Assembly: GCF_024125425.1 (NCBI RefSeq)
Contig: NZ_JAMXWN010000014.1
Location: 1-64,000 of the forward strand
Length of the DNA: 64,000 bases
Direction of reading: 5' to 3'
From: Sporolactobacillus kofuensis
GTDB lineage: Bacteria; Bacillota; Bacilli; Bacillales; Sporolactobacillaceae
The notes beneath the pieces were generated by a model. The model saw only the letters and a program-made list of their open reading frames with translations, did no database searches and had not been told where the DNA came from. The position numbers and the translations under genes are program-made. The stretch's first letter is position 1, and the number at the start of each line of letters is the position of its first letter. Positions 1 through 64,000 of the stretch are shown here, piece after piece.

Positions 1-205
1 TACTACTATTCGTTTCGACTTCCAAGAGTGGAACTTCTGCTAAGATCGTGCACGTCCTGTGCACAACGCAGAAGTCACCACATCCTGTGGAAGATCGTTC
101 ATAAGATCCATAGCAAATTGAATTGATTAGGGGTTTATAACCCTTATATCACGCTTGGCTTTTGTTCAGTTTTCAAGGAACATTCATTACGTCGTTCTCA
201 ACAGC
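1..205 (-). other. rRNA operon leader (transcribed leftward, rRNA outside window)
   Basis: Read on the minus strand, this stretch follows two strong tandem promoters and contains a BoxA-like antitermination element (TGTTCCTTGAAAAC, at 169-182). That element continues into the CTGAACAAAAG type of sequence typical of Bacillus pre-16S leaders. Short inverted repeats (for example around 129-145) could form leader stems. No mature 16S or 23S sequence is visible before position 1, so the rRNA gene itself should lie to the left. A 16S-23S spacer is less likely because promoters sit directly upstream. Confidence 0.75.
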
Positions 206-214
206 AACTTAATT

Positions 215-243
215 ATCATACCATGCTGTTTCGAAACTGTCAA
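215..243 (-). promoter_or_regulatory. rrn P2 promoter (sigma-A)
   Basis: On the minus strand TTGACA (238-243) and TATGAT (215-220) are separated by exactly 17 bases. The site lies just upstream of the BoxA-bearing leader, so it is read as the proximal promoter of the rRNA operon. Confidence 0.85.
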
Positions 244-288
244 CACTTTTTTATTAAACTATCAAGTCGCTTTTCAGCGACAAAAAAT

Positions 289-317
289 ATTATATCTCAA
301 CTAAACTATCAAGTCAA
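289..317 (-). promoter_or_regulatory. rrn P1 promoter (sigma-A)
   Basis: On the minus strand TTGACT (312-317) and TATAAT (289-294) are 17 bases apart, about 74 bases upstream of P2. A 14-base direct repeat (GACTTGATAGTTTA on the minus strand) occurs at P1 and again between P1 and P2. This suggests the promoter region was partly duplicated. Confidence 0.85.
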
Positions 318-705
318 GATGTTTTTTTACTATGCCGGATAATCATTTTCTTAAAATCGCGGCGGAATGCTATATTAACATCTCATTTGCAATCCGTCAA
401 TCCTTTTCACTATATTGCAGTCTATTAGGCAACGTTCGTACACTAGTGGTAACTAATCTATGTAAGAAACTTTATAAACTGATTTACGCTATTCACTATT
501 GAAAGAAGATGTTTCAACAGTATTTAAAATTCAAACACTATTATTAATTTCCTCATAAAAAGTTTCTATAATCAATGAAATTTCCAAAGATTTTTAGCTG
601 TCACAAAAAAATATTCTTTTCGCTATTCCCCCGAAAAGCAAAAAGGTATATGTTTAAGCAAATAATGTTATTTTTTATTACATCATAATTTTAGGAGGGT
701 TATTT
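318..705. other. Intergenic region between rrn promoters and codB
   Basis: An AT-rich spacer of about 390 bases separates the divergent rRNA promoters and codB. A strong Shine-Dalgarno (AGGAGGG, 693-699) precedes the GTG start of codB. I see no convincing -35/-10 pair for codB, no purine riboswitch and no clear PurR box. A TATAAT-like hexamer near 567-572 lacks a good -35. Confidence 0.5.
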
Positions 706-2115
706 GTGTCAAAAAATCTATCACAAATGAATGGTTCAATCCCTACCAATGCTGCTCAGGCAAAGGTAAAAGAGTATGGTGCAACAGAAACAGTGCCTCA
801 TTCCACAGCGCGTAACATGTCCTTTTGGGACATGATTGCGACATGGATCGGCGCCAATGCCAACAATGGTACTTGGTACATTGGCGGTGTTGTTGCAGGT
901 TGTGCGTTTGGTGGCGCACTTGCTGTTACGCTTATTGCAAATCCGATTGCGTATATCTTCATGGCTCTTGTTGGTTACATGGGCTACAAAGTCGGCACTT
1001 CAACAATGGCACTCACCCGTCCATCCTTTGGTGTACGCGGAAGTTCATTGCCCACTATAGTAAACCTAACGTCATTTATTGGCTGGACTGCAGTGAACAC
1101 CTTTATTGCAGCGATATCGATCAGCTTCCTGCTCAAATCAAGCCTTGGGTGGCCTGCTTTCGGTGAAAAAGGCAGCGCGAAAGCGATGATCGTTGGCATT
1201 ATCATTATGAGCATTCTTCACTTAGTATCAATCTCTCTTGGCCACCGTTCGGTAAAACTGATCGAACGTGTTGGCATGATCTTAGTCTGCATCCTTGGCA
1301 TTTGGGAAACGATTGTCGTCCTGCAACATGTTTCCTTGAGTCAGATCATTCATTGGCGCCCTTCAAATGCATTATCCCTTCCTTTCGGTACCGCGATGGA
1401 TACTATGGCAGCATTTAGTCTAGCTTGGATACCGGCAATCGCAGAATTCACACGTTATACAAGGAAAAAATCGAGTGCAACCATTGCCCCGATGATCGGA
1501 GCTAATATCGGTTTGTTCTGGTTTGCATTCGTTGGTATTATCGCAACCATTGCTGCGGCAATCTCTACTGGAACGTATAATCCTAACAATTCAGACCCGA
1601 GTACCATCGCGAGTCAGCTCGGCCTTGGTTGGCTTGCAATGATTGTCATCGTCATCACAAGTACAACTGCTAATGCAGTAAATCTGATGGCAGCCGGGAT
1701 TTCTCTGACGAACTTGTCAAAGAAAGTAAAACCTATGCCTGCGCTTTGGGCAGCGACCATTTGTGCCGTCCTACTTACGTTTGTTCCTCTCTTATTCGGT
1801 AGCTTTCTCGATTCATTTATTGCATTCCTTGATTACCTTGGCATGGTACTTGGGCCGCTGATCGGCATTATGGTTACAGACTTTTTCTTCGTTAAAAAGA
1901 GACACTATGATCCATCTGCTTTTGAAGACACAAAAGGTAAATATTGGTTTACCGCTGGCTTCCATCTCCCTGCTTTAATTTCGTGGGCGATCGGAGTTGT
2001 TGCGTTCATCCTTTTACACAACCTTTCCTTCTTCAAAGAAAGCATTGGCGCAACTTATCCAGTTTTAGTTCTATCAGGATTAATTTATTGGTTGCTTACA
2101 AGAAATCGCAAATAA
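706..2115 (+). CDS. codB: Cytosine permease (NCS1 family)
   Basis: 469 aa integral membrane protein with about 12 hydrophobic segments. It is an NCS1-family nucleobase:cation symporter that imports cytosine. The N-terminal half carries the family's pattern WIGANANNGTWYIGG and a TSFIGWTAVNTF segment, close to CodB-type sequences. The start is GTG at 706, with AGGAGGG seven bases before it. It is followed after 19 bases by codA, so transporter and deaminase form one salvage operon that converts imported cytosine to uracil. Length is normal for the family. No regulator gene is adjacent. Confidence 0.92.
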   Translation: MSKNLSQMNGSIPTNAAQAKVKEYGATETVPHSTARNMSFWDMIATWIGANANNGTWYIGGVVAGCAFGGALAVTLIANPIAYIFMALVGYMGYKVGTSTMALTRPSFGVRGSSLPTIVNLTSFIGWTAVNTFIAAISISFLLKSSLGWPAFGEKGSAKAMIVGIIIMSILHLVSISLGHRSVKLIERVGMILVCILGIWETIVVLQHVSLSQIIHWRPSNALSLPFGTAMDTMAAFSLAWIPAIAEFTRYTRKKSSATIAPMIGANIGLFWFAFVGIIATIAAAISTGTYNPNNSDPSTIASQLGLGWLAMIVIVITSTTANAVNLMAAGISLTNLSKKVKPMPALWAATICAVLLTFVPLLFGSFLDSFIAFLDYLGMVLGPLIGIMVTDFFFVKKRHYDPSAFEDTKGKYWFTAGFHLPALISWAIGVVAFILLHNLSFFKESIGATYPVLVLSGLIYWLLTRNRK

Positions 2116-2134
2116 TTGTTGGGTGGTCTGAAAA

Positions 2135-3406
2135 ATGTTAGTACGTAACGCTCGTTTAACAAACCGTGATGGGCTCTGGCAAATCCTTTTGAATAAAGAG
2201 CGTATTGCAAAAATTGAACCAATGGATAATGTACGCAATGACTATTCCGGAGAAACATTGGATGCCGAAGGTGGTTTGGTTATTCCTCCGTTTATAGAAC
2301 CTCATGTGCATCTTGATACGGTATTAACCGCCGGAGAACCAAAGTGGAACATCAGCGGAACATTATTTGAAGGTATTGAAACATGGTCTCTAAGAAAAAA
2401 TCAGTTATCTCGAGAGGACGTTCTTTCTCGTGCACAGAAAGCGCTAATGTGGCAAGCCGCTCAAGGCATACAATTTGTCCGAACACATGTCGATGTTGAT
2501 GATCACGAATTGACTGCATTAAAAGCTTTGCTAGAATTGAAAGAACGCGTATCAGACTGGATGGATATCCAAATTGTAGCCTTCCCTCAGGAAAGTATTC
2601 TTGGGTATCCTAAAGGAAAAGAGCTCATAGAAGAAGCAATGGTTCTCGGTGCCGACGCAGTCGGTGGAATTCCCCATTATGAACTCACACGGGAAGATGG
2701 GGTCGATTCAATGAAATTTGTTTTTGACCTTGCCGAAAAATATGATCGTCTGATCGACGTGCATTGTGACGAAATTGATGATGAACAATCCCGGTTTGTT
2801 GAAGTGATTGCTGCCGAAGCCTATAAACGAGAAATGGGGCACCGTGTGACGGCAAGCCATACAACCGCCATGCATTCTTATAATGGAGCCTATGCTGCGA
2901 AACTGTTCCGCGTTCTAAAAATGTCAGGAATCAACTTTGTTGCGAATCCGCTCGTGAATACCCATCTTCAAGGTCGCTTTGATACATATCCGAAACGACG
3001 AGGGGTCACACGTGTTAAAGAAATGCTTCAAGCCGGGATCAATGTTTGCTTCGGTCATGATGACATCTTTGACCCGTGGTATCCTCTCGGCACCGGCAAT
3101 ATGCTTCAAGTCCTGTTCATGGGTCTGCATGTCTGCCAGTTAATGGGCTATCAACAGATCACCCGTGCCCTGGATCTAATCACCGTCAATAGTGCCAAAA
3201 CGCTTCACGTTTCCGAACAGTACGGAATTGAAGAAGGAAAGCCGGCGAATTTTCTAGTTATGTCAGAGTCAGAGAGCTATAATGTGATTCGAAAACTAGC
3301 GCCCGTGCGCTACTCCGTTCATAAAGGAAAAGTTCTGGCTGAAACCAAACCAAGTGTAACAAAGATCCTACTTGATAGCGTAGAAACCCCTGTTGACTTT
3401 AATTGA
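2135..3406 (+). CDS. codA: Cytosine deaminase
   Basis: 423 aa amidohydrolase that deaminates cytosine to uracil and ammonia in the cytosol. The sequence matches E. coli CodA over its whole length. It has the metal-binding EPHVHLD motif (His57, His59), [20 protein letters not shown] with metal and catalytic residues, [14 protein letters not shown], and [14 protein letters not shown] with the catalytic Asp. All expected metal ligands are present, so it should be active. It is the second gene of the codBA operon and is followed directly by a rho-independent terminator. Confidence 0.96.
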
Positions 3407-3422
3407 TTCTTTTAACCGTAGA

Positions 3423-3454
3423 GGAACTGCTGATTTTCGGCGGTTCCTTTTTTA
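3423..3454 (+). terminator. Terminator of codBA
   Basis: The arms GGAACTGC (3423-3430) and GCGGTTCC (3440-3447) form an 8-bp stem with one G-U pair. They are followed by a run of six T, 17 bases after the codA stop. Confidence 0.85.
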
Positions 3455-3599
3455 TTGAGGTTTAAGCATATAAATACAAAATCATGTTAATAAGTTACAG
3501 GTCTTGAAAAGCTCTGATCGGATTCATTATTTTTGCAGTTTCTGCGCTTTACCCCTACACTAACTATTAGAAAATACAGTTCAGAAAGAAGGATGCACA

Positions 3600-4085
3600 A
3601 TGACGATCTATGATTTTACTTTTCCGAAATTAACGGGTAGCGACACCCTTTCTCTCGCAGATTATAAAAATCAAGTACTGTTGGTCGTGAACACAGCCAG
3701 CAAGTGCGGCTTCACGCCACAGTATGAAGGACTTGAAAATCTCTATAAGACCTACCATAACCAAGGATTTTCTGTACTCGGCTTTCCCAGTGATAGTTTT
3801 CTAAAGCAAGAGTTTGCTGAAGGAGAAAAAACAGCCGAATTCTGCAAACTAAATTACGGCGTTACCTTCCCCCTATTGAAAAAATCAAAAATGAAAGGTA
3901 GCGAAATCAATCCGCTGTTCAAATACTTGCTTAATGAAGCAGGCGAAAAAAAGATTACTTGGAACTTCAATAAGTTCTTGATTAACCGTGAAGGAAAAGT
4001 CGTGCATTATTATGGATCACGCACGAAACCAGAAAAAATCGAACGTGCTATTCAAACGCTGTTGCAAGATTCAGTGAATGCATAA
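3600..4085 (+). CDS. Glutathione-peroxidase-family thiol peroxidase with altered active site
   Basis: 161 aa thioredoxin-fold peroxidase, probably reducing hydroperoxides with thioredoxin. The peroxidatic Cys36 lies in NTASKCGFTPQYEGL, and a candidate resolving Cys82 lies in AEFCKLNYGVTFP. The Trp and Asn of the catalytic tetrad are present in ITWNFNKFLINREG. The usual FPCNQFGGQEP motif, which supplies the catalytic Gln, reads FPSDSFLKQEF here, so Asn-Gln is replaced by Asp-Ser. The gene is monocistronic, with an AAGGAT ribosome site and a terminator downstream. Activity is plausible but the tetrad is incomplete as I align it. Confidence 0.85.
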   Translation: MTIYDFTFPKLTGSDTLSLADYKNQVLLVVNTASKCGFTPQYEGLENLYKTYHNQGFSVLGFPSDSFLKQEFAEGEKTAEFCKLNYGVTFPLLKKSKMKGSEINPLFKYLLNEAGEKKITWNFNKFLINREGKVVHYYGSRTKPEKIERAIQTLLQDSVNA

Positions 4086-4157
4086 TTTACTTAGATATGA
4101 AATTTACGGTTATACGATTTGTTTACACATCATTTTCTAAGCATCTAAATAGTAAAG

Positions 4158-4195
4158 AAAGGCTTATTTCCGACTCGGAGATAAGCCTTTTTATT
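4158..4195 (+). terminator. Terminator after the peroxidase gene
   Basis: AAAGGCTTAT (4158-4167) and ATAAGCCTTT (4181-4190) form a 10-bp stem followed by T-rich sequence. The stem resembles the terminator at 24620-24663. Confidence 0.8.
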
Positions 4196-4372
4196 ATTAA
4201 TTTTCTTTAAATACTTGATCAATTGGGTGCTGTCCAATCGGTTTATTCATAGGCACGAACTAATTTTTAATTAGCGTCCAATTATTTGTGGTGTAACGAT
4301 GTTGTAATGCCCTGTTCATTAGAATAAAAGCAATTAAATTCTAGGGACATCTCATAATTAGGGAGGACAATG

Positions 4373-4801
4373 ATGTATAATTGTGCACTGCTAAAATTTA
4401 AAGATATTGTGAGTAACGATGGGCATTTAACATCAATTGAGGAGCGCATTGATGTCCCTTTTATCATAAAACGTATTTATTACATTACAGGAGTTGCACA
4501 AGATGCTGAAAGAGGTTTTCATGCGCACAAAACACTCCATCAGGTGCTTATCTGCTTGAATGGTTCAATAAAAATACGTCTAAAAACTCCAATCAAGGAA
4601 GAACAAATAAAGTTAAATGACCCATCAGTCGGTTTATATATCGGTCCCCTTATTTGGCGTGAAATGTTTGATTTTACAAAAGGTAGTGTATTATTGGTTG
4701 CTGCCTCAGACCATTACTCTGAAGATGACTATATCAGAGACTATAATCTCTATTTAGATGAAGCGAAAGATACCTTTTTGAGTCATTCAATTCATGAGTA
4801 A
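4373..4801 (+). CDS. dTDP-4-oxo-6-deoxyglucose 3,4-ketoisomerase (FdtA/QdtA type)
   Basis: 142 aa single-domain cupin of the WxcM/FdtA family. It moves the keto group of dTDP-4-keto-6-deoxyglucose from C4 to C3, the step before 3-amination. The signature RGFHAHKTLHQVLICLNGS carries the two active-site histidines (His50, His52). The start at 4373 sits 6 bases after GGGAGG; an ATG at 4370 would be only 3 bases away. Downstream lie rfbA, rfbB and a DegT aminotransferase, which together give dTDP-3-amino-3,6-dideoxyhexose. I cannot tell from sequence whether the product has the galacto (FdtA) or gluco (QdtA) configuration. Confidence 0.85.
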   Translation: MYNCALLKFKDIVSNDGHLTSIEERIDVPFIIKRIYYITGVAQDAERGFHAHKTLHQVLICLNGSIKIRLKTPIKEEQIKLNDPSVGLYIGPLIWREMFDFTKGSVLLVAASDHYSEDDYIRDYNLYLDEAKDTFLSHSIHE

Positions 4802-4895
4802 TCCGTTGTATTCGGCAGTTTCACTTAGGGGTATTTATCAATGATTATTAGTAGGCTACCCAAATAACCCAGAGATATAGATTGGTGGAGAAAAA

Positions 4896-5786
4896 ATGGG
4901 GGGATTTTTTTTGAAGGGAATTATCATGGCTGGCGGCAGTGGTACTCGGCTATATCCGATTACGCGTTCAATATCGAAACAATTGCTCCCCGTTTATGAC
5001 AAACCGATGATTTATTATCCATTGTCCGTTCTCATGTTGGCTGGCATTAGAGAAATCCTGATCATCTCAACACCTCAGGATACCCCGCGCTTTCAAGAAT
5101 TACTTGGTGACGGTAGAAACTACGGAATACAGCTGAAGTATATGATACAACCAAAGGCTGACGGATTGGCTCGGGCTTTTCAATTAGGTAAAGATTTTAT
5201 TGGTCACGATCACGTAGCCCTTATTCTCGGTGACAATATTTTCTACGGTGATGATTTCAAAAACATTCTCCAAAAAGCTGCAACTCAAAAGCAAGGAGCT
5301 ACTGTATTTTGTTATAACGTCAAGGATCCTGAGCAATTTGGCATTATTGGATTTGACACTACGGGAAATGTTACATCAATAGAAGAAAAGCCCAAGCATC
5401 CTAAATCAAACTTTGCGGTTACCGGACTTTACTTTTATGATAACCAGGTTGTCGATATTGTAAATGACTTAGAGCCTTCTTCTCGAGGTGAATTGGAAAT
5501 TACTTCGGTTAATGAGGCGTATTTAAATCAAGGAATGTTGAAAGTTGAATTGCTTGGACGTGGATTTGCTTGGCTGGATACGGGTACACATGAATCGTTG
5601 TTAAGTGCTTCCCTCTTTATTCAAACGATTGAAAATCGACAAGGGTTGCAAATTGCATGTATCGAAGAAATTGCTTATCGTATGGGCTATATTGATGAAG
5701 ACAAATTATTGCAATTAGCTCAACCTTTAAGTAAAAATGGATATGGCCAATATTTGCTGAATTTGTTGAAAGAACAAGCTACATAG
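4896..5786 (+). CDS. rfbA: Glucose-1-phosphate thymidylyltransferase
   Basis: Makes dTDP-glucose from dTTP and glucose-1-phosphate, the first step of dTDP-sugar synthesis. The nucleotide-binding [11 protein letters not shown] motif is at the N-terminus. [24 protein letters not shown] and [11 protein letters not shown] follow in family order, and the length is usual (about 290 aa). ATG at 4896 has GGTGGAG five bases upstream. A TTG at 4911, with a GGGGGG run before it, would give the canonical [10 protein letters not shown]-terminus and is a credible alternative start. It is followed after 24 bases by rfbB. Confidence 0.95.
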
Positions 5787-5810
5787 TTATGATATGGAGG
5801 TTGGGCATTG

Positions 5811-6824
5811 ATGAAGCTGCTAGTAACTGGCGGAGCAGGATTTATCGGTAGCAATTTTATTCATTATATGATGAAGAACTACCCAAGTGATACAATCATT
5901 AACTTCGATTTACTCACGTATGCAGGTAACTTAGAAAATCTTGAAGATATCCGAAAAAATCCGAATTATCATTTTGTTCATGGGAATATCTGCAATGATG
6001 AACTACTTGATTATGTCATCGATCAATTTGCTGTGGATGCCATTGTTAATTTTGCTGCGGAATCACACGTGGATCGCAGTATTACCGAACCAGGCGTGTT
6101 TATCAAAACAAACGTGCTTGGCACGCAAACGTTGCTTGAAGTTGCCAAGAACAAGCATATTCATAAATATCTTCAAGTTTCAACAGATGAAGTCTATGGA
6201 ACCTTAGGATCAACCGGTTATTTTAAAGAGACAACACCACTCGCACCAAACAGTCCCTATGCATCAAGCAAGGCTTCAGCAGATTTGGTGGTTCGTGCCT
6301 ATTATGAAACATACGGAATCAATACGAATATCACGCGCTGTTCGAACAACTACGGCCCCTACCATTTTCCAGAGAAATTGATTCCATTAATCATCACAAA
6401 TGCTCTAGAAAATAAAAAACTGCCCGTCTACGGTGACGGAAAAAATGTTCGCGACTGGCTGTATGTTGAAGACCACTGCCGTGCAATCGATCTCGTCCTC
6501 CATCGTGGAAAGCCGGGCGAAGTCTATAATGTTGGCGGACATCATGAAATGCGCAATATTGATCTTATTGAACTCATTCTCGACAAATTGCACAAACCGA
6601 ACAGCCTAATCAAACATGTTTCAGATCGGCCTGGCCATGACCGGCGCTATGCGATTGACCCGACAAAGATAACAACTGAACTGGGCTGGCATCCGCAGTT
6701 TACCTTGGAACAAGGACTGAACAAGACCATTCAATGGTATCAGACGCATATGGAATGGTGGCACAAAATCAAGTCCGGATCATACATGGATTACTACAAG
6801 AAACATTATGGGTCATCTAGTTGA
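5811..6824 (+). CDS. rfbB: dTDP-glucose 4,6-dehydratase
   Basis: 337 aa short-chain dehydrogenase/reductase that converts dTDP-glucose to dTDP-4-keto-6-deoxyglucose with tightly bound NAD. It shows GGAGFIGSNF for NAD binding, STDEVYG with the catalytic Thr-Asp-Glu, and the YASSKAS Tyr-Lys pair. ATG at 5811 follows GGAGG by 10 bases; a TTG three bases earlier is the alternative. No rfbC or rfbD is present, so dTDP-rhamnose is not the product. The neighbouring ketoisomerase and aminotransferase take the intermediate to a 3-amino sugar. Confidence 0.96.
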   Translation: MKLLVTGGAGFIGSNFIHYMMKNYPSDTIINFDLLTYAGNLENLEDIRKNPNYHFVHGNICNDELLDYVIDQFAVDAIVNFAAESHVDRSITEPGVFIKTNVLGTQTLLEVAKNKHIHKYLQVSTDEVYGTLGSTGYFKETTPLAPNSPYASSKASADLVVRAYYETYGINTNITRCSNNYGPYHFPEKLIPLIITNALENKKLPVYGDGKNVRDWLYVEDHCRAIDLVLHRGKPGEVYNVGGHHEMRNIDLIELILDKLHKPNSLIKHVSDRPGHDRRYAIDPTKITTELGWHPQFTLEQGLNKTIQWYQTHMEWWHKIKSGSYMDYYKKHYGSSS

Positions 6825-6958
6825 ACGGAAAGGATACTGACAGTGTGATCCATGATTCTGTGAATCAAACTCATACTCATTTCTACAGCATGATCTAGCG
6901 TCTTGACAATCTTGAAAGAAGATGATTGCTTACACTCGGAAAAAGAGGAGCGTTCTCT

Positions 6959-7873
6959 GTGAATCATCCATTAGTGTCCGTCATTATCTTGACCTACAAT
7001 AATTTTCACTATCTAGAACAATCCATCGATTCTGTACTCAGTCAAAACTACTCAAATATAGAGCTCATTATTAGTGATGATGGTTCTAAAAATTTTAATA
7101 AAACCTTTGTCGAAAATTATTTAAGCGAGAATTTGAATGAAAATATTAAAGATTACAGTGTGATCCAAAACAAGAAGAATTTAGGCATTGTTAAAAACTT
7201 CAACAACTCAATAAAAATAAGTAATGGAGAATATATCGTACCGCTAGATTGTGATGATTGTTTTTATGATGAAAACGTAATCCGTTCATTAGTTAAGGAA
7301 TTCTTAAACACTGGTGCAAATATCATTACCGGCTATATGGACGAATACGACCAAAGCTTGAAAACATTTATACAAAGATCCCCAAATAAGAGTAAATTAA
7401 TCTTATTCAATAATATGGATCAGCTTTTCGAGGAATTATGTAGAAGAAATTTCATTGCCGGTGCATGCACCTCATATAGCAGAAAGTTATTTGATAAATA
7501 TGGATTTTTAGATGAAAGTTACACATTTTTAAATGATTATCCTGAATTTTTAAGATTAGCTCGTCTCGGTGAACAGATCTATTTTATTCACACCACCATT
7601 ATTAAATATCGGTTAGGCGGAATAAGTACCGGGAAAGTCATTAATCCAGCATTTGAAAAAGATGTTAATTTAGTTTTGCGTAAAGAGATACTCCCCTATC
7701 GAGAAAAAATAAGTCCCCGTTTATACAGGGTAAAAATGTATGACTACCTCAGAAGGACAGAAAAAAAAGTGAATCTTCTCCTTCTCAGTATTAAGTATTT
7801 TGATGTCGTTGTGATCAAAGTTATGGATCGATTAAAAAGTTTCGTTGGAAAATACTTTGTTCATAAATATTAA
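6959..7873 (+). CDS. Family 2 glycosyltransferase
   Basis: 304 aa GT-A fold transferase, probably adding a sugar to the polysaccharide repeat unit at the inner membrane face. The N-terminus has the GT2 pattern SVIILTYNNFHYLEQSIDSV followed by ISDDGS, and the metal-binding DCDD lies about 90 residues in. GTG at 6959 is chosen because GAGGAG lies 8 bases upstream; an in-frame TTG at 6926 has no such site. It lies between rfbB and the aminotransferase gene, so the 3-amino sugar donor is a reasonable but unproven substrate. Base composition is more AT-rich than rfbB. Confidence 0.85.
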   Translation: MNHPLVSVIILTYNNFHYLEQSIDSVLSQNYSNIELIISDDGSKNFNKTFVENYLSENLNENIKDYSVIQNKKNLGIVKNFNNSIKISNGEYIVPLDCDDCFYDENVIRSLVKEFLNTGANIITGYMDEYDQSLKTFIQRSPNKSKLILFNNMDQLFEELCRRNFIAGACTSYSRKLFDKYGFLDESYTFLNDYPEFLRLARLGEQIYFIHTTIIKYRLGGISTGKVINPAFEKDVNLVLRKEILPYREKISPRLYRVKMYDYLRRTEKKVNLLLLSIKYFDVVVIKVMDRLKSFVGKYFVHKY

Positions 7874-7885
7874 TCTAGGAGATGT

Positions 7886-8992
7886 ATGGTTTTTATGAAT
7901 ATACCCTTCAATAGTTTCAAACCTATGCATCATGAAATAAAACGTGAAGTCCTAGATAAAATTAATGAAATTTATCAAAAGAACTGGTTTATTAATGGAT
8001 CAGAAGTTGAACAATTTGAGAAAGAATTTGCAAACTACTGCGGAGTTCAGTACTGTATTGGCTGTGGAAATGGCCTTGATGCATTATACCTTATCTTACG
8101 AGGATATGGTATTAAAGATGGCGATGAAGTTATTGTCCCCTCGAACACCTTCATCGCTACAGCTCTTGCTGTTTCCTATACCGGAGCAAAACCAGTATTC
8201 GTTGAACCTGAACTTAGAACATATAATATTAATCCCGACCTCATAGAAAAAAAAATAAATAATAAAACGAAAGCCATTATTGCCGTGCATTTGTACGGTC
8301 AGCCCGCTAGCATGGACAAAATTATTCAGATTGCAAAAAAATATGCTCTCAAAGTTATTGAAGATTCAGCACAAGGACACGGTGCGAAATACAAAGGAAA
8401 GAGAACCGGAAACCTTGGAAATGCAGCTGGTTTCAGCTTTTATCCAGGTAAAAATTTAGGTGCACTTGGGGATGCAGGTGCTGTTGTAACCAATGATCCA
8501 GCATTGGCGATAAAAATCAAGGCATTAGCAAATTATGGTTCTGACCGAAAATATCATCATATTTATAAAGGCGTAAATTCACGTCTAGATGAAATACAGG
8601 CTGCGCTCTTAAGAATAAAGCTCAGAAATTTAGAAAGATGGAACAATCATAGAAATGCGATTGCTAAGAAGTATTTAATAAAAATTGATCATGATAAAAT
8701 CATTAAACCACATGTAAGTATGGAAGTAGAACCAGTCTGGCATATTTTTGCGGTCAGAACGCGAAACAGAGATGTTTTTCAAAAGTACCTAGCAGAAAAT
8801 GGAATACAATCCACGATTCATTATCCTATACCTATTCACTTGCAAGATGCCTATCTTGATTTAAATATAAAAAAAGGACAATTGCCCATTGCAGAACAAA
8901 TCGCAGATGAAATTATCAGTTTACCAATGTGGTATGGAATGACTGATCAGGAAGTCGACTATGTAATTGAGAAAATTAATACCTGGAAGTAG
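7886..8992 (+). CDS. DegT/DnrJ/EryC1 sugar aminotransferase (FdtB/QdtB-like)
   Basis: 368 aa PLP-dependent aminotransferase that probably aminates dTDP-3-keto-6-deoxyhexose at C3 using glutamate. The PLP lysine is Lys189 in [16 protein letters not shown]. The preceding [14 protein letters not shown] and the early GNGLDAL phosphate-binding stretch are typical. Length is normal. The ketoisomerase gene at the start of this operon makes the 3-amino assignment much more likely than a 4-amino one. No matching N-acetyltransferase (FdtC/QdtC) is encoded nearby. Confidence 0.88.
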
Positions 8993-9134
8993 AACGAAAT
9001 GTAAAGATTCCTCAGTCATGAGTCAATTCGATTTATCGCTTATTCGATTTGTGAACTTTTTGCTGACTATGAAATTATGGATCGCAGGCTTTCAACTGCT
9101 TACTAAATTTATCATAAAGGCAGAGTGTTTAAAA

Positions 9135-10016
9135 ATGAAGATAGCCTATTTAATTATTGCCCACAATAATTTTGAACACTTAAAGAGATTGATCAGATCC
9201 ATTCAAAATGAGAATGTATTCTTTTTTATTCATATTGATCAGAAGGCTCCTCAAATCTCCTTTGATGAATTCTATCATGTTCAATTGATTCCAGAACAGT
9301 ATTCTATAAAATGGGGCGGTTTTAGCATGGTAAAAGTGACCATTGAATTATTAAAATACGCCTATCATTTTGATGATTTTAACCGTTTTGTCTTATTAAG
9401 CGGCGTTGACTATCCTATAAGAAGTAATGAATATATTGAAAATCTCTTTCAAAAGAATCCAACAATTAACTACATAGATACGCAACTGATGCCTTCTATC
9501 GATAAGCCATTTGATCGACTTTTCCGGTATTATATAGAATGTGACCGAACGGTTAATCTGCAATCTTTTCCAATTAAAGTCGTCAACAAATTGATCAAAC
9601 AATCTAGGATTTGGAGAGCTTATCCTGAACAATACCAACACTATAAGCCATTTGCCGGTAGCCAATGGTGGTCGTTTAGCGATGCATTTGTTGACTATCT
9701 ATTAAATTTTATTTCCACAAACGATGCATTCATTAGGTTCTATTTGCATACCTTCGTGCCAGATGAGATGTTTTTTCAAACAATTATTATGAACTCCCCA
9801 TTTGCACAAACCGTTAGAAACACACTCACTTTTGCTGACTGGGAACTTGGAGGACCTCCCTATCCTTCACTTATTCGAAAAATACATATGGACCTTCTAA
9901 AGAATGAATTAATTTATTCAAATCAAAAAGTAACGATTTACTGTTTTGCAAGAAAATTTACTGATGATTCATCAAAAATTGTTTCTGAACTTGATAAAAT
10001 CAGATCTAATTTTTGA
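9135..10016 (+). CDS. Core-2/I-branching family glycosyltransferase (GT14)
   Basis: 293 aa protein with the GT14 N-terminus MKIAYLIIAHNNFEHLKRLI, then FFFIHIDQKA and the conserved FVLLSGVDYPIRSNEYI stretch. Bacterial members transfer N-acetylglucosamine or xylose-like residues in surface glycans; the actual donor here is unknown. The open frame extends upstream to 8967, overlapping the aminotransferase gene, but the family homology begins at the ATG at 9135. The ribosome site before it is weak. It is the last gene of the rightward sugar operon, converging on the flippase gene. Confidence 0.82.
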   Translation: MKIAYLIIAHNNFEHLKRLIRSIQNENVFFFIHIDQKAPQISFDEFYHVQLIPEQYSIKWGGFSMVKVTIELLKYAYHFDDFNRFVLLSGVDYPIRSNEYIENLFQKNPTINYIDTQLMPSIDKPFDRLFRYYIECDRTVNLQSFPIKVVNKLIKQSRIWRAYPEQYQHYKPFAGSQWWSFSDAFVDYLLNFISTNDAFIRFYLHTFVPDEMFFQTIIMNSPFAQTVRNTLTFADWELGGPPYPSLIRKIHMDLLKNELIYSNQKVTIYCFARKFTDDSSKIVSELDKIRSNF

Positions 10017-10110
10017 GTTCACATAGGCATCTCTTGGTCGGCAAATCAATCTATGGAACTCCAAAAAAATACCCACATGTACTCAACTATGTAAAAGTGG
10101 GCATCAATGA

Positions 10111-11556
10111 TTATCTACTTTTGTATTTTTGCAAAGTCTTTCTCATTTCACGATATATCATTCCATCGCGTTTGAAATATTCTTGAACGAAGACGATTGA
10201 AAGATAAACGCCCATGCCAAGCACGATTTGGACAATCGTTGTTACTGCGGAAACCCCCATACTTCTTCCCACCAGTCGCACGAGGATCCACATCAGGAAC
10301 CCTGCAATCAAATAGTCAATTGTATTTCGTGCCATATTTTTGAACGGAACGATTTCTCTAACGAGATAAAGTTGCACAAAAGTTACAGTTAATTCCGCTG
10401 CAACAGTACCTACGCTTGCACCAATAGATCCGAACGGAGCAATGAGCATTAGGTTAACAATAAAATTGACTATTGCTCCTGCATACACAGAGATGGTATA
10501 TTCTTTCATTTTGCCCAATGGCAACATATATTGGGTACCGAATACACCACTCCAGGCCATGAGTACAATCGTTGGCGCAAGAATCACAAGGACCTGAATA
10601 CATTTTATAAAACTATTTCCCATATACCAAGGAATGAACTCTTCTGCGACTCCTGCTACACCAAACATCAGTGGTATAGCCAGAAACGTGGAAAATTCCA
10701 GTGATTTAAATAGATACTCTTTCGCTTTTTCAATCTGGCCGATAGCGAATGTATGAGCCATTCTTGGGAGCATCACTGTCCCAAGTGAAGTAACAACAGA
10801 TAATGCCATCATCCGAATCTTATCAGCATAATCAAAAATACCAACTTCACTGTTACTTGACACGATGCCAATCATCGTCTTATTCAAAACAAAGTAAATT
10901 TGAAGAGCAATTCCTGGAATAAAATAAACAATGGCTGGTTTTAAATGACTTATCATTTGTTTGAATGTAACTCTCACAATCATAATTTGACCTTTAAGAT
11001 AAAACCACATAATTAGAGAACTGACTAGAACGGATAGACACATAATATAGGTATAGATAGGTAAGTCTGATGGGTTTTTCACCAAAGTAAATACGGCTAA
11101 TAAAGAAAGGAGTTTAATCACGATATTCCGGGTGACTATTTTTTTAAACATCTCAACACCAAAGAAAAACCAGGAGCAATCGAAGACAATTCCTAATAAA
11201 CTAATCGTCTGAATCAACGCAATTGTCTTATCTTGCTGAATGAAAAAAACAGCCAAGATTAAATAGCCAATAACCGAACTAAGCGTGAGTATCAATTGAA
11301 GAAAATAGAGGCTGAAAAAGTTCTCACTCATCTTTCTTTTATTATCTCTCGTCATGGCAATGATCTTATTTCCATAGGTATCAATACCAAGCATGCCGAT
11401 AAAAGAGAAGTAGGAAATAATGGAAGCTGTATAAGCATAGGTACCGACACCATGAGGAAGCAAAACACGCGAAACATAAGGAACCGTAATCAGAGGTAAG
11501 ATCATTACCAATATTTGATAGAGAAGATTATAGAGATAATTTTTCTTAACACTCAT
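10111..11556 (-). CDS. Wzx-type polysaccharide flippase (MOP family)
   Basis: 481 aa, about 12-14 membrane helices, RfbX/Wzx type. The N-terminus NYLYNLLYQILVMILPLIT with PYVSRVLLP is characteristic of PST transporters. It should flip undecaprenyl-linked repeat units across the membrane before polymerisation. Start ATG at 11556 has AGAGGGG upstream. It is the last gene of the leftward exopolysaccharide cluster, separated from the previous gene by about 210 bases. Confidence 0.92.
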   Translation of the reverse strand: MSVKKNYLYNLLYQILVMILPLITVPYVSRVLLPHGVGTYAYTASIISYFSFIGMLGIDTYGNKIIAMTRDNKRKMSENFFSLYFLQLILTLSSVIGYLILAVFFIQQDKTIALIQTISLLGIVFDCSWFFFGVEMFKKIVTRNIVIKLLSLLAVFTLVKNPSDLPIYTYIMCLSVLVSSLIMWFYLKGQIMIVRVTFKQMISHLKPAIVYFIPGIALQIYFVLNKTMIGIVSSNSEVGIFDYADKIRMMALSVVTSLGTVMLPRMAHTFAIGQIEKAKEYLFKSLEFSTFLAIPLMFGVAGVAEEFIPWYMGNSFIKCIQVLVILAPTIVLMAWSGVFGTQYMLPLGKMKEYTISVYAGAIVNFIVNLMLIAPFGSIGASVGTVAAELTVTFVQLYLVREIVPFKNMARNTIDYLIAGFLMWILVRLVGRSMGVSAVTTIVQIVLGMGVYLSIVFVQEYFKRDGMIYREMRKTLQKYKSR

Positions 11557-11602
11557 ATTATCGTTACCCCTCTAATGATCATTTGTCAAAACAGAGTATT
11601 AA

Positions 11603-11701
11603 CTAGAGGCTTTCCGGTATTGAATTGGCGCAGAGTCTCAAACGATGCTGTTTACGTGAATAAACTGATGTGTCTAACCCATAAACCAGAACCCTTTTCA
11701 A
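11603..11701 (-). pseudogene. Possible glycosyltransferase remnant or 32-codon ORF
   Basis: Between the flippase and the preceding glycosyltransferase, the minus strand has a very strong GGAGGAGG site seven bases before a TTG start (11701). It opens a 32-codon frame beginning MKRVLVYGLDTS and ending at a TAG at 11603. The first residues resemble the start of exopolysaccharide glycosyltransferases, after which similarity is lost. This looks like the stub of a deleted gene, but a real short peptide cannot be excluded. Confidence 0.3.
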
Positions 11702-11769
11702 ATTAACACCTCCTCCGTGGTCTAATCTCTTATTCTATTTCAGGAATTAGTGCAATAGATTGTGAGGAA

Positions 11770-12756
11770 TTAGCTTACACCTCGATGCTTCCACTTGTAA
11801 AAGAGCTTGAATATTGGCGTATAAATGAGTGAAAACCATCCGACAAGCAACAATTGCAAACGACGTGCAAAGGATAACTCAATAGTTGCTATCAGCTCTG
11901 AATAATATTTACGGACAATCTTTTTCGTCTTTTGTTTGTAGGCAATCCATTTGGGATCATTTACACCGGTTCGAAGAATCAAATCGTAAATGCCCAACAA
12001 GGCGAACACATAGCCCGAAATGGCATAGATTTCGATTGACGGATATTTCTTTCTCACAAGCGCTAACATTTTTTCTGCAGATTGTATTGAGCAAAGATCA
12101 ATATCCGAACGATGCGTAATACTTCCAGAGCGCTGCCGATAATAGTATTTTGGTGTAGAGTCATAGACTATCGTGCCTGCTCGATCAAGCAAAGTATAGG
12201 TTACACTATAGTCTTCACCAGTGTGTCCTAGGGGAAATCGTACATGATCAAACAACTGTTTTGCATAAAGTTTGTCCCAAACACCAACACCGAAGTAGCC
12301 GATACTGTTTATGAATCGAAAGGCCTGCTCACTATTCATCACTAAATAGACATTTTCTTTTTTTTCAGGACGCCGAATAGATTTTCCAAAGACCTGAAAT
12401 TCACTACATATGGACATATCAGCCCTTTCTTTTCTAAGATTGGTCATAAGGAACTCATAGGTATCGTTTTGTATCCAATCATCACAATCAACAAAAGCAA
12501 TATAATCACCTGTTGCACGATCCAAAGCAACGTTCAGTGCTGAAGAAGGACCACCATTCTTTTTGTGGATCACGAGAATACGAGAATCTTTTTCTGCCCA
12601 TAAGTCACAAATTTCCGGACTGCGATCTGGAGATCCATCATCTACGAGAATAATTTCGAGATTCCGATACGTTTGATTAACAATGCTTTCGATACATTGT
12701 TCAAGATATTGTTCCGTTTGATACACAGCAACAATTACGCTAATTAGCGGATCCAC
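11770..12756 (-). CDS. Family 2 glycosyltransferase (EpsJ-like)
   Basis: 328 aa GT-A transferase for exopolysaccharide assembly. It has LISVIVAVYQTEQYLEQCI, LVDDGSPDRSPEICD, GGPSSALNVALDRATGDY and the DxD metal motif in FVDCDDW, as in Bacillus EpsJ. The C-terminus has a hydrophobic segment near LLLVGWFSLIYTPIF that may tether it to the membrane. GTG at 12756 is favoured because an AAAGGAGG site lies 10 bases upstream; a longer frame starts at 12786 without one. Donor and acceptor are unknown. Confidence 0.88.
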   Translation of the reverse strand: MDPLISVIVAVYQTEQYLEQCIESIVNQTYRNLEIILVDDGSPDRSPEICDLWAEKDSRILVIHKKNGGPSSALNVALDRATGDYIAFVDCDDWIQNDTYEFLMTNLRKERADMSICSEFQVFGKSIRRPEKKENVYLVMNSEQAFRFINSIGYFGVGVWDKLYAKQLFDHVRFPLGHTGEDYSVTYTLLDRAGTIVYDSTPKYYYRQRSGSITHRSDIDLCSIQSAEKMLALVRKKYPSIEIYAISGYVFALLGIYDLILRTGVNDPKWIAYKQKTKKIVRKYYSELIATIELSFARRLQLLLVGWFSLIYTPIFKLFYKWKHRGVS

Positions 12757-12886
12757 GGCAAGCCTGCCTCCTTTAATAACAACCATTACTTATTTCAATT
12801 ACCTATGTTTTATTATTTATCATAGAAAACGCTTCTTTTGGTTTTCAGCACAGTTTGCAAAAGGTATATTCTCGCACTAACTGAAG

Positions 12887-13993
12887 CTATGATTGGCCAA
12901 CAAAGATCTCCTCTAATTTCTTTGCTTCCGTCTCAATATCGTATCCTGATGCTTTGATCATCGTTGATGTATCTGAGCGCACGTACTCTTTATGATTCAA
13001 AATCAAGCTTGCCCAGCATGAAGCTGATTGTTTTAAAGAGTAATAGTTCATTAATTTAGTAATAGCAGCTTCTTTTGTAACCGCAGTCGATGCAATGACC
13101 TGCAATCCCGCTGCCTGTGCTTCTATGCTAACCACTGGCAATCCCTCATATCTTGAAGGGAGTAGAAACAGGTCCATTGCCTGCATCCATTCATTGACAT
13201 TATTTCTCATGCCCATAAAAATAACAGCGTCTGTTATGCCTAACAAATCTACTTTTTCCCTCATGTTAGCCTCGAGTTTGCCGCTCCCTATTAATACCAA
13301 TACTGTCTGAGGGCATCGCTTATGCATCTCATAAAAGACATCAATAATAAATTTATGGTTTTTTTGATTATGAAATCTGCCGACATGACCAATGACGAAA
13401 ATTTGATCCGTGATTCCCAGTATTTTCCTATAGTTCTTTCGTACTGGACGAGAAAAAGAGTAAAGGGTTGTTTCTATTGCATTATGAATGAGTTTATAGC
13501 GGCTTCCTGACATTATTTTTTTCGAATAGAACCATGAACCCGCAGCATTGGAACAAGCCCAATAATCTGTAGCATATCTTCGCAAAAACAGTTTATTCCA
13601 GTAATGAAAAATTTTTTTCACGAATCCATCAGTCTCTTGAGTATTATGACTATGAATGATCCTCGTTGTAACGCCGTATCTTTTAGCGAATTTTAAATAA
13701 TCGATATTTGCTAAGCTGCAACTATTCACCCATATCGACTTATAATTTTGCCCGTTTTGAGCGAAGAAGCATTTTAAGTCTTTAATATATTGAAAGAGAT
13801 GGTGCACCTTGCCGTGAATATGCCACACTCTACCTCCAAGCGTTTGAATTTCATCTTCGTAAGCGATTTTTGGAAAGATGGTCAAGAAGTCAAATTGAAC
13901 CCGCTTTTTGTTCATCTGTCGATAATAGTTCATGAGAAAGCTCTCAACGCCGCCTTTATTGGCAGTCATGCCAACGACAAGAATCCTGTTCAT
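12887..13993 (-). CDS. Family 4 glycosyltransferase (EpsF-like)
   Basis: 368 aa GT-B transferase. The N-terminus MNRILVVGMTANKGGVESFL and the C-terminal donor-site stretch LLPSRYEGLPVVSIEAQAAG match retaining GT4 enzymes of the EpsF type in Bacillus exopolysaccharide loci. The ATG at 13993 matches the family start; a TTG five codons upstream is possible. It should add a sugar to the growing lipid-linked repeat unit at the cytoplasmic face. Confidence 0.88.
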   Translation of the reverse strand: MNRILVVGMTANKGGVESFLMNYYRQMNKKRVQFDFLTIFPKIAYEDEIQTLGGRVWHIHGKVHHLFQYIKDLKCFFAQNGQNYKSIWVNSCSLANIDYLKFAKRYGVTTRIIHSHNTQETDGFVKKIFHYWNKLFLRRYATDYWACSNAAGSWFYSKKIMSGSRYKLIHNAIETTLYSFSRPVRKNYRKILGITDQIFVIGHVGRFHNQKNHKFIIDVFYEMHKRCPQTVLVLIGSGKLEANMREKVDLLGITDAVIFMGMRNNVNEWMQAMDLFLLPSRYEGLPVVSIEAQAAGLQVIASTAVTKEAAITKLMNYYSLKQSASCWASLILNHKEYVRSDTSTMIKASGYDIETEAKKLEEIFVGQS

Positions 13994-14049
13994 TTTTTTC
14001 ACCCACAAATTCTTTAATGAATTTAATTGCTGAACGCTAGGAATAATCT

Positions 14050-15267
14050 TTAATTTAAAAGTTCATGAGCAAATGTGTGGTAATAATGATCAAGATTCAA
14101 CCCTTCTGCATTTTTACGACTTGCCTCAGCCATACGTTCACGTAATGCTTTTTTCGAAAGTAAGGTATTCATTGACTCTGCCAAATGGGTTACGAGTTCT
14201 TTATCTCTAGCCAATAAAACAGCACAATCCTTATTCACGTACTCTGGGATACCACCTGATACGGTTGTGATCAGCGGCAATCCGGATGCCATGGATTCGA
14301 TAACGGTTAATGGAGCCGGATCATCCCACATCGATGGCACAACAGCCAAGTCTGCCATTGCATAAATCGAAGGCATCTGTTGGTAAGCAACAAAACCTGT
14401 AAATATGATCTTGTCGTTCATCGATTCTGCAAGCTTTTTCAATCCAGTTTCATAGTCGCTCTCCATCTTACTGCCATAGAAATAACCACCGACGATAACT
14501 AGCTTTGCATCCGGAATATTCGCCTGCCTGAATGCGAGCAGCAATTCCTTAATCCCTTTTTCCTTAGAGAGCCGCCCCGAAAATAAGATAATCTTTTCAT
14601 TCTCTGCAATTCCATATTTTCTGCGAACATTCATTGCTTCTTTTCTGCTTTTAATACTTCCAAACAGAGCTGTATCTACACAATTCTTAAGCACAATCAA
14701 ATGTTTTGGTGGGGATCCTTCAAAGAAAATTTCTAGTGTATTATTGATGTAGCGGCTCACACCGAGCACTTTCTTACAGTTGCGAATAAGTTCCCGACAA
14801 TTGTAGTCCTTGGTGACCTCATTATGAAGATGATAATAATATCTACCAAGGTACTTGCGAGAATTCCCATATTTTTTCAATGCCATAAATAGTGTTGCAT
14901 GATTTTCAAGCACAACTTTATCGTAATTGTTCTTTTTTAAATACTTTCCGACTTTATAAATGTAATGAAGTCTCTGAACGATATATCGATAGGACATATG
15001 CTTCTCTATTTTTATTTTTTTTGCGATGAAATAAATAATCCGATCACAAATTCGAAGTAGATAAGGAGGTTTTATGAACACATACGCCGAGTTTCTCTTG
15101 CTGGCAGCAATTCTAACCGCTTTTTCATGATAGGTACTAAAAATGATTAGTTTAAACAGTTGATAGCGCTCATTCTCATTCACAAGATTATCCACTAACG
15201 CTTCTACTGCTCCTCCCATCGCAGCTGGAACAGGTAAATATCCAGATGTAACGATCGCAATATTCAT
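14050..15267 (-). CDS. Family 4 glycosyltransferase
   Basis: 405 aa GT-B transferase. The acceptor half starts MNIAIVTSGYLPVPAAMGGAVE. The donor half has LFSGRLSKEKGIKELL, then VPSMWDDPAPLTVIESMASG with the typical E-x7-E region. ATG at 15267 is chosen because GGGAGG lies 7 bases upstream; the open frame extends 14 codons further. It starts 13 bases after the polymerase gene, so the two are probably cotranscribed. Confidence 0.88.
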   Translation of the reverse strand: MNIAIVTSGYLPVPAAMGGAVEALVDNLVNENERYQLFKLIIFSTYHEKAVRIAASKRNSAYVFIKPPYLLRICDRIIYFIAKKIKIEKHMSYRYIVQRLHYIYKVGKYLKKNNYDKVVLENHATLFMALKKYGNSRKYLGRYYYHLHNEVTKDYNCRELIRNCKKVLGVSRYINNTLEIFFEGSPPKHLIVLKNCVDTALFGSIKSRKEAMNVRRKYGIAENEKIILFSGRLSKEKGIKELLLAFRQANIPDAKLVIVGGYFYGSKMESDYETGLKKLAESMNDKIIFTGFVAYQQMPSIYAMADLAVVPSMWDDPAPLTVIESMASGLPLITTVSGGIPEYVNKDCAVLLARDKELVTHLAESMNTLLSKKALRERMAEASRKNAEGLNLDHYYHTFAHELLN

Positions 15268-15280
15268 TGACGATCCTCCC

Positions 15281-16504
15281 TTAAAAGCGGATGATAAAAT
15301 TTTTTGCATGCTTCTTGCGCACAGGAACTTTCGGAGCTAAAGCCAAACCGACTAAGAAAAAATAGTTCATAACAGCGGGGGGATACAAAAATGATCCGTC
15401 AATCATAAATGCAATTAGTACACAAATCATCCCAATGGCTGCAAGGTCATTCTGTTTATAAACGCTGATGATCGCTGAAATAAAGATGCCAAGAAATCCA
15501 ATAAATCCGAAAATACCGTACATTTGAAATGAGTAAAACAGTCCCTCAACATAATTGATTTCATCCCAGGGCAAACCAACGATCAGAAATCTGAGAAACT
15601 CAGCTTCAGTTAAATGATTAATTTGTGAAAACGCACTTGCATATTGCAAGGTACGCCCGGCACCGGTCGGATCTGATATCGTTTGCTGCATATAACGTGC
15701 ATAGGCTTGTTGAAGAAATGAACTATCCGCATGAATGAGGTATAAAATTCCAAAACCGGAAATGAACAAAACCGCCGCCAGGAACAGGAGCTGATGATGA
15801 TCATTTAATTTGTTTTTCACAAGCATCAGAATAAATATAAGAAAGATAACAAAGGGAATCATGATCGATCGCGAGCCACTCAGAAATAAACCGACAAGCC
15901 CGAAAACAATGGCTGCGTATTTAAGCACTTTTTGTTTCATCGTTAATGGAAACCATGAGAGCAGGAACGGAATGCCCATCGCATAAAATAAACCGACTCC
16001 GTTTCCATTTTGATAAGTTGATGGCATTTTCTGTGCTTCTCCAGAGATCGCCATACCGAAGCCAATCGGTTTGTCTGCTAAATCCTGACCAAATGTATAC
16101 GTGAGTCCTGGAATTGCCGTCGCGACAATACCGGCAATCCTTTGTATCAGTGCATAACTTCCCACAATAATAAGAGAAAACGCCAGAATTTTTATTGCCT
16201 TTTGAGCATCCATTGACCTTCCAATGCCGATTGCCAGCGGTGAAGCAAAAACAACCATAGCCGCTGTGATTTGAAATGACGAAAGACTGCCCAAATTAAT
16301 GACAAAGGCTAGCAACACAGAACATGCAAAAAGAACATAAGATACGGACAAACCTTTTATTTGGTTAATTGCTGAAATCACATGTAACTGGCATTTTATT
16401 AGCGCAAACAAAAATAAGAACATAGCAATCGTTATTGGAACACCAATCTGCACTCCTGCCTTTGGAAAAGTAAATGTTATGAATTCAAAAAAATAATTCA
16501 GCAT
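15281..16504 (-). CDS. Wzy-type polysaccharide polymerase (O-antigen ligase-like membrane protein)
   Basis: 407 aa, about 11-12 hydrophobic segments with one large extracytoplasmic loop around residues 250-310. This is the layout of Wzy/EpsG/RfaL-type proteins. Primary sequence is weakly conserved, as usual for polymerases, so the call rests on topology and on its place between glycosyltransferases in a locus with Wzx and Wzz. The start at 16504 has AAGGGG nine bases upstream. It should polymerise flipped repeat units outside the membrane. Confidence 0.75.
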   Translation of the reverse strand: MLNYFFEFITFTFPKAGVQIGVPITIAMFLFLFALIKCQLHVISAINQIKGLSVSYVLFACSVLLAFVINLGSLSSFQITAAMVVFASPLAIGIGRSMDAQKAIKILAFSLIIVGSYALIQRIAGIVATAIPGLTYTFGQDLADKPIGFGMAISGEAQKMPSTYQNGNGVGLFYAMGIPFLLSWFPLTMKQKVLKYAAIVFGLVGLFLSGSRSIMIPFVIFLIFILMLVKNKLNDHHQLLFLAAVLFISGFGILYLIHADSSFLQQAYARYMQQTISDPTGAGRTLQYASAFSQINHLTEAEFLRFLIVGLPWDEINYVEGLFYSFQMYGIFGFIGFLGIFISAIISVYKQNDLAAIGMICVLIAFMIDGSFLYPPAVMNYFFLVGLALAPKVPVRKKHAKNFIIRF

Positions 16505-16598
16505 TAACCTAATCCCCTTACTATCGATCTGTCCCAATTAAATGATGCATATTCTCATTTTTTCTTTTCATGACTGCTATTTTTTCAAAACATCGAGC

Positions 16599-17717
16599 TT
16601 ACTGATCGGTTGCCGAATGCGAACGGTTAGTTTGATCATTCCTATTAATCAGTTGCTCATAAACCTCTACTATTCTGCGATTTAGTTTGTCGCTTGTATA
16701 TTTTTCTTTATAGATTGCATAGCCTTGTTCCCCCAAGGTTTCTAGATCACGTTTACTGACCGTTGTTAGAATCTTCGTTAATTGTTCTAAATGGTTTAGG
16801 TCAAATAAATAACCGTTCACTCCATCCGTCACTAATTCAGGAAGATCTCCTCGATTACTGGCAATGATCGGTTTTTTGTTCTTCATCGCTTCTATTGCGA
16901 CCAATCCAAAACCCTCCCATCTGGATGGAATGATGATCGCATCAAATTTTTCATAATAACTGTCAATGATTTGATGATCAACCCAACCTAGTGTCGTGAC
17001 ATTATTTGGAATTTCCATAAGCGCCGGATCCAGAACATTCTGCCCTATTGCATATAAATTGACATTTTCCAGAGGGGAATTCTTAAAGTAATCAAATAAA
17101 AGATCAATGCCCTTTTGCCTATCAAACCGTCCAACAAAAAGTAGATTAATTTTCGTTTGATCAAGATTTAGCGAGAGATCCTCACCTTTAAATAGTCGGT
17201 CTTCAATCCCATTTGGAATCACTATTGATTTCTGCTTGGGTATCTTATAGAGTTGTGAACCAATAAACTCTTTATTCGATATATTGACAATAATGTCTGT
17301 TTTTCTCGCGAGCAAGCGCTCTAACCATCCGTAAATATATTTTTTTATCTGAGAGATCTCCATCATGAATGACCATCCATGGGCACAATACACAATTTTG
17401 GGGCGTTTCATTTTGAAAAAAAACCACACGCGAACAAATAAACCAGCAAAGGAACTATGAATGTGAACAATATCAGGTTTTAACTTAGTTATCGCTTGAT
17501 GAACTTCGATGATCGCAGGAAGTACTTTGGATAATTTCCTTTTATAGTGGTAATAGTGAAAATGGACGCCATCGATCGGTAGATTGTCAGAATTATAGTC
17601 ACTCATTAACACATGAACACTACTTACCTGATCTGCGGACACTTGAAATTTTAAAACCTCGTTTATATAAGTTGATATCCCGCCTCGAACATACTCACAA
17701 ACATGTAAAATTCTCAT
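16599..17717 (-). CDS. Family 4 glycosyltransferase
   Basis: 372 aa GT-B transferase with MRILHVCEYVRGGISTYIN at the N-terminus and IPSRWEGFGLVAIEAMKNK in the donor site. The N-terminus resembles EpsD/CapM-like enzymes. GAGGGCGG lies six bases before the ATG. It is the third gene of the leftward operon, so it may act early, after the priming sugar transferase. Confidence 0.88.
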   Translation of the reverse strand: MRILHVCEYVRGGISTYINEVLKFQVSADQVSSVHVLMSDYNSDNLPIDGVHFHYYHYKRKLSKVLPAIIEVHQAITKLKPDIVHIHSSFAGLFVRVWFFFKMKRPKIVYCAHGWSFMMEISQIKKYIYGWLERLLARKTDIIVNISNKEFIGSQLYKIPKQKSIVIPNGIEDRLFKGEDLSLNLDQTKINLLFVGRFDRQKGIDLLFDYFKNSPLENVNLYAIGQNVLDPALMEIPNNVTTLGWVDHQIIDSYYEKFDAIIIPSRWEGFGLVAIEAMKNKKPIIASNRGDLPELVTDGVNGYLFDLNHLEQLTKILTTVSKRDLETLGEQGYAIYKEKYTSDKLNRRIVEVYEQLINRNDQTNRSHSATDQ

Positions 17718-17820
17718 TGCTATCCGCCCTCACCCTCTAAGAAGCTTCTATAAATTTTTTTTACCAGCCGGGCTTCATAAGATTGGTGCAGCGATATCTG
17801 GTTCAATAAATGGTGATTAT

Positions 17821-18522
17821 CTAATAGGAATTTTTAGAATGAAAAATAATGAAAAGTGTTTTAATCATAATTTTGATATCGAATAGAGTGCTTCTCTTCT
17901 TAATGTACTCAATATCTAATTCAACCATCGTTTCAAATCCTACACTGCTTCTCGCCTCAACTTGCCAGAGACCCGTACAACCTGGCTTAACGAGTAACCG
18001 TTGCTTATCATATTGGGAATATTGTTGTACTTCCCGGAGCAGCGGTGGGCGGGGCCCGACTAAACTCATTTCTCCTTTTAATACATTTAATAATTGAGGA
18101 AACTCATCTAAGCTTGTTTTCCGCAAAAATCGGCCAACCTGAGTAACTCTTGGGTCATTTTTTATTTTGAACATAGCTCCTGACGATTCATTTTTATCAA
18201 GCAGATCATCCAACAGGTCTTCAGCGTGATGCACCATTGATCGGAATTTATAGATGCGAAATTGTTCACCGTTCTTTCCAACTCGATTTTGCTTGAAAAA
18301 TATTGGGCCCTCAGGATCATTTAGTTTAATAATGATCGAGATCAATAGGAACAGTGGTGACAAAAAGATTAGCCCTACTAAAGCACCACATAGATCCATT
18401 ACTCTTTTTATGAATAAATAGCCGGGTGTCTCCCTTAAATGTAGTTGAAGATTTTGCATGTTTTCTCTAATGTTCATTGTCGTATCGTAAGTTTTCTCAG
18501 CCGGCGGCTTTGAGAAAGCCAT
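17821..18522 (-). CDS. Undecaprenyl-phosphate priming sugar transferase
   Basis: 233 aa bacterial sugar transferase that links a sugar-1-phosphate to undecaprenyl phosphate and so starts the repeat unit. There is one N-terminal membrane segment (about residues 40-65). The family motifs follow in order: YKFRSMV, a SLDEFPQLLNVLKGEMSLVG block followed by PRPP, and KPGCTGLWQV. This is the short PssY/EpsL-size form without the extra membrane domain of WbaP. ATG at 18522 follows AGGAGG by 8 bases. It directly follows the tyrosine-kinase gene, which often controls such enzymes. Confidence 0.92.
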   Translation of the reverse strand: MAFSKPPAEKTYDTTMNIRENMQNLQLHLRETPGYLFIKRVMDLCGALVGLIFLSPLFLLISIIIKLNDPEGPIFFKQNRVGKNGEQFRIYKFRSMVHHAEDLLDDLLDKNESSGAMFKIKNDPRVTQVGRFLRKTSLDEFPQLLNVLKGEMSLVGPRPPLLREVQQYSQYDKQRLLVKPGCTGLWQVEARSSVGFETMVELDIEYIKKRSTLFDIKIMIKTLFIIFHSKNSY

Positions 18523-18608
18523 AATGTCTGCCTCCTGTAGACAATAGATAGTAGTCATCTTGAATGAAGAGGAATGCAGATCGACGAGAAAAGAAGCTTA
18601 TTATTCTA

Positions 18609-20060
18609 TCAATGTTCGCTATAGTTGTAGTGATACCGGTCTTTTCTACGTACTTTCTTATCATTCAACACCATACCAAGAAGTTTGCCATTAACTTCTG
18701 AAAACACATGAGCTGCTTTCCGAACGTTCTCGAATTCTGAGGTTCCGCTTTTTACCACCATTAAGATTCCGTCACATAGGTTTGCCAGTAGCCGAGCATC
18801 TGTAACAGCCAAGATCGGTGGAGAATCAATAATCACTTGATCAAAATGTTCCTCTGCCTGCCTGATCACGTCTTCCATTTCCGCAGAACTCAGTAAATCA
18901 GCGGGATTAGGTGGGACAGGTCCACTAGTCATGAGATAGAGCTGATCCAAAATAGTCGATCGAAGTACACTTGAGGCCTTCGCTTGCCCTGTTAGCACAT
19001 TCGTCAGCCCTTTTCGGTTATTCCGATCAAAAAATCGATGCTGTGTCGGCTTTCGAGTGTCCGCATCGATCAGTAGCACTTGTTTCCCCTGTTGCGCCAT
19101 GACGACGGCCAAATTCGCAGCTGTTGTTGATTTTCCCTCACCAGATTCAGCCGAAGTCACGACCAATGATTTTAAACCTCCTCCTGCTTTAGCAAAGGAA
19201 ATATTTGTTCGTAATGTGCGATATTGTTCAGAAATCGAAGAGTTTTCCTGAAAAAAGGTGACAAGAGCATACGGTTCCCCTTTCTCTTTCATCACACGTC
19301 TAAAAAGGCGTCTTCTCTTTCTAAACATTTCTAACCTTGTTGTGTTAGGTACCTTTTTATCAACTATTTTTCTGTGCCTGTCTTGATTACCAAAATGCTC
19401 AATAACGCCAACCACGGGGAAACCTAATTTCTGTTCAATGTCTTCTTCTGTCTTAATCGTGTTATCCAGATATTCAATCAGAAAAACAAGACCAGTCGAG
19501 AACAATAAACCAAGGATTACTGCGACAGTGAGATTTTTGGTGAGATTTGGCGAAACCTGTCCACTACTCGCAGACACAGTTGCTGGTGAAATCAAACTGA
19601 CGTTATCCACTTTCAAAAACTCTTGCACTTGCGCTTTGAACTCCCTAGCAACACTGTTCACGATGCGTACGGAAAGTTCCGCACGATTCGTCTCTGCTGT
19701 TATCGAAAAGATCTGGGATTGTTCACTCGTTTCGACAGTTAAGGTGCCTTGTAATTCTTCTGTCGTCCAGTTCAGATTTAAATCTCGAATGACCTTTTTT
19801 AATACTGACGGATCATCGATCAATTCACTGTACGTGTTTACAAGCTGGACATTTGTTTGAACGGCATTCGAATTATAGAGCATTTTTCCATTGCCTAAAT
19901 TTACAAGAATTCGAGTCGTCGCATCGTACTTTGGTGTCATGAAAAAGTTGGTGGCAATCGCTCCGATTAGGACGGCGACAAAAGTTATGGAAGCGATCAA
20001 CCATATCCGCTTCCTAACAATCAGATAGATTTCCTTTAATCCCACTGTCTTTTTCATCAA
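18609..20060 (-). CDS. Fused chain-length determinant and bacterial tyrosine kinase (Wzz-BY kinase)
   Basis: 483 aa. An N-terminal Wzz domain has two membrane helices (about residues 18-40 and 175-197) around an external domain. It is followed by a linker rich in Arg/Lys (about 228-262) and a BY-kinase domain. Walker A is SAESGEGKST (303-312), A-prime LLIDADTRKP, and Walker B VIIDSPP. The C-terminus DRYHYNYSEH has tyrosines 476, 478 and 480, the usual autophosphorylation cluster. It sets polysaccharide length and phosphorylates partners. In most Bacillales these are two proteins; here they are one chain, as in proteobacterial Wzc. No cognate phosphatase gene is in the window. ATG at 20060 has GGAGG seven bases upstream. 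Confidence 0.93.
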   Translation of the reverse strand: MMKKTVGLKEIYLIVRKRIWLIASITFVAVLIGAIATNFFMTPKYDATTRILVNLGNGKMLYNSNAVQTNVQLVNTYSELIDDPSVLKKVIRDLNLNWTTEELQGTLTVETSEQSQIFSITAETNRAELSVRIVNSVAREFKAQVQEFLKVDNVSLISPATVSASSGQVSPNLTKNLTVAVILGLLFSTGLVFLIEYLDNTIKTEEDIEQKLGFPVVGVIEHFGNQDRHRKIVDKKVPNTTRLEMFRKRRRLFRRVMKEKGEPYALVTFFQENSSISEQYRTLRTNISFAKAGGGLKSLVVTSAESGEGKSTTAANLAVVMAQQGKQVLLIDADTRKPTQHRFFDRNNRKGLTNVLTGQAKASSVLRSTILDQLYLMTSGPVPPNPADLLSSAEMEDVIRQAEEHFDQVIIDSPPILAVTDARLLANLCDGILMVVKSGTSEFENVRKAAHVFSEVNGKLLGMVLNDKKVRRKDRYHYNYSEH

Positions 20061-20431
20061 AGTTCCTCCAAATGTCGTTCAAGTTCACCCAATCTGACTA
20101 TCAGGTAGGGAACAAATAGTTCTTCATTTTTATTACACGTATCATACAGAACAGGACGTAACACAATCATTACACGGACATGCCACATCTGAGTGAAGTG
20201 AAGCATCAGATTATTGGAATACAAACTTTTTCTTTGCCACCATCTCATGTTGAGTTCTCAATAATGTATGTACTTGAACTGTTTTAGAGATTGTAAGATA
20301 CAGGATTATCCATAAGCCCATCCATTTTTATAAAAAATAATGAATACTCTTCTCGAAAAGAGCATTCATTTTATACATAGGGATCTGATTTTTTGGATTT
20401 AATCAGTTTGTATCGTGTGGGGGAACAACCA
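20061..20431. other. Divergent control region between the exopolysaccharide operon and the orphan regulator-like genes
   Basis: About 370 bases with no supported gene. On the minus strand a 63-codon frame (20248-20057) overlaps the kinase start but has no ribosome site. A 12-base perfect palindrome (TTGAGTTCTCAA, 20250-20261) and the hairpin at 20339-20370 are the notable elements. A TATGAT hexamer exists on the minus strand around 20141-20146 but lacks a -35 at good spacing. The promoter of the operon is therefore not assigned. Confidence 0.45.
20339..20370 (-). terminator. Hairpin in the exopolysaccharide control region (terminator or attenuator)
   Basis: AATGAATACTCTT (20339-20351) and AAGAGCATTCATT (20358-20370) pair over 13 positions with one mismatch. 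On the minus strand the stem is followed by a T-rich run, as in an intrinsic terminator; on the plus strand the T run is short. It lies about 280 bases upstream of the kinase start. It could attenuate a promoter located further right, or insulate the divergent units. Confidence 0.55.
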
Positions 20432-21169
20432 ATGCAAAAAATACACACTGAAATTGGAGACTGTCTTTTCGAGGTTCAAGCAGATTCGGCGACTCTAATG
20501 ACTATGTTTACAAGAAATTTTATTTGTGTAAGTAATGTTCAAGATCAATCAGCAAACATGATCATATATATCCATGGTGGCTATGATACGCCTATCGTAA
20601 AAAAAGGCTCCAAACACACGCATGAACAGTGTTCATTGATGATCCAACAGAATGACTATGTCATTATCGTTGAAAAGCACTTCAGCTCCGCTCATCTCTA
20701 TGTTTATCATCTTCAAGCGCTAATTACAGCTTTTTACAACTTATACAGTCTGCTCATTGTTCATAACGAATGGGGTATCATGGTGAACTGCAGATACATG
20801 ATCAAACAGGGTGAAGCGCACCTCGAGTTAACTAGGTTAGCGAACAACGCACATGAAATAAGCACTTGTGCAGAAGACAAGGTGGGAACGGTCCTGATCA
20901 AAATTTCTCCAAATGGTGCGACCCTATTCGAATGTACAGCTCAGAATATTGAATCAGCTGAATTCTATCCAATAGGCAGCATTAGGTTTTCTAATCAATT
21001 TTCCCCCAAAAAAATAAGAAAAACGCAAGTAATGTTACAGCTTCTCGACTCTGTACCCTATTTGCCAAATGAAAACGAGTCGATGCTGCACATGATTTCA
21101 ATGCTCAAGCAATTCGTTGCTGTCACTCCGATTCTGGGATGTTCTACTGATCGAAAATTCATCTCGTGA
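20432..21169 (+). CDS. Orphan protein, possibly degraded HPr-kinase-like fold
   Basis: 245 aa cytosolic protein without signal peptide or membrane segment. I do not recognise it with confidence. An N-terminal beta-rich part and a stretch LQALITAFYNLYSLLIVHNE sit where HprK-like proteins have the helix and strand before their P-loop. The C-terminal SMLHMISMLKQFVAVTPIL resembles the end of that family. No GxxGxGKS/T is present, so it would not bind ATP in the usual way. ATG at 20432 follows GGGGGA by 7 bases. It lies divergent from the exopolysaccharide operon and in the same direction as the two hydrolase-SARP genes. Function unknown. Confidence 0.6.
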   Translation: MQKIHTEIGDCLFEVQADSATLMTMFTRNFICVSNVQDQSANMIIYIHGGYDTPIVKKGSKHTHEQCSLMIQQNDYVIIVEKHFSSAHLYVYHLQALITAFYNLYSLLIVHNEWGIMVNCRYMIKQGEAHLELTRLANNAHEISTCAEDKVGTVLIKISPNGATLFECTAQNIESAEFYPIGSIRFSNQFSPKKIRKTQVMLQLLDSVPYLPNENESMLHMISMLKQFVAVTPILGCSTDRKFIS

Positions 21170-21388
21170 CTTGACTTGATCAAATGAAACTCTATTTATT
21201 GAGGAACACTCAAGCAACATTGGGTTCGAGGAATGCTATTCTTCCAAACATGGTTTGGCTTATGATGATGCTTAATATGGTTTATCGAGTGAACCTTTTT
21301 TCAAAACTTAGCCTATCAATTCATCCATTACACAATCATTTCAGTACAAATTTTAATTAATTAATGTGTACTAAAGAGGTTAAACCTT

Positions 21389-22915
21389 ATGGATACACTT
21401 GCCATGACTCATTATTCTTTGCATTATTCAGCTAATTTTCCAACCCCAAATGCCCCGACAGTACTCTTTATTCATGACATGATGGTCAATGCAGCTGAGT
21501 GGATACCGATGACGGGATATCTTGGAAACCAATTGAATTTTGTAGTCTATGATTTATATGACCATGAAAGAACAGGTGGTAATCATCGGCCGAGCTTCAA
21601 AAAATTTATCTCAGACATTTGTTTATTAATCAATCACCTTAAACTCAATAACATTCATATCGTTGGGGATGGTTTGGGTGGAAATATCGGTTTTGAGTTC
21701 GCGAGAAGGTACCCTCAACGAGTTGCTTCACTCACTATGATGGCTACTAATTTTTTCTTTAAAAACGATGTAGTGAGTAGAGAACTCACATTACTCGCTC
21801 AACTGATTGACTGCGATCGATCGTTGTTCTTTCAAAAATTACTTGAGGTCAATTTTCAAACACTTACCGAGGATAAAATTTTGCTCTTTGAAAATTCTTC
21901 CGCGCATGTTTCATCTCGTTTCATCAAAGAGTGTTTGAGCATGCTCCTTAACTTTTATGATCCTGAACGATTTTGCTTTGAAATAGAGCTTAGCAAGTTG
22001 AACGTTCCAACACTTGTCCTACATGGCACCAATGATCTGTTTTTCCCAGGGTATCTATCCGCCATATTTTCAGCATGCCTTCCAAACAGTCATTTTCTTA
22101 CCGTGCCTGGAGCGGCGCATAACCTGCCACTCGATCAGCCGGAAATCACCGCTACCTTTGTAAGTCACTTTATTTTAACAAATAGGAAGTCACCATTTGT
22201 TTCTTCACTTCACAACAAACTGGTGAATGAATTTCGAGAGGTATTGAGAAAAAGCCTTGATTTGTCAAAAAATGATCGACATATTCTCAGGATAACAATG
22301 ATGGGTGAAATCCAAATTCTGTGGAATGATGAATTGATTGAAGGTAAGTGGAATCAGCGTCGTGCGAAAGAGCTGCTCTTGTTTATAATCCTTAAAGGTG
22401 GAATGACCACTCGGGATGAGCTGATTCAAACCTTTCTTCCAAGTCTTACGCACGAATCTTCAAGGAATCATTTGCGCGTGCAAATCAATCATTTAAATCA
22501 ACTTTTTCATGATTCTCCTAATCCTGATGTTCATAACCTTTTGTTGATAAATGAGCAAATGATTGCGTTAAATGCGCAATGTGAAAGCGACATTGGAGAT
22601 TATCAAAAGTCGTTAGATCAACTTGCTCAGGACACACGCCCCATAAACGATCAATTGTTGACGTTGATTTTATTATTGAAACAGTATGATCCTGACTCCT
22701 TCACTTCATTCCACGGGGAATGGATCAATACATTAACTAATCAAATTGAATCTAAATTATCAGACGTTATGGTACATCTGCTCTCAAAATTGAATGTAGA
22801 AAAAATGTATTCAGAGATGCGCGGGCTACTCCACTATGGAAAATCTGTTGAGCCTTATGATGGATACTGCGAGGAGCAACTGATGAAAATACAACATCAT
22901 CTACGGCTTGAATGA
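21389..22915 (+). CDS. Pseudo-alpha/beta-hydrolase fused to SARP-type transcription activator (copy 1)
   Basis: 508 aa. Residues 1-260 are an alpha/beta-hydrolase fold: LFIHDMM oxyanion loop, nucleophile elbow HIVGDGLGG at 90-98, Asp216 in LHGTNDLFFP and His244 in PGAAHNLPLDQPE. The nucleophile Ser is Gly95, so esterase activity is not expected. Residues about 299-373 form an OmpR/SARP winged helix (LRITMMGEIQILWNDELI, then WNQRRAKELLLFIILKGG). The remaining 130 residues resemble the helical BTAD activator domain. ATG at 21389 has AGAGG upstream. It is closely followed by a paralogue with the same architecture. The likely role is a ligand-sensing transcription factor; the ligand and targets are unknown, with the divergent exopolysaccharide operon an obvious candidate. 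Confidence 0.8.
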   Translation: MDTLAMTHYSLHYSANFPTPNAPTVLFIHDMMVNAAEWIPMTGYLGNQLNFVVYDLYDHERTGGNHRPSFKKFISDICLLINHLKLNNIHIVGDGLGGNIGFEFARRYPQRVASLTMMATNFFFKNDVVSRELTLLAQLIDCDRSLFFQKLLEVNFQTLTEDKILLFENSSAHVSSRFIKECLSMLLNFYDPERFCFEIELSKLNVPTLVLHGTNDLFFPGYLSAIFSACLPNSHFLTVPGAAHNLPLDQPEITATFVSHFILTNRKSPFVSSLHNKLVNEFREVLRKSLDLSKNDRHILRITMMGEIQILWNDELIEGKWNQRRAKELLLFIILKGGMTTRDELIQTFLPSLTHESSRNHLRVQINHLNQLFHDSPNPDVHNLLLINEQMIALNAQCESDIGDYQKSLDQLAQDTRPINDQLLTLILLLKQYDPDSFTSFHGEWINTLTNQIESKLSDVMVHLLSKLNVEKMYSEMRGLLHYGKSVEPYDGYCEEQLMKIQHHLRLE

Positions 22916-22952
22916 ATCAATGATAAGTACTGGGAAAGGGGAGCGTTCTAGG

Positions 22953-24515
22953 TTGTCAACCGTAACTATTGAAAATCATACGCTGAACTATCATTACCAT
23001 CTATCCGATAAAAATAGTCCAACTCTGCTCTTCATCCACGATCTGTGTATGGATTCGGAAATGTGGAAGTACACGCTGCCACACATGGGACAGCACTTCA
23101 ATTTACTCACTTATGACTTTTATGGCCATGGCAAAACAACAGACACTCTTGAGCCAAGTTCACTGCATCTCCTCACTCATGAGCTACTCGCACTTTTACA
23201 CTACTTAGAACTTGATTGTGTTCACATAGTAGGTTGTAAATATGGTGCATTCCTTGCTCTTGAACTGGCTATTAACTACCCAAACCTTGTAAGTTCGCTC
23301 GCACTAATCTCATTGCCATTCTATATACAGAAAGACATTTATGATCGTGACGGTTCCATAAACTTACAACTGATCCAGCTCGATCAAGCATTGTTTGTGA
23401 AAAAGTATATCATAGAAAACACTTGTCCCGTTGCCTTGTCAAAAGCTCGATTAATCACACGTGCCCTTCATCGAATACCTAACCGTCACCTCTATTCATC
23501 ATTCAAGGACCTGATCATAAGAAGTGGTCTACCAAATGGCAATACCATGAGTAAACTCAAACAACTTCAGAAACCGATCTTATTCATGCATGGCGAAAAT
23601 GATCCAATATTTCCCCCAACTCTAGCAATGATCTACAGTCAATTTGCAGCAAACAGCCGGTTCATGGTGATTCAAGCATCTTCTTCCCTCATCCCTCTCG
23701 ACCAGCCTGAATATGCGGCAGATACACTCTGCCAATTCTTGAACAAATATGATTCAATGTCATCTGTTCATTTGAGAAAAGATGGATTTATTCGTTCATT
23801 GCATCAAGTTCTTGAACAAACATATCAATCTCGGTTCGATCACCCATGTGAACTGAGACTGTCCATCATGAGCGGGGTTACGCATGTCTTCTGGAATAAC
23901 GAGGAACTCAATGCGACATGGACAAGGCGAAATGCTCGGGAACTCCTTCTCTTCATCATTCTGAAAAAAGGTGTTGTTCATCGAGACACAATCATCAATG
24001 CCTTCTTAACCGACATGGCTATCGATCACGCCCGTAACCATCTGCGCGTTCAACTAAATTATCTAAACACGCTGTTTCGCAATCAGGCAGATCCGGCTCT
24101 TCGACATGTCCTCATCGTCACCCGAGAATCAGTAGCCTTAAATGCTGATGTAAAAAGTGATCTAGGTGAATTTATGGAATCCATTGAAGACATGATCTGG
24201 TCTAATGCACCTATTGAAGAACGCGTTCGTAATTTTTTGATCCTTATTGAAGATTTTAAGCCGACTATTTTTCATACATGGAAAGGTGGGTGGATCAAAA
24301 AAATAGAACAGCAAATAACAAATCAACTGATACAAATCCTCGAACAGATTCTATTCGTGCTTACTAAAGAAGGAAACGATGCTGAAATTCAGCGAATCCT
24401 TAGCAAATGCATGAGTAATGAACTCTATAAAGACCGCTGTGAACACTACACGAACCTTCTGGATCAAAGAAACGGAACTTCTCGTAAAGGGACTCCCCCA
24501 ATCCCTTCTCAATAA
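22953..24515 (+). CDS. Pseudo-alpha/beta-hydrolase fused to SARP-type transcription activator (copy 2)
   Basis: 520 aa from TTG 22953, chosen because GGGGAG lies nine bases upstream and the N-terminus then aligns with copy 1 (FIHD at 27-30 in both). The open frame begins at TTG 22908, overlapping the end of copy 1. In the hydrolase part the elbow reads HIVGCKYG, so the nucleophile is Lys96. Asp217 is kept in MHGENDPIF, but the His position is lost (QASSSLIPLDQPE). The winged helix runs from LRLSIMSGVTHVFWNNEEL through RRNARELLLFIILKKG, followed by a BTAD-like helical region. It has lost two of three catalytic residues, so binding rather than catalysis is expected. Probably cotranscribed with copy 1. 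Confidence 0.8.
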   Translation: MSTVTIENHTLNYHYHLSDKNSPTLLFIHDLCMDSEMWKYTLPHMGQHFNLLTYDFYGHGKTTDTLEPSSLHLLTHELLALLHYLELDCVHIVGCKYGAFLALELAINYPNLVSSLALISLPFYIQKDIYDRDGSINLQLIQLDQALFVKKYIIENTCPVALSKARLITRALHRIPNRHLYSSFKDLIIRSGLPNGNTMSKLKQLQKPILFMHGENDPIFPPTLAMIYSQFAANSRFMVIQASSSLIPLDQPEYAADTLCQFLNKYDSMSSVHLRKDGFIRSLHQVLEQTYQSRFDHPCELRLSIMSGVTHVFWNNEELNATWTRRNARELLLFIILKKGVVHRDTIINAFLTDMAIDHARNHLRVQLNYLNTLFRNQADPALRHVLIVTRESVALNADVKSDLGEFMESIEDMIWSNAPIEERVRNFLILIEDFKPTIFHTWKGGWIKKIEQQITNQLIQILEQILFVLTKEGNDAEIQRILSKCMSNELYKDRCEHYTNLLDQRNGTSRKGTPPIPSQ

Positions 24516-24619
24516 TTCTAAGTGCATTAATGATAGAGTTTAGAACAGCTTAATCCTATAAAAAATAGTGTAGTGAGTTCATGTATTTTTACTAAAATCA
24601 TACTCGTTAATTTCCAAAA

Positions 24620-24663
24620 AAAGAAAGGCTTACCTCCAATTTTCCGGAGCTAAGCCTTTCTTT
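24620..24663. terminator. Bidirectional terminator between copy 2 and htpG
   Basis: AAAGAAAGGCTTA (24620-24632) pairs with TAAGCCTTTCTTT (24651-24663), with an inner CTCC/GGAG extension. The stem has A/T ends on both sides, suiting termination of the convergent genes in both directions. Confidence 0.88.
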
Positions 24664-24673
24664 AAAAATGAAA

Positions 24674-26557
24674 TCAACCCATCAATTCGCAAATATTGTT
24701 TGAGAACGCTACAGGATCCTGTACCGGCAGTCCTTCAATGAGCAGTGCTTGGTTATACAGTAGATTGGTGTACAACTCAACTTTAGACTGATCGTTCAGA
24801 TCAAAGGCAGCTTTAAGGGCTTTAAACACATTGTGATTTGTATTAATTTCTAGAATTTTGTCCGCTTTGACATTTTCGTTGTTTGGCATCTGGTTCAATA
24901 CTTTTTCCATCTCAATGGAGACTTCTCCTTCTGTTGCAAAGCATACCGGATACGATTTCAAACGTTTAGACGCGCGGACCCCTTTAACTTTATCAGTAAG
25001 GACATCCATCATCTTGTCAAACAAGCCTTTGTTTGCTTTTTCTTCAGCTTCATCTTGTTTCTTGTCCTTCTCATCTTCGAGACCAAGGTCACTGCTTGAT
25101 ACAGACTTGAATTCTTTTTCTTTATATTTCAACAGCATCTTGATCGCAAATTCGTCGATGTCTTCGGTGAAGTACAGCATCTCAAAGCCTTTGTCAGCAA
25201 CGAGCTCAGTTTGTGGCAATTTATCAATTTTATCAGTTGATTCGCCAACCGCGTAATAAATATATTTCTGATCTTCGGGCATGCGCGATACATATTCATC
25301 GAGTGTGACCATTTTCTTCTCTTTTGAGGAGTAGAACATCAACAGGTCTTGCAGATCTTCTTTATGTTGACCATAATCCATATATGCACCGTATTTTAAC
25401 TGGCGGCCAAATGCTTTATAGAAGGTCTCATACTTCTCACGGTCTTCCTTGAGCAGTTTCTCAAGCTCTTTCTTGATCTTGTGGTTGATATTCTTGGCGA
25501 TCAGTTTGAGTTGCTTGTCTTGTTGAAGAATTTCACGTGAAATGTTCAGTGACAAATCTTCAGAGTCAACCATACCTTTTACGAAACTAAAGTAGTCCGG
25601 AAGCAGGTCCGAACATTTTTCCATGATCATGACGCCATTGGAATAAAGTTCTAGACCTTTTTCATATTCCTTAGAATAGTAATCGAACGGTATACTTTCC
25701 GGAATGTACAGAATCGCGTGATAGCGAACCATACCGTCTGCCTGAATATTGATGTAACGCAGCGGTTTATCGAAGCCGTAGTGCTTCTCCATATAGAAGT
25801 TCTCGTAATCTTCAGGCTTAAGTTCCGACTTATTCTTACGCCAAATCGGTACCATGCTGTTAATTGTCTGAACTTCTTTTACTTCTTCAAATTCCTTATC
25901 GTTATCTTTTTTCGGACGACTTTCCGTTACTTCCATTTTGATTGGGTAGCGGATGAAGTCGGAATACTTCTTGATGATTTGGCGCAGTCGATATTCTTCG
26001 AGGTAGTCACTATACTTCTCGTCCTCGGTATCTTCCTTCAAGGTTAAAATGATATCCGTACCTACTGAACTCTTATCTGCCGGCGTTAATGTGTAACCAT
26101 CGGCGCCTTCCGATTCCCACTTGTAAGCCTGATCGCTGTCCAATGCTTTACTAATTACCGTAACTTTATCAGCAACCATAAAAGAGGAATAAAAACCAAC
26201 ACCAAATTGGCCGATGATATCGTGGTTATCTTTGGATTCATTTTCCGTCTTGAATTTTAACGAACCACTTTGCGCGATCGTACCGAGGTTTTCTTCAAGC
26301 TCTTCCTCGGTCATACCGATCCCAGTATCGGAGATCGTCAATGTGTGGTTGTCCTTATCCGGTTTAATTTCAATATAATAGTTATCTTTGTCAAAATTGA
26401 GGCTTTGATCGGTCAGCGCACGATAGTAGATCTTATCCATTGCGTCACTGGCATTAGAGATGATTTCTCGTAGGAAAATTTCCTTCTGAGAATAGATCGA
26501 GTGAATCATCATATCCAACAATTTTTTGGATTCTGCTTTAAATTCTTTCGTAGCCAT
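24674..26557 (-). CDS. htpG: Hsp90 chaperone HtpG
   Basis: 627 aa dimeric ATP-dependent chaperone of the cytosol. The N-terminal GHKL ATPase has [21 protein letters not shown] and [17 protein letters not shown]. The middle domain contains [17 protein letters not shown] with the conserved Arg. The C-terminal dimerisation domain ends near CELMG. Length matches bacterial HtpG. It is monocistronic, with its own sigma-A promoter overlapped downstream by a perfect CIRCE operator. This implies HrcA repression and heat induction, unlike B. subtilis htpG, which is not CIRCE-controlled. Confidence 0.97.
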
Positions 26558-26611
26558 CAGTAATCCCCTTTCGTTCGCTTCTTTATATTTATTTCGCTAT
26601 TGTCGTGAAGA

Positions 26612-26638
26612 TTAGCACTCTTTGCTTAAGAGTGCTAA
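26612..26638 (-). promoter_or_regulatory. CIRCE operator (HrcA binding site)
   Basis: TTAGCACTC (26612-26620), nine bases, GAGTGCTAA (26630-26638): an exact match to the CIRCE consensus. It lies between the htpG promoter and its start codon, 54 bases upstream of the ATG. Confidence 0.96.
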
Positions 26639-26645
26639 TACTATT

Positions 26646-26674
26646 TTTATAGCGCATACACTACTTTTTGTCAA
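26646..26674 (-). promoter_or_regulatory. htpG sigma-A promoter
   Basis: On the minus strand TTGACA (26669-26674) and TATAAA (26646-26651) are 17 bases apart. The CIRCE element begins eight bases after the -10, overlapping the expected transcription start. Confidence 0.9.
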
Positions 26675-26718
26675 ATTTTTTCGGGTAGTAACCTTTCTTT
26701 TTCACCTTTCTTTAACCG

Positions 26719-26748
26719 TTTACATGAAGTTTCTCTTCATGATACGAT
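26719..26748 (+). promoter_or_regulatory. Candidate promoter with internal palindrome for the phosphatase gene
   Basis: TTTACA (26719-26724) and TACGAT (26743-26748) are 18 bases apart. The spacer holds the inverted repeat CATGAAG-TTTCT-CTTCATG (26723-26741), which could be an operator. Confidence 0.5.
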
Positions 26749-26785
26749 AGAAGTAATAAATCTATAGTAAATAATGGGAGAAAAT

Positions 26786-27436
26786 ATGAAAACAGTTTAT
26801 ATCGTGCGACATGGAGAAACACTGCTTAATTTATTAAATCGTTCACAAGGATGGGCAGATTCCCCATTGACATCGAAAGGGACACGACAAGCAGAAGAAT
26901 TAGGTGAGAAACTACAAGAGCAAGCGATAACCTTTGATGCTGCATTTTCTAGTGACACGGGTCGAGCGAGACAAACAGCTCGGTTAATTCTTGATCATTC
27001 TGGAAATGAGTCTTTACCAATAAAAGAACTCTTTAATTTACGTGAAGCATCCTTTGGCCTCTTCGAAGGTGCAGACAACGACGTGATGTGGGAAGAAGGT
27101 GGAAAAGCAGCTGGGGAGCTTGGTATGAGTCGGAAATCTTCGATCGATCTGAAAATAAAAGCACTGACCGGCATTAAGAATCTCGATTCGATCGATTATG
27201 CGGAAGACTTTCAAGATTTAAAAAAGCGCATTCTTGCACTTAAAGAAACACTGCTCAATACCAACGCGTCAAACATATTGATCGTTACCCACTCACTCTA
27301 TATCTGCTGTATGCTCTATGTACTTATTTCGGAGGATTTAACCATTGGTAAGGTGCCGAATTGTAGCGTTACCAAGCTTAATGTGAATGAGGGGCACTTC
27401 GAATTAGATTATATTGGTCGCACTGAAGAATTGTAA
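26786..27436 (+). CDS. Histidine phosphatase family protein
   Basis: 216 aa phosphoglycerate-mutase-like phosphatase. The N-terminal YIVRHGETLLNLLNRSQGW holds the phospho-accepting His and the RHG signature. SSDTGRARQTARLIL, LREASFGLFEG and the second His in LIVTHSLYI follow. Members hydrolyse small phosphate esters; the substrate cannot be read from sequence. ATG at 26786 follows GGGAG by four bases. The gene is flanked by its own promoter and a strong terminator. Confidence 0.85.
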   Translation: MKTVYIVRHGETLLNLLNRSQGWADSPLTSKGTRQAEELGEKLQEQAITFDAAFSSDTGRARQTARLILDHSGNESLPIKELFNLREASFGLFEGADNDVMWEEGGKAAGELGMSRKSSIDLKIKALTGIKNLDSIDYAEDFQDLKKRILALKETLLNTNASNILIVTHSLYICCMLYVLISEDLTIGKVPNCSVTKLNVNEGHFELDYIGRTEEL

Positions 27437-27460
27437 TTCGATCGCATAGAACGTGAAAAA

Positions 27461-27506
27461 GACAAAAGCGAAGCAGATCTTTGTTCCGATCTGCTTCGCT
27501 TTTGTC
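27461..27506. terminator. Strong bidirectional terminator
   Basis: A 19-bp perfect stem (27461-27479 with 27488-27506) around an 8-base loop, between the convergent phosphatase and alaT genes. Its T-rich part (GCTTTTGTC) lies inside the stem, with no extended T run after it. Confidence 0.75.
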
Positions 27507-27541
27507 CTATTGATAGACTTTTAATCAAGAGTTGTAAAAAG

Positions 27542-28711
27542 TCAGTTTATTTCTTCCATAAAATGCCTAATACGCTTCATTGCCTCTTGGAGTTGAGCCA
27601 TGGATGTTGCATAGGAACAACGAACATGACCTTCACCGCTTTTTCCAAATGCGTTCCCTGGAACGACTACGACACGCTCAGTATGAAGGAGCCTGGTTGC
27701 AAAAGTTTCTGAATCCATACCGGTAGATTCAATGCTTGGAAAGGTGTAGAATGCCCCTTCAGGCTTATAACAAGTCAGTCCCATCTCATTTAGCGACTGA
27801 ACAATATAGTTTCGGCGTTGGCGATAGCTCTTTCGCATCTCCGTAACATCCCGTCGCCCATTTTTTAACCCTTCAATTGCAGCATGCTGTGCCATTGTTG
27901 ATGCACACATGATCGCATACTGATGAATTTTCAGCATACCTTCCGTGATTTCCTTGGGTGCGCAAACAAAACCTAATCGCCAACCGGTCATTGCCAAATC
28001 CTTAGAAAAGCCGCTCACAAGAATCGTTCGTTCCTGCATGCCTTCAATGGCAGCAAAGCTGGTGTATAGCTCATCATATACGAGTTCTGCATAAATTTCG
28101 TCAGACAGAATAAGAAGATCATGTTTCTTCGCTACTTTGCAAACCTGTTCCATTTCGTCTCTGCTGAGCATCGATCCTGTTGGATTATTTGGCGAGCAAA
28201 TCATGATGGCCTTAGTGCGATCAGTTACTGCATCCTCAAGTTGTTCCGGACGCACTTTAAAATCGTGATCGCGTGACGACTCGACAATAACCGGAACACC
28301 ACCGGCAAGTGTGACAAGTGGTGCATACGAGACAAAACACGGTTCTACAACCAACACCTCATCGCCGGGATCAAGAATCGCGCGCAAGGCAATATCAATT
28401 GCTTCACTAGCGCCGACAGTTACGGTAATCTCAGATTCCGGATCATAAGATACGCAATAGTTTTCATCTATATAGTTCGCAATTTCTTCACGTAGTTCGA
28501 TCAATCCCGCATTTGCAGTGTAAGAAGTAAACCCATCTTTAAGTGAAAGAATGGCTGCCTCACGAACATTCCAGGGCGTAACGAAATCAGGCTCCCCCAC
28601 CCCAAGGGAAATCACATCAGTCATGCCGGCAGTTGCATCGAAAAACTTACGAATTCCGGATGGTTGCAGCTGGCGTACATGTTTTGCAAGATAAGATGTT
28701 TTCAGTTCCAT
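27542..28711 (-). CDS. alaT: Class I/II PLP aminotransferase, probably alanine transaminase
   Basis: 389 aa fold-type I aminotransferase. It shows SLGVGEPDF near the N-terminus, the Asn of SPNNPTGSML, LSDEIYAELVYD, the PLP lysine in VSGFSKDLAMTGWRLGF, and the substrate-carboxylate Arg in GHVRCSYA. It follows an Lrp-family regulator with a one-base stop/start overlap (TAATG), the same arrangement as B. subtilis alaR-alaT (yugG-yugH). On that basis the likely reaction is transamination between alanine and 2-oxoglutarate. A broader PatA-like specificity remains possible. Confidence 0.85.
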   Translation of the reverse strand: MELKTSYLAKHVRQLQPSGIRKFFDATAGMTDVISLGVGEPDFVTPWNVREAAILSLKDGFTSYTANAGLIELREEIANYIDENYCVSYDPESEITVTVGASEAIDIALRAILDPGDEVLVVEPCFVSYAPLVTLAGGVPVIVESSRDHDFKVRPEQLEDAVTDRTKAIMICSPNNPTGSMLSRDEMEQVCKVAKKHDLLILSDEIYAELVYDELYTSFAAIEGMQERTILVSGFSKDLAMTGWRLGFVCAPKEITEGMLKIHQYAIMCASTMAQHAAIEGLKNGRRDVTEMRKSYRQRRNYIVQSLNEMGLTCYKPEGAFYTFPSIESTGMDSETFATRLLHTERVVVVPGNAFGKSGEGHVRCSYATSMAQLQEAMKRIRHFMEEIN

Positions 28712-29211
28712 TATGGTGACACCACAATTCGTTTATCGTGATCATCCGAATCATAGATCGTGCCATCATGTTTGAACTTTTTAAGAACAAAATGAGTCGT
28801 TGTTGAAATGACTCCTTCAATCGTTGACAATTTCTGACTAACAAAATGAGCTACTTCATTAACCGAGTGTCCTTCCACTTGTACGGATAGATCATAAGTA
28901 CCTGACATCAGGTAAACTGATTTTACTTCTCTATGGCGATAAATACGTTCAGCGACGTCGTTAAAGCCCACATCCCGCTTAGGTGTTACTTTAACATCGA
29001 TCATTGCCGTAACCCCTTGATGACCATCAATCTTCGTCCAATCGACTAAGGACACGTAGCGGACAATCACCTTGGTTTCTTCCAACTTTTTAACAATTTG
29101 AGTGATCTGATCAATGCTAAGATCAGTCATTTTTGCCAGATCCTCATTTGTTAAGCGGGCATCTTTCTCTAATATTTCCGCAATCTCAATCTCAGTTGCT
29201 GTTAGCTTCAC
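28711..29211 (-). CDS. alaR: Lrp/AsnC family regulator, AlaR-like
   Basis: 166 aa. An N-terminal helix-turn-helix (about residues 5-45, NEDLAKMTDLSIDQITQIVK) is followed by a RAM/AsnC effector-binding domain (VTAMIDVKVTPKR, VKSVYLMSGTYDLSVQVEG). It probably responds to an amino acid, alanine by analogy with B. subtilis AlaR, and controls the downstream aminotransferase gene. GTG at 29211 is favoured because AGAGGA lies nine bases upstream; the ATG at 29220 directly abuts that site. The ORF overlaps alaT by one base. Confidence 0.85.
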   Translation of the reverse strand: MKLTATEIEIAEILEKDARLTNEDLAKMTDLSIDQITQIVKKLEETKVIVRYVSLVDWTKIDGHQGVTAMIDVKVTPKRDVGFNDVAERIYRHREVKSVYLMSGTYDLSVQVEGHSVNEVAHFVSQKLSTIEGVISTTTHFVLKKFKHDGTIYDSDDHDKRIVVSP

Positions 29212-29461
29212 GTATATCATTCCTCTCTGAACCTTCTTGCGCCAACTACATTACAGACATTATATAACGGTATGCGGTTGTGAACCACAGAATATGTAAA
29301 AATTGTTATAAATCTCGACACATTTATTCACGTTCTTATCTCCATTATTGGTTACATCGGATTGGAAAAATAATTTCAATAACGTATACTTACAATGAAT
29401 AGAATTGATCAATTGTGCGGAATCATGAAATGAATCGTTACCCGCAAATGGGGGCCTTAAA

Positions 29462-30163
29462 ATGAAACTGGTTGTTGTTCGTCACGGCGAAAGTGCATAT
29501 AATAAATCCAATCTTTTTTCCGGATGGGAAGATGTAGCGCTTACCACGAATGGAATTGAAGAAGCAAAACAGGCAGGGAGACGGCTGGGAAAAAAACAGA
29601 TTGAATTTGATTATGCATTTACTTCTGTACTCAAACGTTCGATTAAATCCCTCCAATACATTTTAGATGAAATGCATCAGGAATGGCTTCCGGTTAAGAA
29701 GACGTGGCGACTTAATGAACGGAGTTATGGCGCGCTGCAACGTCTGAATAAAGCAGAAACTGCTAACAAAGAAGGAAAAGCATTGGTGAATCGCTGGCGC
29801 AAAAGCTATGATGCACTTCCTCCTTTGCTCAATTTAGCTGATCCGAGGCATCCGATTCATGACCGCCGTTACAGTAATGTCGATCCAAAATTGTTACCGA
29901 GCGGTGAAAGCTTGAAAACCACGCTCGATCGCGTCCTCCCTTGTTGGGCCGATGAGATTGCACCTTTACTTCTCGGTGGAAAAAATGTGCTCGTCGTCAG
30001 CCACAGAAATACGTTGCGCGCATTAGTTAAATACCTTGAAAATATTTCGGATGAAGACATTGTAAATGTAGATGTACCGACTGGTGCACCTGTTGTCTAT
30101 GAATTTGATAAATCTTTGAACATTCTTTCTAAAGAAGAATTAATTGATGAAGTTAAGATGTAA
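29462..30163 (+). CDS. gpmA: 2,3-bisphosphoglycerate-dependent phosphoglycerate mutase (divergent)
   Basis: 233 aa histidine phosphatase superfamily protein of the GpmA branch. It has VVVRHGESAYNKSNLFSGW with the phosphohistidine, LNERSYGALQRLNKAETA, WRKSYDALPP and SHRNTLRALVKYLE. Some positions differ from the canonical enzyme: ERHYG is ERSYG, WRRSYD is WRKSYD and HGNSLR is HRNTLR. It should interconvert 3- and 2-phosphoglycerate, but these changes near the substrate pocket suggest a paralogue with reduced or altered activity. A GGGGG run precedes the ATG. It is followed after 21 bases by the MATE gene. Confidence 0.82.
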   Translation: MKLVVVRHGESAYNKSNLFSGWEDVALTTNGIEEAKQAGRRLGKKQIEFDYAFTSVLKRSIKSLQYILDEMHQEWLPVKKTWRLNERSYGALQRLNKAETANKEGKALVNRWRKSYDALPPLLNLADPRHPIHDRRYSNVDPKLLPSGESLKTTLDRVLPCWADEIAPLLLGGKNVLVVSHRNTLRALVKYLENISDEDIVNVDVPTGAPVVYEFDKSLNILSKEELIDEVKM

Positions 30164-30184
30164 TCCATATATTCTTATTTACAT

Positions 30185-31558
30185 ATGTTAAGGTTGTGTT
30201 TGTTTGTGAATGCATCACTGCACGCGAAGAGCCGTGAAGTCCTATCACTAGCGATCCCAGCGATGGTGGAGAACTTTTTGCAAACGGTCGTTGGCTTTGT
30301 TGATACATTGTTTGTTGCTCATCTTGGACTCGTTGAAGTCACTGCCGTTGGTGTCGCAAATACCTTACTCGCTGTATATATAGCAGTATTTATGGCGATT
30401 GGTATCGGTACCTCATCGATTATCGCTAAGCAAATTGGTGCCGGTAATACGGCATACGCGCAACATGCAGCGCGGCAGGCCACTTGGATTTCGTTAATTG
30501 CCGGGCTGTTTTTTGGTGTGATTACCTTATGCTTCGCGGAATCCTTGCTCAAATTGATGGGCGCAAGTGGTGATGTTCTGCGTGAAGGCACAACATATTT
30601 TCGTATCGTTGGTATTCCTTCACTTGTGATCTCATTAATGATTAATTTTGGTAATGTACTTCGTGCATCAGGTAATACGGTCTCACCGATGATGGTTAGT
30701 TTCTGGATGAATCTTATTCACATCGGCTTGGATTATCTGCTCATCTTCGGTATTTTTCAGTTTAGCGGATTTGGCGTTGCCGGAGCAGCCACTGCTACCG
30801 TACTTACAAGAACAATTGGAGCAGCAATGCTTTTTCTTGCCATTCGTCGATCATTAATTCGGTTTTCAATTTGGCGAAAAAAAAGTTCTCTTGATACACC
30901 AATTACCAAGAAAATCATTCGATTATCAATTCCGGCCACCGCTGAACGGCTGATCATGCGGTTAGGACAAGTCGTTTATTTAGGTTTAATTGTCACTATG
31001 GGAACTGAAATCTATGCTGCGAATGCGATTGCTGAGAATATCGAAACCTTTGCCTATCTTCCAGGACTCGGTCTTGGGGTTGCTGCAACGATTTTAGTAG
31101 GCAAACAGCTCGGAGCAGAAAAAATCGATGAAGCCTATCAATATGGCCTACTTTCTGCCATCATTTCTGTTGTAATTATGAGCATTGCTGGAGTATTGCT
31201 CTTTTTCTGTACCCCATTCTTAGCCGATTGGTTCACCAATCAGCAAAGTACTGCAAATATGATCACCCTAGCGATGCGCATCGATGCCTTTTTTATGCCG
31301 CCGCTTGCAGTTGGTTTGGTACTCGCTGGTGCTTTACAAGGTGCAGGTGAAACAAAAATACCGATGTACAGTACAGCTATTGGCATGTGGGGTATCCGGG
31401 TAGTGTTTATCTATCTTCTCGGTATTCAGTTTAAAATCGGGATTGCAGGTATTTGGATTGCTCAAGGAATTGATCTCACGGTGAAAGCTGTATTTCTCTA
31501 TTACTTTTATAAGAAACTATTTATTCGGTCTCGATCGCATAGAATTTCGACGAAATAA
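30185..31558 (+). CDS. MATE family multidrug/metabolite efflux transporter
   Basis: 457 aa with about 12 membrane helices in two homologous halves (MVENFLQTVVGFVDTLFVAHLG and the second-half ERLIMRLGQVVYLGLIVTMG). NorM/DinF type, probably a cation:drug antiporter; substrate unknown. The ribosome site before ATG 30185 is poor. A GTG at 30206, giving VNASLHAKSREV, is an alternative start. It lies 21 bases after gpmA and may be cotranscribed with it. Confidence 0.9.
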   Translation: MLRLCLFVNASLHAKSREVLSLAIPAMVENFLQTVVGFVDTLFVAHLGLVEVTAVGVANTLLAVYIAVFMAIGIGTSSIIAKQIGAGNTAYAQHAARQATWISLIAGLFFGVITLCFAESLLKLMGASGDVLREGTTYFRIVGIPSLVISLMINFGNVLRASGNTVSPMMVSFWMNLIHIGLDYLLIFGIFQFSGFGVAGAATATVLTRTIGAAMLFLAIRRSLIRFSIWRKKSSLDTPITKKIIRLSIPATAERLIMRLGQVVYLGLIVTMGTEIYAANAIAENIETFAYLPGLGLGVAATILVGKQLGAEKIDEAYQYGLLSAIISVVIMSIAGVLLFFCTPFLADWFTNQQSTANMITLAMRIDAFFMPPLAVGLVLAGALQGAGETKIPMYSTAIGMWGIRVVFIYLLGIQFKIGIAGIWIAQGIDLTVKAVFLYYFYKKLFIRSRSHRISTK

Positions 31559-31657
31559 ATCTCCCACTATATCCTTTTTTTATGAAATTGTACATTTTGA
31601 AATAAGGCCAAAGTCCCCATTTACAACAAACTCCTGTTATTAGAGACCATCGGTCAC

Positions 31658-31685
31658 TTTACCGAGATTTGGAAAAGTTTATAAT
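31658..31685 (+). promoter_or_regulatory. Candidate promoter for the small coiled-coil protein gene
   Basis: TTTACC (31658-31663) and TATAAT (31680-31685) are 16 bases apart, about 30 bases upstream of the ATG at 31716. Confidence 0.4.
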
Positions 31686-31715
31686 GGAGGCAAATCAACA
31701 ATCGGGGGTGGGTAA

Positions 31716-32003
31716 ATGCAAATTTCTCCATTTCGGACGATCATAACTACCGGACAGGCAATGAAAAATACTTATAATCAATTGGCTGCCTTACAACAAG
31801 AAAAGAAAGCTCAGGAATTTCAAGCGGATCAAGTTCAACTTCGCTCGAGTTCACAGGAAAATCGAGCATCTCTTGTCCATATTGAAGACAAGATATCCGG
31901 GCTAAATCGTCAAATTCAGCAAATTCAATCGTCTGGATCTGCTGGTATTTCTGATTCTCTGACAATCAGTAAAACCGCCTATTCCTTACAAAGAAAGAAC
32001 TAA
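31716..32003 (+). CDS. Small hypothetical coiled-coil protein
   Basis: 95 aa, hydrophilic, Gln-rich, with predicted coiled-coil over about residues 15-75 (NQLAALQQEKKAQEF, ENRASLVHIEDKISGLNRQI). It has no signal peptide and no cysteine. GGGGTGGG lies upstream of the ATG at a workable distance, a possible promoter precedes it and a strong terminator follows, so it is probably expressed. I do not recognise the family. Confidence 0.6.
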   Translation: MQISPFRTIITTGQAMKNTYNQLAALQQEKKAQEFQADQVQLRSSSQENRASLVHIEDKISGLNRQIQQIQSSGSAGISDSLTISKTAYSLQRKN

Positions 32004-32040
32004 AGAAAATCCGAGCGATAATTTCTCTCGGATTTTCTTT
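32002..32040. terminator. Bidirectional terminator overlapping two stop codons
   Basis: AAAGAAAATCCGAG (32002-32015) pairs perfectly with CTCGGATTTTCTTT (32027-32040). The arms run into the stop codons of the small coiled-coil gene and of the convergent acyltransferase gene. Confidence 0.88.
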
Positions 32041-33322
32041 AGTTCTGAGGTAAATAATTGATCATTTCATCGATGAATGTGTCTAACCAGTGTTTATCCT
32101 CGTCCGTACCATGAAAATTAGTACTGAACGTCATCTTTTTACGAAATGTTGTTACTGCTACCTGGAAATAAGGCGCATATTTAATCGATCCTGATATAAA
32201 TACATCTGTAACCTGAAGATCAGTAAATTTCAGTTTTTGATCATCTACAATTCCAATATTTGTCATCCCATTAACAGGAATACTATAAATTTCCGGAAAA
32301 AGCTTCTTAGCTTCGGATAGTGAATGTTTCTCTGTCGCTTCTTCAAGATCCCAGTAGACCCGTAACGGCTCAAGACTTTCTTTCTCTGCATCCATGACGG
32401 ATTTAACACACGAGAGTGCTTCATCAAAGGTTTCTCCAACATGGCTTGGAACAACACAAGTGATGTTTGACGTAAGATTGCAAAGTCCTGCTTGCGACTC
32501 TACTGGCAAATAGGTCCGTAAGTTCACAGGACAGTCAAGAACAATTGGATTTGCATGGAGTACATCGCTTAATGCACAAACATAAGCTGCAAATAATGCG
32601 TCGTTAATGGTTGCACCCTTTTTCTTTGCATAGTTTTTAACCGTTTCAAAACGATCAGCATCAATTTGATGTGTTATAATGAACGGATTCTGCGTGTCTC
32701 CTGTAAGTGGCAAATAGTCCTTTTCAGTTTGCACATACTTTGTTCGTTGTGCACTCTTGATCTCTCGCATTTGCTCATCATTCATCACATCGAAAACTTG
32801 ACGAATACTTCGCGATCCGGGATTTGTTATCAATGGATTATTGATTGGTTGGGTCAAGACTAATCTTGAATAACAATCACTCAGCAGATATAAATAATCT
32901 TTGAATCCACCGCCATCGCAAAGCATATGATTCAGCACGATCGCTAGTGTATCTTGATTTTCAGTTCTTACAACGGTAATCCGAAGTTGGGGGCCTTTTT
33001 TTTCATTTAATTTCACCGTTAATGCTTTTTGGATAGCTGTATCTTTATCTTTATCTTCTTCCCTAACCACTTCAATCATATCTTTACTGGTCCATCCGGC
33101 CTCTTCCCAATATGCCTTGTCAGCTTGCTCCAAATAACGGCATGTAAGAAGCGGGAGTGCAGTTACGGTTTTCTGAACCGCCTCTTCTAACAAATGCTCA
33201 TTTATTGTGGCATCAAATTGGATGACGGCATGCAAATAATGATCATTCTTCATTTTTTCGCCTGAGACAAAATGTTTGATATCCGCACTTTCTGCCGGAT
33301 ATACCTTTTGTTGTATCGTCAT
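32039..33322 (-). CDS. Condensation-domain (HxxxD) acyltransferase-like protein
   Basis: 427 aa stand-alone member of the chloramphenicol-acetyltransferase/NRPS-condensation superfamily. The catalytic HxxxD is kept in VLNHMLCDGGG (His132, Asp136). The first His of the usual HHxxxDG is Asn131. Later parts include NDALFAAYVCAL and DCPVNLRTYLP, typical of alcohol or peptide acyltransferases. Substrate unknown; no NRPS or PKS genes are in the window. GGGAGG lies ten bases before the ATG. A small 4-Cys protein gene lies 38 bases upstream in the same direction. Confidence 0.8.
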   Translation of the reverse strand: MTIQQKVYPAESADIKHFVSGEKMKNDHYLHAVIQFDATINEHLLEEAVQKTVTALPLLTCRYLEQADKAYWEEAGWTSKDMIEVVREEDKDKDTAIQKALTVKLNEKKGPQLRITVVRTENQDTLAIVLNHMLCDGGGFKDYLYLLSDCYSRLVLTQPINNPLITNPGSRSIRQVFDVMNDEQMREIKSAQRTKYVQTEKDYLPLTGDTQNPFIITHQIDADRFETVKNYAKKKGATINDALFAAYVCALSDVLHANPIVLDCPVNLRTYLPVESQAGLCNLTSNITCVVPSHVGETFDEALSCVKSVMDAEKESLEPLRVYWDLEEATEKHSLSEAKKLFPEIYSIPVNGMTNIGIVDDQKLKFTDLQVTDVFISGSIKYAPYFQVAVTTFRKKMTFSTNFHGTDEDKHWLDTFIDEMINYLPQN

Positions 33323-33360
33323 TCTTTTTTAGCCTCCCTTAACCTCACATTAAACTTGAT

Positions 33361-33579
33361 TTATTTCCATTTTCTAAATGCTCTCCGTTCTGCATAGATC
33401 CTACATGAAGAACAAATAAAAATCACTTTGCCCTGATCATTTACATAGTTAGTCATTCCAAATGCATGTCGATGACAAAGGGCGCACTGTTTTCCGAAAA
33501 ACAAAGAATGCAAAGTCTCACGAAACGTTCGGTGGTATTTACTCATTGGTTGATCATTCTCCTTCATGAGCACTTTCAT
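33361..33579 (-). CDS. Small 4-Cys zinc-ribbon-like protein
   Basis: 72 aa, basic, with two CxxC knuckles (CALCH and CSSC) 22 residues apart, consistent with a single zinc site. ATG 33579 lies almost at the predicted transcription start. An internal ATG at 33546 (MSKYHRTFRETL) has AAGGAG 12 bases upstream and may be used instead, giving 61 aa. The ORF precedes the condensation-type acyltransferase gene and is probably cotranscribed with it. Function unknown. Confidence 0.6.
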   Translation of the reverse strand: MKVLMKENDQPMSKYHRTFRETLHSLFFGKQCALCHRHAFGMTNYVNDQGKVIFICSSCRIYAERRAFRKWK

Positions 33580-33587
33580 TTGTTCCT

Positions 33588-33617
33588 ATTATAATGGTAG
33601 TGCGAATCGTCAATCAA
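33588..33617 (-). promoter_or_regulatory. Candidate promoter for the zinc-ribbon/acyltransferase pair
   Basis: On the minus strand TTGATT (33612-33617) and TATAAT (33588-33593) are 18 bases apart, immediately upstream of the small-protein gene. Confidence 0.45.
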
Positions 33618-33654
33618 ATAAAACACATTAATGAAAATCCAATGAATTGCGAAA

Positions 33655-33687
33655 AGCACCAGAATACCCGAAGATATATCTGGTGCT
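33655..33687 (-). terminator. Likely terminator of the liv operon
   Basis: AGCACCAGA (33655-33663) pairs with TCTGGTGCT (33679-33687). On the minus strand a short T run follows. It lies 33 bases after the livF stop. Confidence 0.55.
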
Positions 33688-33719
33688 GTTCATTAGTCAA
33701 CCTTGATTTGGTAATAGAC

Positions 33720-34445
33720 TCAGGCGAGATAAGCTTCGCGCACCTGTTCATTCTTCATCAGTTCATCGCCCTTGCCCTCAAGAACGATTTGACCGGTCTG
33801 AATAACATAACCTCGATCAGCAATTTGAAGTGCTTGGAACGCGTTCTGTTCAACAAGCAAAATCGTCATTCCTTCTTTGTTCATTTCCTTAATAATATCA
33901 AAAATTTGTTCGACAATGATGGGTGCAAGACCCATCGATGGTTCATCGAGCATCAAGAGCTTCGGTTTCATCATTAGTGCGCGCCCAATAGCCAACATCT
34001 GCTGTTCGCCACCACTCATTGTTCCACCTTTTTGATTGAGTCGTTCCTTAAGTCGTGGAAAGTATGTGAATACGCGTTCTAATCGATGTGCAATGACACT
34101 CTTATCTTTTACAGAGAAGGCACCGATTTGCAGATTTTCACGAACAGTAAGTCTTGGAAAAATACGTCTTCCTTCTGGTACTTGAGCGATTCCCAATCCT
34201 GCCGTCTGATGTGCAGGGAATTTAGTAATATCCCGTCCATCAAAAATAATTGAACCTTTCTTAGGGCGTACTTGACCGCTGATTGATTTCAAGGTTGTTG
34301 ATTTTCCGGCACCGTTACTTCCAATCAAAGTAACGATTTCTCCTTGATCAATATACAATTCGATCCCGTTTAAAGCCTGAATTTGACTGTAATAACTGTC
34401 AATCTTATTCACTTCAAGAAAATGTTTTGCTATTGGTTCAGTCAT
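33720..34445 (-). CDS. livF: Branched-chain amino-acid ABC transporter ATPase LivF
   Basis: 241 aa ABC ATPase, one of the two nucleotide-binding subunits of the LIV importer. Walker A is GSNGAGKST, the signature is MSGGEQQMLAIGRALM, Walker B is LLMLDEPSMGLAP, and the switch His lies within a short region after ILLVEQN. The start at 34445 overlaps the livG end by eight bases, with GGGGG upstream. The open frame extends 11 codons further. It is the last gene of livJHMGF. Confidence 0.94.
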   Translation of the reverse strand: MTEPIAKHFLEVNKIDSYYSQIQALNGIELYIDQGEIVTLIGSNGAGKSTTLKSISGQVRPKKGSIIFDGRDITKFPAHQTAGLGIAQVPEGRRIFPRLTVRENLQIGAFSVKDKSVIAHRLERVFTYFPRLKERLNQKGGTMSGGEQQMLAIGRALMMKPKLLMLDEPSMGLAPIIVEQIFDIIKEMNKEGMTILLVEQNAFQALQIADRGYVIQTGQIVLEGKGDELMKNEQVREAYLA

Positions 34446-35214
34446 TAGCAACAGCCCCCTTACCGAGATATGCTTCAATTACTCTGTTGTTTGTTCTAAT
34501 CTCGTCAGGTTTACCCGAAGCGATCAATTCACCATGATCAAGTACATAGATAAAGTCGGATATTTTCATAACCAGCTTCATATCATGTTCAATCAAAATT
34601 ATCGTCACATCAAGTTTAGAGCGAAGATCATAAATAAGATTCGTTAGTTTTTCCGTTTCTTTTGGATTCATACCTGCTGCCGGTTCGTCTAAAAGCAGGA
34701 TCTTCGGCTTTGCTGCCATTGCACGGCCAATTTCTAATCGGCGTTGTGCACCGTAAGCAAGATTTCCTGCATTCTCGTTGACATAATCCTCGAGTCCAAC
34801 ATATTTTAGAATGTCATAAGCTTCAACCCTTGCGGTCTCTTCGATTTTTCGAATGTGCGGCAATTGGAGCAACGTACCGACCCAATGACTTTTTAAATTT
34901 TGATGCATACCCACAAGTACATTTTCGAGAACAGTCATATCGTTAAAGAGACGGATATTCTGAAACGTACGTGTGATTCCAAATTGAGAGACCTGGTGCG
35001 GCTTTAATCCGACAAGCGATTTTCCATTAAGAAGAATATCCCCTGAAGTTGGTTTATACACTGCCGTAATCATATTGAAAAAGGTCGTTTTACCAGCACC
35101 GTTAGGTCCGATAACTGCAGTAATCGAATTCTTTTCTATATTCATCGTGATGTCTGAGGTCGCCGTTAAACCTCCGAATTGTTTTGTAAGATTTTTCACT
35201 TCCAAAATGTTCAC
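34438..35214 (-). CDS. livG: Branched-chain amino-acid ABC transporter ATPase LivG
   Basis: 258 aa ABC ATPase with Walker A GPNGAGKTT, the degenerate family signature LAYGAQRRLEIGRAMA typical of LivG, Walker B ILLLDEPAAGMNP and the His switch in LIEHDMKLV. GTG start at 35214 overlaps the livM stop (GTGA), so translation is coupled. It pairs with LivF on the LivH/LivM membrane subunits. Confidence 0.95.
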   Translation of the reverse strand: MNILEVKNLTKQFGGLTATSDITMNIEKNSITAVIGPNGAGKTTFFNMITAVYKPTSGDILLNGKSLVGLKPHQVSQFGITRTFQNIRLFNDMTVLENVLVGMHQNLKSHWVGTLLQLPHIRKIEETARVEAYDILKYVGLEDYVNENAGNLAYGAQRRLEIGRAMAAKPKILLLDEPAAGMNPKETEKLTNLIYDLRSKLDVTIILIEHDMKLVMKISDFIYVLDHGELIASGKPDEIRTNNRVIEAYLGKGAVAND

Positions 35215-36506
35215 GAATCGGCACCTCCTGACGTCACTTTCTCACGATCTAGAGCAGCCGCAGCGGATTCTTTCTTCAAAAGCTCGACATCCACTTTCCG
35301 ATTTTTGTGCGGAATCAACCCTTGTGTGCGATAGAGTGCAAAGATAATTAGCAACAAACCAAAAATCAACAACTGCATTTTTTCCGGAGACAAAGCTGCC
35401 GGAATCTCAATACCATAATCGGTACTCATCTGAGAGAGCCAGTCTGAAATATTAGTCAATACCTGAGTTCGTAAGATAATCACAACAGCAGCACCAAGAA
35501 TTACTCCTGGAACACTTCCCATACCACCTAAAATAACCATAACAAGGACCATTGTCGATTCAAGGTATGTGAAGCTTGTGGCGTCGACGAACATTTGTTT
35601 TGCAGCAAACACGACACCCATCATTCCTGAGAATGAAGCACCAATCGCGAATGCTGCAAGTTTCGTCTTAACTAACGGGATACCCATTGCCTGGGCAGCA
35701 ATTTCATTATCTCGAACGGCTTTCCAAGATCTGCCTAACTTTGAATCTTCCAGTTTCCGAACAACATAGATCACCACTAGGAAGATTCCCAGTGCAATAT
35801 AGTAGAATTGGCTTGAGTTTCCAATCGTGATGCCAAAGAAATTTGGTGGTTTAATGGAAGCAATTCCCATGGAACCGTTGGTAATATTCAATGGATGATC
35901 CATGTTGTTCAATAAAATCCGGATAATTTCCCCAAATCCAAGAGTTACGATTGCTAAATAATCTCCACGAACACGCAACACTGGAATACCAAGTAAAATA
36001 CCAAACAAAGATGCAACCAGTGCTCCAATAATAATGAAGATCCAGAAAGTCCCACCTGGTAATGGGTAATGACCAAAAGGCATAAATTTAGCGGCTTGCC
36101 CACTCGCAAAGATTGCGTATGAATAGGCGCCTACTGCAAAGAATGCAATAAAACCAAGGTCTAGAAGTCCGGCAAAGCCGACAACGATATTTAACCCTAA
36201 TGCCATTGCACAATAAATGCCAACAAGTGTACCTACTTCCATATATGTCTGGTACGAATCACTATGACTCGCGATGAATGGAACAATGATCGCGAGAATC
36301 ACAATCCCTGTGACCCATTTTACTCTTAAGTTAAACTTTAAATAGTACAGAATAAGAATAGAAAAAAGTAACAACAGGAACGCAATCGTTGAATCCGGCA
36401 ACAGGAAAAGACCTAGTCCTGTTAGTACGACATACGCTATAAATAGGATTACTTGATTTTTTTTACTCTGCGCAAATTTATCAAACAATGCACTCAATAT
36501 TGTCAC
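35211..36506 (-). CDS. livM: Branched-chain amino-acid ABC transporter permease LivM
   Basis: 431 aa membrane subunit with about 10-11 helices. The conserved GFAGLLDLGFIAFFAVGAYSY and the cytoplasmic coupling stretch LGRSWKAVRDNEIAAQAMGI, which contacts the ATPases, are present. It is longer than the core of many LivM proteins owing to N- and C-terminal extensions, the latter a charged tail of about 35 residues. It starts immediately at the end of livH. Confidence 0.95.
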   Translation of the reverse strand: MTILSALFDKFAQSKKNQVILFIAYVVLTGLGLFLLPDSTIAFLLLLFSILILYYLKFNLRVKWVTGIVILAIIVPFIASHSDSYQTYMEVGTLVGIYCAMALGLNIVVGFAGLLDLGFIAFFAVGAYSYAIFASGQAAKFMPFGHYPLPGGTFWIFIIIGALVASLFGILLGIPVLRVRGDYLAIVTLGFGEIIRILLNNMDHPLNITNGSMGIASIKPPNFFGITIGNSSQFYYIALGIFLVVIYVVRKLEDSKLGRSWKAVRDNEIAAQAMGIPLVKTKLAAFAIGASFSGMMGVVFAAKQMFVDATSFTYLESTMVLVMVILGGMGSVPGVILGAAVVIILRTQVLTNISDWLSQMSTDYGIEIPAALSPEKMQLLIFGLLLIIFALYRTQGLIPHKNRKVDVELLKKESAAAALDREKVTSGGADS

Positions 36507-37499
36507 CTACACTTTCTCTACGACGGCTTTGCCAAACAAACCTTCTGGCTTAAAGATCAGTACCAGAATCAAAATAATGAAAGCAAATACGTCTTTGTAT
36601 TCAGCACCCATCGCACCATGGGTGATAAGCGAGAGGTTAGCAGCAGCAAACATTTCAAGAAGTCCTAACATAATACCACCGAACATTGCACCACGGATAT
36701 TCCCAATACCTCCTAGAACAGCAGCAGTGAACGCTTTGATGCCGAGAATGAATCCAATATATGGATCAATTGTTCCATATTGAATCATAAACAGTACACC
36801 GGTAGCTCCACCAAGTGCCGATCCAATAAAGAAAGTAACGGAGATCACGCGATTCACATTGATCGTCATCAAAGAAGCTGTGTCACGATCTTGTGCGACA
36901 GCACGCATCGCCATGCCCCATTTGGTTTTGTTTACAAAAAGATCTAATGAAACAAGCATAACGATCGTTACTGCAAGAACGAGTAGAAACGAGCTCTGAA
37001 ACGTTGCATTATCAAAAAACGGCATTATGTGATGAATATCAAGAGTAAACTTATGGTTGAACATGGAAGGCGCAGTAACAATATAGTTACCAGTCTTTAA
37101 TTCTGCAATAAATCGAACTGCATCTTCGAGTACAAAAGAGATACCAATGGAAGTAATCAATGCAATCAGTTTCGGCGCATTCTTCCGTCTTAATGGGCGA
37201 TAAGCGACACGCTCAATACCGACACCGAGCAAGCCGGTCGCAATCCCGGCAACCACAATAACGATAAGAAAGACGATTAGTGCCGGCATTGCTGCTAAGA
37301 AACCCATACCTAACATGAGAAAAAGAACGGTTGCTCCAATAAAAGCACCTGTCATGAACACATCGCCGTGAGCGAAGTTAATCAGTTCAAGAATGCCATA
37401 AACCATTGTATAGCCAATCGCGACAACCGCGTATACGACGCCTAGCGTCAGACCATCAATGAGTACCTGCGGCAAGTTCTGAATGATCTGTGCGAGCAT
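36507..37499 (-). CDS. livH: Branched-chain amino-acid ABC transporter permease LivH
   Basis: 330 aa membrane subunit with about 8-9 helices. It has GLTLGVVYAVVAIGYTMVYGI at the N-terminus, INFAHGDVFMTGAFIG, and the EAA-like RAVAQDRDTASLMTINVNRVIS loop. A 177-base gap with two hairpins separates it from livJ, which probably sets lower expression than the binding protein. Confidence 0.95.
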   Translation of the reverse strand: MLAQIIQNLPQVLIDGLTLGVVYAVVAIGYTMVYGILELINFAHGDVFMTGAFIGATVLFLMLGMGFLAAMPALIVFLIVIVVAGIATGLLGVGIERVAYRPLRRKNAPKLIALITSIGISFVLEDAVRFIAELKTGNYIVTAPSMFNHKFTLDIHHIMPFFDNATFQSSFLLVLAVTIVMLVSLDLFVNKTKWGMAMRAVAQDRDTASLMTINVNRVISVTFFIGSALGGATGVLFMIQYGTIDPYIGFILGIKAFTAAVLGGIGNIRGAMFGGIMLGLLEMFAAANLSLITHGAMGAEYKDVFAFIILILVLIFKPEGLFGKAVVEKV

Positions 37500-37541
37500 T
37501 ATCTCACCACTTTCCTACAAGTTATAAAATTGGGATGTATT

Positions 37542-37567
37542 GCAATGAAGGATTCACCCTTCATTGC
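37542..37567 (-). promoter_or_regulatory. Hairpin 2 between livJ and livH
   Basis: GCAATGAAGG (37542-37551) and CCTTCATTGC (37558-37567) form a perfect 10-bp stem with a 6-base loop. No T run follows on the minus strand, so it suits mRNA stabilisation or processing rather than termination. Confidence 0.5.
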
Positions 37568-37599
37568 CCAGAGTTATGTGATCGTACCTAAAAATTTCT

Positions 37600-37631
37600 A
37601 AAAGGGTATAGCTTTTTCTCCATACCCTTTT
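37600..37631 (-). terminator. Hairpin 1 between livJ and livH (attenuating terminator)
   Basis: AAAAGGGTAT (37600-37609) pairs with ATACCCTTTT (37622-37631), followed on the minus strand by a broken T-rich stretch. It is placed to end many transcripts after livJ while letting some continue into livHMGF. Confidence 0.65.
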
Positions 37632-37676
37632 TGGACACTTCAGTTATTAATTTTCAAGCAAACGTTCATCAATTGA

Positions 37677-38858
37677 TCATTGGCTAATTTCAGCTTCTTG
37701 AGCCGGTGGATATTTAGCTTGATCAAATTTGTAAATGTAAACCTTAGCGTAAGTATTGTCGCCTTTATCGTTAAAGCTTACTTTCGTAGTTACTCCGTCA
37801 TAGTTCTTGATCCCACGGATCGCTTTTTCGACTTGTTCACGCGTTGGCTTTTTCCCATCATTTGCATTGATAGCATTCATAATTCCTTTAAGGATTACAC
37901 CAGCACTGTCATAGCCATATGCTGAGTAAGATTCCACATTCTTACCAAATTTTTCTTTATATTTCTTAGCAAAAGCTTGGCCTTTTTCAGTTTTTGATAC
38001 GTCTCCCGCAACAGAAGTCAGGTATACGCCTTTTACTGCATCGCCAGCAATTTGTACAGTTGATGAAGAGTCAAGGCCGTCGCCGCCCATGATTGGCATG
38101 TTCAAACCTTTTTGACGTGCTTGTTTAATAATCAGACCGCCTTCAGCATATACACCACCAAAGTAGATGAGATCCGGTTTCTTCGTTACTGCTTGACTAA
38201 GCACACCACTGAAATCTTTTTCACCAACAGTGATTCCTTCATAGCCAACAATGTCGGCACCAAGTTTTTTTGCTTGATCTCTGAATTGTTCAGCAAGACC
38301 TGAACCATAAGCTGTCTTGTCTTGGATGATGAAAATCTTCTTTGCTTTCAGAGTTTTAACTGCGAAGTTTGCACCTGCAGGGCCTTGGAAATCATCTCGC
38401 GCACAGATACGGTTAACCGACTTGAGTCCGCGATCAGTTACAACAGTTGCTGTAGTAGCTGGAGATACCATTGCCAGGTTGTTCTTTTCGTATACTTCAG
38501 AGGAAGGAATAGCAACACCGGAGTTCAGGTGACCAACAAGTGCTAAGACATTTTTATCCGCTGCAAGAATCTGAGCGTTTGCCACACCTTTCTTCGGATC
38601 TCCTTGATCATCCATATCTTTCAGTTTAATTTCAAAGCCTTTTTTAGCAAATGCTGCTTTTTGATCATCAATTGCTAATTCTGCACCGAGACGAATAGCA
38701 TCGCCAAGCGTTGCGCTACCGCCAGAAAGTGGAGATTGACTTCCAATTTCGATAACCTGCTTACCTTTAGAACCACCTGATTTTGAAGCACAACCGCTGA
38801 TAACACCAAGTAGTAATACAACAACAGCCACTAACGGGATGATTTTCTTTAGATTCAT
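37677..38858 (-). CDS. livJ: Branched-chain amino-acid ABC transporter substrate-binding lipoprotein
   Basis: 393 aa type I periplasmic-binding fold protein anchored as a lipoprotein. A signal peptide with lipobox VISGC (Cys23) is followed by IEIGSQSPLSGGSATLG, LVGHLNSGVAIPSSEVYE and the ligand-binding AYGYDSAGV region. It should capture leucine, isoleucine and valine outside the membrane for LivHMGF. GGAGGG precedes the ATG. A CodY-like box lies in the leader 37 bases upstream. Confidence 0.95.
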   Translation of the reverse strand: MNLKKIIPLVAVVVLLLGVISGCASKSGGSKGKQVIEIGSQSPLSGGSATLGDAIRLGAELAIDDQKAAFAKKGFEIKLKDMDDQGDPKKGVANAQILAADKNVLALVGHLNSGVAIPSSEVYEKNNLAMVSPATTATVVTDRGLKSVNRICARDDFQGPAGANFAVKTLKAKKIFIIQDKTAYGSGLAEQFRDQAKKLGADIVGYEGITVGEKDFSGVLSQAVTKKPDLIYFGGVYAEGGLIIKQARQKGLNMPIMGGDGLDSSSTVQIAGDAVKGVYLTSVAGDVSKTEKGQAFAKKYKEKFGKNVESYSAYGYDSAGVILKGIMNAINANDGKKPTREQVEKAIRGIKNYDGVTTKVSFNDKGDNTYAKVYIYKFDQAKYPPAQEAEISQ

Positions 38859-38894
38859 TTTAACCCTCCTTTTTATAAAAACGGCACAACTCTA

Positions 38895-38909
38895 AATACT
38901 CTGAAATTT
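38895..38909 (-). promoter_or_regulatory. CodY-like box upstream of livJ
   Basis: On the minus strand AAATTTCAGAGTATT matches the CodY consensus AATTTTCWGAAAATT at 12 of 15 positions. CodY repression of branched-chain amino-acid importers is well established in Firmicutes. Confidence 0.45.
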
Positions 38910-39086
38910 CTATGTAGGACTCACCCCCGCAATACTTCTCTATTGTTTCTCTTTTTTTATGCGGCTCTTTAAAGAACATAATAATTAATTATGAGACTAT
39001 AGTCATTATCTATGTCAGATATTATAACACAGTTTTTTATTTTACAGATTAGTCAAAATAGCTAATAATAACTATAATAACAGCGA

Positions 39087-39100
39087 TTACAGCGCTTACA
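39087..39100. promoter_or_regulatory. cre-like site (CcpA)
   Basis: TTACAGCGCTTACA, read on the minus strand as TGTAAGCGCTGTAA, is close to the cre consensus TGWAANCGNTNWCA with the central AAGCGCT core kept. It lies between the two divergent genes. Confidence 0.4.
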
Positions 39101-39298
39101 TATAGTGATTTTTTCTCTTTTAAATTATATAAATTTTCATGTTTTTAATTAGATTTTTTCATGGAAACAATGGACGATCCTCTTTTTGAGGAATCTCCTT
39201 CATAAAGGATTCGTAAAACTTCATGTAATGTTATAGTTGATTAATATAAAAAAGACTATAATAATATAGCCAAGTAAACCATGAGGAGAACTGATGTT

Positions 39299-40207
39299 AT
39301 GCCAATAAAAATACCGAAGCTGCTCCCAGCACGCGAGATTTTAGAAAATGAAAATATCTTCGTAATGGATGAAGATCGTGCAATAACTCAGGACATACGA
39401 CCGCTCAATATACTGATCTTGAATTTGATGCCTGAGAAGGAAATGGAAGAAACACAATTACTCCGTCATCTGAGTAATACACCTCTACAAGTCAATGTGT
39501 CCTTTATGAAAACTGCTACACATAATTCTAAAAATACGAGTCACTTTCATCTGGATCAGTTCTACACTGTCTTTAATGAAGTGAAGAATAAGAAATTTGA
39601 TGGATTGATCATTACAGGTGCTCCAGTTGAACGTCTGCCGTTCACGGAAGTCGATTATTGGGATGAGTTAGTAGAAATTATGGATTGGGCGGATACACAT
39701 GTTACATCGACTTTGCACATTTGCTGGGGTGCACAAGCGGCGTTGTACTATCATTTCGGTATAAATAAACAACTTTTTCCCGAGAAACTTTCAGGAGTCT
39801 ACAGCCACACACTCAGTAAACCAAAAGAAAAACTACTTCGCGGATTTGACGATGTCTTCTTTGCGCCTCATTCAAGGTATACGGATATTGACCGAAAGTC
39901 TTTGATCAATCATAAAGAGGTCACTGTACTTTCTGAATCGGATGAAGCTGGCCCATTCATTTTAATGGCCAATAATGGAAAGCAGATTATGGTTACAGGA
40001 CATCTAGAATATGATACTGGTACACTTGCGAATGAATATAAACGCGATCTAAATAGAGGGATTCATCCACATCTCCCTCAACACTATTTTCCAAACGATG
40101 ATCCCAATAAAAAGCCCTTGAATCTTTGGCGCTCTCATGCTCATTTACTTTTTTCAAACTGGTTAAATTATTACGTTTATCAAGAAACCCCCTTTCAATG
40201 GGACTAA
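39299..40207 (+). CDS. metA: Homoserine O-acetyltransferase (MetA type)
   Basis: 302 aa from ATG 39299, which gives the canonical [15 protein letters not shown] start and has GAGGAG ten bases upstream. It activates homoserine for methionine synthesis. Catalytic Cys142 is in [10 protein letters not shown], and His235 and Glu237 are in GHLEYD. Residue 111 is Glu (GAPVERLPF). In structural work on this family, Glu at this site goes with acetyl-CoA and Gly with succinyl-CoA, so the acetyl form is predicted. Monocistronic, ending at a strong terminator shared with plsX. Confidence 0.93.
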
Positions 40208-40245
40208 TCGTTACCTGATACAATTTATTATTTATTTTTTTTTAC

Positions 40246-40277
40246 AAAAAAACTCGGGTTTAATCACCCGAGTTTTT
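40246..40277. terminator. Bidirectional terminator metA/plsX
   Basis: AAAAAAACTCGGGT (40246-40259) and ACCCGAGTTTTT (40266-40277) form a GC-centred stem flanked by A and T runs, between two convergent genes. Confidence 0.92.
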
Positions 40278-40290
40278 CTCATTCATATCC

Positions 40291-41304
40291 TCATGCTTTT
40301 TTGTTTGCCCAATCATATTGCTTATCATGGAAGGTTTTCTCAATAGTTCCCACAACATCTTCTTGAATAAGCAATTGTGCTTGCTTAATCGCGGTATATA
40401 CAGCTTCACTTTTTGCTGCACCGTGCACTTTAATAATTGGTGCTGCCAAACCAAAGAGCAAGGCGCCACCATATGCCGATGTATCCATATGCTGCTTTAC
40501 CGATTTCAGTTTACTATACATCAATCCGGTAAGCACCTTCGTATAGAGTGAACTCCCTAAAGTTTCTTTAAGTAATTTCATTAAGGACATCGCTGTTCCT
40601 TCAATACTCTTCAGTACCATATTTCCTGAAAAGCCATCAGCAACAATCACATCAGCCGGTCCTTCAAGCAGTTCACGTGATTCAATATTACCAACAAAGT
40701 TAATCGGTGCGTTACTCAATAATTTATAGGCTTCCTTAACGAGTTCATTGCCCTTACCCGGTTCTTCCCCAATATTCAACAATCCGATTCGTGGGTTTGG
40801 GCGATGCATTACTTTTTCCGCATAGATTGCACCCATGATCGCATATTGAAGCATATTTTCCGGTTTCGTTTCTGCATTAGCACCAACATCAAGAAATAGA
40901 AAACCTTTATTCTGATGAATAGTCGGAAGCGTTGGTGCAAGTGCTGGACGATCAATACCTTTAATACGTCCGACACCGAATAACCCAGAAGCCATCAAAG
41001 CTCCTGTGTTTCCTGCTGAAATGGCAGCTGCACAACGTTGTTCTCTTACTTCCTGCACAGCTAATACCATTGAAGCTTGTTTTTTTCGTCGAACGGCTTG
41101 AACAGGAGCATCCGTACCTTCAATTTTTTCTGTCGTATGCAGAATGTCGACACGGCTCTGGTCACCAACCAATTTCACGAGTTTCTCTCGATCGCCGACA
41201 AGCGTGACCTGCAGATCTGGGAACTCATTTAGTGCTTTAAGTGTTCCTTCCACCATTGATTCCGGTGCATGGTCCCCGCCCATTGCATCAATCGCTAACC
41301 TCAT
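40291..41304 (-). CDS. plsX: Phosphate acyltransferase PlsX
   Basis: 337 aa enzyme making acyl-phosphate from acyl-ACP, the donor for PlsY in phospholipid synthesis. The N-terminus MRLAIDAMGGDHAPESMVEG and the later AAISAGNTGALMASG, FLFLDVGANAETKPENM and ADGFSGNMVLKSIEGTA are diagnostic. AAGGAG precedes the ATG. Unusually it is not in the fapR-plsX-fabD-fabG-acpP cluster of Bacillales but alone, facing metA. Either the cluster is split here or this is a second copy. Confidence 0.95.
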   Translation of the reverse strand: MRLAIDAMGGDHAPESMVEGTLKALNEFPDLQVTLVGDREKLVKLVGDQSRVDILHTTEKIEGTDAPVQAVRRKKQASMVLAVQEVREQRCAAAISAGNTGALMASGLFGVGRIKGIDRPALAPTLPTIHQNKGFLFLDVGANAETKPENMLQYAIMGAIYAEKVMHRPNPRIGLLNIGEEPGKGNELVKEAYKLLSNAPINFVGNIESRELLEGPADVIVADGFSGNMVLKSIEGTAMSLMKLLKETLGSSLYTKVLTGLMYSKLKSVKQHMDTSAYGGALLFGLAAPIIKVHGAAKSEAVYTAIKQAQLLIQEDVVGTIEKTFHDKQYDWANKKA

Positions 41305-41802
41305 ATTATTCTCTCCTTTATATAAAACAGGTGTTAGCCGTCAAAAGCCAAATAACACGTTACAATACTTATTAAATGATTACCGATTCACTTTATCACT
41401 TAATACGCATTCTGTCCAAACTATGTTTCAAAAAAATACGATGAAATAATAAATAAATGTAAATGTCACAATTTGTTAAACCTAAATTCACGATCAATAC
41501 ATCGTCACGTTTTGTACGGTACTACTTTTATGTTTACATAATATAATTTCTGTATATTAACCATTATATATTATCAACGCTATTAATCCCCTTGCTTCTC
41601 GGAACAGAACTAATTATCGATAAATTAATGGTTGGAACATCTCGCTCAACCGTTAAATCCTCAATGTAATCATGTATACGGATTTCATTCATTGATCTAT
41701 TTTTGTTCTGTCCATCACTAAACGCTTTTCTCAAATCTCTATCCTTTTATCCTGAGAACGGTATAATAAAGAAGACTTTATAACTTAATGGAGGCTATAT
41801 TG
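41305..41802. other. Intergenic region plsX/DUF2871 gene
   Basis: About 500 bases, strongly AT-rich, with no gene I can support. On the plus strand a TATAAT at 41762-41767 precedes the DUF2871 gene but lacks a clear -35, and GGAGG sits eight bases before its ATG. A TTGACG on the minus strand (41339-41344) may belong to the plsX promoter. The middle could be decayed coding sequence. Confidence 0.4.
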
Positions 41803-42219
41803 ATGAGAAAGCTCTATTATGCGGCATTAGCTTATATGATAGCAGGCTTGCTTTCGGGTATTTATTTTCGTGAACTAACAAAGGCAACCGGCTTTCATGG
41901 GGAAACCATGTTATCCATTCTTCATACTCATTTACTTATTTTGGGCATGTTTTTCTTCCTTATTGTGATTGCTTTGGAGAAGCTTTATTCGCTTACTAAT
42001 AATCGACTTTTTACGCTATTTTTTTGGACGTACAATGTAGGCGTTATTTGGACCATTACTTTAATGGCTGTGCACGGAACACGTGATGTACTTCACTTGC
42101 CATCTGGACCAGCAATTTCAGGTATGGCCGGAATGGGCCATATCATTCTGTCGATTGCCCTCGTACTCTTTTTTATTATTTTGAAAGATGCTTTGTTTCC
42201 TAAAACCATAAATCATTGA
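41803..42219 (+). CDS. DUF2871 family four-helix membrane protein
   Basis: 138 aa with four hydrophobic segments, starting MRKLYYAALAYMIAGLLSGIY and carrying the conserved LSILHTHLLILGMFFFLIVI and GPAISGMAGMGHIILSIALV. Conserved His residues (HTH, VHG, GHI) recall heme- or metal-binding membrane helices. The family is described only as DUF2871. ATG at 41803 follows GGAGG by eight bases; the frame is open to 41788. Monocistronic, ending at a perfect palindromic terminator. Confidence 0.85.
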   Translation: MRKLYYAALAYMIAGLLSGIYFRELTKATGFHGETMLSILHTHLLILGMFFFLIVIALEKLYSLTNNRLFTLFFWTYNVGVIWTITLMAVHGTRDVLHLPSGPAISGMAGMGHIILSIALVLFFIILKDALFPKTINH

Positions 42220-42249
42220 TCATGATCACAATCGATAAAAATAATCGCT

Positions 42250-42287
42250 AAAACAAAAAGGAGAGGATATCCTCTCCTTTTTGTTTT
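42250..42287. terminator. Perfect palindromic bidirectional terminator
   Basis: A 38-base perfect inverted repeat (42250-42268 with 42269-42287), GC core GGAGAGGAT/ATCCTCTCC with A and T runs outside, between the convergent DUF2871 gene and ilvE. Confidence 0.92.
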
Positions 42288-42314
42288 CGTTTAGTAAATG
42301 CTGTCCTAAAATAA

Positions 42315-43235
42315 TTATTTATCATAAACCGGCGTGCAATCTTCAACATATTTTGGATTTTTTCCAAGTGTCAAATCAAAGAATAGATCTTTGATCTTCC
42401 TGCACACTTCACCTTCATGGCCAGTGCCAACGATTCGATGATCAACTGCAACAACAGGGGTAACTTCCATTGCGGTACCGCTGAAGAATACTTCATCTGC
42501 AGCATAGAGTTCTGTTCTGGATACACTGCGTTCAACAACCTCAAGTCCAAGTTCTTCTTGAGCAAGTTTAATGACCAATTCACGAGTGATACCCTCAAGG
42601 ATGTTGTCTGAAGTTGAAGGAGTGATCAGTTTACCCTTTTTAAATAAGAAAATATTTTCTCCCGAACCTTCACAAACATGATTGCCTTCAGTCAGAAAGA
42701 TCGCTTCATCGAATCCGGCACGTTTTGTTTCAAGTGCGGCTAATGCAGAATTAAGGTAAGCAGCAGTTGCTTTCGTACGCGGTGGAAGTTGGTTGTCTGA
42801 GAGTCGACGCCAAGAAGAGACACCGACACTTAGTTCAGACTTTCCAGCATACTTATTCAATGGCTGAGTATACATGACAACCTTAACATCTGCATGATCA
42901 AGAGTTGGTCCAATATCCAGCGAATCGTTATAGACAATTGGACGAATATATGTAGTCTGACGACAATTGTTCTTCTTCAAAAGCTCAACGGTTCCTTTGC
43001 ATAGATCTTCAACCGAAAGATCAAAATCAAGATTAACCGTCTTTGCAGATTGCTTCAGTCTCTCATAATGATCTTTGAGTTTAAATGCATAGAGTTGTTC
43101 ATTTTCATCATCCCAATATGCGCGGATGCCTTCGAATACACCGAGTCCATAGTTAAATGCTTTACTACGGATACTGATCTTAACATCGTCCTCTTTTACA
43201 AGTTCTCCCTGATAATACACATAATTCTCTGACAA
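42315..43235 (-). CDS. ilvE: Branched-chain amino-acid aminotransferase
   Basis: 306 aa fold-type IV PLP aminotransferase for the last step of leucine, isoleucine and valine synthesis and the first of their breakdown. It has FNYGLGVFEGIRAYWD, the PLP Lys in PPRTKATAAYLNSALA, LTEGNHVCEGSGENIF and the FFSGTAMEVTPV phosphate cup. The start is TTG at 43235, set by AGGAGG eight bases upstream. The upstream leader has an inverted repeat and a CodY-like box. Monocistronic. Confidence 0.95.
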   Translation of the reverse strand: MSENYVYYQGELVKEDDVKISIRSKAFNYGLGVFEGIRAYWDDENEQLYAFKLKDHYERLKQSAKTVNLDFDLSVEDLCKGTVELLKKNNCRQTTYIRPIVYNDSLDIGPTLDHADVKVVMYTQPLNKYAGKSELSVGVSSWRRLSDNQLPPRTKATAAYLNSALAALETKRAGFDEAIFLTEGNHVCEGSGENIFLFKKGKLITPSTSDNILEGITRELVIKLAQEELGLEVVERSVSRTELYAADEVFFSGTAMEVTPVVAVDHRIVGTGHEGEVCRKIKDLFFDLTLGKNPKYVEDCTPVYDK

Positions 43236-43547
43236 TATAAACTCCTCCTATATCTGTAATATCAACAGAAGATTCAGTCGATTTATGTTTATAGCTATCA
43301 TTGGCTATTCATAACATACCCAAATCTTCTGCCTTTTTTTGTGTAGATCTATAATAACATAAATTAACAAAGATATTTTCTAAAAATATGATATTTTGTA
43401 GAAAACTTTCCGATTGACAAGCAAAATGCTTTCAAAGGCCTCGTTGCACTTTTACTCTATCCCTCTATTCTTTTAGCTTTTTCTACTTAAAGAATCGTAT
43501 TTAGAAAACTGGGACTGGCCGATGACTATGCGATGCCTGTATTCCTG
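43236..43547 (-). promoter_or_regulatory. ilvE upstream region with inverted repeat and CodY-like box
   Basis: Contains the perfect 9-bp inverted repeat CAGAAGATT (43266-43274) / AATCTTCTG (43323-43331), which would close a 66-base leader structure. It also holds TATTTTTAGAAAATA (43374-43388, minus strand), matching the CodY consensus at 12 of 15 positions. No T-box specifier or antiterminator is visible. The promoter is not confidently placed. The rest of the 310 bases, towards the GH13 gene, shows nothing further. Confidence 0.45.
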
Positions 43548-45401
43548 CTAGTTGCCACAATGTACAAGAAGAAAATCCCAGGGTGCAATGGTTTGTTGAT
43601 CGATCGATAGTTGCTCTAAACAGGTGTTGATCATCTGATCATGCATCTCATCTATGCACTTTGAGCAATCAATTGTCGTCATTTCTGAAGTCGGGTTAAA
43701 GATAATCGCTGTGTAATCATCATTCGCCAAATAGCGCAAGTATCCAAAAAGTTTGCCCATTGAAAAGGGTAAAAAGAGTCCTTTTTGGAGATTGGGATGA
43801 ACTCTCCGTGTTTGAATGGAAACTTGGAATTCCGAATAAATTTTTTTGTTTTCTCTACCCCACGGGTAATATCGGCGATTATCAGGATCCTTCCCGCCCT
43901 CCACGCCAGCCTCATCACCATAATAAACACATGGAACCCCGGGCAAAGTCATCAACATCCAGATTGCCAATCTCATTTTTTTCTGATCACCACCGAGCAT
44001 CGTAAATATACGCTCAGTATCATGTGTGCCCATATTATTCATATTTGCCAAAAAGGCATCATGTGGATAATTTGCTCTTAAAGTAAAACTCGCCCGTGCT
44101 GCTTCTCGGGCACTTTGTTTTTCGGTAAGTAGATTAATGATCAGGCTGCGAAATGGATAATTCATCACACCATGAAGCATCCCTCCTTCAAGATAGTGGC
44201 GTCTTTTGTCATAAGCAATCTTATGGGATGCATCTTCCCAAACCTCTCCAATCAACACTTTCTGTTCCCCTTTTTTATTGTGTTGATCGAGTACCTGTCG
44301 AATCCCCTCGATAAATTCATCACTTAATTCATCAGCTACATCTAATCGCCAGCCGCCAACACCTAGTTTTGTCCAAGTATTAATTACACTCTCTTCCGAA
44401 CCATAGATAAAATCGCGATAACTTTTTTGCTCTTTATTAACGGTCGGTAAATCAGCAATATTCCACCAACAATCATAATGATCATGATCATTATGGAAAG
44501 TGAACCACTGATAATAGGGTGAGCTGGGATCCTGGTAGGCACCACCTCCGCCGTAATTTCCAAAACGATTAAAATAAATGCTGTCCGCACCAACATGATT
44601 AAATACACCGTCTAAAAGGATATGCATTCCTAATCGACGAGCTTTCAAAATAAGAGTCTCAAATAGTTTTCGATCACCAAACATCGGATCAATTTCCAAA
44701 TAATTTGCTGTGTCGTATTTATGATTGCTTCTTGCTTCGAAGATCGGGCTTAGATAAAGAATCGTAACTCCTAATTTTTTTAACTCATGGAGTTTAGCAA
44801 TAATCCCCTCCAAATTCCCGCCATAGAAATCCCATCTGACGATATCACCATCCTGGCCGCGAATATAGTAAGGGCGATCTTCTTTAGTCGCATAGATAAA
44901 CGAATTTTTTTTGGGATTCCTAATCATCTGGTGACGATTGCCATTATAGAAACGATCGACAAAAATATGATAAATAACCCCTTCAATATACCAATCTGGA
45001 GCGGGGTCGCTGTGGTCATAGCACGTCAATTGGTATTGCTGCACACTTGAAAGATCAGCAAGTAGACGTCCTTCACCACCATAATTGTCTTCAGCTTTTG
45101 CATAATAGATAGATTTCTCCTGCCCTACCTCCAGATAAACCACATGAAAATGATAGAAATACAGCCCACTTTTACCTGTTGTTTGGAATCTAAGTGAGTA
45201 TGTGGACGAGTTGTCGAGTGACTTTATCATTGGTACCGCATAGCTCGGTTCGCCATCCTTCTGAACCACCAAATGCACCGAACGGATGTTAACACCATCA
45301 ACTTTTATTGTAAAGTAAACACTTCTGCCTATTTGAATTGCTCCAAACGGGCGTAAGAAGTGCTCAGACCATGAATTAAAATAAATGTCGGGTAATCCCA
45401 T
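43548..45401 (-). CDS. Intracellular GH13 alpha-amylase/neopullulanase-like enzyme
   Basis: 617 aa glycoside hydrolase. An N-terminal beta-sandwich domain (about residues 1-130, CBM34-like) precedes a GH13 barrel. Nucleophile Asp is in GWRLDVADEL, acid/base Glu in VLIGEVWEDAS, and the third Asp in MGTHDTER; DGVFNHVG is region I. No signal peptide, so it should act on cytosolic glycogen or maltodextrins, probably alpha-1,4 and perhaps alpha-1,6 bonds. ATG at 45401 is preferred to a TTG at 45431. It is the last gene of the glycogen operon, as in lactobacilli (glgBCDAP-amy). Confidence 0.9.
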   Translation of the reverse strand: MGLPDIYFNSWSEHFLRPFGAIQIGRSVYFTIKVDGVNIRSVHLVVQKDGEPSYAVPMIKSLDNSSTYSLRFQTTGKSGLYFYHFHVVYLEVGQEKSIYYAKAEDNYGGEGRLLADLSSVQQYQLTCYDHSDPAPDWYIEGVIYHIFVDRFYNGNRHQMIRNPKKNSFIYATKEDRPYYIRGQDGDIVRWDFYGGNLEGIIAKLHELKKLGVTILYLSPIFEARSNHKYDTANYLEIDPMFGDRKLFETLILKARRLGMHILLDGVFNHVGADSIYFNRFGNYGGGGAYQDPSSPYYQWFTFHNDHDHYDCWWNIADLPTVNKEQKSYRDFIYGSEESVINTWTKLGVGGWRLDVADELSDEFIEGIRQVLDQHNKKGEQKVLIGEVWEDASHKIAYDKRRHYLEGGMLHGVMNYPFRSLIINLLTEKQSAREAARASFTLRANYPHDAFLANMNNMGTHDTERIFTMLGGDQKKMRLAIWMLMTLPGVPCVYYGDEAGVEGGKDPDNRRYYPWGRENKKIYSEFQVSIQTRRVHPNLQKGLFLPFSMGKLFGYLRYLANDDYTAIIFNPTSEMTTIDCSKCIDEMHDQMINTCLEQLSIDQQTIAPWDFLLVHCGN

Positions 45402-45434
45402 TAAATCACTTCTCTTCTCCAGTAAAGGCAACCA

Positions 45435-47846
45435 TTAAATGTCTCGAATCCGCGAAAAAACATCCCATATTTGGCTGGCATATTGTTGTACCGTGTAATC
45501 CGAAGAAAATGTACCGGCTCCCGCTATATTGATCAGAGCCATTCGTTGCCACTTCAATGTGTCTCTGTACAGTTGGTCAATTTGTTTCTGCGCAGCTGAA
45601 TAAGCATCAAAATCACGTAAAACAAAGTATTCATCACCATAGTAAACGAGAGAGTCAAAGACTGAACGTCCTTCTGCCTCTGCATCGGGGATAGTCCCGT
45701 CAATTAGGGCATTCAAAACCCGACGCAGGACAGGGTTCCTATCGTAATAGCTTTTCGAGTGATAACTTCCATCATGATAATATTGATAGACTTCCTCTTC
45801 ACGCAAACCAAAAATGATAATATTATTCGAACCAACTCGATCACGAATTTCGACATTTGCTCCATCTAATGTCGCCAAAGTAATGGCTCCATTTAACATC
45901 AGTTTCATATTACTTGTCCCTGATGCTTCCTTTGAGGCAAGTGAAATTTGTTCACTGATATCCGCGGCAGGGATTATTTTTTCTGCCAAAGAAACGCCAT
46001 AATTTTCAACAAAGACAATCTTCAGTTTTTCCTTAATGGTTGTATCTTGATTAATAAGATCGGCAACGGAATTAATTAGTTTGATAATTTGTTTTGCATA
46101 AGTATAACTTGGCGCTGCCTTCGCACCAAAAATGAATACACGAGGATGGAGATCCGCTTCAGGATGATCCTTCAATTGAAAATATAAACTGAGGATGTGA
46201 AGAAGATTCAATAATTGCCTTTTGTACGCATGCAATCGTTTAATTTGTACGTCAAAGATTGCATCAGGATTTAAAACAAGGCCCATCGTCTTTTGAATAT
46301 GTTTTGCAAAGCGTTCTTTATTCTGATGTTTAATTTTCGCAAGCTCAATCAAGGTTTTCTCATCATCCCGAAAAGCCTTTAACATCTTCAATTCGGTCGG
46401 TGTTGTTTCCCAATCATTACCAATTTTTCGGTTAATTAGATTGCAAAGCGGTTCATTCGCCAGCATCAGCCAACGGCGTTGCGTAATTCCGTTGGTTTTA
46501 TTATTAAATTTTGACGGATAGATCAGATAAAAATCATGAAGTACTTTTTCCTTTAGTATCGTTGTATGCAACTGAGCAACACCATTAATACTATGGCTAC
46601 CGATAATGGCTAAATGGGCCATTTTGACATGACCACACTCAATAATTCTTGTTCGTTCAACAATTGATGGATCAAAAAGGGTACTCATTTTCATTGTGAA
46701 TCGACGATCGATTTCACAAATGATTTGGTAGATACGTGGGAGTAGTGTGCTGATCATGTCAATCGGCCATTTTTCAAGAGCCTCGGACATAATCGTATGA
46801 TTTGTATAGCTCATCACATTTACGGTTACATTCCAGGCATGTTCCCAATCCATTTTCTCTTCGTCGAGTAGGATCCGCATCAATTCCGGGACGGATAATG
46901 CGGGATGCGTATCGTTAATATGGATGGCGACCTTCTCTGCCAGATGAAGCATAGGAACGCGCATTTTCTTATAGTGTCTAATGATGCTCTGAACTCCGGC
47001 TGATACGAAGAAATACTCTTGCTTTAAGCGTAACAGACGACCTTCATAGTTCGAATCATCAGGATAGAGCACCTCAGATATACTTTCAATTTGATTACGT
47101 TGATGGATAAATGACCAATAGTCCGTACTCTCATCTTGTGCAGGTACTTCTGCCGACCAGAGCCGAAGTGTATTCACCACATCATTTTTATAGCCAATCA
47201 CTGCAGTATCATACGGGACAGCGAGCACTTTTTGAGCCCCTTCATAATGAGGTTCGAGGACTCCGGAAGCTGTTTTCTCAAGCCATACTTTTCCATACAA
47301 TCGAACAGTTACAGCAGCATGCATCTTTCTTGTTTCCCAGACGTTGCCGTTCTGTAACCAGTTTTCCGGTAGTTCAACTTGATAACCATTCACAAATTTT
47401 TGCTTGAACAATCCATATTTAAAGCGAATACCATTGCCGTGACCCGGAATCTCACTCGTAGCCATCGAATCGATAAAACATGCGGCAAGGCGACCAAGCC
47501 CTCCGTTACCTAAACCTGGATCGGGTTCCATTTGTACAATAGTCTCAAGATCAATCCCTAAGTCATACAGTCCATCTCGCACCGTATTGAGAATTCCTAA
47601 ATTTAAAAGATTACTTTTCAGCATTCTTCCCAGTAAAAATTCCATTGAAAAATAATACGTTTGTTTTTGCTTATTCTCGACATACACTTGATTCGTGTGG
47701 CTCCAATTTTTTGATGAATAGGTTCGAACGAGATTACCCAACACAAAAAATTGTTCGGTTGGCTCTGCCTCAGAGATATCCATCGAGTAGACTTCCGTCA
47801 TCATTTTCTTATAATCATCTTTAAATTTTCGTTTTGACAGATCCAT
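45435..47846 (-). CDS. glgP: Glycogen phosphorylase
   Basis: 803 aa PLP-dependent GT35 enzyme releasing glucose-1-phosphate from alpha-1,4-glucan ends. The PLP-binding lysine lies in KEASGTSNMKLMLNGA, with GGLGRLAACFIDSMA and IHINDTHPALSVPELMR upstream. AAGGAAGG lies seven bases before ATG 47846; the frame is open to 47882. It follows glgD after a 270-base gap and runs into the GH13 gene. Confidence 0.96.
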   Translation of the reverse strand: MDLSKRKFKDDYKKMMTEVYSMDISEAEPTEQFFVLGNLVRTYSSKNWSHTNQVYVENKQKQTYYFSMEFLLGRMLKSNLLNLGILNTVRDGLYDLGIDLETIVQMEPDPGLGNGGLGRLAACFIDSMATSEIPGHGNGIRFKYGLFKQKFVNGYQVELPENWLQNGNVWETRKMHAAVTVRLYGKVWLEKTASGVLEPHYEGAQKVLAVPYDTAVIGYKNDVVNTLRLWSAEVPAQDESTDYWSFIHQRNQIESISEVLYPDDSNYEGRLLRLKQEYFFVSAGVQSIIRHYKKMRVPMLHLAEKVAIHINDTHPALSVPELMRILLDEEKMDWEHAWNVTVNVMSYTNHTIMSEALEKWPIDMISTLLPRIYQIICEIDRRFTMKMSTLFDPSIVERTRIIECGHVKMAHLAIIGSHSINGVAQLHTTILKEKVLHDFYLIYPSKFNNKTNGITQRRWLMLANEPLCNLINRKIGNDWETTPTELKMLKAFRDDEKTLIELAKIKHQNKERFAKHIQKTMGLVLNPDAIFDVQIKRLHAYKRQLLNLLHILSLYFQLKDHPEADLHPRVFIFGAKAAPSYTYAKQIIKLINSVADLINQDTTIKEKLKIVFVENYGVSLAEKIIPAADISEQISLASKEASGTSNMKLMLNGAITLATLDGANVEIRDRVGSNNIIIFGLREEEVYQYYHDGSYHSKSYYDRNPVLRRVLNALIDGTIPDAEAEGRSVFDSLVYYGDEYFVLRDFDAYSAAQKQIDQLYRDTLKWQRMALINIAGAGTFSSDYTVQQYASQIWDVFSRIRDI

Positions 47847-48115
47847 AAAGCTACCTTCCTTATTCCATAGATATTCATGCATCTTAGCGCTAATAAAAAC
47901 AGATGATACGGAGATCTTTTGTGGATAAAAGATTCAGAACCCCCAGTACAAGAAAAACAGTTAATCGTCACATTAGTGGAAGGACACCTAAATCAGCACA
48001 ACCAGTTATAAAGGTATCATTACACAAAAGAAAGCGATAAAGGTGAGCGGCTATGAATCAATCATTGACGAAAATAAATAGTTTTATAAGTACTGCCATG
48101 GGCTACTAATCGATT

Positions 48116-49342
48116 TTATGAAAAAAATGTATTGGCATTTTCGATGCTGGGATCGAATTTTATTGTCTCTGATGAAAGATTGCTTTCAGAGATCCTGCTG
48201 ATCACCGAATTTTTCTCAATTACAATCGGCTTGTCCTTAGTTCCAAATAGTTTTGTATTTGGTTCAATTCGGACTTGTTTATCCAGAACTACATAATGCA
48301 ACTCAGCGCCACTACCAATCGAACTTCCTTGCATAATGACCGAACTATTGATTGTTGTGTTTTTTTCCACTGTAACATTTCTAAATAGAACCGAATGAGA
48401 CACATCGCCATAGATCATGCATCCGTTAGCAATAAGAGAATTTTCAACTTTTGAGGAACGTGCATAATATGTTGGCGCTTCATTCTTAACCTTGGTATGA
48501 ATACTCTGACTCCCTTTTAAGAGAGCGGTAAGATTCGTATCGTGGAGCATATCCATATTCGCTTCATAATATGCACCCACCGAATGAATGGCTTTCAAAT
48601 ACCCTGTGTATTCAAACCCATTGGAGGGAAGATTCACGATCGCTTGATGAAGTACATCCGTCAAATTGCAATGTTCATTCTCAGCAACAACATTGCGGAT
48701 CAATTTCGTAAGCAAATGCGTTTTCATCACATAAATTTCCATATTAATAAATAATTTCCCGGCATTGTTGAACAGATTGCATGACTTTATGCCGCGTACA
48801 CGGCCATCCTCGTCAATAGTGAGACAAGACCCTTGTAGATGCTCTTTATTGACTTGTTCGAAGGATTTATAGACAACTGTAATATCGGCACCTTGTTCAA
48901 TGTGATGACGTAAAATGGCCTGCACATCAACATTGCACAACATCTGTGATCCCATAATTACTGTATATTCTGACTCGGATTTCTCAAAGAACTCGATATT
49001 ATTGTAGTAATTGTAGACATCTCCTTCTCTGCTTCCCCCAATTGCTTTATCATGAGGATGTGAACTGTAATCAGTGAAGAAGAACAATCCACCATACAGA
49101 CTGTCTAATCCCCACTCTTTACCGCTTCGAACATGATCATATATCGAGCGTAGGTTGTCATTTGTAAAGATGCCAATCGTTTCAACGCCTGCTGTGGTTA
49201 GGTTTGTCAATGGAAAATCAATTAAACGATATCTGCTACAAAAAGGTAAGCTTGCAATTGGCCGATTCATGGTTAAAGGATTTGCAGCAACCCTGGGTTC
49301 TGTAATATTAAGTATCCCGCAGATTTTATTTCTCTTCATCAT
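48116..49342 (-). CDS. glgD: GlgD, regulatory subunit of ADP-glucose pyrophosphorylase
   Basis: 408 aa GlgC paralogue found in Firmicutes. The N-terminal nucleotide loop GGxGxRL of GlgC is replaced by [16 protein letters not shown], so it is expected to be non-catalytic and to modulate GlgC in a heteromer. [11 protein letters not shown] and the C-terminal left-handed beta-helix (hexapeptide-like repeats from about residue 290) remain. The start overlaps glgC by 17 bases, with a G run upstream, so translation is coupled; ATG at 49339 is equally possible. Confidence 0.94.
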
Positions 49343-50471
49343 TCAACCCCCCCACAATTTCGTTATAGCCGACAACCTCAATCGTATCGTCACCGACAAT
49401 CTGAGCATTATCTGCAAATACTGCATGTTCACCCACAATCGCTCGATCAATTGTCACGTTCTTACCGATGACCGTATTTGCCATCACGATTGAATCTCGA
49501 ACTACACTGTTCGCACCGATTTTTACATTTTGTGAGATTATCGAATGATTAATCTCACCTGAAATATAACAACCATCCACAATCAACGATTCTTTTACCT
49601 TTGCACCTTTCGCTAAGAAGTGTGGGGGAGCAACGGGATTCTTTGAATAAATGCGCCAACTTTTATCGCGAATGTTCAGTTCATGATCCGGATTAATGAA
49701 AGCCATATTTGCTTCCCACAAACTTTCAATCGTCCCTACATCCTTCCAATACCCATTAAATGAATAGGCAAATACATTTTCTCCATTCGCAAGAAACGTA
49801 GGAATGACATTTTTGCCGAAATCATCCATATTCTGACCTGTCGCATGACTTTCTGTCAGATAACGACGGAGAACATCCCATGTAAAAATATAAATTCCCA
49901 TCGAAGCAAGATTGCTCTTCGGCTTTGCCGGCTTCTCCTCAAAATCAATAATTCGATCCGTGTTATCGGTATTCATAATGCCAAATCGTGATGCTTCTTC
50001 AAGCGGCACGTGGATGACTGCAACAGTTGCCGTCGCTTTTTTTCGTTTGTGGAAGTGGAGCATATGTTCATAGTCCATTTTATAAATATGATCCCCAGAT
50101 AAAATGAGCAAATAAGTGGGATTATGACTGTCAATATAACTGATATTTTGATAAATCGCATGTGCCGTACCCTCAAACCACTTTTCACCATCAAGGCTAG
50201 AATGGGGTTGTAATATGGTGACACCACCGTCTTTATGATCTAAACCCCAATGTGAGCCATTGCCGATGTGACTATTAAGTTCAAGAGGCTGATATTGCGT
50301 CACTACACCAATGGTCCTTATGCCTGAGTTCGAGCAATTACTTAAAGAAAAGTCAATTATCCTGTATTTCCCACCAAAAGGTACAGCAGGTTTCGCGATC
50401 GTTCTCGTTAATTTTCCCAACCTCGAACCTTGGCCACCTGCCAAAATCATTGCGATCATTTCATCCTTCAT
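49326..50471 (-). CDS. glgC: Glucose-1-phosphate adenylyltransferase, catalytic subunit
   Basis: 381 aa. Makes ADP-glucose, the committed step of glycogen synthesis. [18 protein letters not shown] is the nucleotide loop, followed by [31 protein letters not shown] and a C-terminal beta-helix. I place the start at 50471 because [13 protein letters not shown] matches the family N-terminus. A strong AAAGGAGG at about 50516-50523 would better suit an upstream start, so up to 14 extra residues are possible. It forms a coupled pair with glgD. Confidence 0.93.
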
Positions 50472-50758
50472 GTCATATGGAAAAAGAATGGGGGACCACC
50501 TTCTTCCGTACACCTCCTTTGCCCATTAAATGAATCTTATAGTCTATCGTATGAACAAAATTAAAAAAACATATTCAGAATCTCATTATTAAACGGAAAA
50601 ACTTGCCGATTATCATTGTTATTTTTCCATATCGTCATTATGCTCTGTATAAATTATTTTTGAATTTTCAAATTTATTTTTACCACTCTTTTTTAACTGT
50701 ACAAAAATTAATATTTTTTTTCGATATTATAAAATTAATTTCCTAATTTCAAAGATAA
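50472..50758 (-). other. Spacer between glgA and glgC
   Basis: About 290 very AT-rich bases inside the glycogen cluster, with poly-T runs on both strands. There may be a second promoter for glgCDP-amy, but no -35/-10 pair with correct spacing stands out. No ORF with a ribosome site is seen. Confidence 0.35.
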
Positions 50759-52189
50759 TTATTTGTCAATTATCGAATCATAGAGCACCTTATACTCTTT
50801 AGCTGATTTTTCCCAACCAAAATCCAACCCCATAGATCGATCTACTAATTTATCCCATTTAGATCGATGTTCACGATAAAAATAAAGGGCACGTTCAATC
50901 GTATAAAGCATGTCATGGGCGTTATAATTCGTAAAACTAAACCCGTTACCTTCATCCGTAAATTCGTTATAACTTTGAACCGTGTCACTGAGCCCTCCTG
51001 TCTCTCGAACAACAGGTAAACTACCATAGCGCATCGCAAGGAGCTGTCCAATGCCACAAGGTTCGAAGCTTGATGGCATAAGAAAGAGATCTGAGCCAGC
51101 ATAAATCTTACGTGCCAATCCGTCATCAAAAAATATATTTGCTGATACAGAATTTGGATAGTGAGCTGCGAACTGACGAAATGCTTCTTCATCATTGTGG
51201 TCTCCTGTCCCGAGAACAACAAATTGAACCCCTAGATTCAGGATTTCGTGGAAGACGCGTAGAACAAGATCAATGCCTTTTTGTCCGGTCAATCGCGTAA
51301 TCATAGCAATCAAAGGTACATCAGGATTGACGGGTAAGTGTAAATATTCTTGAAGCCCTGCTTTATTTAACGGCTTACCTAGTACATTGTGAAACGTTGA
51401 GAATAGATGCTGATCGGTCGCGGGATTATAGAGTTCTCGATCAATGCCATTAATGATCCCATGAAGTTTTTCACTGTTCCAACGCAGAAAACCGTCTAAA
51501 TTTTCTCCATAATAGGGCATCTGAATTTCATAGGCATAAGTCTTACTGACTGTCGTGATCTTGTTTGAATAAGCAAGACCTGCTTTCAAATAACTCACGT
51601 TGTCATAGAATTCCAATCCATCTTTATAAAAATAGGAATAATCAAGACTAAGCAAATCGCCAAGCACCGATTTTGGAAACACACCTTGATAGCGTAAATT
51701 ATGAATAGTGAACACAGTGCGAATGTTCTGATAAAAAGATTGCCAGCGATAGTGTGCCTGAAGCAGAACACTGATTGGACCTGTTTGCCAATCATGACAA
51801 TGAATCACATCTGGCTTATCCTTTAGATGAGGCAGAACTTCTAGGACAGCTCGGGAGAAGAACGCAAACCGTTCACCGTCATCGCCGTACCCATAACAGC
51901 CTGGCCGTTTAAAATAATACTCATTGTCCAAGAAATAATACTGAATACCCTCAACTTCCATCGTAAACAGACCACAATATTGATTGCGCCATCCCACAGG
52001 AACATATATATAGTTTACGTAAGTCATCTTATTAACATCGTCCGGATTCATGTCTTGATATTTTGGGAGCACCACACTTACCTTTACATTTTCTTTCTGC
52101 AGCGCCTTTGGTAATGCGCCAACTACATCTCCTAGTCCTCCGGTTTTAATAAATGGAACACATTCAGATGCGGCAAACAGTACGTTCAT
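50759..52189 (-). CDS. glgA: Glycogen synthase (ADP-glucose)
   Basis: 476 aa GT5 enzyme that extends alpha-1,4-glucan from ADP-glucose. It has the N-terminal MNVLFAASECVPFIKTGGLGDVVGALP with the KTGGL donor loop, HCHDWQTG, and the C-terminal MPSSFEPCGIGQLLAMRYGSLP. AAGGAGAG precedes the ATG. It follows glgB by 38 bases. Confidence 0.97.
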   Translation of the reverse strand: MNVLFAASECVPFIKTGGLGDVVGALPKALQKENVKVSVVLPKYQDMNPDDVNKMTYVNYIYVPVGWRNQYCGLFTMEVEGIQYYFLDNEYYFKRPGCYGYGDDGERFAFFSRAVLEVLPHLKDKPDVIHCHDWQTGPISVLLQAHYRWQSFYQNIRTVFTIHNLRYQGVFPKSVLGDLLSLDYSYFYKDGLEFYDNVSYLKAGLAYSNKITTVSKTYAYEIQMPYYGENLDGFLRWNSEKLHGIINGIDRELYNPATDQHLFSTFHNVLGKPLNKAGLQEYLHLPVNPDVPLIAMITRLTGQKGIDLVLRVFHEILNLGVQFVVLGTGDHNDEEAFRQFAAHYPNSVSANIFFDDGLARKIYAGSDLFLMPSSFEPCGIGQLLAMRYGSLPVVRETGGLSDTVQSYNEFTDEGNGFSFTNYNAHDMLYTIERALYFYREHRSKWDKLVDRSMGLDFGWEKSAKEYKVLYDSIIDK

Positions 52190-52227
52190 CTCTCTCTCTC
52201 CTTTTTCACTAAGCCTACGGTAACCGA

Positions 52228-54177
52228 TTAGTCTAGATGATCATTAGCGATCAATAATTTTCTCTTCTTTGTCTCTTTCATGAGAATACTCATACCGAGA
52301 GGCGGAACGGTCATTTCTAATGAATTCGGCTGATTATGATAGGGGGTGTCAATAGAAAGTATTGGCTCAAAATTACATTGTCCTGACCCACCAAATGGTG
52401 CCGCATCACTATTGAACATTTCAAGATAATAACCACTTGATGGAACGCCGAATTTGAAATGATGGTACACAGTCGGTGTAAAGTTCAGAATGATGATACA
52501 GTAATCGCCTTTTCTTTTTCCTTTTCTAATAAAACTAAGAATACTTTGATCAGAATTGTCGGCATCGATCCATTCAAAACCTTCCCCCTCATGATCGAGA
52601 CGCCATAGACAAGATTGCTGTTGATAAAAATGATTTAACGCAATGGTATAGCGATGAAAATTCTGGTGAACAGGGAAATCAAATAAAAGCCAATCCAGCT
52701 GCTCAAGATCTTTCCATTCGTCAAATTGAGCAAACTCACTACCCATGAATAATAGTTTTTTGCCTGGATGAGTGATAAAAAAACCATAGAGAACACGAAG
52801 ATTCGCGAATCGCTGCCACTCATCCCCAGGCATTTTATTTAGCAAAGAACGTTTGCCGTACACAAGTTCATCATGGGAGAATGATAAAATAAAGTTTTCA
52901 GAGTATGCATAAAGCATCGAAAACGTAATCAAATTTTGATGATGGCGGCGCTCTTGTGGTTCATAAGACATATAGCGCAGTACGTCATGCACCCAGCCCA
53001 TGTTCCATTTATAATTGAAGCCCAATCCTCCATTGTTCGTTGGAGCCGTAACCATCGGAAAATCCGTAGCTTCTTCAGCAATCATCAACGCCGAAGGAAA
53101 TTGACTATAAACCGCTTCATTCATCTTTTTAATAAACTTGATGGCTTCCAAATTTTCATAGCCACCGTACTTATTTCTCAAATCGAATGGCAGATCGCCG
53201 TTATGATTCAGATAAATCATTGAGGAAACCGCATCGATCCGAAATCCTTCAACGTGATAGACATCCATCCAAAAACGCGCATTAGAGATAAGAAAACTCA
53301 CAACTTCATGCTTACTAAAATCAAAATTATACGTTCCCCATTGTGGCCGATCAGCAAGTTTCGGATCGCATGGTTCATAAAGTGCCGTACCATCAAACTT
53401 TCCAAGGCCATGCGTATCACGGCAAAAATGAGCCGGCGTCCAATCTAAGATCACACCAATATCATGCTGATGGCATGTATCAACAAAATACATAAAGTCT
53501 TCTGGCGTTCCGAAACGACTCGTTGGCGCAAAATAACCTGTGATCTGATAGCCCCATGATCGATCATAAGGATGCTCCATGATCGGCATTAATTCGATAT
53601 GAGTAAACCCATTGGCAATAAGATAATCAACAAGTTCGTCTGCTAATTCACGATAATTAAGCAGCTCTTCATTTTCCTTTTTCTTCCATGACCCGAGATG
53701 GCATTCATAGACCAACATTGGCTGATGATACTCATCCCTCTTCTCACGCTTACTCATCCATTTCTTGTCGTGCCAATGATAGCGATCTAATCGGTAAGTA
53801 AGTGATGCTGTATTGGGACGCGTCTCTGCATAAAACGCATAGGGATCCGCTTTTAAAACGAGCTCACCACTAGGTGTTCGAATCGCAAATTTGTAACGTT
53901 CATTGGTTTCAATGTCCGGGATAAAGATTGTCCATACTCCTGAATCTTTGACAGGCTTCAGCGGGTAAATCCCCTCTTCCCAATCATTAAAATCTCCGAC
54001 TATCGAAACAGATTGTGCGTTCGGAGCCCAAACAGTAAAGTGAAATCCTGCTTTACTGTTGACATGATCAAAGTGTGCACCAAAAACCTTATACCCTTCA
54101 TATAAGGTACCTTCATGAAACAAGTACAAATCGAAATCACTTGGATACATTTGCGGCTCATTCTCTGCTGTCAACAT
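52228..54177 (-). CDS. glgB: 1,4-alpha-glucan branching enzyme
   Basis: 649 aa GH13 enzyme that introduces alpha-1,6 branches. An N-terminal CBM48-type domain (about residues 20-120; FTVWAPNAQSVSIVGDFNDW) precedes the barrel. The catalytic Asp is in GFRIDAVSSMIY, the Glu in MIAEEATDFP, and the third Asp in SFSHDELVYGKRS. DWTPAHF is region I. AAGGAAG precedes the ATG. It is the first gene of the leftward glycogen operon. A promoter in the 300-base upstream gap is likely but not pinned down. Confidence 0.96.
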   Translation of the reverse strand: MLTAENEPQMYPSDFDLYLFHEGTLYEGYKVFGAHFDHVNSKAGFHFTVWAPNAQSVSIVGDFNDWEEGIYPLKPVKDSGVWTIFIPDIETNERYKFAIRTPSGELVLKADPYAFYAETRPNTASLTYRLDRYHWHDKKWMSKREKRDEYHQPMLVYECHLGSWKKKENEELLNYRELADELVDYLIANGFTHIELMPIMEHPYDRSWGYQITGYFAPTSRFGTPEDFMYFVDTCHQHDIGVILDWTPAHFCRDTHGLGKFDGTALYEPCDPKLADRPQWGTYNFDFSKHEVVSFLISNARFWMDVYHVEGFRIDAVSSMIYLNHNGDLPFDLRNKYGGYENLEAIKFIKKMNEAVYSQFPSALMIAEEATDFPMVTAPTNNGGLGFNYKWNMGWVHDVLRYMSYEPQERRHHQNLITFSMLYAYSENFILSFSHDELVYGKRSLLNKMPGDEWQRFANLRVLYGFFITHPGKKLLFMGSEFAQFDEWKDLEQLDWLLFDFPVHQNFHRYTIALNHFYQQQSCLWRLDHEGEGFEWIDADNSDQSILSFIRKGKRKGDYCIIILNFTPTVYHHFKFGVPSSGYYLEMFNSDAAPFGGSGQCNFEPILSIDTPYHNQPNSLEMTVPPLGMSILMKETKKRKLLIANDHLD

Positions 54178-54415
54178 GGCGCCACTTCCTTTTTACTTTT
54201 AATAGGACCACTCGTCTTAACTGGATAATATTCCTTCAATTCATCTACTAACTTCATTTGACGCACACTAATTATAGCTATAACATTCAACGAGAATGGC
54301 AAATTTCCTTCATCGAATTTAGTCTAATAATGTCAAAATAAAGAATATATAGAATTTATTTTATATTAATAAAGAAAAAAGTTGAACAAACCGCTGTTTC
54401 CAAATTGTGGAATAC
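54178..54415. other. Upstream region of the glycogen operon
   Basis: AT-rich spacer between glgB and the exonuclease terminator. On the minus strand a TATAAT occurs near 54270-54275, preceded by a TTGAAT at too short a spacing. No clear cre site was found. Confidence 0.35.
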
Positions 54416-54452
54416 AAAAACAGGCATCCTCTGAGAAGAGTTTGCCTGTTTT
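54416..54452 (-). terminator. Terminator of the exonuclease gene
   Basis: AAAAACAGGCA and TGCCTGTTTT arms (54416-54425, 54443-54452) enclose an 18-base region with a smaller CTCT/AGAG pairing; an A/T tail lies outside the stem. It is 24 bases after the exonuclease stop. Confidence 0.75.
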
Positions 54453-54476
54453 CTAATGTTTAATAATTATGTCGTT

Positions 54477-55403
54477 CTATCTACTGATATCTCCTGCTAT
54501 TTGACGCGTTTGATCCATTTTATTCCACCGCAATTGAACCAAATCATACTTTACAAGTTTCATACCCATATCATTAACTTTTTCCACAAACGTATCGGGA
54601 ATTCCCACATATTCTGCCTCGTCAAGGTTTAATGCTATCGGTGCATGGCAATTGATTTCCGCTAATTCTCGAGATAATCGCAGCATATCAAGATCAGTGC
54701 TGATCTTCTTTTTTTGACCAGCAGGAAGCAGATCCAACTGATCGAGCAAATGCTCGATACTTCCAAATCGTTGAATAAGTTTCACAGCGGTTTTTTCACC
54801 AATTCCTCGAACTCCAGGGTAACCATCGCTTGAATCGCCCATCAATGCTTTCACATCGATGTACTGTAACGGTGTAACCCCATAATCTTCAGAAAACATT
54901 TGTTGGTTATAACTACGATAATTGCCATAACCCTTCTGTAATAAATCGACACGAATGCCTTGATCAAGGAGCTGTAACAAGTCTCGATCACCGGTCACGA
55001 TCGAAACATCTGTCGTTTTGTGCATCGTTTTCGCAAGCGTTCCGATACAATCATCGGCTTCATATCCAGTTAAACCGACGTTTGGGATACCGAAAGCTTC
55101 GATCATATCTTTTGCAAGATCAAATTGTGGAACCATCTCAACCGGCGGTGCCGCACGATTCGCTTTATAGCCATCAAAGAGTTGATGCCGAAATGTTTTC
55201 GCGCCCATGTCCCAACATACTGCAACATGAGTTGGTTTTCTGTTGTTAAGAGCAAGGAGAAGATGACGCAAAAAGCCTTGCACACCATTGGTTGGAATAC
55301 CTTGATCATTAAACATAAACTGTCCGGATGGCGCTGTTGCGTAAAAGGCACGGAACAACAAGGCCATGCCATCTACCAATAATAATTGCGATTGATTTGC
55401 CAA
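54477..55403 (-). CDS. 5'-3' exonuclease (YpcP-like, Pol I 5'-nuclease family)
   Basis: 308 aa stand-alone flap/5'-nuclease. The N-terminal LLLVDGMALLFRAFYA, GYEADDCIGTLA and VTGDRDLLQLLD supply metal-binding acidic residues. GDSSDGYPGVRGIGEKTAVK is the H3TH DNA-binding region. It probably removes RNA primers and flaps in replication and repair. The TTG at 55403 has AGAGG seven bases upstream; an in-frame start at 55421 is less well placed. Confidence 0.92.
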   Translation of the reverse strand: MANQSQLLLVDGMALLFRAFYATAPSGQFMFNDQGIPTNGVQGFLRHLLLALNNRKPTHVAVCWDMGAKTFRHQLFDGYKANRAAPPVEMVPQFDLAKDMIEAFGIPNVGLTGYEADDCIGTLAKTMHKTTDVSIVTGDRDLLQLLDQGIRVDLLQKGYGNYRSYNQQMFSEDYGVTPLQYIDVKALMGDSSDGYPGVRGIGEKTAVKLIQRFGSIEHLLDQLDLLPAGQKKKISTDLDMLRLSRELAEINCHAPIALNLDEAEYVGIPDTFVEKVNDMGMKLVKYDLVQLRWNKMDQTRQIAGDISR

Positions 55404-55549
55404 AAAAACGCCTCTCTTCAATAATTCTTTTTTTCATTATACCATGAACCTATATCTCCATTTATACCCGCCTGACTGTTTAAAAATAAACAGAATTGCG
55501 CTATGCTAGAAACATTCACTGAAATTGGAACCGATTAATTGGAGTGTTT

Positions 55550-56425
55550 ATGAAAATGAAACGAATGTTCATCCTGGTTGCCGCTGTAGTTCTCGTTGCT
55601 CTAGCTGCCTATTTTGTTAGAGACAGGGATCAAGAGCATAAAGTGCGTACATCTGGAAGTCAACCGATTACTTCTGCCTTGCACAAAGACAATGTTGGTA
55701 AGCCGATGAAGCAGCAGATCCCGACCGTCTTTATTCATGGATGGAAAGGCTCAGAACGTTCGTTTAATACGATGTTTCAACGATTCAATCATCATTACAT
55801 CGGACCACAAAGAGCTATGATTATACGCGTTGCCCCTAATGGTCACATCATCGTCATTGGCAAAATCACAAATCAGACCATGCCATTAATTCAAGTCATC
55901 TTTGTCGCCAACCACGAATCATTTGAAAAACAAGCATTTTGGTTGAAGCGTGTCTTTCGTATTCTCAAATCGGATGAAGGTATTTCACGTGTGAATGTTG
56001 TTACTCACTCCATGGGCGGTAAAGCTTTTACAGGATACCTAGAACATATTGATCATCCGAACTATTATCCAAGCGTTGATAAGTTTGTGGCGATTGCTGC
56101 TCCATTTGATTGGATCAACGGACCGCAAAATGAAGCAGACTATACTGTGCAGCAGCTAAAAAGGCACAGTTACCTTTATCAACATCGCCACCGTTTACCA
56201 CAGGACTTGAAAGTTCTTGCTATTGCAGGAATTATGCATAACGCTCAAGAAGGTGATGGTGTTGTTGCCTTGCGTAGTGCTTTTTTTGGACGCTACTTCT
56301 TCAACCATGCTCATTATACTGAAAAAATTGTATACGGAGCAAAAGCCCAGCACAGTGAATTACATGAAAATCCGCAGGTTGATCAATTGGTTGCCCATTA
56401 TTTGTGGCATATCAATCCTAAATGA
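55550..56425 (+). CDS. DUF915-family alpha/beta hydrolase, membrane-anchored or secreted
   Basis: 291 aa. An N-terminal hydrophobic segment (about residues 5-22) serves as signal or anchor. The hydrolase domain has the oxyanion loop TVFIHGWKGSERSFN, the nucleophile elbow VVTHSMGGKAF with Ser intact, and a C-terminal His in AKAQHSELHENP. This is the DUF915/YpjA-type extracytoplasmic lipase-like family; substrate unknown. ATG at 55550 follows TTGGAG at good distance. Unlike the hydrolase-SARP proteins of this window, its catalytic Ser is kept. Confidence 0.88.
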   Translation: MKMKRMFILVAAVVLVALAAYFVRDRDQEHKVRTSGSQPITSALHKDNVGKPMKQQIPTVFIHGWKGSERSFNTMFQRFNHHYIGPQRAMIIRVAPNGHIIVIGKITNQTMPLIQVIFVANHESFEKQAFWLKRVFRILKSDEGISRVNVVTHSMGGKAFTGYLEHIDHPNYYPSVDKFVAIAAPFDWINGPQNEADYTVQQLKRHSYLYQHRHRLPQDLKVLAIAGIMHNAQEGDGVVALRSAFFGRYFFNHAHYTEKIVYGAKAQHSELHENPQVDQLVAHYLWHINPK

Positions 56426-56459
56426 AAAAGCAAGCATCGAAATCGATGCTTGCTTTTTC
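56424..56459. terminator. Bidirectional terminator overlapping the hydrolase stop
   Basis: A 17-bp perfect stem (56424-56440 with 56443-56459) with AAAAA and TTTTT ends, between the DUF915 hydrolase gene and the convergent queT gene. Confidence 0.92.
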
Positions 56460-56462
56460 ATT

Positions 56463-56948
56463 TCAAATCAATTTGTCAAAGGGAATACGACGGTTGATCG
56501 CATACATAATCGGGGCCCCAACAAGCATTACTGCGCACTCACCAGCGGCTACACTCAGCCAAGTCAGTATGAATGGCATATGGAATACAATTGATAATTC
56601 CCAGGCGATGATGCACATCGTTAATGTGAAAATTGCTGTATTGATTATCATGCGTCCCCATATATTTTTGACATACTTTGATACGAGTATTGTGATCAGA
56701 AGTGCCAGCACCGATTGACCAGTGCCAAAGATCAAGTCGTATGGAAGCAGGGGTGAGAAGAACAAGTTACCAATAAATACACCGCAAATGATGCCCCAAA
56801 AATAGTTCTTGTTGAACACAACAAGATGGTTAAGCATCTCCGCAATCCGAAATTGTACGGCAGAAAAACTAATTGGCTGTAGGAAAAAAGTAAGCACAAT
56901 ATATAACGCCGCAATAATTGCGTTGACCGCAAGCGTTCTCAATCTCAT
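56463..56948 (-). CDS. queT: Queuosine precursor transporter QueT
   Basis: 161 aa membrane protein with about five helices, the substrate-binding S component of an ECF transporter for preQ0/preQ1. SAVQFRIAEMLNHLVVFNK and GVFIGNLFFSPL are family hallmarks. It has no dedicated ATPase nearby and should use the shared ECF module. It is directly preceded by a preQ1-I riboswitch that overlaps its ribosome site, which confirms the substrate class. Confidence 0.94.
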   Translation of the reverse strand: MRLRTLAVNAIIAALYIVLTFFLQPISFSAVQFRIAEMLNHLVVFNKNYFWGIICGVFIGNLFFSPLLPYDLIFGTGQSVLALLITILVSKYVKNIWGRMIINTAIFTLTMCIIAWELSIVFHMPFILTWLSVAAGECAVMLVGAPIMYAINRRIPFDKLI

Positions 56949-56958
56949 TTGATCATTT

Positions 56959-57003
56959 CCTTCCTAGTTTTTTGATAGACGTGGGAGGGTTTCGAACCAC
57001 GTG
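56959..57003 (-). promoter_or_regulatory. preQ1-I riboswitch controlling queT
   Basis: On the minus strand a P1 stem ACGTGG/CCACGT (56997-57002 with 56979-56984) encloses the loop TTCGAAACCCTC. This is followed by the A-rich tail CAAAAAACTAGGAAGG. The loop CCCT can pair with AGG of the tail to make the H-type pseudoknot, burying the Shine-Dalgarno (AGGAAGG, 56959-56965). This is the compact preQ1 class I layout, acting on translation. The downstream gene is a queuosine-precursor transporter. Confidence 0.87.
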
Positions 57004-57032
57004 AGCATGATGCCCAAACTATTCCATTTTAA

Positions 57033-57167
57033 TCAATCTCTACTTTTTGTCAAATAATCCATGGAAGAAGAATGTGTTAAATTTTTCTCGGCTGAGGCTT
57101 CTGTTGCTTGCTTGCCGCGTGCATCTTGCACCAAGTCACTTTTCAAACCGTTCAAATCTTTCAGCAC
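57033..57167 (-). CDS. Short ORF (44 aa) upstream of the preQ1 riboswitch
   Basis: A GTG start at 57165-57167 has GGAGGG five bases upstream and opens a 44-codon hydrophilic frame (MLKDLNGLKSDLVQDARGKQ at the start). It ends 30 bases before the riboswitch. It has no signal or membrane segment and I do not recognise it. Possible roles are a real small protein or a translated leader of queT. The good ribosome site and lack of other function for this interval support it modestly. Confidence 0.5.
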   Translation of the reverse strand: MLKDLNGLKSDLVQDARGKQATEASAEKNLTHSSSMDYLTKSRD

Positions 57168-57232
57168 ATTATCCCTCCGAAAAACTTTTTACACAAACCA
57201 ATTTGAAAGCATTTAAATCTTAATCGAAATAA

Positions 57233-57262
57233 AAAGTCACTCTCTATACAGAGAGTGACTTT
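57233..57262 (-). terminator. Terminator of the zinc metalloprotease gene
   Basis: AAAGTCACTCTCT (57233-57245) pairs with AGAGAGTGACTTT (57250-57262) around a 4-base loop. On the minus strand T-rich sequence follows. It is 25 bases after the protease stop. Confidence 0.9.
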
Positions 57263-57287
57263 GGATTCACTTAGAGTTGATTTACAA

Positions 57288-57968
57288 TTATTCTTCGCGG
57301 TTAGACATCGTAATCATCAAAATAAATCGAATCAATTCCATAACCGACACAAGCGCTGCGGCAACATAAGTCATTGCAGCGGCAGAAAGCACTTTCTTCG
57401 CTTGTTTTTGTTCGTCTTGTTGGACAATACCTAATGAAACGATTTGCTTCAGAGCACGTCCGGAAGCATCAAATTCTACAGGCAATGTTACTAATTGAAA
57501 AAGAACGGCAGCCGCAAAGAAAATCACACCAAGCGTTGCGAGTTGAAAGGCTCCAAGTATGACACCAGCAATGATTAGGATATATGAGAGATTAGAGCCA
57601 ATATTTGCGACAGGCACAAGTGCGCTCCGAACACGCATAAAAGTATAATCGTTTGCGTCCTGAATAGCGTGGCCAACTTCATGCGCCGCTACTGCTGTTC
57701 CAGCAATTGAAGCCCCATGGTAAATATCTGTTGATAGATTAACTGATTTATCCCGTGGATCATAATGATCCGTTAGAGAACCGGCTACTTCACGCACTGT
57801 AACATCATACAGCCCATTTTCATCCAGTATCTTCCTTGCTGTCTGAGCTCCACTCATCCCGGTCGAATTATTTACTTCTGAATAACGAGAATACGTGGAT
57901 TTCACGCGCATTTGCGCCCAAAGAGGGATCAGCATTAATGCGGCCAAATAAATCAGGTATTGGATCAT
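57288..57968 (-). CDS. YugP-family membrane zinc metallopeptidase
   Basis: 226 aa. An N-terminal helix (IQYLIYLAALMLIPLW) and two to three C-terminal helices flank a cytosolic or membrane-surface part with the zinc motif HEVGHAIQDA. The preceding DPRDKSVNLSTDIYHGASI stretch is family-typical. Substrates are not established. ATG at 57968 sits after GGAGGA; the frame is open eight codons further. Confidence 0.9.
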   Translation of the reverse strand: MIQYLIYLAALMLIPLWAQMRVKSTYSRYSEVNNSTGMSGAQTARKILDENGLYDVTVREVAGSLTDHYDPRDKSVNLSTDIYHGASIAGTAVAAHEVGHAIQDANDYTFMRVRSALVPVANIGSNLSYILIIAGVILGAFQLATLGVIFFAAAVLFQLVTLPVEFDASGRALKQIVSLGIVQQDEQKQAKKVLSAAAMTYVAAALVSVMELIRFILMITMSNREE

Positions 57969-58141
57969 GCACATTCCTCCAGAACTGCTCATTTAAAGAA
58001 TGCTCAAGGGGCATCTGAACTCAGGCACACGTATCATAGCAGCATTTACCTTTGCTCATAACCCGATTGAACATACTCCTTATAGTCAATTTTAGTCAAA
58101 CTGTGCTTTCTTGTCAAAAAATTAATAAATTTTTCCGATAT

Positions 58142-58921
58142 TCATCGTGTGCTTCTGCGCACGTGCTCAGCCATGTATCTCCTCCAAGATGTGTAACACA
58201 GCACGGAAATCACCAAAGCGCCCATTGCGCCTACAGGTATGATGATGTCTTCCTTTAGATCAGGCGATTGCTCGAAAGCCAGACTAAGTTCATGGTCAAT
58301 AACATTAAGCTGTTGTATTCTCGTGTTTGTTTTTATATCAAGCAGTCGTTTCCCCGAGAAAGTAGTAATTCTCTTGTCAACAAGATTAACTGCATCTCGT
58401 TGTCCATCGATCACCATGGCCGGATAAATCAGCGCGTACTTGTCAAGAAATTGGTTCAATGCATGTTGAAATCGGTCGGTATCTCGATCTTTAAGAGCGC
58501 TTTTCATTGACGTCAAAGGTGCAGTCACCTCTGTGTGCAGACTCTTCCATAATGGCTGCCCATTTGTTGTGAGTGCATCAAAACACAAACGGAGTGAAGC
58601 AGCAGCGTTCACACGCTCACTTTGTTCAGCATCATCAGTCAAAAATAATTTAAGCTTCACTAGTGCGGTTTTGATCGTTCGACTGTCTTGCTCCGAATAG
58701 TGAACATCAATTTTGTCCCATTGCTTGCTCAATTCATCTAATAAACTGGTCGCTGCGCCAATTTGATTTGCGTCAGTATATTCGAATATACGATCGGATA
58801 ACGTAACCAAATGCTCAGTTTGGTTTCTTAGAACATCCTGTTCGCTCTCTGCATGAATCTGTGCGGGGAATGCAAAGAAAAGAATCAAGAAGCATAGCAA
58901 AGCAAATCGATTGGCTTTCAT
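58142..58921 (-). CDS. ypjB: Sporulation protein YpjB
   Basis: 259 aa with an N-terminal signal peptide (cleavage near IHAES), a helical extracytoplasmic domain and one C-terminal membrane helix (IIIPVGAMGALVISVLCY) before a basic tail. It matches the YpjB family known from Bacillus sporulation loci. GGGAGG precedes ATG 58921. It lies two genes from ypiA but without the intervening ypiF-qcrABC-ypjA genes seen in Bacillus. Confidence 0.82.
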   Translation of the reverse strand: MKANRFALLCFLILFFAFPAQIHAESEQDVLRNQTEHLVTLSDRIFEYTDANQIGAATSLLDELSKQWDKIDVHYSEQDSRTIKTALVKLKLFLTDDAEQSERVNAAASLRLCFDALTTNGQPLWKSLHTEVTAPLTSMKSALKDRDTDRFQHALNQFLDKYALIYPAMVIDGQRDAVNLVDKRITTFSGKRLLDIKTNTRIQQLNVIDHELSLAFEQSPDLKEDIIIPVGAMGALVISVLCYTSWRRYMAEHVRRSTR

Positions 58922-59035
58922 CGCTTGTCCTCCCTTGAACTCCTTGGTAGCACTATATGATTTCAAGGACAAGAGTAGACCAATCTCATTAAAACCTTTG
59001 TTCGGGATGAATCAACGAGATATTGAACATCGAGA

Positions 59036-59593
59036 TCAACTTGGCTGTTTGTTTTTTTCTTGATTTAATGAAATGAGTTGTTCTGATAAAACGTAAAAGC
59101 GTTCTTTATCACCATTATCGAGCGCCTGATTAATGGCTTCAGTTAGGCGAGAAGTCGTAAAAGTCTGCTCAGCCTTACCTGCCGTATACTCTGCTAACTG
59201 ACCGTATTTTTCATGAACATCAACGGTATTATTTGGATTTTCCTCTAACACAGAAAAATAAATCGGTGACTGTCGCACGTCTTCGATGTCCAATTCTATA
59301 TAAATCTCTTCCTGCTGATTCATTCTTAAATCATGAAATGCCTTTTCCGGATCCCCTGTGCTGACTGAAGCTTTAAAGTAGCGAAAGTTTGGTTTGTTTT
59401 TCGACGGATGTGTAAGAATCATCGAACGGGTACACCCTTCAACATCATCGACAATATGAATCATGCCCAATAACTGGTCATTACTCATGAGATAGTGAAT
59501 GAGCCAAATAATTTCACGGTTAACCAGTAGATGACGATCTAATACCCATCGAAGAAAGCTTTTCTTCTGTACATTGGATACCACTTGTTCCAT
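59036..59593 (-). CDS. ypiB: UPF0302 protein YpiB
   Basis: 185 aa cytosolic protein of the YpiB family, with [20 protein letters not shown] near the N-terminus. A C-terminal IDEAL-like segment ([20 protein letters not shown]) is a short motif also found in other Bacillus proteins. GGGAGG precedes the ATG. It lies downstream of ypiA as in B. subtilis, with unknown biochemical role. Confidence 0.9.
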
Positions 59594-59650
59594 TCTAACG
59601 TCCCTCCCTGATCACTAAGATTCAGTAGTTAGGATATTCGCTATTCATGT

Positions 59651-60901
59651 TCAATCATCCTGCTTCAATCGTTCAACAAATGCAGCCAAATCTTGATTCT
59701 CAGGGCTTAACTGAGCCGCCTTTGCAAGATGCTTGAGTCCCTCATCTCTTTTGCCTGTTTCTCTTAAAAATCCACCATATTCCTGCAGAAAGTCAGGATT
59801 CTCTGAGAAATGTTGTGCACATGACGCATAAAGTGTTCCTGCTTTCTTCACTTCATCCGTCTGATTATAGGCAGTTGCAAGAAACCACTGCAGCATCGGA
59901 TCATCAATTTCTAATGGTTCAAGAAGCTGAATTACGGTTTCATAATCTTCATCTTGCACTTTTATCTCAATAAGATGTGTTAATGCCTCACTATTTTCAG
60001 GATTAAGGTCAAGGCATTGTTGAAAAAAGTGACTAGCTTTTTCATTCTGGTGTGTTTTTGCGGCTAATCTACCCGCTGTCTCAAAAAGTCGATCATTATA
60101 TTCATCATGTTCAAGTCCAGCTTCAGCACTTTCTAATGCTTTACCCAACTGTCCCTCATGTTCATATGCCTCAGCAAGAACAGGATATAAAGTACTGTAC
60201 CCAGGATCCATGTCCTTTAATGTACTTAATGCTTTAATCGCTTTCTTGTGATCCTGAATACGCATTGCAGTAACAGCATATCCGAATAATCCGTCAAGCG
60301 TTTTTTCTTTTTTCAAACCCTTCTCATATGCTTGCAACGCGGTCTCAAAATTACCACTTAAACTTAATGCTTCAGCAAGCTTGAGCTGTATATTCTGATC
60401 AATGAGTTCAGGATCATCTTTGACCTCTATAAAGCAGTCGACTGCTTTACTTGCCTGGCCGGTTGAAAGATACAGTTCACCAAGTGCAAGAATCAATACC
60501 GGTTGATGGGGTGCTTGTTTCAGTGCACCAAGTAGTTTATGCTCAGCAACCTCATCAAGCCCCTCCATTTGATAGAGGTCTGCAAGCATGACTTGTGCAC
60601 TTAAGAAATTTTCATCCAGTGGATGGATACGTTGCAAATCGTTAATGGCTTTTGATTCTTCATTTTTATCAATCAGTAGTTCAGAATGTTGTAAAATGAG
60701 TTCACTATCATTCGGATAGCGTTTCAACAGTAAATCATAGACCTTCTCAGCATCTTCTAAAAAACCAAATTGCTGATAAAGCGAAGCTACGCCGAATAAC
60801 TCATTGTCATCTCCTTCATGAAGCAATTCATGAAGCATTTGCAGCCCTTCATCAGTCTGACCACTTTCAAGCAAAGCATGAGCAGTTTCTAAATTAGTCA
60901 T
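59651..60901 (-). CDS. ypiA: TPR-repeat protein YpiA
   Basis: 416 aa made almost wholly of tetratricopeptide repeats (at least nine 34-residue units, for example ALLESGQTDEGLQMLHELL and AEAYEHEGQLGKALESAEAG). It is acidic and cytosolic, a protein-interaction scaffold of unknown partner. It sits between cheR and ypiB; in B. subtilis the aro/trp/his/tyrA block lies between cheR and ypiA. Confidence 0.9.
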   Translation of the reverse strand: MTNLETAHALLESGQTDEGLQMLHELLHEGDDNELFGVASLYQQFGFLEDAEKVYDLLLKRYPNDSELILQHSELLIDKNEESKAINDLQRIHPLDENFLSAQVMLADLYQMEGLDEVAEHKLLGALKQAPHQPVLILALGELYLSTGQASKAVDCFIEVKDDPELIDQNIQLKLAEALSLSGNFETALQAYEKGLKKEKTLDGLFGYAVTAMRIQDHKKAIKALSTLKDMDPGYSTLYPVLAEAYEHEGQLGKALESAEAGLEHDEYNDRLFETAGRLAAKTHQNEKASHFFQQCLDLNPENSEALTHLIEIKVQDEDYETVIQLLEPLEIDDPMLQWFLATAYNQTDEVKKAGTLYASCAQHFSENPDFLQEYGGFLRETGKRDEGLKHLAKAAQLSPENQDLAAFVERLKQDD

Positions 60902-61036
60902 CGAACCATTCCTCCGTTATTCATGAGCCGAACATTTCTCTTCTTAAGCCATCATAATCAACTTAACAGTTAACTTCAAGAAATCCGGCACTCGGTACAA
61001 AAAGTGATCTTCATAATCAATTGCATCTTCTCTATT

Positions 61037-61080
61037 CAATGAAACCCTTGCCTGATATAAAACAAGCAAGGGTTTCATTG
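61037..61080 (-). terminator. Terminator after cheR
   Basis: A 15-bp perfect stem (61037-61051 with 61066-61080), CAATGAAACCCTTGC and its complement. On the minus strand it ends about 85 bases after the cheR stop. Confidence 0.75.
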
Positions 61081-61165
61081 AACTTTTAAATTTTTGCTGA
61101 TCGTTAAATGCATTACTCGTCTAATGCTCATCCTAATCGCTATGAGCTTGTCACTTTGTTTCCGA

Positions 61166-61948
61166 TCAAACAAATTTTTCATAAAAAAAAGTATCTGTTG
61201 ATCGTAATTGATAAGATGATGCATTAAATATTTGCTCTGTACTGCCAACAAAAAGAATACCTTGTGGCTTAAGTGCATCACTCAACTTATGATATAGTGT
61301 CTTCTTACCATCTTCAGTAAAATAGATAAGCACATTTCGACAAACAATCAAGTCAAAGCGGCCAGGACTCGGATCCCTCAGTAAATCATGATGAAGGAAT
61401 TGAATCGTTTGTTTCAAACGGCTATCAACATAATAAAGCATATCTTTTTCTGTAAAATATTGCCGTTCTTCCTGAGTAAGCGGTTCTAAAGCTTTTCCTA
61501 AATAGGCACCTTCCATTGCTCGATCAAGTACGATCTGATCAAGATCGGTGGCTACGATCGAGAAATTAAGTTTAGGATAATATTTACTGAGCAAAATCGC
61601 CAATGAGTAGGGTTCTTCACCTGTTGAACATGCTGCACTCCATACACTGATCGGTTTACCGGTTAATGCTCTTGAGCGAATTTTATTTTCAAGTACAGTC
61701 CACCTGGGACGATTTCGAAAAAATTCGGTTACATTAATCGTCATTCTACTTAGAAATTCTTTTAGTAATGGTTTCTCTTCTTTGAGCCTGTTAAAGTAAG
61801 CCTGAAAAGTTGGAATCTCTTTTCGCAATCTGAGCGATGTTAACCGTCGTCTCATTTGTTCCTCTTTGTATAGAGAAAGATCAATACCTGTTAGCTGAAA
61901 GATTTCTTGTTTAAATCGCTTATAATCCTGATCAGTAGAGCTGTCCAT
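61166..61948 (-). CDS. cheR: Chemotaxis protein methyltransferase CheR
   Basis: 260 aa SAM-dependent enzyme methylating glutamates of chemoreceptors. An N-terminal helical domain (YKRFKQEIFQLTGIDLSLY, RRRLTSL) precedes the methyltransferase domain with SAM loop VWSAACSTGEEPYSLAI, IVATDLDQIVLDRA and LIVCRNVLIYF. It implies a motile organism. It follows ndk by 43 bases, in the Bacillus order hepT-ndk-cheR. Confidence 0.96.
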   Translation of the reverse strand: MDSSTDQDYKRFKQEIFQLTGIDLSLYKEEQMRRRLTSLRLRKEIPTFQAYFNRLKEEKPLLKEFLSRMTINVTEFFRNRPRWTVLENKIRSRALTGKPISVWSAACSTGEEPYSLAILLSKYYPKLNFSIVATDLDQIVLDRAMEGAYLGKALEPLTQEERQYFTEKDMLYYVDSRLKQTIQFLHHDLLRDPSPGRFDLIVCRNVLIYFTEDGKKTLYHKLSDALKPQGILFVGSTEQIFNASSYQLRSTDTFFYEKFV

Positions 61949-61991
61949 CGACTGTACACCTACCTGCGCAACTTGATCTAATTCTACTTCC

Positions 61992-62423
61992 TCATGCGTT
62001 AATTACGAACTCCTCATCCTGAAAAAATAGATGAATTTCACGTTCTGCATTTTCAGGAGAATCCGAGCCATGAATAACATTACGGTTCATTCGGGTTGCA
62101 TAATCACCGCGAATTGTTCCAGGTGTAGCTTTTTCAGGATCCGTAGAACCCATCATAAATCTCGAAAGTTTAATGATATCTTCACCTTCCCAAACCATTG
62201 CGAATACAGGTCCGGAGGTCATAAATGTTGTTAGGTCTTGATAATAAGGACGTCCTTCATGCTCATAATAATGCTTTTTAACCAATTCATCAGAAATAAC
62301 CATCAATTTTCCTGCTATCATTTTAAATCCTTTGGCTTCAAAACGTGCAATGATGCTACCAATCAAACCTCTTCTTACACCATCTGGTTTGATCATCAAA
62401 AATGTTCTCTCCATCTTCATCAT
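61992..62423 (-). CDS. ndk: Nucleoside diphosphate kinase
   Basis: 143 aa (140 if started at MERTF). It transfers the gamma-phosphate between NTPs and NDPs. [18 protein letters not shown] and the active-site His in [16 protein letters not shown] are intact. AGGAG lies just upstream; the ATG at 62414 has the best spacing (ten bases). It sits between hepT and cheR. Confidence 0.96.
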
Positions 62424-62483
62424 ACTCCTCTTGGACCCACAACCCTCTCAATAATTAGTTCTTAGAGAGATTTGGAGCCTTGA

Positions 62484-63461
62484 TTAATAGTTTCGTGTAC
62501 CAATATAATCGGCAATTTCTTTTAATGACTGTGTCACTTTTATCTGTGGTAACTGATCTAATATATCCCGACTTTTTTGCAAATAAGCATCACTCATTCG
62601 TTCAGAAGCTTGAATGGCACCAGATGTCCGGATTGCTTGAATGATCTGATTCCATTTAAGATCAGTGGCAGAATCGTCTTCGAGGGCGGAAATAATCGTG
62701 TCCTTTAAACCGAACACGTTCATAGCAAAGTACGTTGGAAGCGATATATTCCCGTTTTTCAAGTCGCCCCCAGCTGGCTTTCCCAATTGCTTTTCTGAGC
62801 CAACAAAGTCAAGAATATCATCTGTAATCTGATAGCTCATACCCATATAATAACCAAAATAATAGAGTTTCTTACTCACTGATGATGAACAACCTGATGC
62901 GAGTGCACCTAACTGGCAACTAAGCGCCATTAACAGTGCTGTCTTTCGTTTGATTCGTCTCAGATAAACACGGAGATTCTGATGATAATTATAGAGATCC
63001 TTTATCTGATCAATTTCACCGAGGCTCAAATCACGGATGACTTTAGAAATGCTGAGATGGACTTCCTCATTATTAAAATCTGAGATGAGTTCAATTGCTT
63101 TTGCAAAGATGTAATCACCGGTGAACATCGCAACACGATTATCCCATTTTGCCTTAACAGTAGGTTTGCCCCGTCGCAGATCTGAGTCATCGACAACATC
63201 ATCATGGACAAGGGAAGCCATGTGTATGAGCTCAAGCATGACTGCAGCTTCCCTTACCTGATCGTGTTCCGGATCCCCGTATTGAGCACAAAGTAAAGTT
63301 AGAAGCGGGCGAATGCGTTTTCCTCCAGCCTTGAGCAATTCTAGAGACGCTTCTTTCAGTATTGGATCTGGGGCTTGGAGGACAACCTCCAGGCGCTTTT
63401 CAACACTTTTTAAATTTCTCTTTTGTTCGATATAAATACTGGATAGAGTCATCTCTTTCAC
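62484..63461 (-). CDS. hepT: Heptaprenyl diphosphate synthase component II
   Basis: 325 aa trans-prenyltransferase building the menaquinone side chain. The first Asp-rich motif LVHDDVVDDSDLRRG (Asp87, 88, 91) and the second QITDDILDFVG (Asp214, 215, 218) are intact, as are GGKRIRP and FTGDYIFAKA. It works with component I (HepS), expected just beyond menG to the right. The presence of hepT and menG shows that menaquinone is made. Confidence 0.95.
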   Translation of the reverse strand: MKEMTLSSIYIEQKRNLKSVEKRLEVVLQAPDPILKEASLELLKAGGKRIRPLLTLLCAQYGDPEHDQVREAAVMLELIHMASLVHDDVVDDSDLRRGKPTVKAKWDNRVAMFTGDYIFAKAIELISDFNNEEVHLSISKVIRDLSLGEIDQIKDLYNYHQNLRVYLRRIKRKTALLMALSCQLGALASGCSSSVSKKLYYFGYYMGMSYQITDDILDFVGSEKQLGKPAGGDLKNGNISLPTYFAMNVFGLKDTIISALEDDSATDLKWNQIIQAIRTSGAIQASERMSDAYLQKSRDILDQLPQIKVTQSLKEIADYIGTRNY

Positions 63462-63508
63462 CTTTCGTTACTCAGTGCTAGTTCCTCTATTGGAGATTCT
63501 GTTTCATA

Positions 63509-64000
63509 TCAATTGTTTAATTCGCTCGTACTCGGTTTTGTGGCCGAGTGTATAGCGGCTATCCCGCCCATTAATGAAACAACGGATACGTTCTTGAATC
63601 CAGCATTCAAGAATAACTTTGTGAGTGTTTCTTGATCTGGAAATTTCGATGCTGATTCATTTAGCCAAGCATATTCTTTATAACTTCCGGCAAAGATTTT
63701 GCCAAGAATTGGCATGATGAATCGAAAATACAAAAAATAAAGTTGTCTATAAACCGGAATCTTTGTCTGTGAAGTTTCCAGGCAGACAATTGTTCCTCCA
63801 GGACGAAGTACTCTGTTCATTTCTTTCAATACGGTTAAATAATCTGGAACATTTCTTAATCCGAAGCCTATTGTTGCACGATCAAACGAATCATTTTCAT
63901 ATGGGATGTTCATCGCATCTCCATTCACAAGATTGACATTTTCAACTTGTGCTGCTTCTTTCTTAGATTGTGCAATTTTCAACATGTTATCGCTGAAGTC
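63509..64000 (-). CDS. menG: Demethylmenaquinone methyltransferase, 3' part (5' end outside window)
   Basis: 163 codons of the UbiE/MenG SAM-dependent methyltransferase that finishes menaquinone. The frame continues to the right edge ([11 protein letters not shown]), so the start and the first SAM motif lie beyond 64000. Visible motifs: [44 protein letters not shown] and [19 protein letters not shown]. The C-terminal [11 protein letters not shown] is normal. It is truncated only by the window. Confidence 0.93.

Follow-up and report, generated by a model that had tools for sequence, protein, structure and literature searches.

The window analysed here, a 64,000-nucleotide stretch of Sporolactobacillus kofuensis DNA, contains two adjacent plus-strand genes for paralogous proteins, a conserved neighbouring gene, an exopolysaccharide (EPS) gene cluster and three predicted operator sites:

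4292-4325, plus strand: predicted operator 2, TGTAACGATGTTGTAATG-N10-TAGAAT, directed to the FdtA-like gene and the plus-strand EPS genes
4370-20060: EPS cluster with a plus-strand part (4370-10016) and a minus-strand part (10111-20060), assigned from ORFs
18609-20060, minus strand: Wzz/BY-kinase gene (Wzz E 2.3e-19, AAA_31 E 3.1e-15), the first minus-strand EPS gene and predicted target of operator 1
20141-20174, minus strand: predicted operator 1, TGTAATGATTGTGTTACG-N10-TATGAT, facing wzz/BY-kinase and the EPS genes on the minus strand
20339-20370, minus strand: hairpin resembling a terminator, located between operator 1 and P0003, a consensus match only (one found, against a mean of 2.6 in shuffles)
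20432-21169, plus strand: P0003, a conserved neighbour without a Pfam match
21310-21343, minus strand: predicted operator 3 (one mismatch), TGAAATGATTGTGTAATG-N10-TAGGCT, located 46 bp upstream of protein 1 and directed away from it
21389-22915, plus strand: protein 1 (P0001), 508 residues
21389-22183, plus strand: pseudo-α/β-hydrolase domain of protein 1, residues 1-265 (Abhydrolase_1 and Foldseek)
22274-22912, plus strand: SARP module of protein 1, residues 296-508, an OmpR-type winged helix with BTAD-like helices (AF2 and Foldseek/VIA)
22953-24515, plus strand: protein 2 (P0002), paralogue of protein 1

Both ORFs are present at the positions given by a previous sequence-only reading, 21389-22915 and 22908-24515 on the plus strand. 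In protein 1, the pseudo-hydrolase domain (residues about 1-265) is connected to the SARP module (residues 296-508) via a linker (residues 266-295). Protein 2, listed as an ORF from TTG 22908, probably starts at TTG 22953, because this codon is preceded by GGGAAAGGGGAG and is aligned with the starts of relatives, as judged by reading the sequences. The two proteins are 30% identical over 505 columns (E 2e-81), and the architecture that had been proposed for them, a dead α/β-hydrolase fold followed by an OmpR-type winged helix and a BTAD-like tail, is supported. Their description as tandem paralogues is correct for the pair but too narrow, since the family spans the order and has an operator and predicted targets of its own. 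Across the order, family members were found in 23 of the 136 genera and 31 of the 397 genomes sampled; the latter count may be a lower bound, as searches were run at E 1e-35 and three candidates per genome were scored. The genomes listed outside the taxonomic family of the window mostly contain one full-length match each. A search of named genomes revealed no close relatives of protein 1, five Sporolactobacillus records were matched when alignment A7 was used in that search, and tblastn found no match in plasmids. No described precedent for a hydrolase-SARP fusion was found in the open-access papers searched, consistent with the earlier statement that no characterised Firmicutes example was known.

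The N-terminal halves of proteins 1 and 2 match the Pfam domain Abhydrolase_1 (E 1.4e-12 and 9.7e-16, respectively). The top Foldseek match of the protein 1 hydrolase domain is the esterase 4uhe (E 6.8e-17), and hydrolase-fold entries are among the best 50 matches listed for full-length protein 1. The best NCBIfam profile for the N-terminal domain is TIGR02427, the 3-oxoadipate enol-lactonase PcaD (E 1.5e-18 and 3.9e-24), with scores of 67 and 85 bits that are far below the equivalog cut-off of 256.

The catalytic residues of the fold are incomplete in both proteins, as the word "dead" had implied. In protein 1, the nucleophile position is occupied by Gly95, although Asp216 and His244 are kept. 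In protein 2, the nucleophile is replaced by Lys111 (numbered from TTG 22908) and the catalytic His by Ser. Among 50 aligned full-length members, a count from which 8 of 39 new matches shorter than 440 residues were excluded, none combines the nucleophile Ser with the catalytic His, and none thus has the Ser-Asp-His triad of an active α/β hydrolase. Ten different residues substitute for the Ser (Gly in 30 members, Arg in 7 and eight others in 9); Gly occupies the position in all seven members of the protein 1 clade, and Arg or Lys in all eight members of the protein 2 clade. Individual triad residues persist (Asp in 44/50, His in 6/50 and Ser in 4/50) and could serve a non-canonical catalytic route that would make the protein a moonlighting enzyme, but the diversity at the Ser position and the uniform absence of a Ser-His combination make this most improbable. 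The dead hydrolase domain is under purifying selection in three of four close pairs, with dN/dS values of 0.12, 0.14 and 0.31 for the hydrolase half; in 5 of the 9 pairs of this analysis, dS had reached saturation or could not be computed. The fourth close pair has a value of 0.66, and one of its copies carries an unrelated N-terminus.

The C-terminal module of protein 1 was modelled by AlphaFold (AF2) with a pLDDT of 96.9 and a pTM of 0.89. The predicted structure contains a winged helix after residue 295, where the sequence-only reading had placed one. The best structural matches of residues 296-508 are AfsR (8k60; Foldseek E 2.8e-5, VIA Z 12.4 over 199 residues) and EmbR (2ff4; Foldseek E 2.1e-3, VIA Z 11.3 over 207 residues), with the caveat that VIA Z values below about 13 can reflect a mere common arrangement in helical folds. 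AfsR and EmbR are aligned over 199-207 of the 213 residues, including the helices that follow the winged helix, and the BTAD-like part is recognised through this fold only. At E up to 1, Pfam gave no match in the C-terminal halves of proteins 1 and 2, and Trans_reg_C was matched in 9 of 40 aligned members (best E 8.3e-5). W321, R324, R342, V364 and D401 are invariant in the 40 members, and BTAD is not one of the 25 Pfam families, out of 63, that were listed for them. When a profile of the C-terminal half was searched against PDB sequences (E up to 1), the matches listed included neither AfsR nor EmbR, so the SARP identity of this half is one of fold. Moreover, the module is located at the C-terminus and not at the N-terminus, and the proteins therefore represent a SARP-like variant rather than a standard small, medium or large SARP.

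The predicted operator, TGTAAYG-N4-TGTWAYG-N10-TANNNT, consists of two 11-bp direct repeats followed at a fixed distance by a -10 box. This geometry is that of the AfsR/afsS promoter, taken as a reference from the promoter description in PMC10936776. The window genome contains three such sites in all, and every one is located inside the window. DGTAAYGNNNNTGTWACR is matched once in the 2.96-Mb genome, at operator 1, and the reversed pattern is not matched. Operator 1 lies within 20061-20431, the region for which the sequence-only reading had suggested a DNA-binding assay. The two halves of the EPS cluster converge, and operators 1 and 2 head them, facing inward from either end. In the cluster, FdtA (4370-4801; PF05523, E 5.1e-45), Wzz/AAA_31 and Bac_transf were checked by Pfam, and the other genes were identified by reading the sequence. 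The sites are oriented away from the family genes, and autoregulation is therefore not evident. At the place of operator 3, a small divergent gene is found in relatives; the window has no such gene, and tblastn detected no homologue of it there.

For the neighbour P0003, several relatives carry an operator upstream, and no plus-strand operator precedes P0003 itself, even when up to 4 mismatches are allowed. An HprK origin of this protein was rejected as not significant: hhalign against two lasso-cluster kinases scored 0.4 on a 100 scale, and only the P-loop of one relative and a weak AAA_29 match speak for it.

The operator accompanies the family well beyond the window. In a spacing control on 45 loci with up to one mismatch, a repeat gap of 4 combined with a -10 gap of 10 gave 51 matches, and all other repeat gaps yielded 0-3 matches per cell. 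Within 1.5 kb of a family gene, the operator was observed at 30 of 43 loci with up to one mismatch and at 35 of 43 with up to two, leaving eight without a site, where the 43 loci represent 37 genomes, some of which contribute more than one. In each of 20 dinucleotide-shuffled sets, no locus matched at one mismatch and 0 or 1 at two. Columns left free in the pattern reveal an extended -10 element (T26 in 25/35, G27 in 20/35 and A33 in 26/35). Across the order, the exact operator is present in 18 of 31 family-bearing genomes and in 1 of 366 others (Fisher 6e-22); the single exception, G072, has a SARP-like stretch in a 1087-residue ORF. The operator with up to one mismatch also occurs in 69 of the 366 family-less genomes, and the repeat without the -10 box is a weaker marker (16/31 versus 44/366). 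In the genus, sites are present in all seven genomes with ordinary full-length family genes and in none of six family-less genomes. G014, which has a family remnant, contains one site with an imperfect -10 box, and no site was found in G009, with one aberrant family copy, or in family-bearing G188.

The pattern was derived from four sites near wzz in the taxonomic family of the window and was loosened after others had been seen, so these tests are independent only in part. The cleanest ones are the free columns and the 22 family-bearing genomes outside that taxonomic family, of which 10 contain exact sites and 17 have a site with up to one mismatch no more than 223 bp from the family match. 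The association of a SARP-type operator with the family is one of co-occurrence, not of binding. The predicted targets across loci include wzz operons, FdtA, pyruvyl transferase, glycosyltransferase, PqqD and ABC exporter genes, and the best reading of the sequences in relatives is predicted control of lasso/RiPP-type genes.

The WalR/VicR operator also has a direct repeat with an 11-bp period and a TGTAAY core, and the repeats could be WalR (YycF) sites, with the family a mere neighbour or target of WalR. The family operator differs in its G at the seventh place and its fixed -10 distance, and it follows the family, not WalR. WalR scores above the cut-off in 15/15 genus genomes, yet the six family-less ones lack a site; sites occur in 8/15 and track the family. 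With base 7 left free, G was found in 21 of 23 WalR-consensus repeats that have a -10 box in place near family genes (an earlier count of 34/35 included G in the pattern), in contrast to the A of the S. mutans VicR consensus. Among the exact repeat matches examined, the -10 box is in place in 0/23 in family-less genomes versus 10/11 within 1.5 kb of the family. WalR sites are thus highly improbable, and WalR was rejected as the repeat binder because of the distribution of the sites, base 7 and the distance to the -10 box. Other SARP-type proteins were rejected as well; SARP-like C-terminal matches (ORFs of 369-396 residues) occur in G002, G003 and G013, all of which are site-less.

Proteins 1 and 2 are likely to be one-component activators of the SARP kind that use a pseudo-hydrolase as the sensory domain and here control exopolysaccharide genes. 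Beyond the computed fold, triad loss, constraint, operator and operator-family co-occurrence, we infer that the family binds DNA, activates rather than represses, sits as a dimer on the two repeats and senses a ligand. The winged helix and BTAD-like module at the C-terminus would bind the two 11-bp direct repeats, probably as a side-by-side dimer. The repeats would stand in for a -35 element six bases upstream of the extended -10, and the bound SARP module would recruit RNA polymerase. The predicted sites would place this activation at both heads of the EPS cluster and in the intergenic region before protein 1. OmpR-type regulators both activate and repress, and sequence alone cannot give the direction of effect; the proteins could thus repress the EPS genes or switch between the two modes according to ligand. 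This is unlikely, because the repeats occupy the position of the afs box in the AfsR-activated promoter described in PMC10936776 and a simple scan scored a sigma-70-type promoter at neither operator 1 nor operator 3.

In the activator reading, the N-terminal fold without catalysis would be the sensory domain, most likely for a small molecule in the old substrate pocket. Instead, it may mediate docking to proteins or dimerisation, with the signal coming from another protein, a possibility that we regard as doubtful. RsbQ contacts the PAS domain of RsbP, according to the account in PMC3183031, the Arg or Lys of the protein 2 clade may fill the pocket, and the small genes adjoining the family, which are predicted targets, could encode partners. 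Against docking, the acid Asp is mostly kept, and the small Gly of the protein 1 clade leaves room for a ligand. A bolder version of the sensory reading can be offered only tentatively. The dead lactonase-like domain might define a new class of one-component receptors, which would bind a self-made or environmental signal of the lactone or ester type and, acting directly on DNA, turn on exopolysaccharide and lasso/RiPP genes. The Sporolactobacillus paralogues, with Gly-type and Arg/Lys-type pockets, might heterodimerise on the two unequal half-sites and integrate two signals per promoter.

These results add to the Firmicutes a SARP branch with its own operator, predicted sensory domain and predicted targets. 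The operator, with three sites in the 3-Mb window genome, is specific enough for regulon prediction from sequence. Through it, exopolysaccharide production and lasso/RiPP-type clusters are linked to a putative receptor, for which a ligand can now be sought.

The family resembles SARPs (AfsR, EmbR and small SARPs such as ActII-ORF4) in the AfsR/EmbR fold along its C-terminal module and in two 11-bp direct repeats at the AfsR/afsS distance from the -10 box. Unlike SARPs, it has a C-terminal module with a short BTAD-like part and a pseudo-hydrolase as the predicted sensory part, is found in Firmicutes and has exopolysaccharide genes among its predicted targets. The additions to SARPs described in the relevant part of a review are of the NB-ARC, TPR and LAL types (PMC10972967). 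RsbQ/RsbP-PAS of the B. subtilis energy stress response likewise employs a Firmicute α/β hydrolase in signalling. RsbQ is a separate protein that needs its triad and works via PAS, which is coupled to outputs of the phosphatase, kinase or diguanylate cyclase type, as outlined in PMC3183031; here, the hydrolase is fused to a SARP module and has lost the triad. PcaD and related esterases are nearest to the N-terminal domain by NCBIfam profile, but its catalytic residues are lost. In the plant hormone receptors GID1, D14 and KAI2, a hydrolase fold has turned receptor, as predicted here, and protein 2 has KAI2 chains among its sequence matches. D14 and KAI2 retain their triad and work via F-box partners rather than a fused DNA-binding domain. 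The analogy drawn by the sequence-only reading therefore stands for the fold and fails for the triad. If the sensory role is true, a pseudo-hydrolase acting directly on DNA would be a bacterial counterpart of plant hormone receptors with the same fold.

The ORFs at 21389-22915 (protein 1, 508 residues) and 22908-24515 (protein 2, 535 residues) are tandem paralogues with 30% identity (E 2e-81), as the sequence-only reading had proposed. Protein 2 probably starts downstream of GGGAAAGGGGAG at TTG 22953, a position that aligns with the starts of its relatives. Both proteins match Abhydrolase_1 in Pfam, as do 40/40 aligned family members (E up to 1), and the top NCBIfam profile for the hydrolase half is the enol-lactonase PcaD, with a score far below its cut-off. 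Fifty full-length members, both proteins among them, were aligned; at the nucleophile position 30 have Gly, 7 Arg and 4 Ser, and the remaining 9 carry eight further residues between them. The acid position retains Asp in 44/50 members and the catalytic His is retained in 6/50, but Ser and His occur together in 0/50, which bears out the proposal that the hydrolase is dead. By tree clade, the nucleophile residue is Gly in 7/7 rows of the protein-1 clade and Arg or Lys in 8/8 rows of the protein-2 clade. The dN/dS of the hydrolase half is 0.006/0.05, 0.021/0.15 and 0.065/0.21 in three of four close pairs and 0.159/0.24 in the fourth (loci L035/L039), where the N-terminus of the L039 copy includes an unrelated stretch; the remaining five pairs were saturated or not computable.

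The C-terminal halves of proteins 1 and 2 have no Pfam match, and Trans_reg_C is detected in 9/40 members (Pfam, E up to 1; best 8.3e-5). The five residues invariant among 40 members are all located in the DNA-binding half, between 321 and 401. An AlphaFold model of residues 296-508, based on 40 sequences, has a pLDDT of 96.9 and a pTM of 0.89. Three AfsR and three EmbR entries fill the top six PDB rows of a Foldseek comparison with this model (E 2.8e-5 to 3.1e-3), confirming the suggested SARP-type assignment; after a gap, unrelated helical proteins follow at E 0.18. VIA-align superimposes the model on AfsR with a Z of 12.4 over 199 residues and on EmbR with a Z of 11.3 over 207 of 213 residues.

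Full-length members are found in 8/15 genus genomes, mostly as tandem pairs or triples, and two more (G014 and G002) contain remnants only. The family occurs in 31/397 genomes and 23/136 genera of the order (E 1e-35) and in 2/398 genomes of the phylum sample, one being the window genome. Neighbourhoods were compared at 43 loci with a family gene from 37 genomes, using Pfam/NCBIfam for L036 and L037 and BLAST clustering for the remaining loci. A wzz/BY-kinase EPS operon adjoins the family gene at 11/43 loci (the window, L031, L034, L035, L113, L114, L115, L117, L118, L120 and L104), of which L104 belongs to a different taxonomic family from the window. An ABC exporter and a PF14907-kind nucleotidyltransferase adjoin it at 4/43 loci (L032, L036, L037 and L098), with an additional lasso-cyclase-type gene and HprK-like kinase in L036 and L098. 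These two lasso-peptide-type clusters (L036:262-10721 in G010 and L098:3343-12737 in G096) come from two taxonomic families and contain the cyclase (in L036, NF033535 at E 1e-106, below its cut-off), HprK-like kinase, nucleotidyltransferase and ABC exporter. Genes for kinases and nucleotidyltransferases have precedent in lasso peptide clusters (PMC9266682).

Upstream sequences of wzz contain TGTAAYG-N4-TGTWACG, a direct repeat of 11-bp period, followed by TATGAT ten bases past the second heptamer. The repeat DGTAAYGNNNNTGTWACR has a single match in the 2.96-Mb window genome (20157-20174, minus), and its reversed pattern has 0 matches there. The operator pattern TGTAAYG-N4-TGTWAYG-N10-TANNNT was tested at up to one mismatch. 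In a spacing control over 45 loci, gaps (4,10) gave 51 matches and other repeat gaps 0-3 per cell; along the gap-4 row, where the remaining columns gave 0-11 matches, the repeat gap is identical and the same repeats may be counted again. A site lies within 1.5 kb of the family at 30/43 loci at one mismatch and 35/43 at two, compared with 0 loci and 0 or 1 locus, respectively, in each of 20 dinucleotide-shuffled sets. In columns left free by the pattern, an extended -10 is visible (T26 25/35, G27 20/35, A33 26/35).

Sites are present in 7/7 genus genomes with ordinary family genes (G000, G005, G006, G007, G008, G010 and G012) and in 0/6 without the family, counting the tiny remnant of G002 among the six. 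The larger remnant genome, G014, has one site with an imperfect -10. G009, with one aberrant family copy, has no site; the first ~100 residues of this copy (L039:7487-9103) are unrelated to the family, and it is probably broken or chimeric. Genus totals are 30 sites versus 1 reversed-pattern match. Order-wide, the exact operator occurs in 18/31 family-bearing versus 1/366 family-less genomes, although such co-occurrence figures are not fully independent, because the pattern was derived from four sites within the taxonomic family of the window and relaxed once others had been seen. At one mismatch the counts are 29/31 versus 69/366, with the reversed pattern likewise matching in many genomes. 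Outside the window's taxonomic family, 17/22 family-bearing genomes have a site no more than 223 bp from the family match; the nearest site is 1951 bp away in G172, and G188, G231, G240 and G307 have no nearby site at one-mismatch stringency. These 22 distant genomes and the pattern-free columns are the cleanest evidence. The sole family-less genome with the exact operator, G072 (G072:C2:107475-107508), encodes a SARP-like stretch (G072:C11:70759-71436) within a 1087-residue ORF.

The repeats could instead be WalR sites, with the family merely a neighbour or target of WalR, since the operator core overlaps the consensus TGTWAH-N5-TGTWAH given in PMC4168254. This is very unlikely. WalR is above its cut-off in 15/15 genus genomes, including six site-less ones. 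Near family genes, WalR-consensus repeats with a correctly placed -10 carry G at base 7 in 21/23 cases when that base is left free, and likewise in 21/23 second half-sites, whereas the S. mutans VicR consensus in that paper has A. Among exact repeat matches within the analysed loci, the -10 is in place in 0/23 from family-less genomes versus 10/11 within 1.5 kb of the family.

The fold, dead triad, constraint, operator and co-occurrence are computational results; the family proteins very likely bind the operator and likely activate transcription. Most sites are oriented away from the family gene, toward a neighbour or toward distant genes. Targets were predicted as the first substantial ORF downstream of each site:

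wzz: window, L031, L034, L117, L195, L198; L118 at 490 bp
FdtA: window 4370 (PF05523, E 5.1e-45)
polysaccharide pyruvyl transferase: L199 (Pfam)
glycosyltransferase: L203 (Pfam)
PqqD: L194, L197, L202 (Pfam)
ABC exporter: L036, L032
relatives of P0003 (window ORF 20432-21169): L031, L032, L034, L037, L038, L119, L196
small genes of ~82-103 residues

Further first ORFs are without clear link. The window EPS genes converge (4370-10016, plus; 10111-20060, minus), and an operator heads each half. The third window site lies 46 bp before protein 1 and is directed away from it; the small gene found there in relatives is absent from the window. P0003 itself lacks a same-strand operator. Its family has no Pfam match, and a P-loop, GTSGAGKST, is present in one relative (L032:16390-17169) and absent from the other aligned rows; P0003 may be a decayed HprK-like kinase. 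In the lasso-peptide-type clusters, the operator precedes the exporter in L036 and adjoins the family gene in L098. In one genus, a SinR-like regulator gene (L111:11598-11942, L124:10797-11141), with HTH_3 and SinI domains (tested in L111), is the first substantial one downstream of the operator; SinR controls the biofilm matrix in B. subtilis. Conserved proteins of ~80-95 residues, several behind an operator, are encoded near the family gene without a Pfam match over cut-off and are possible feedback partners:

L031:10447-10728, small conserved protein
L032:12356-12619, small conserved protein
L035:10488-10751, small conserved protein
L114:8136-8423, small conserved protein
L114:8853-9098, small conserved protein

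Elsewhere, the window contains:

24-91, Bacillaceae-1 RNA
45435-54177, glycogen-type cluster (sequence reading)
56958-57006, minus, PreQ1 riboswitch

The glycogen-type genes read as a phosphorylase, a synthase, two ADP-glucose pyrophosphorylase-like proteins and a branching enzyme, and the riboswitch precedes a gene (56463-56948) whose product reads as membrane protein-like.

The pseudo-hydrolase is fairly likely to be the sensory domain, and its signal could well be a small molecule. Searches of an open-access library found no paper on an alpha/beta-hydrolase-SARP fusion. According to PMC10936776, the AfsR recognition helix makes contacts through R87, T88, R92, R94 and K95; counting from AfsR W74, these would correspond to R363, V364, H368, N370 and Q371. 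The AfsR-dependent afsS promoter described there has the same geometry as the operator, with a pair of 11-bp repeats separated from the -10 by six bases.
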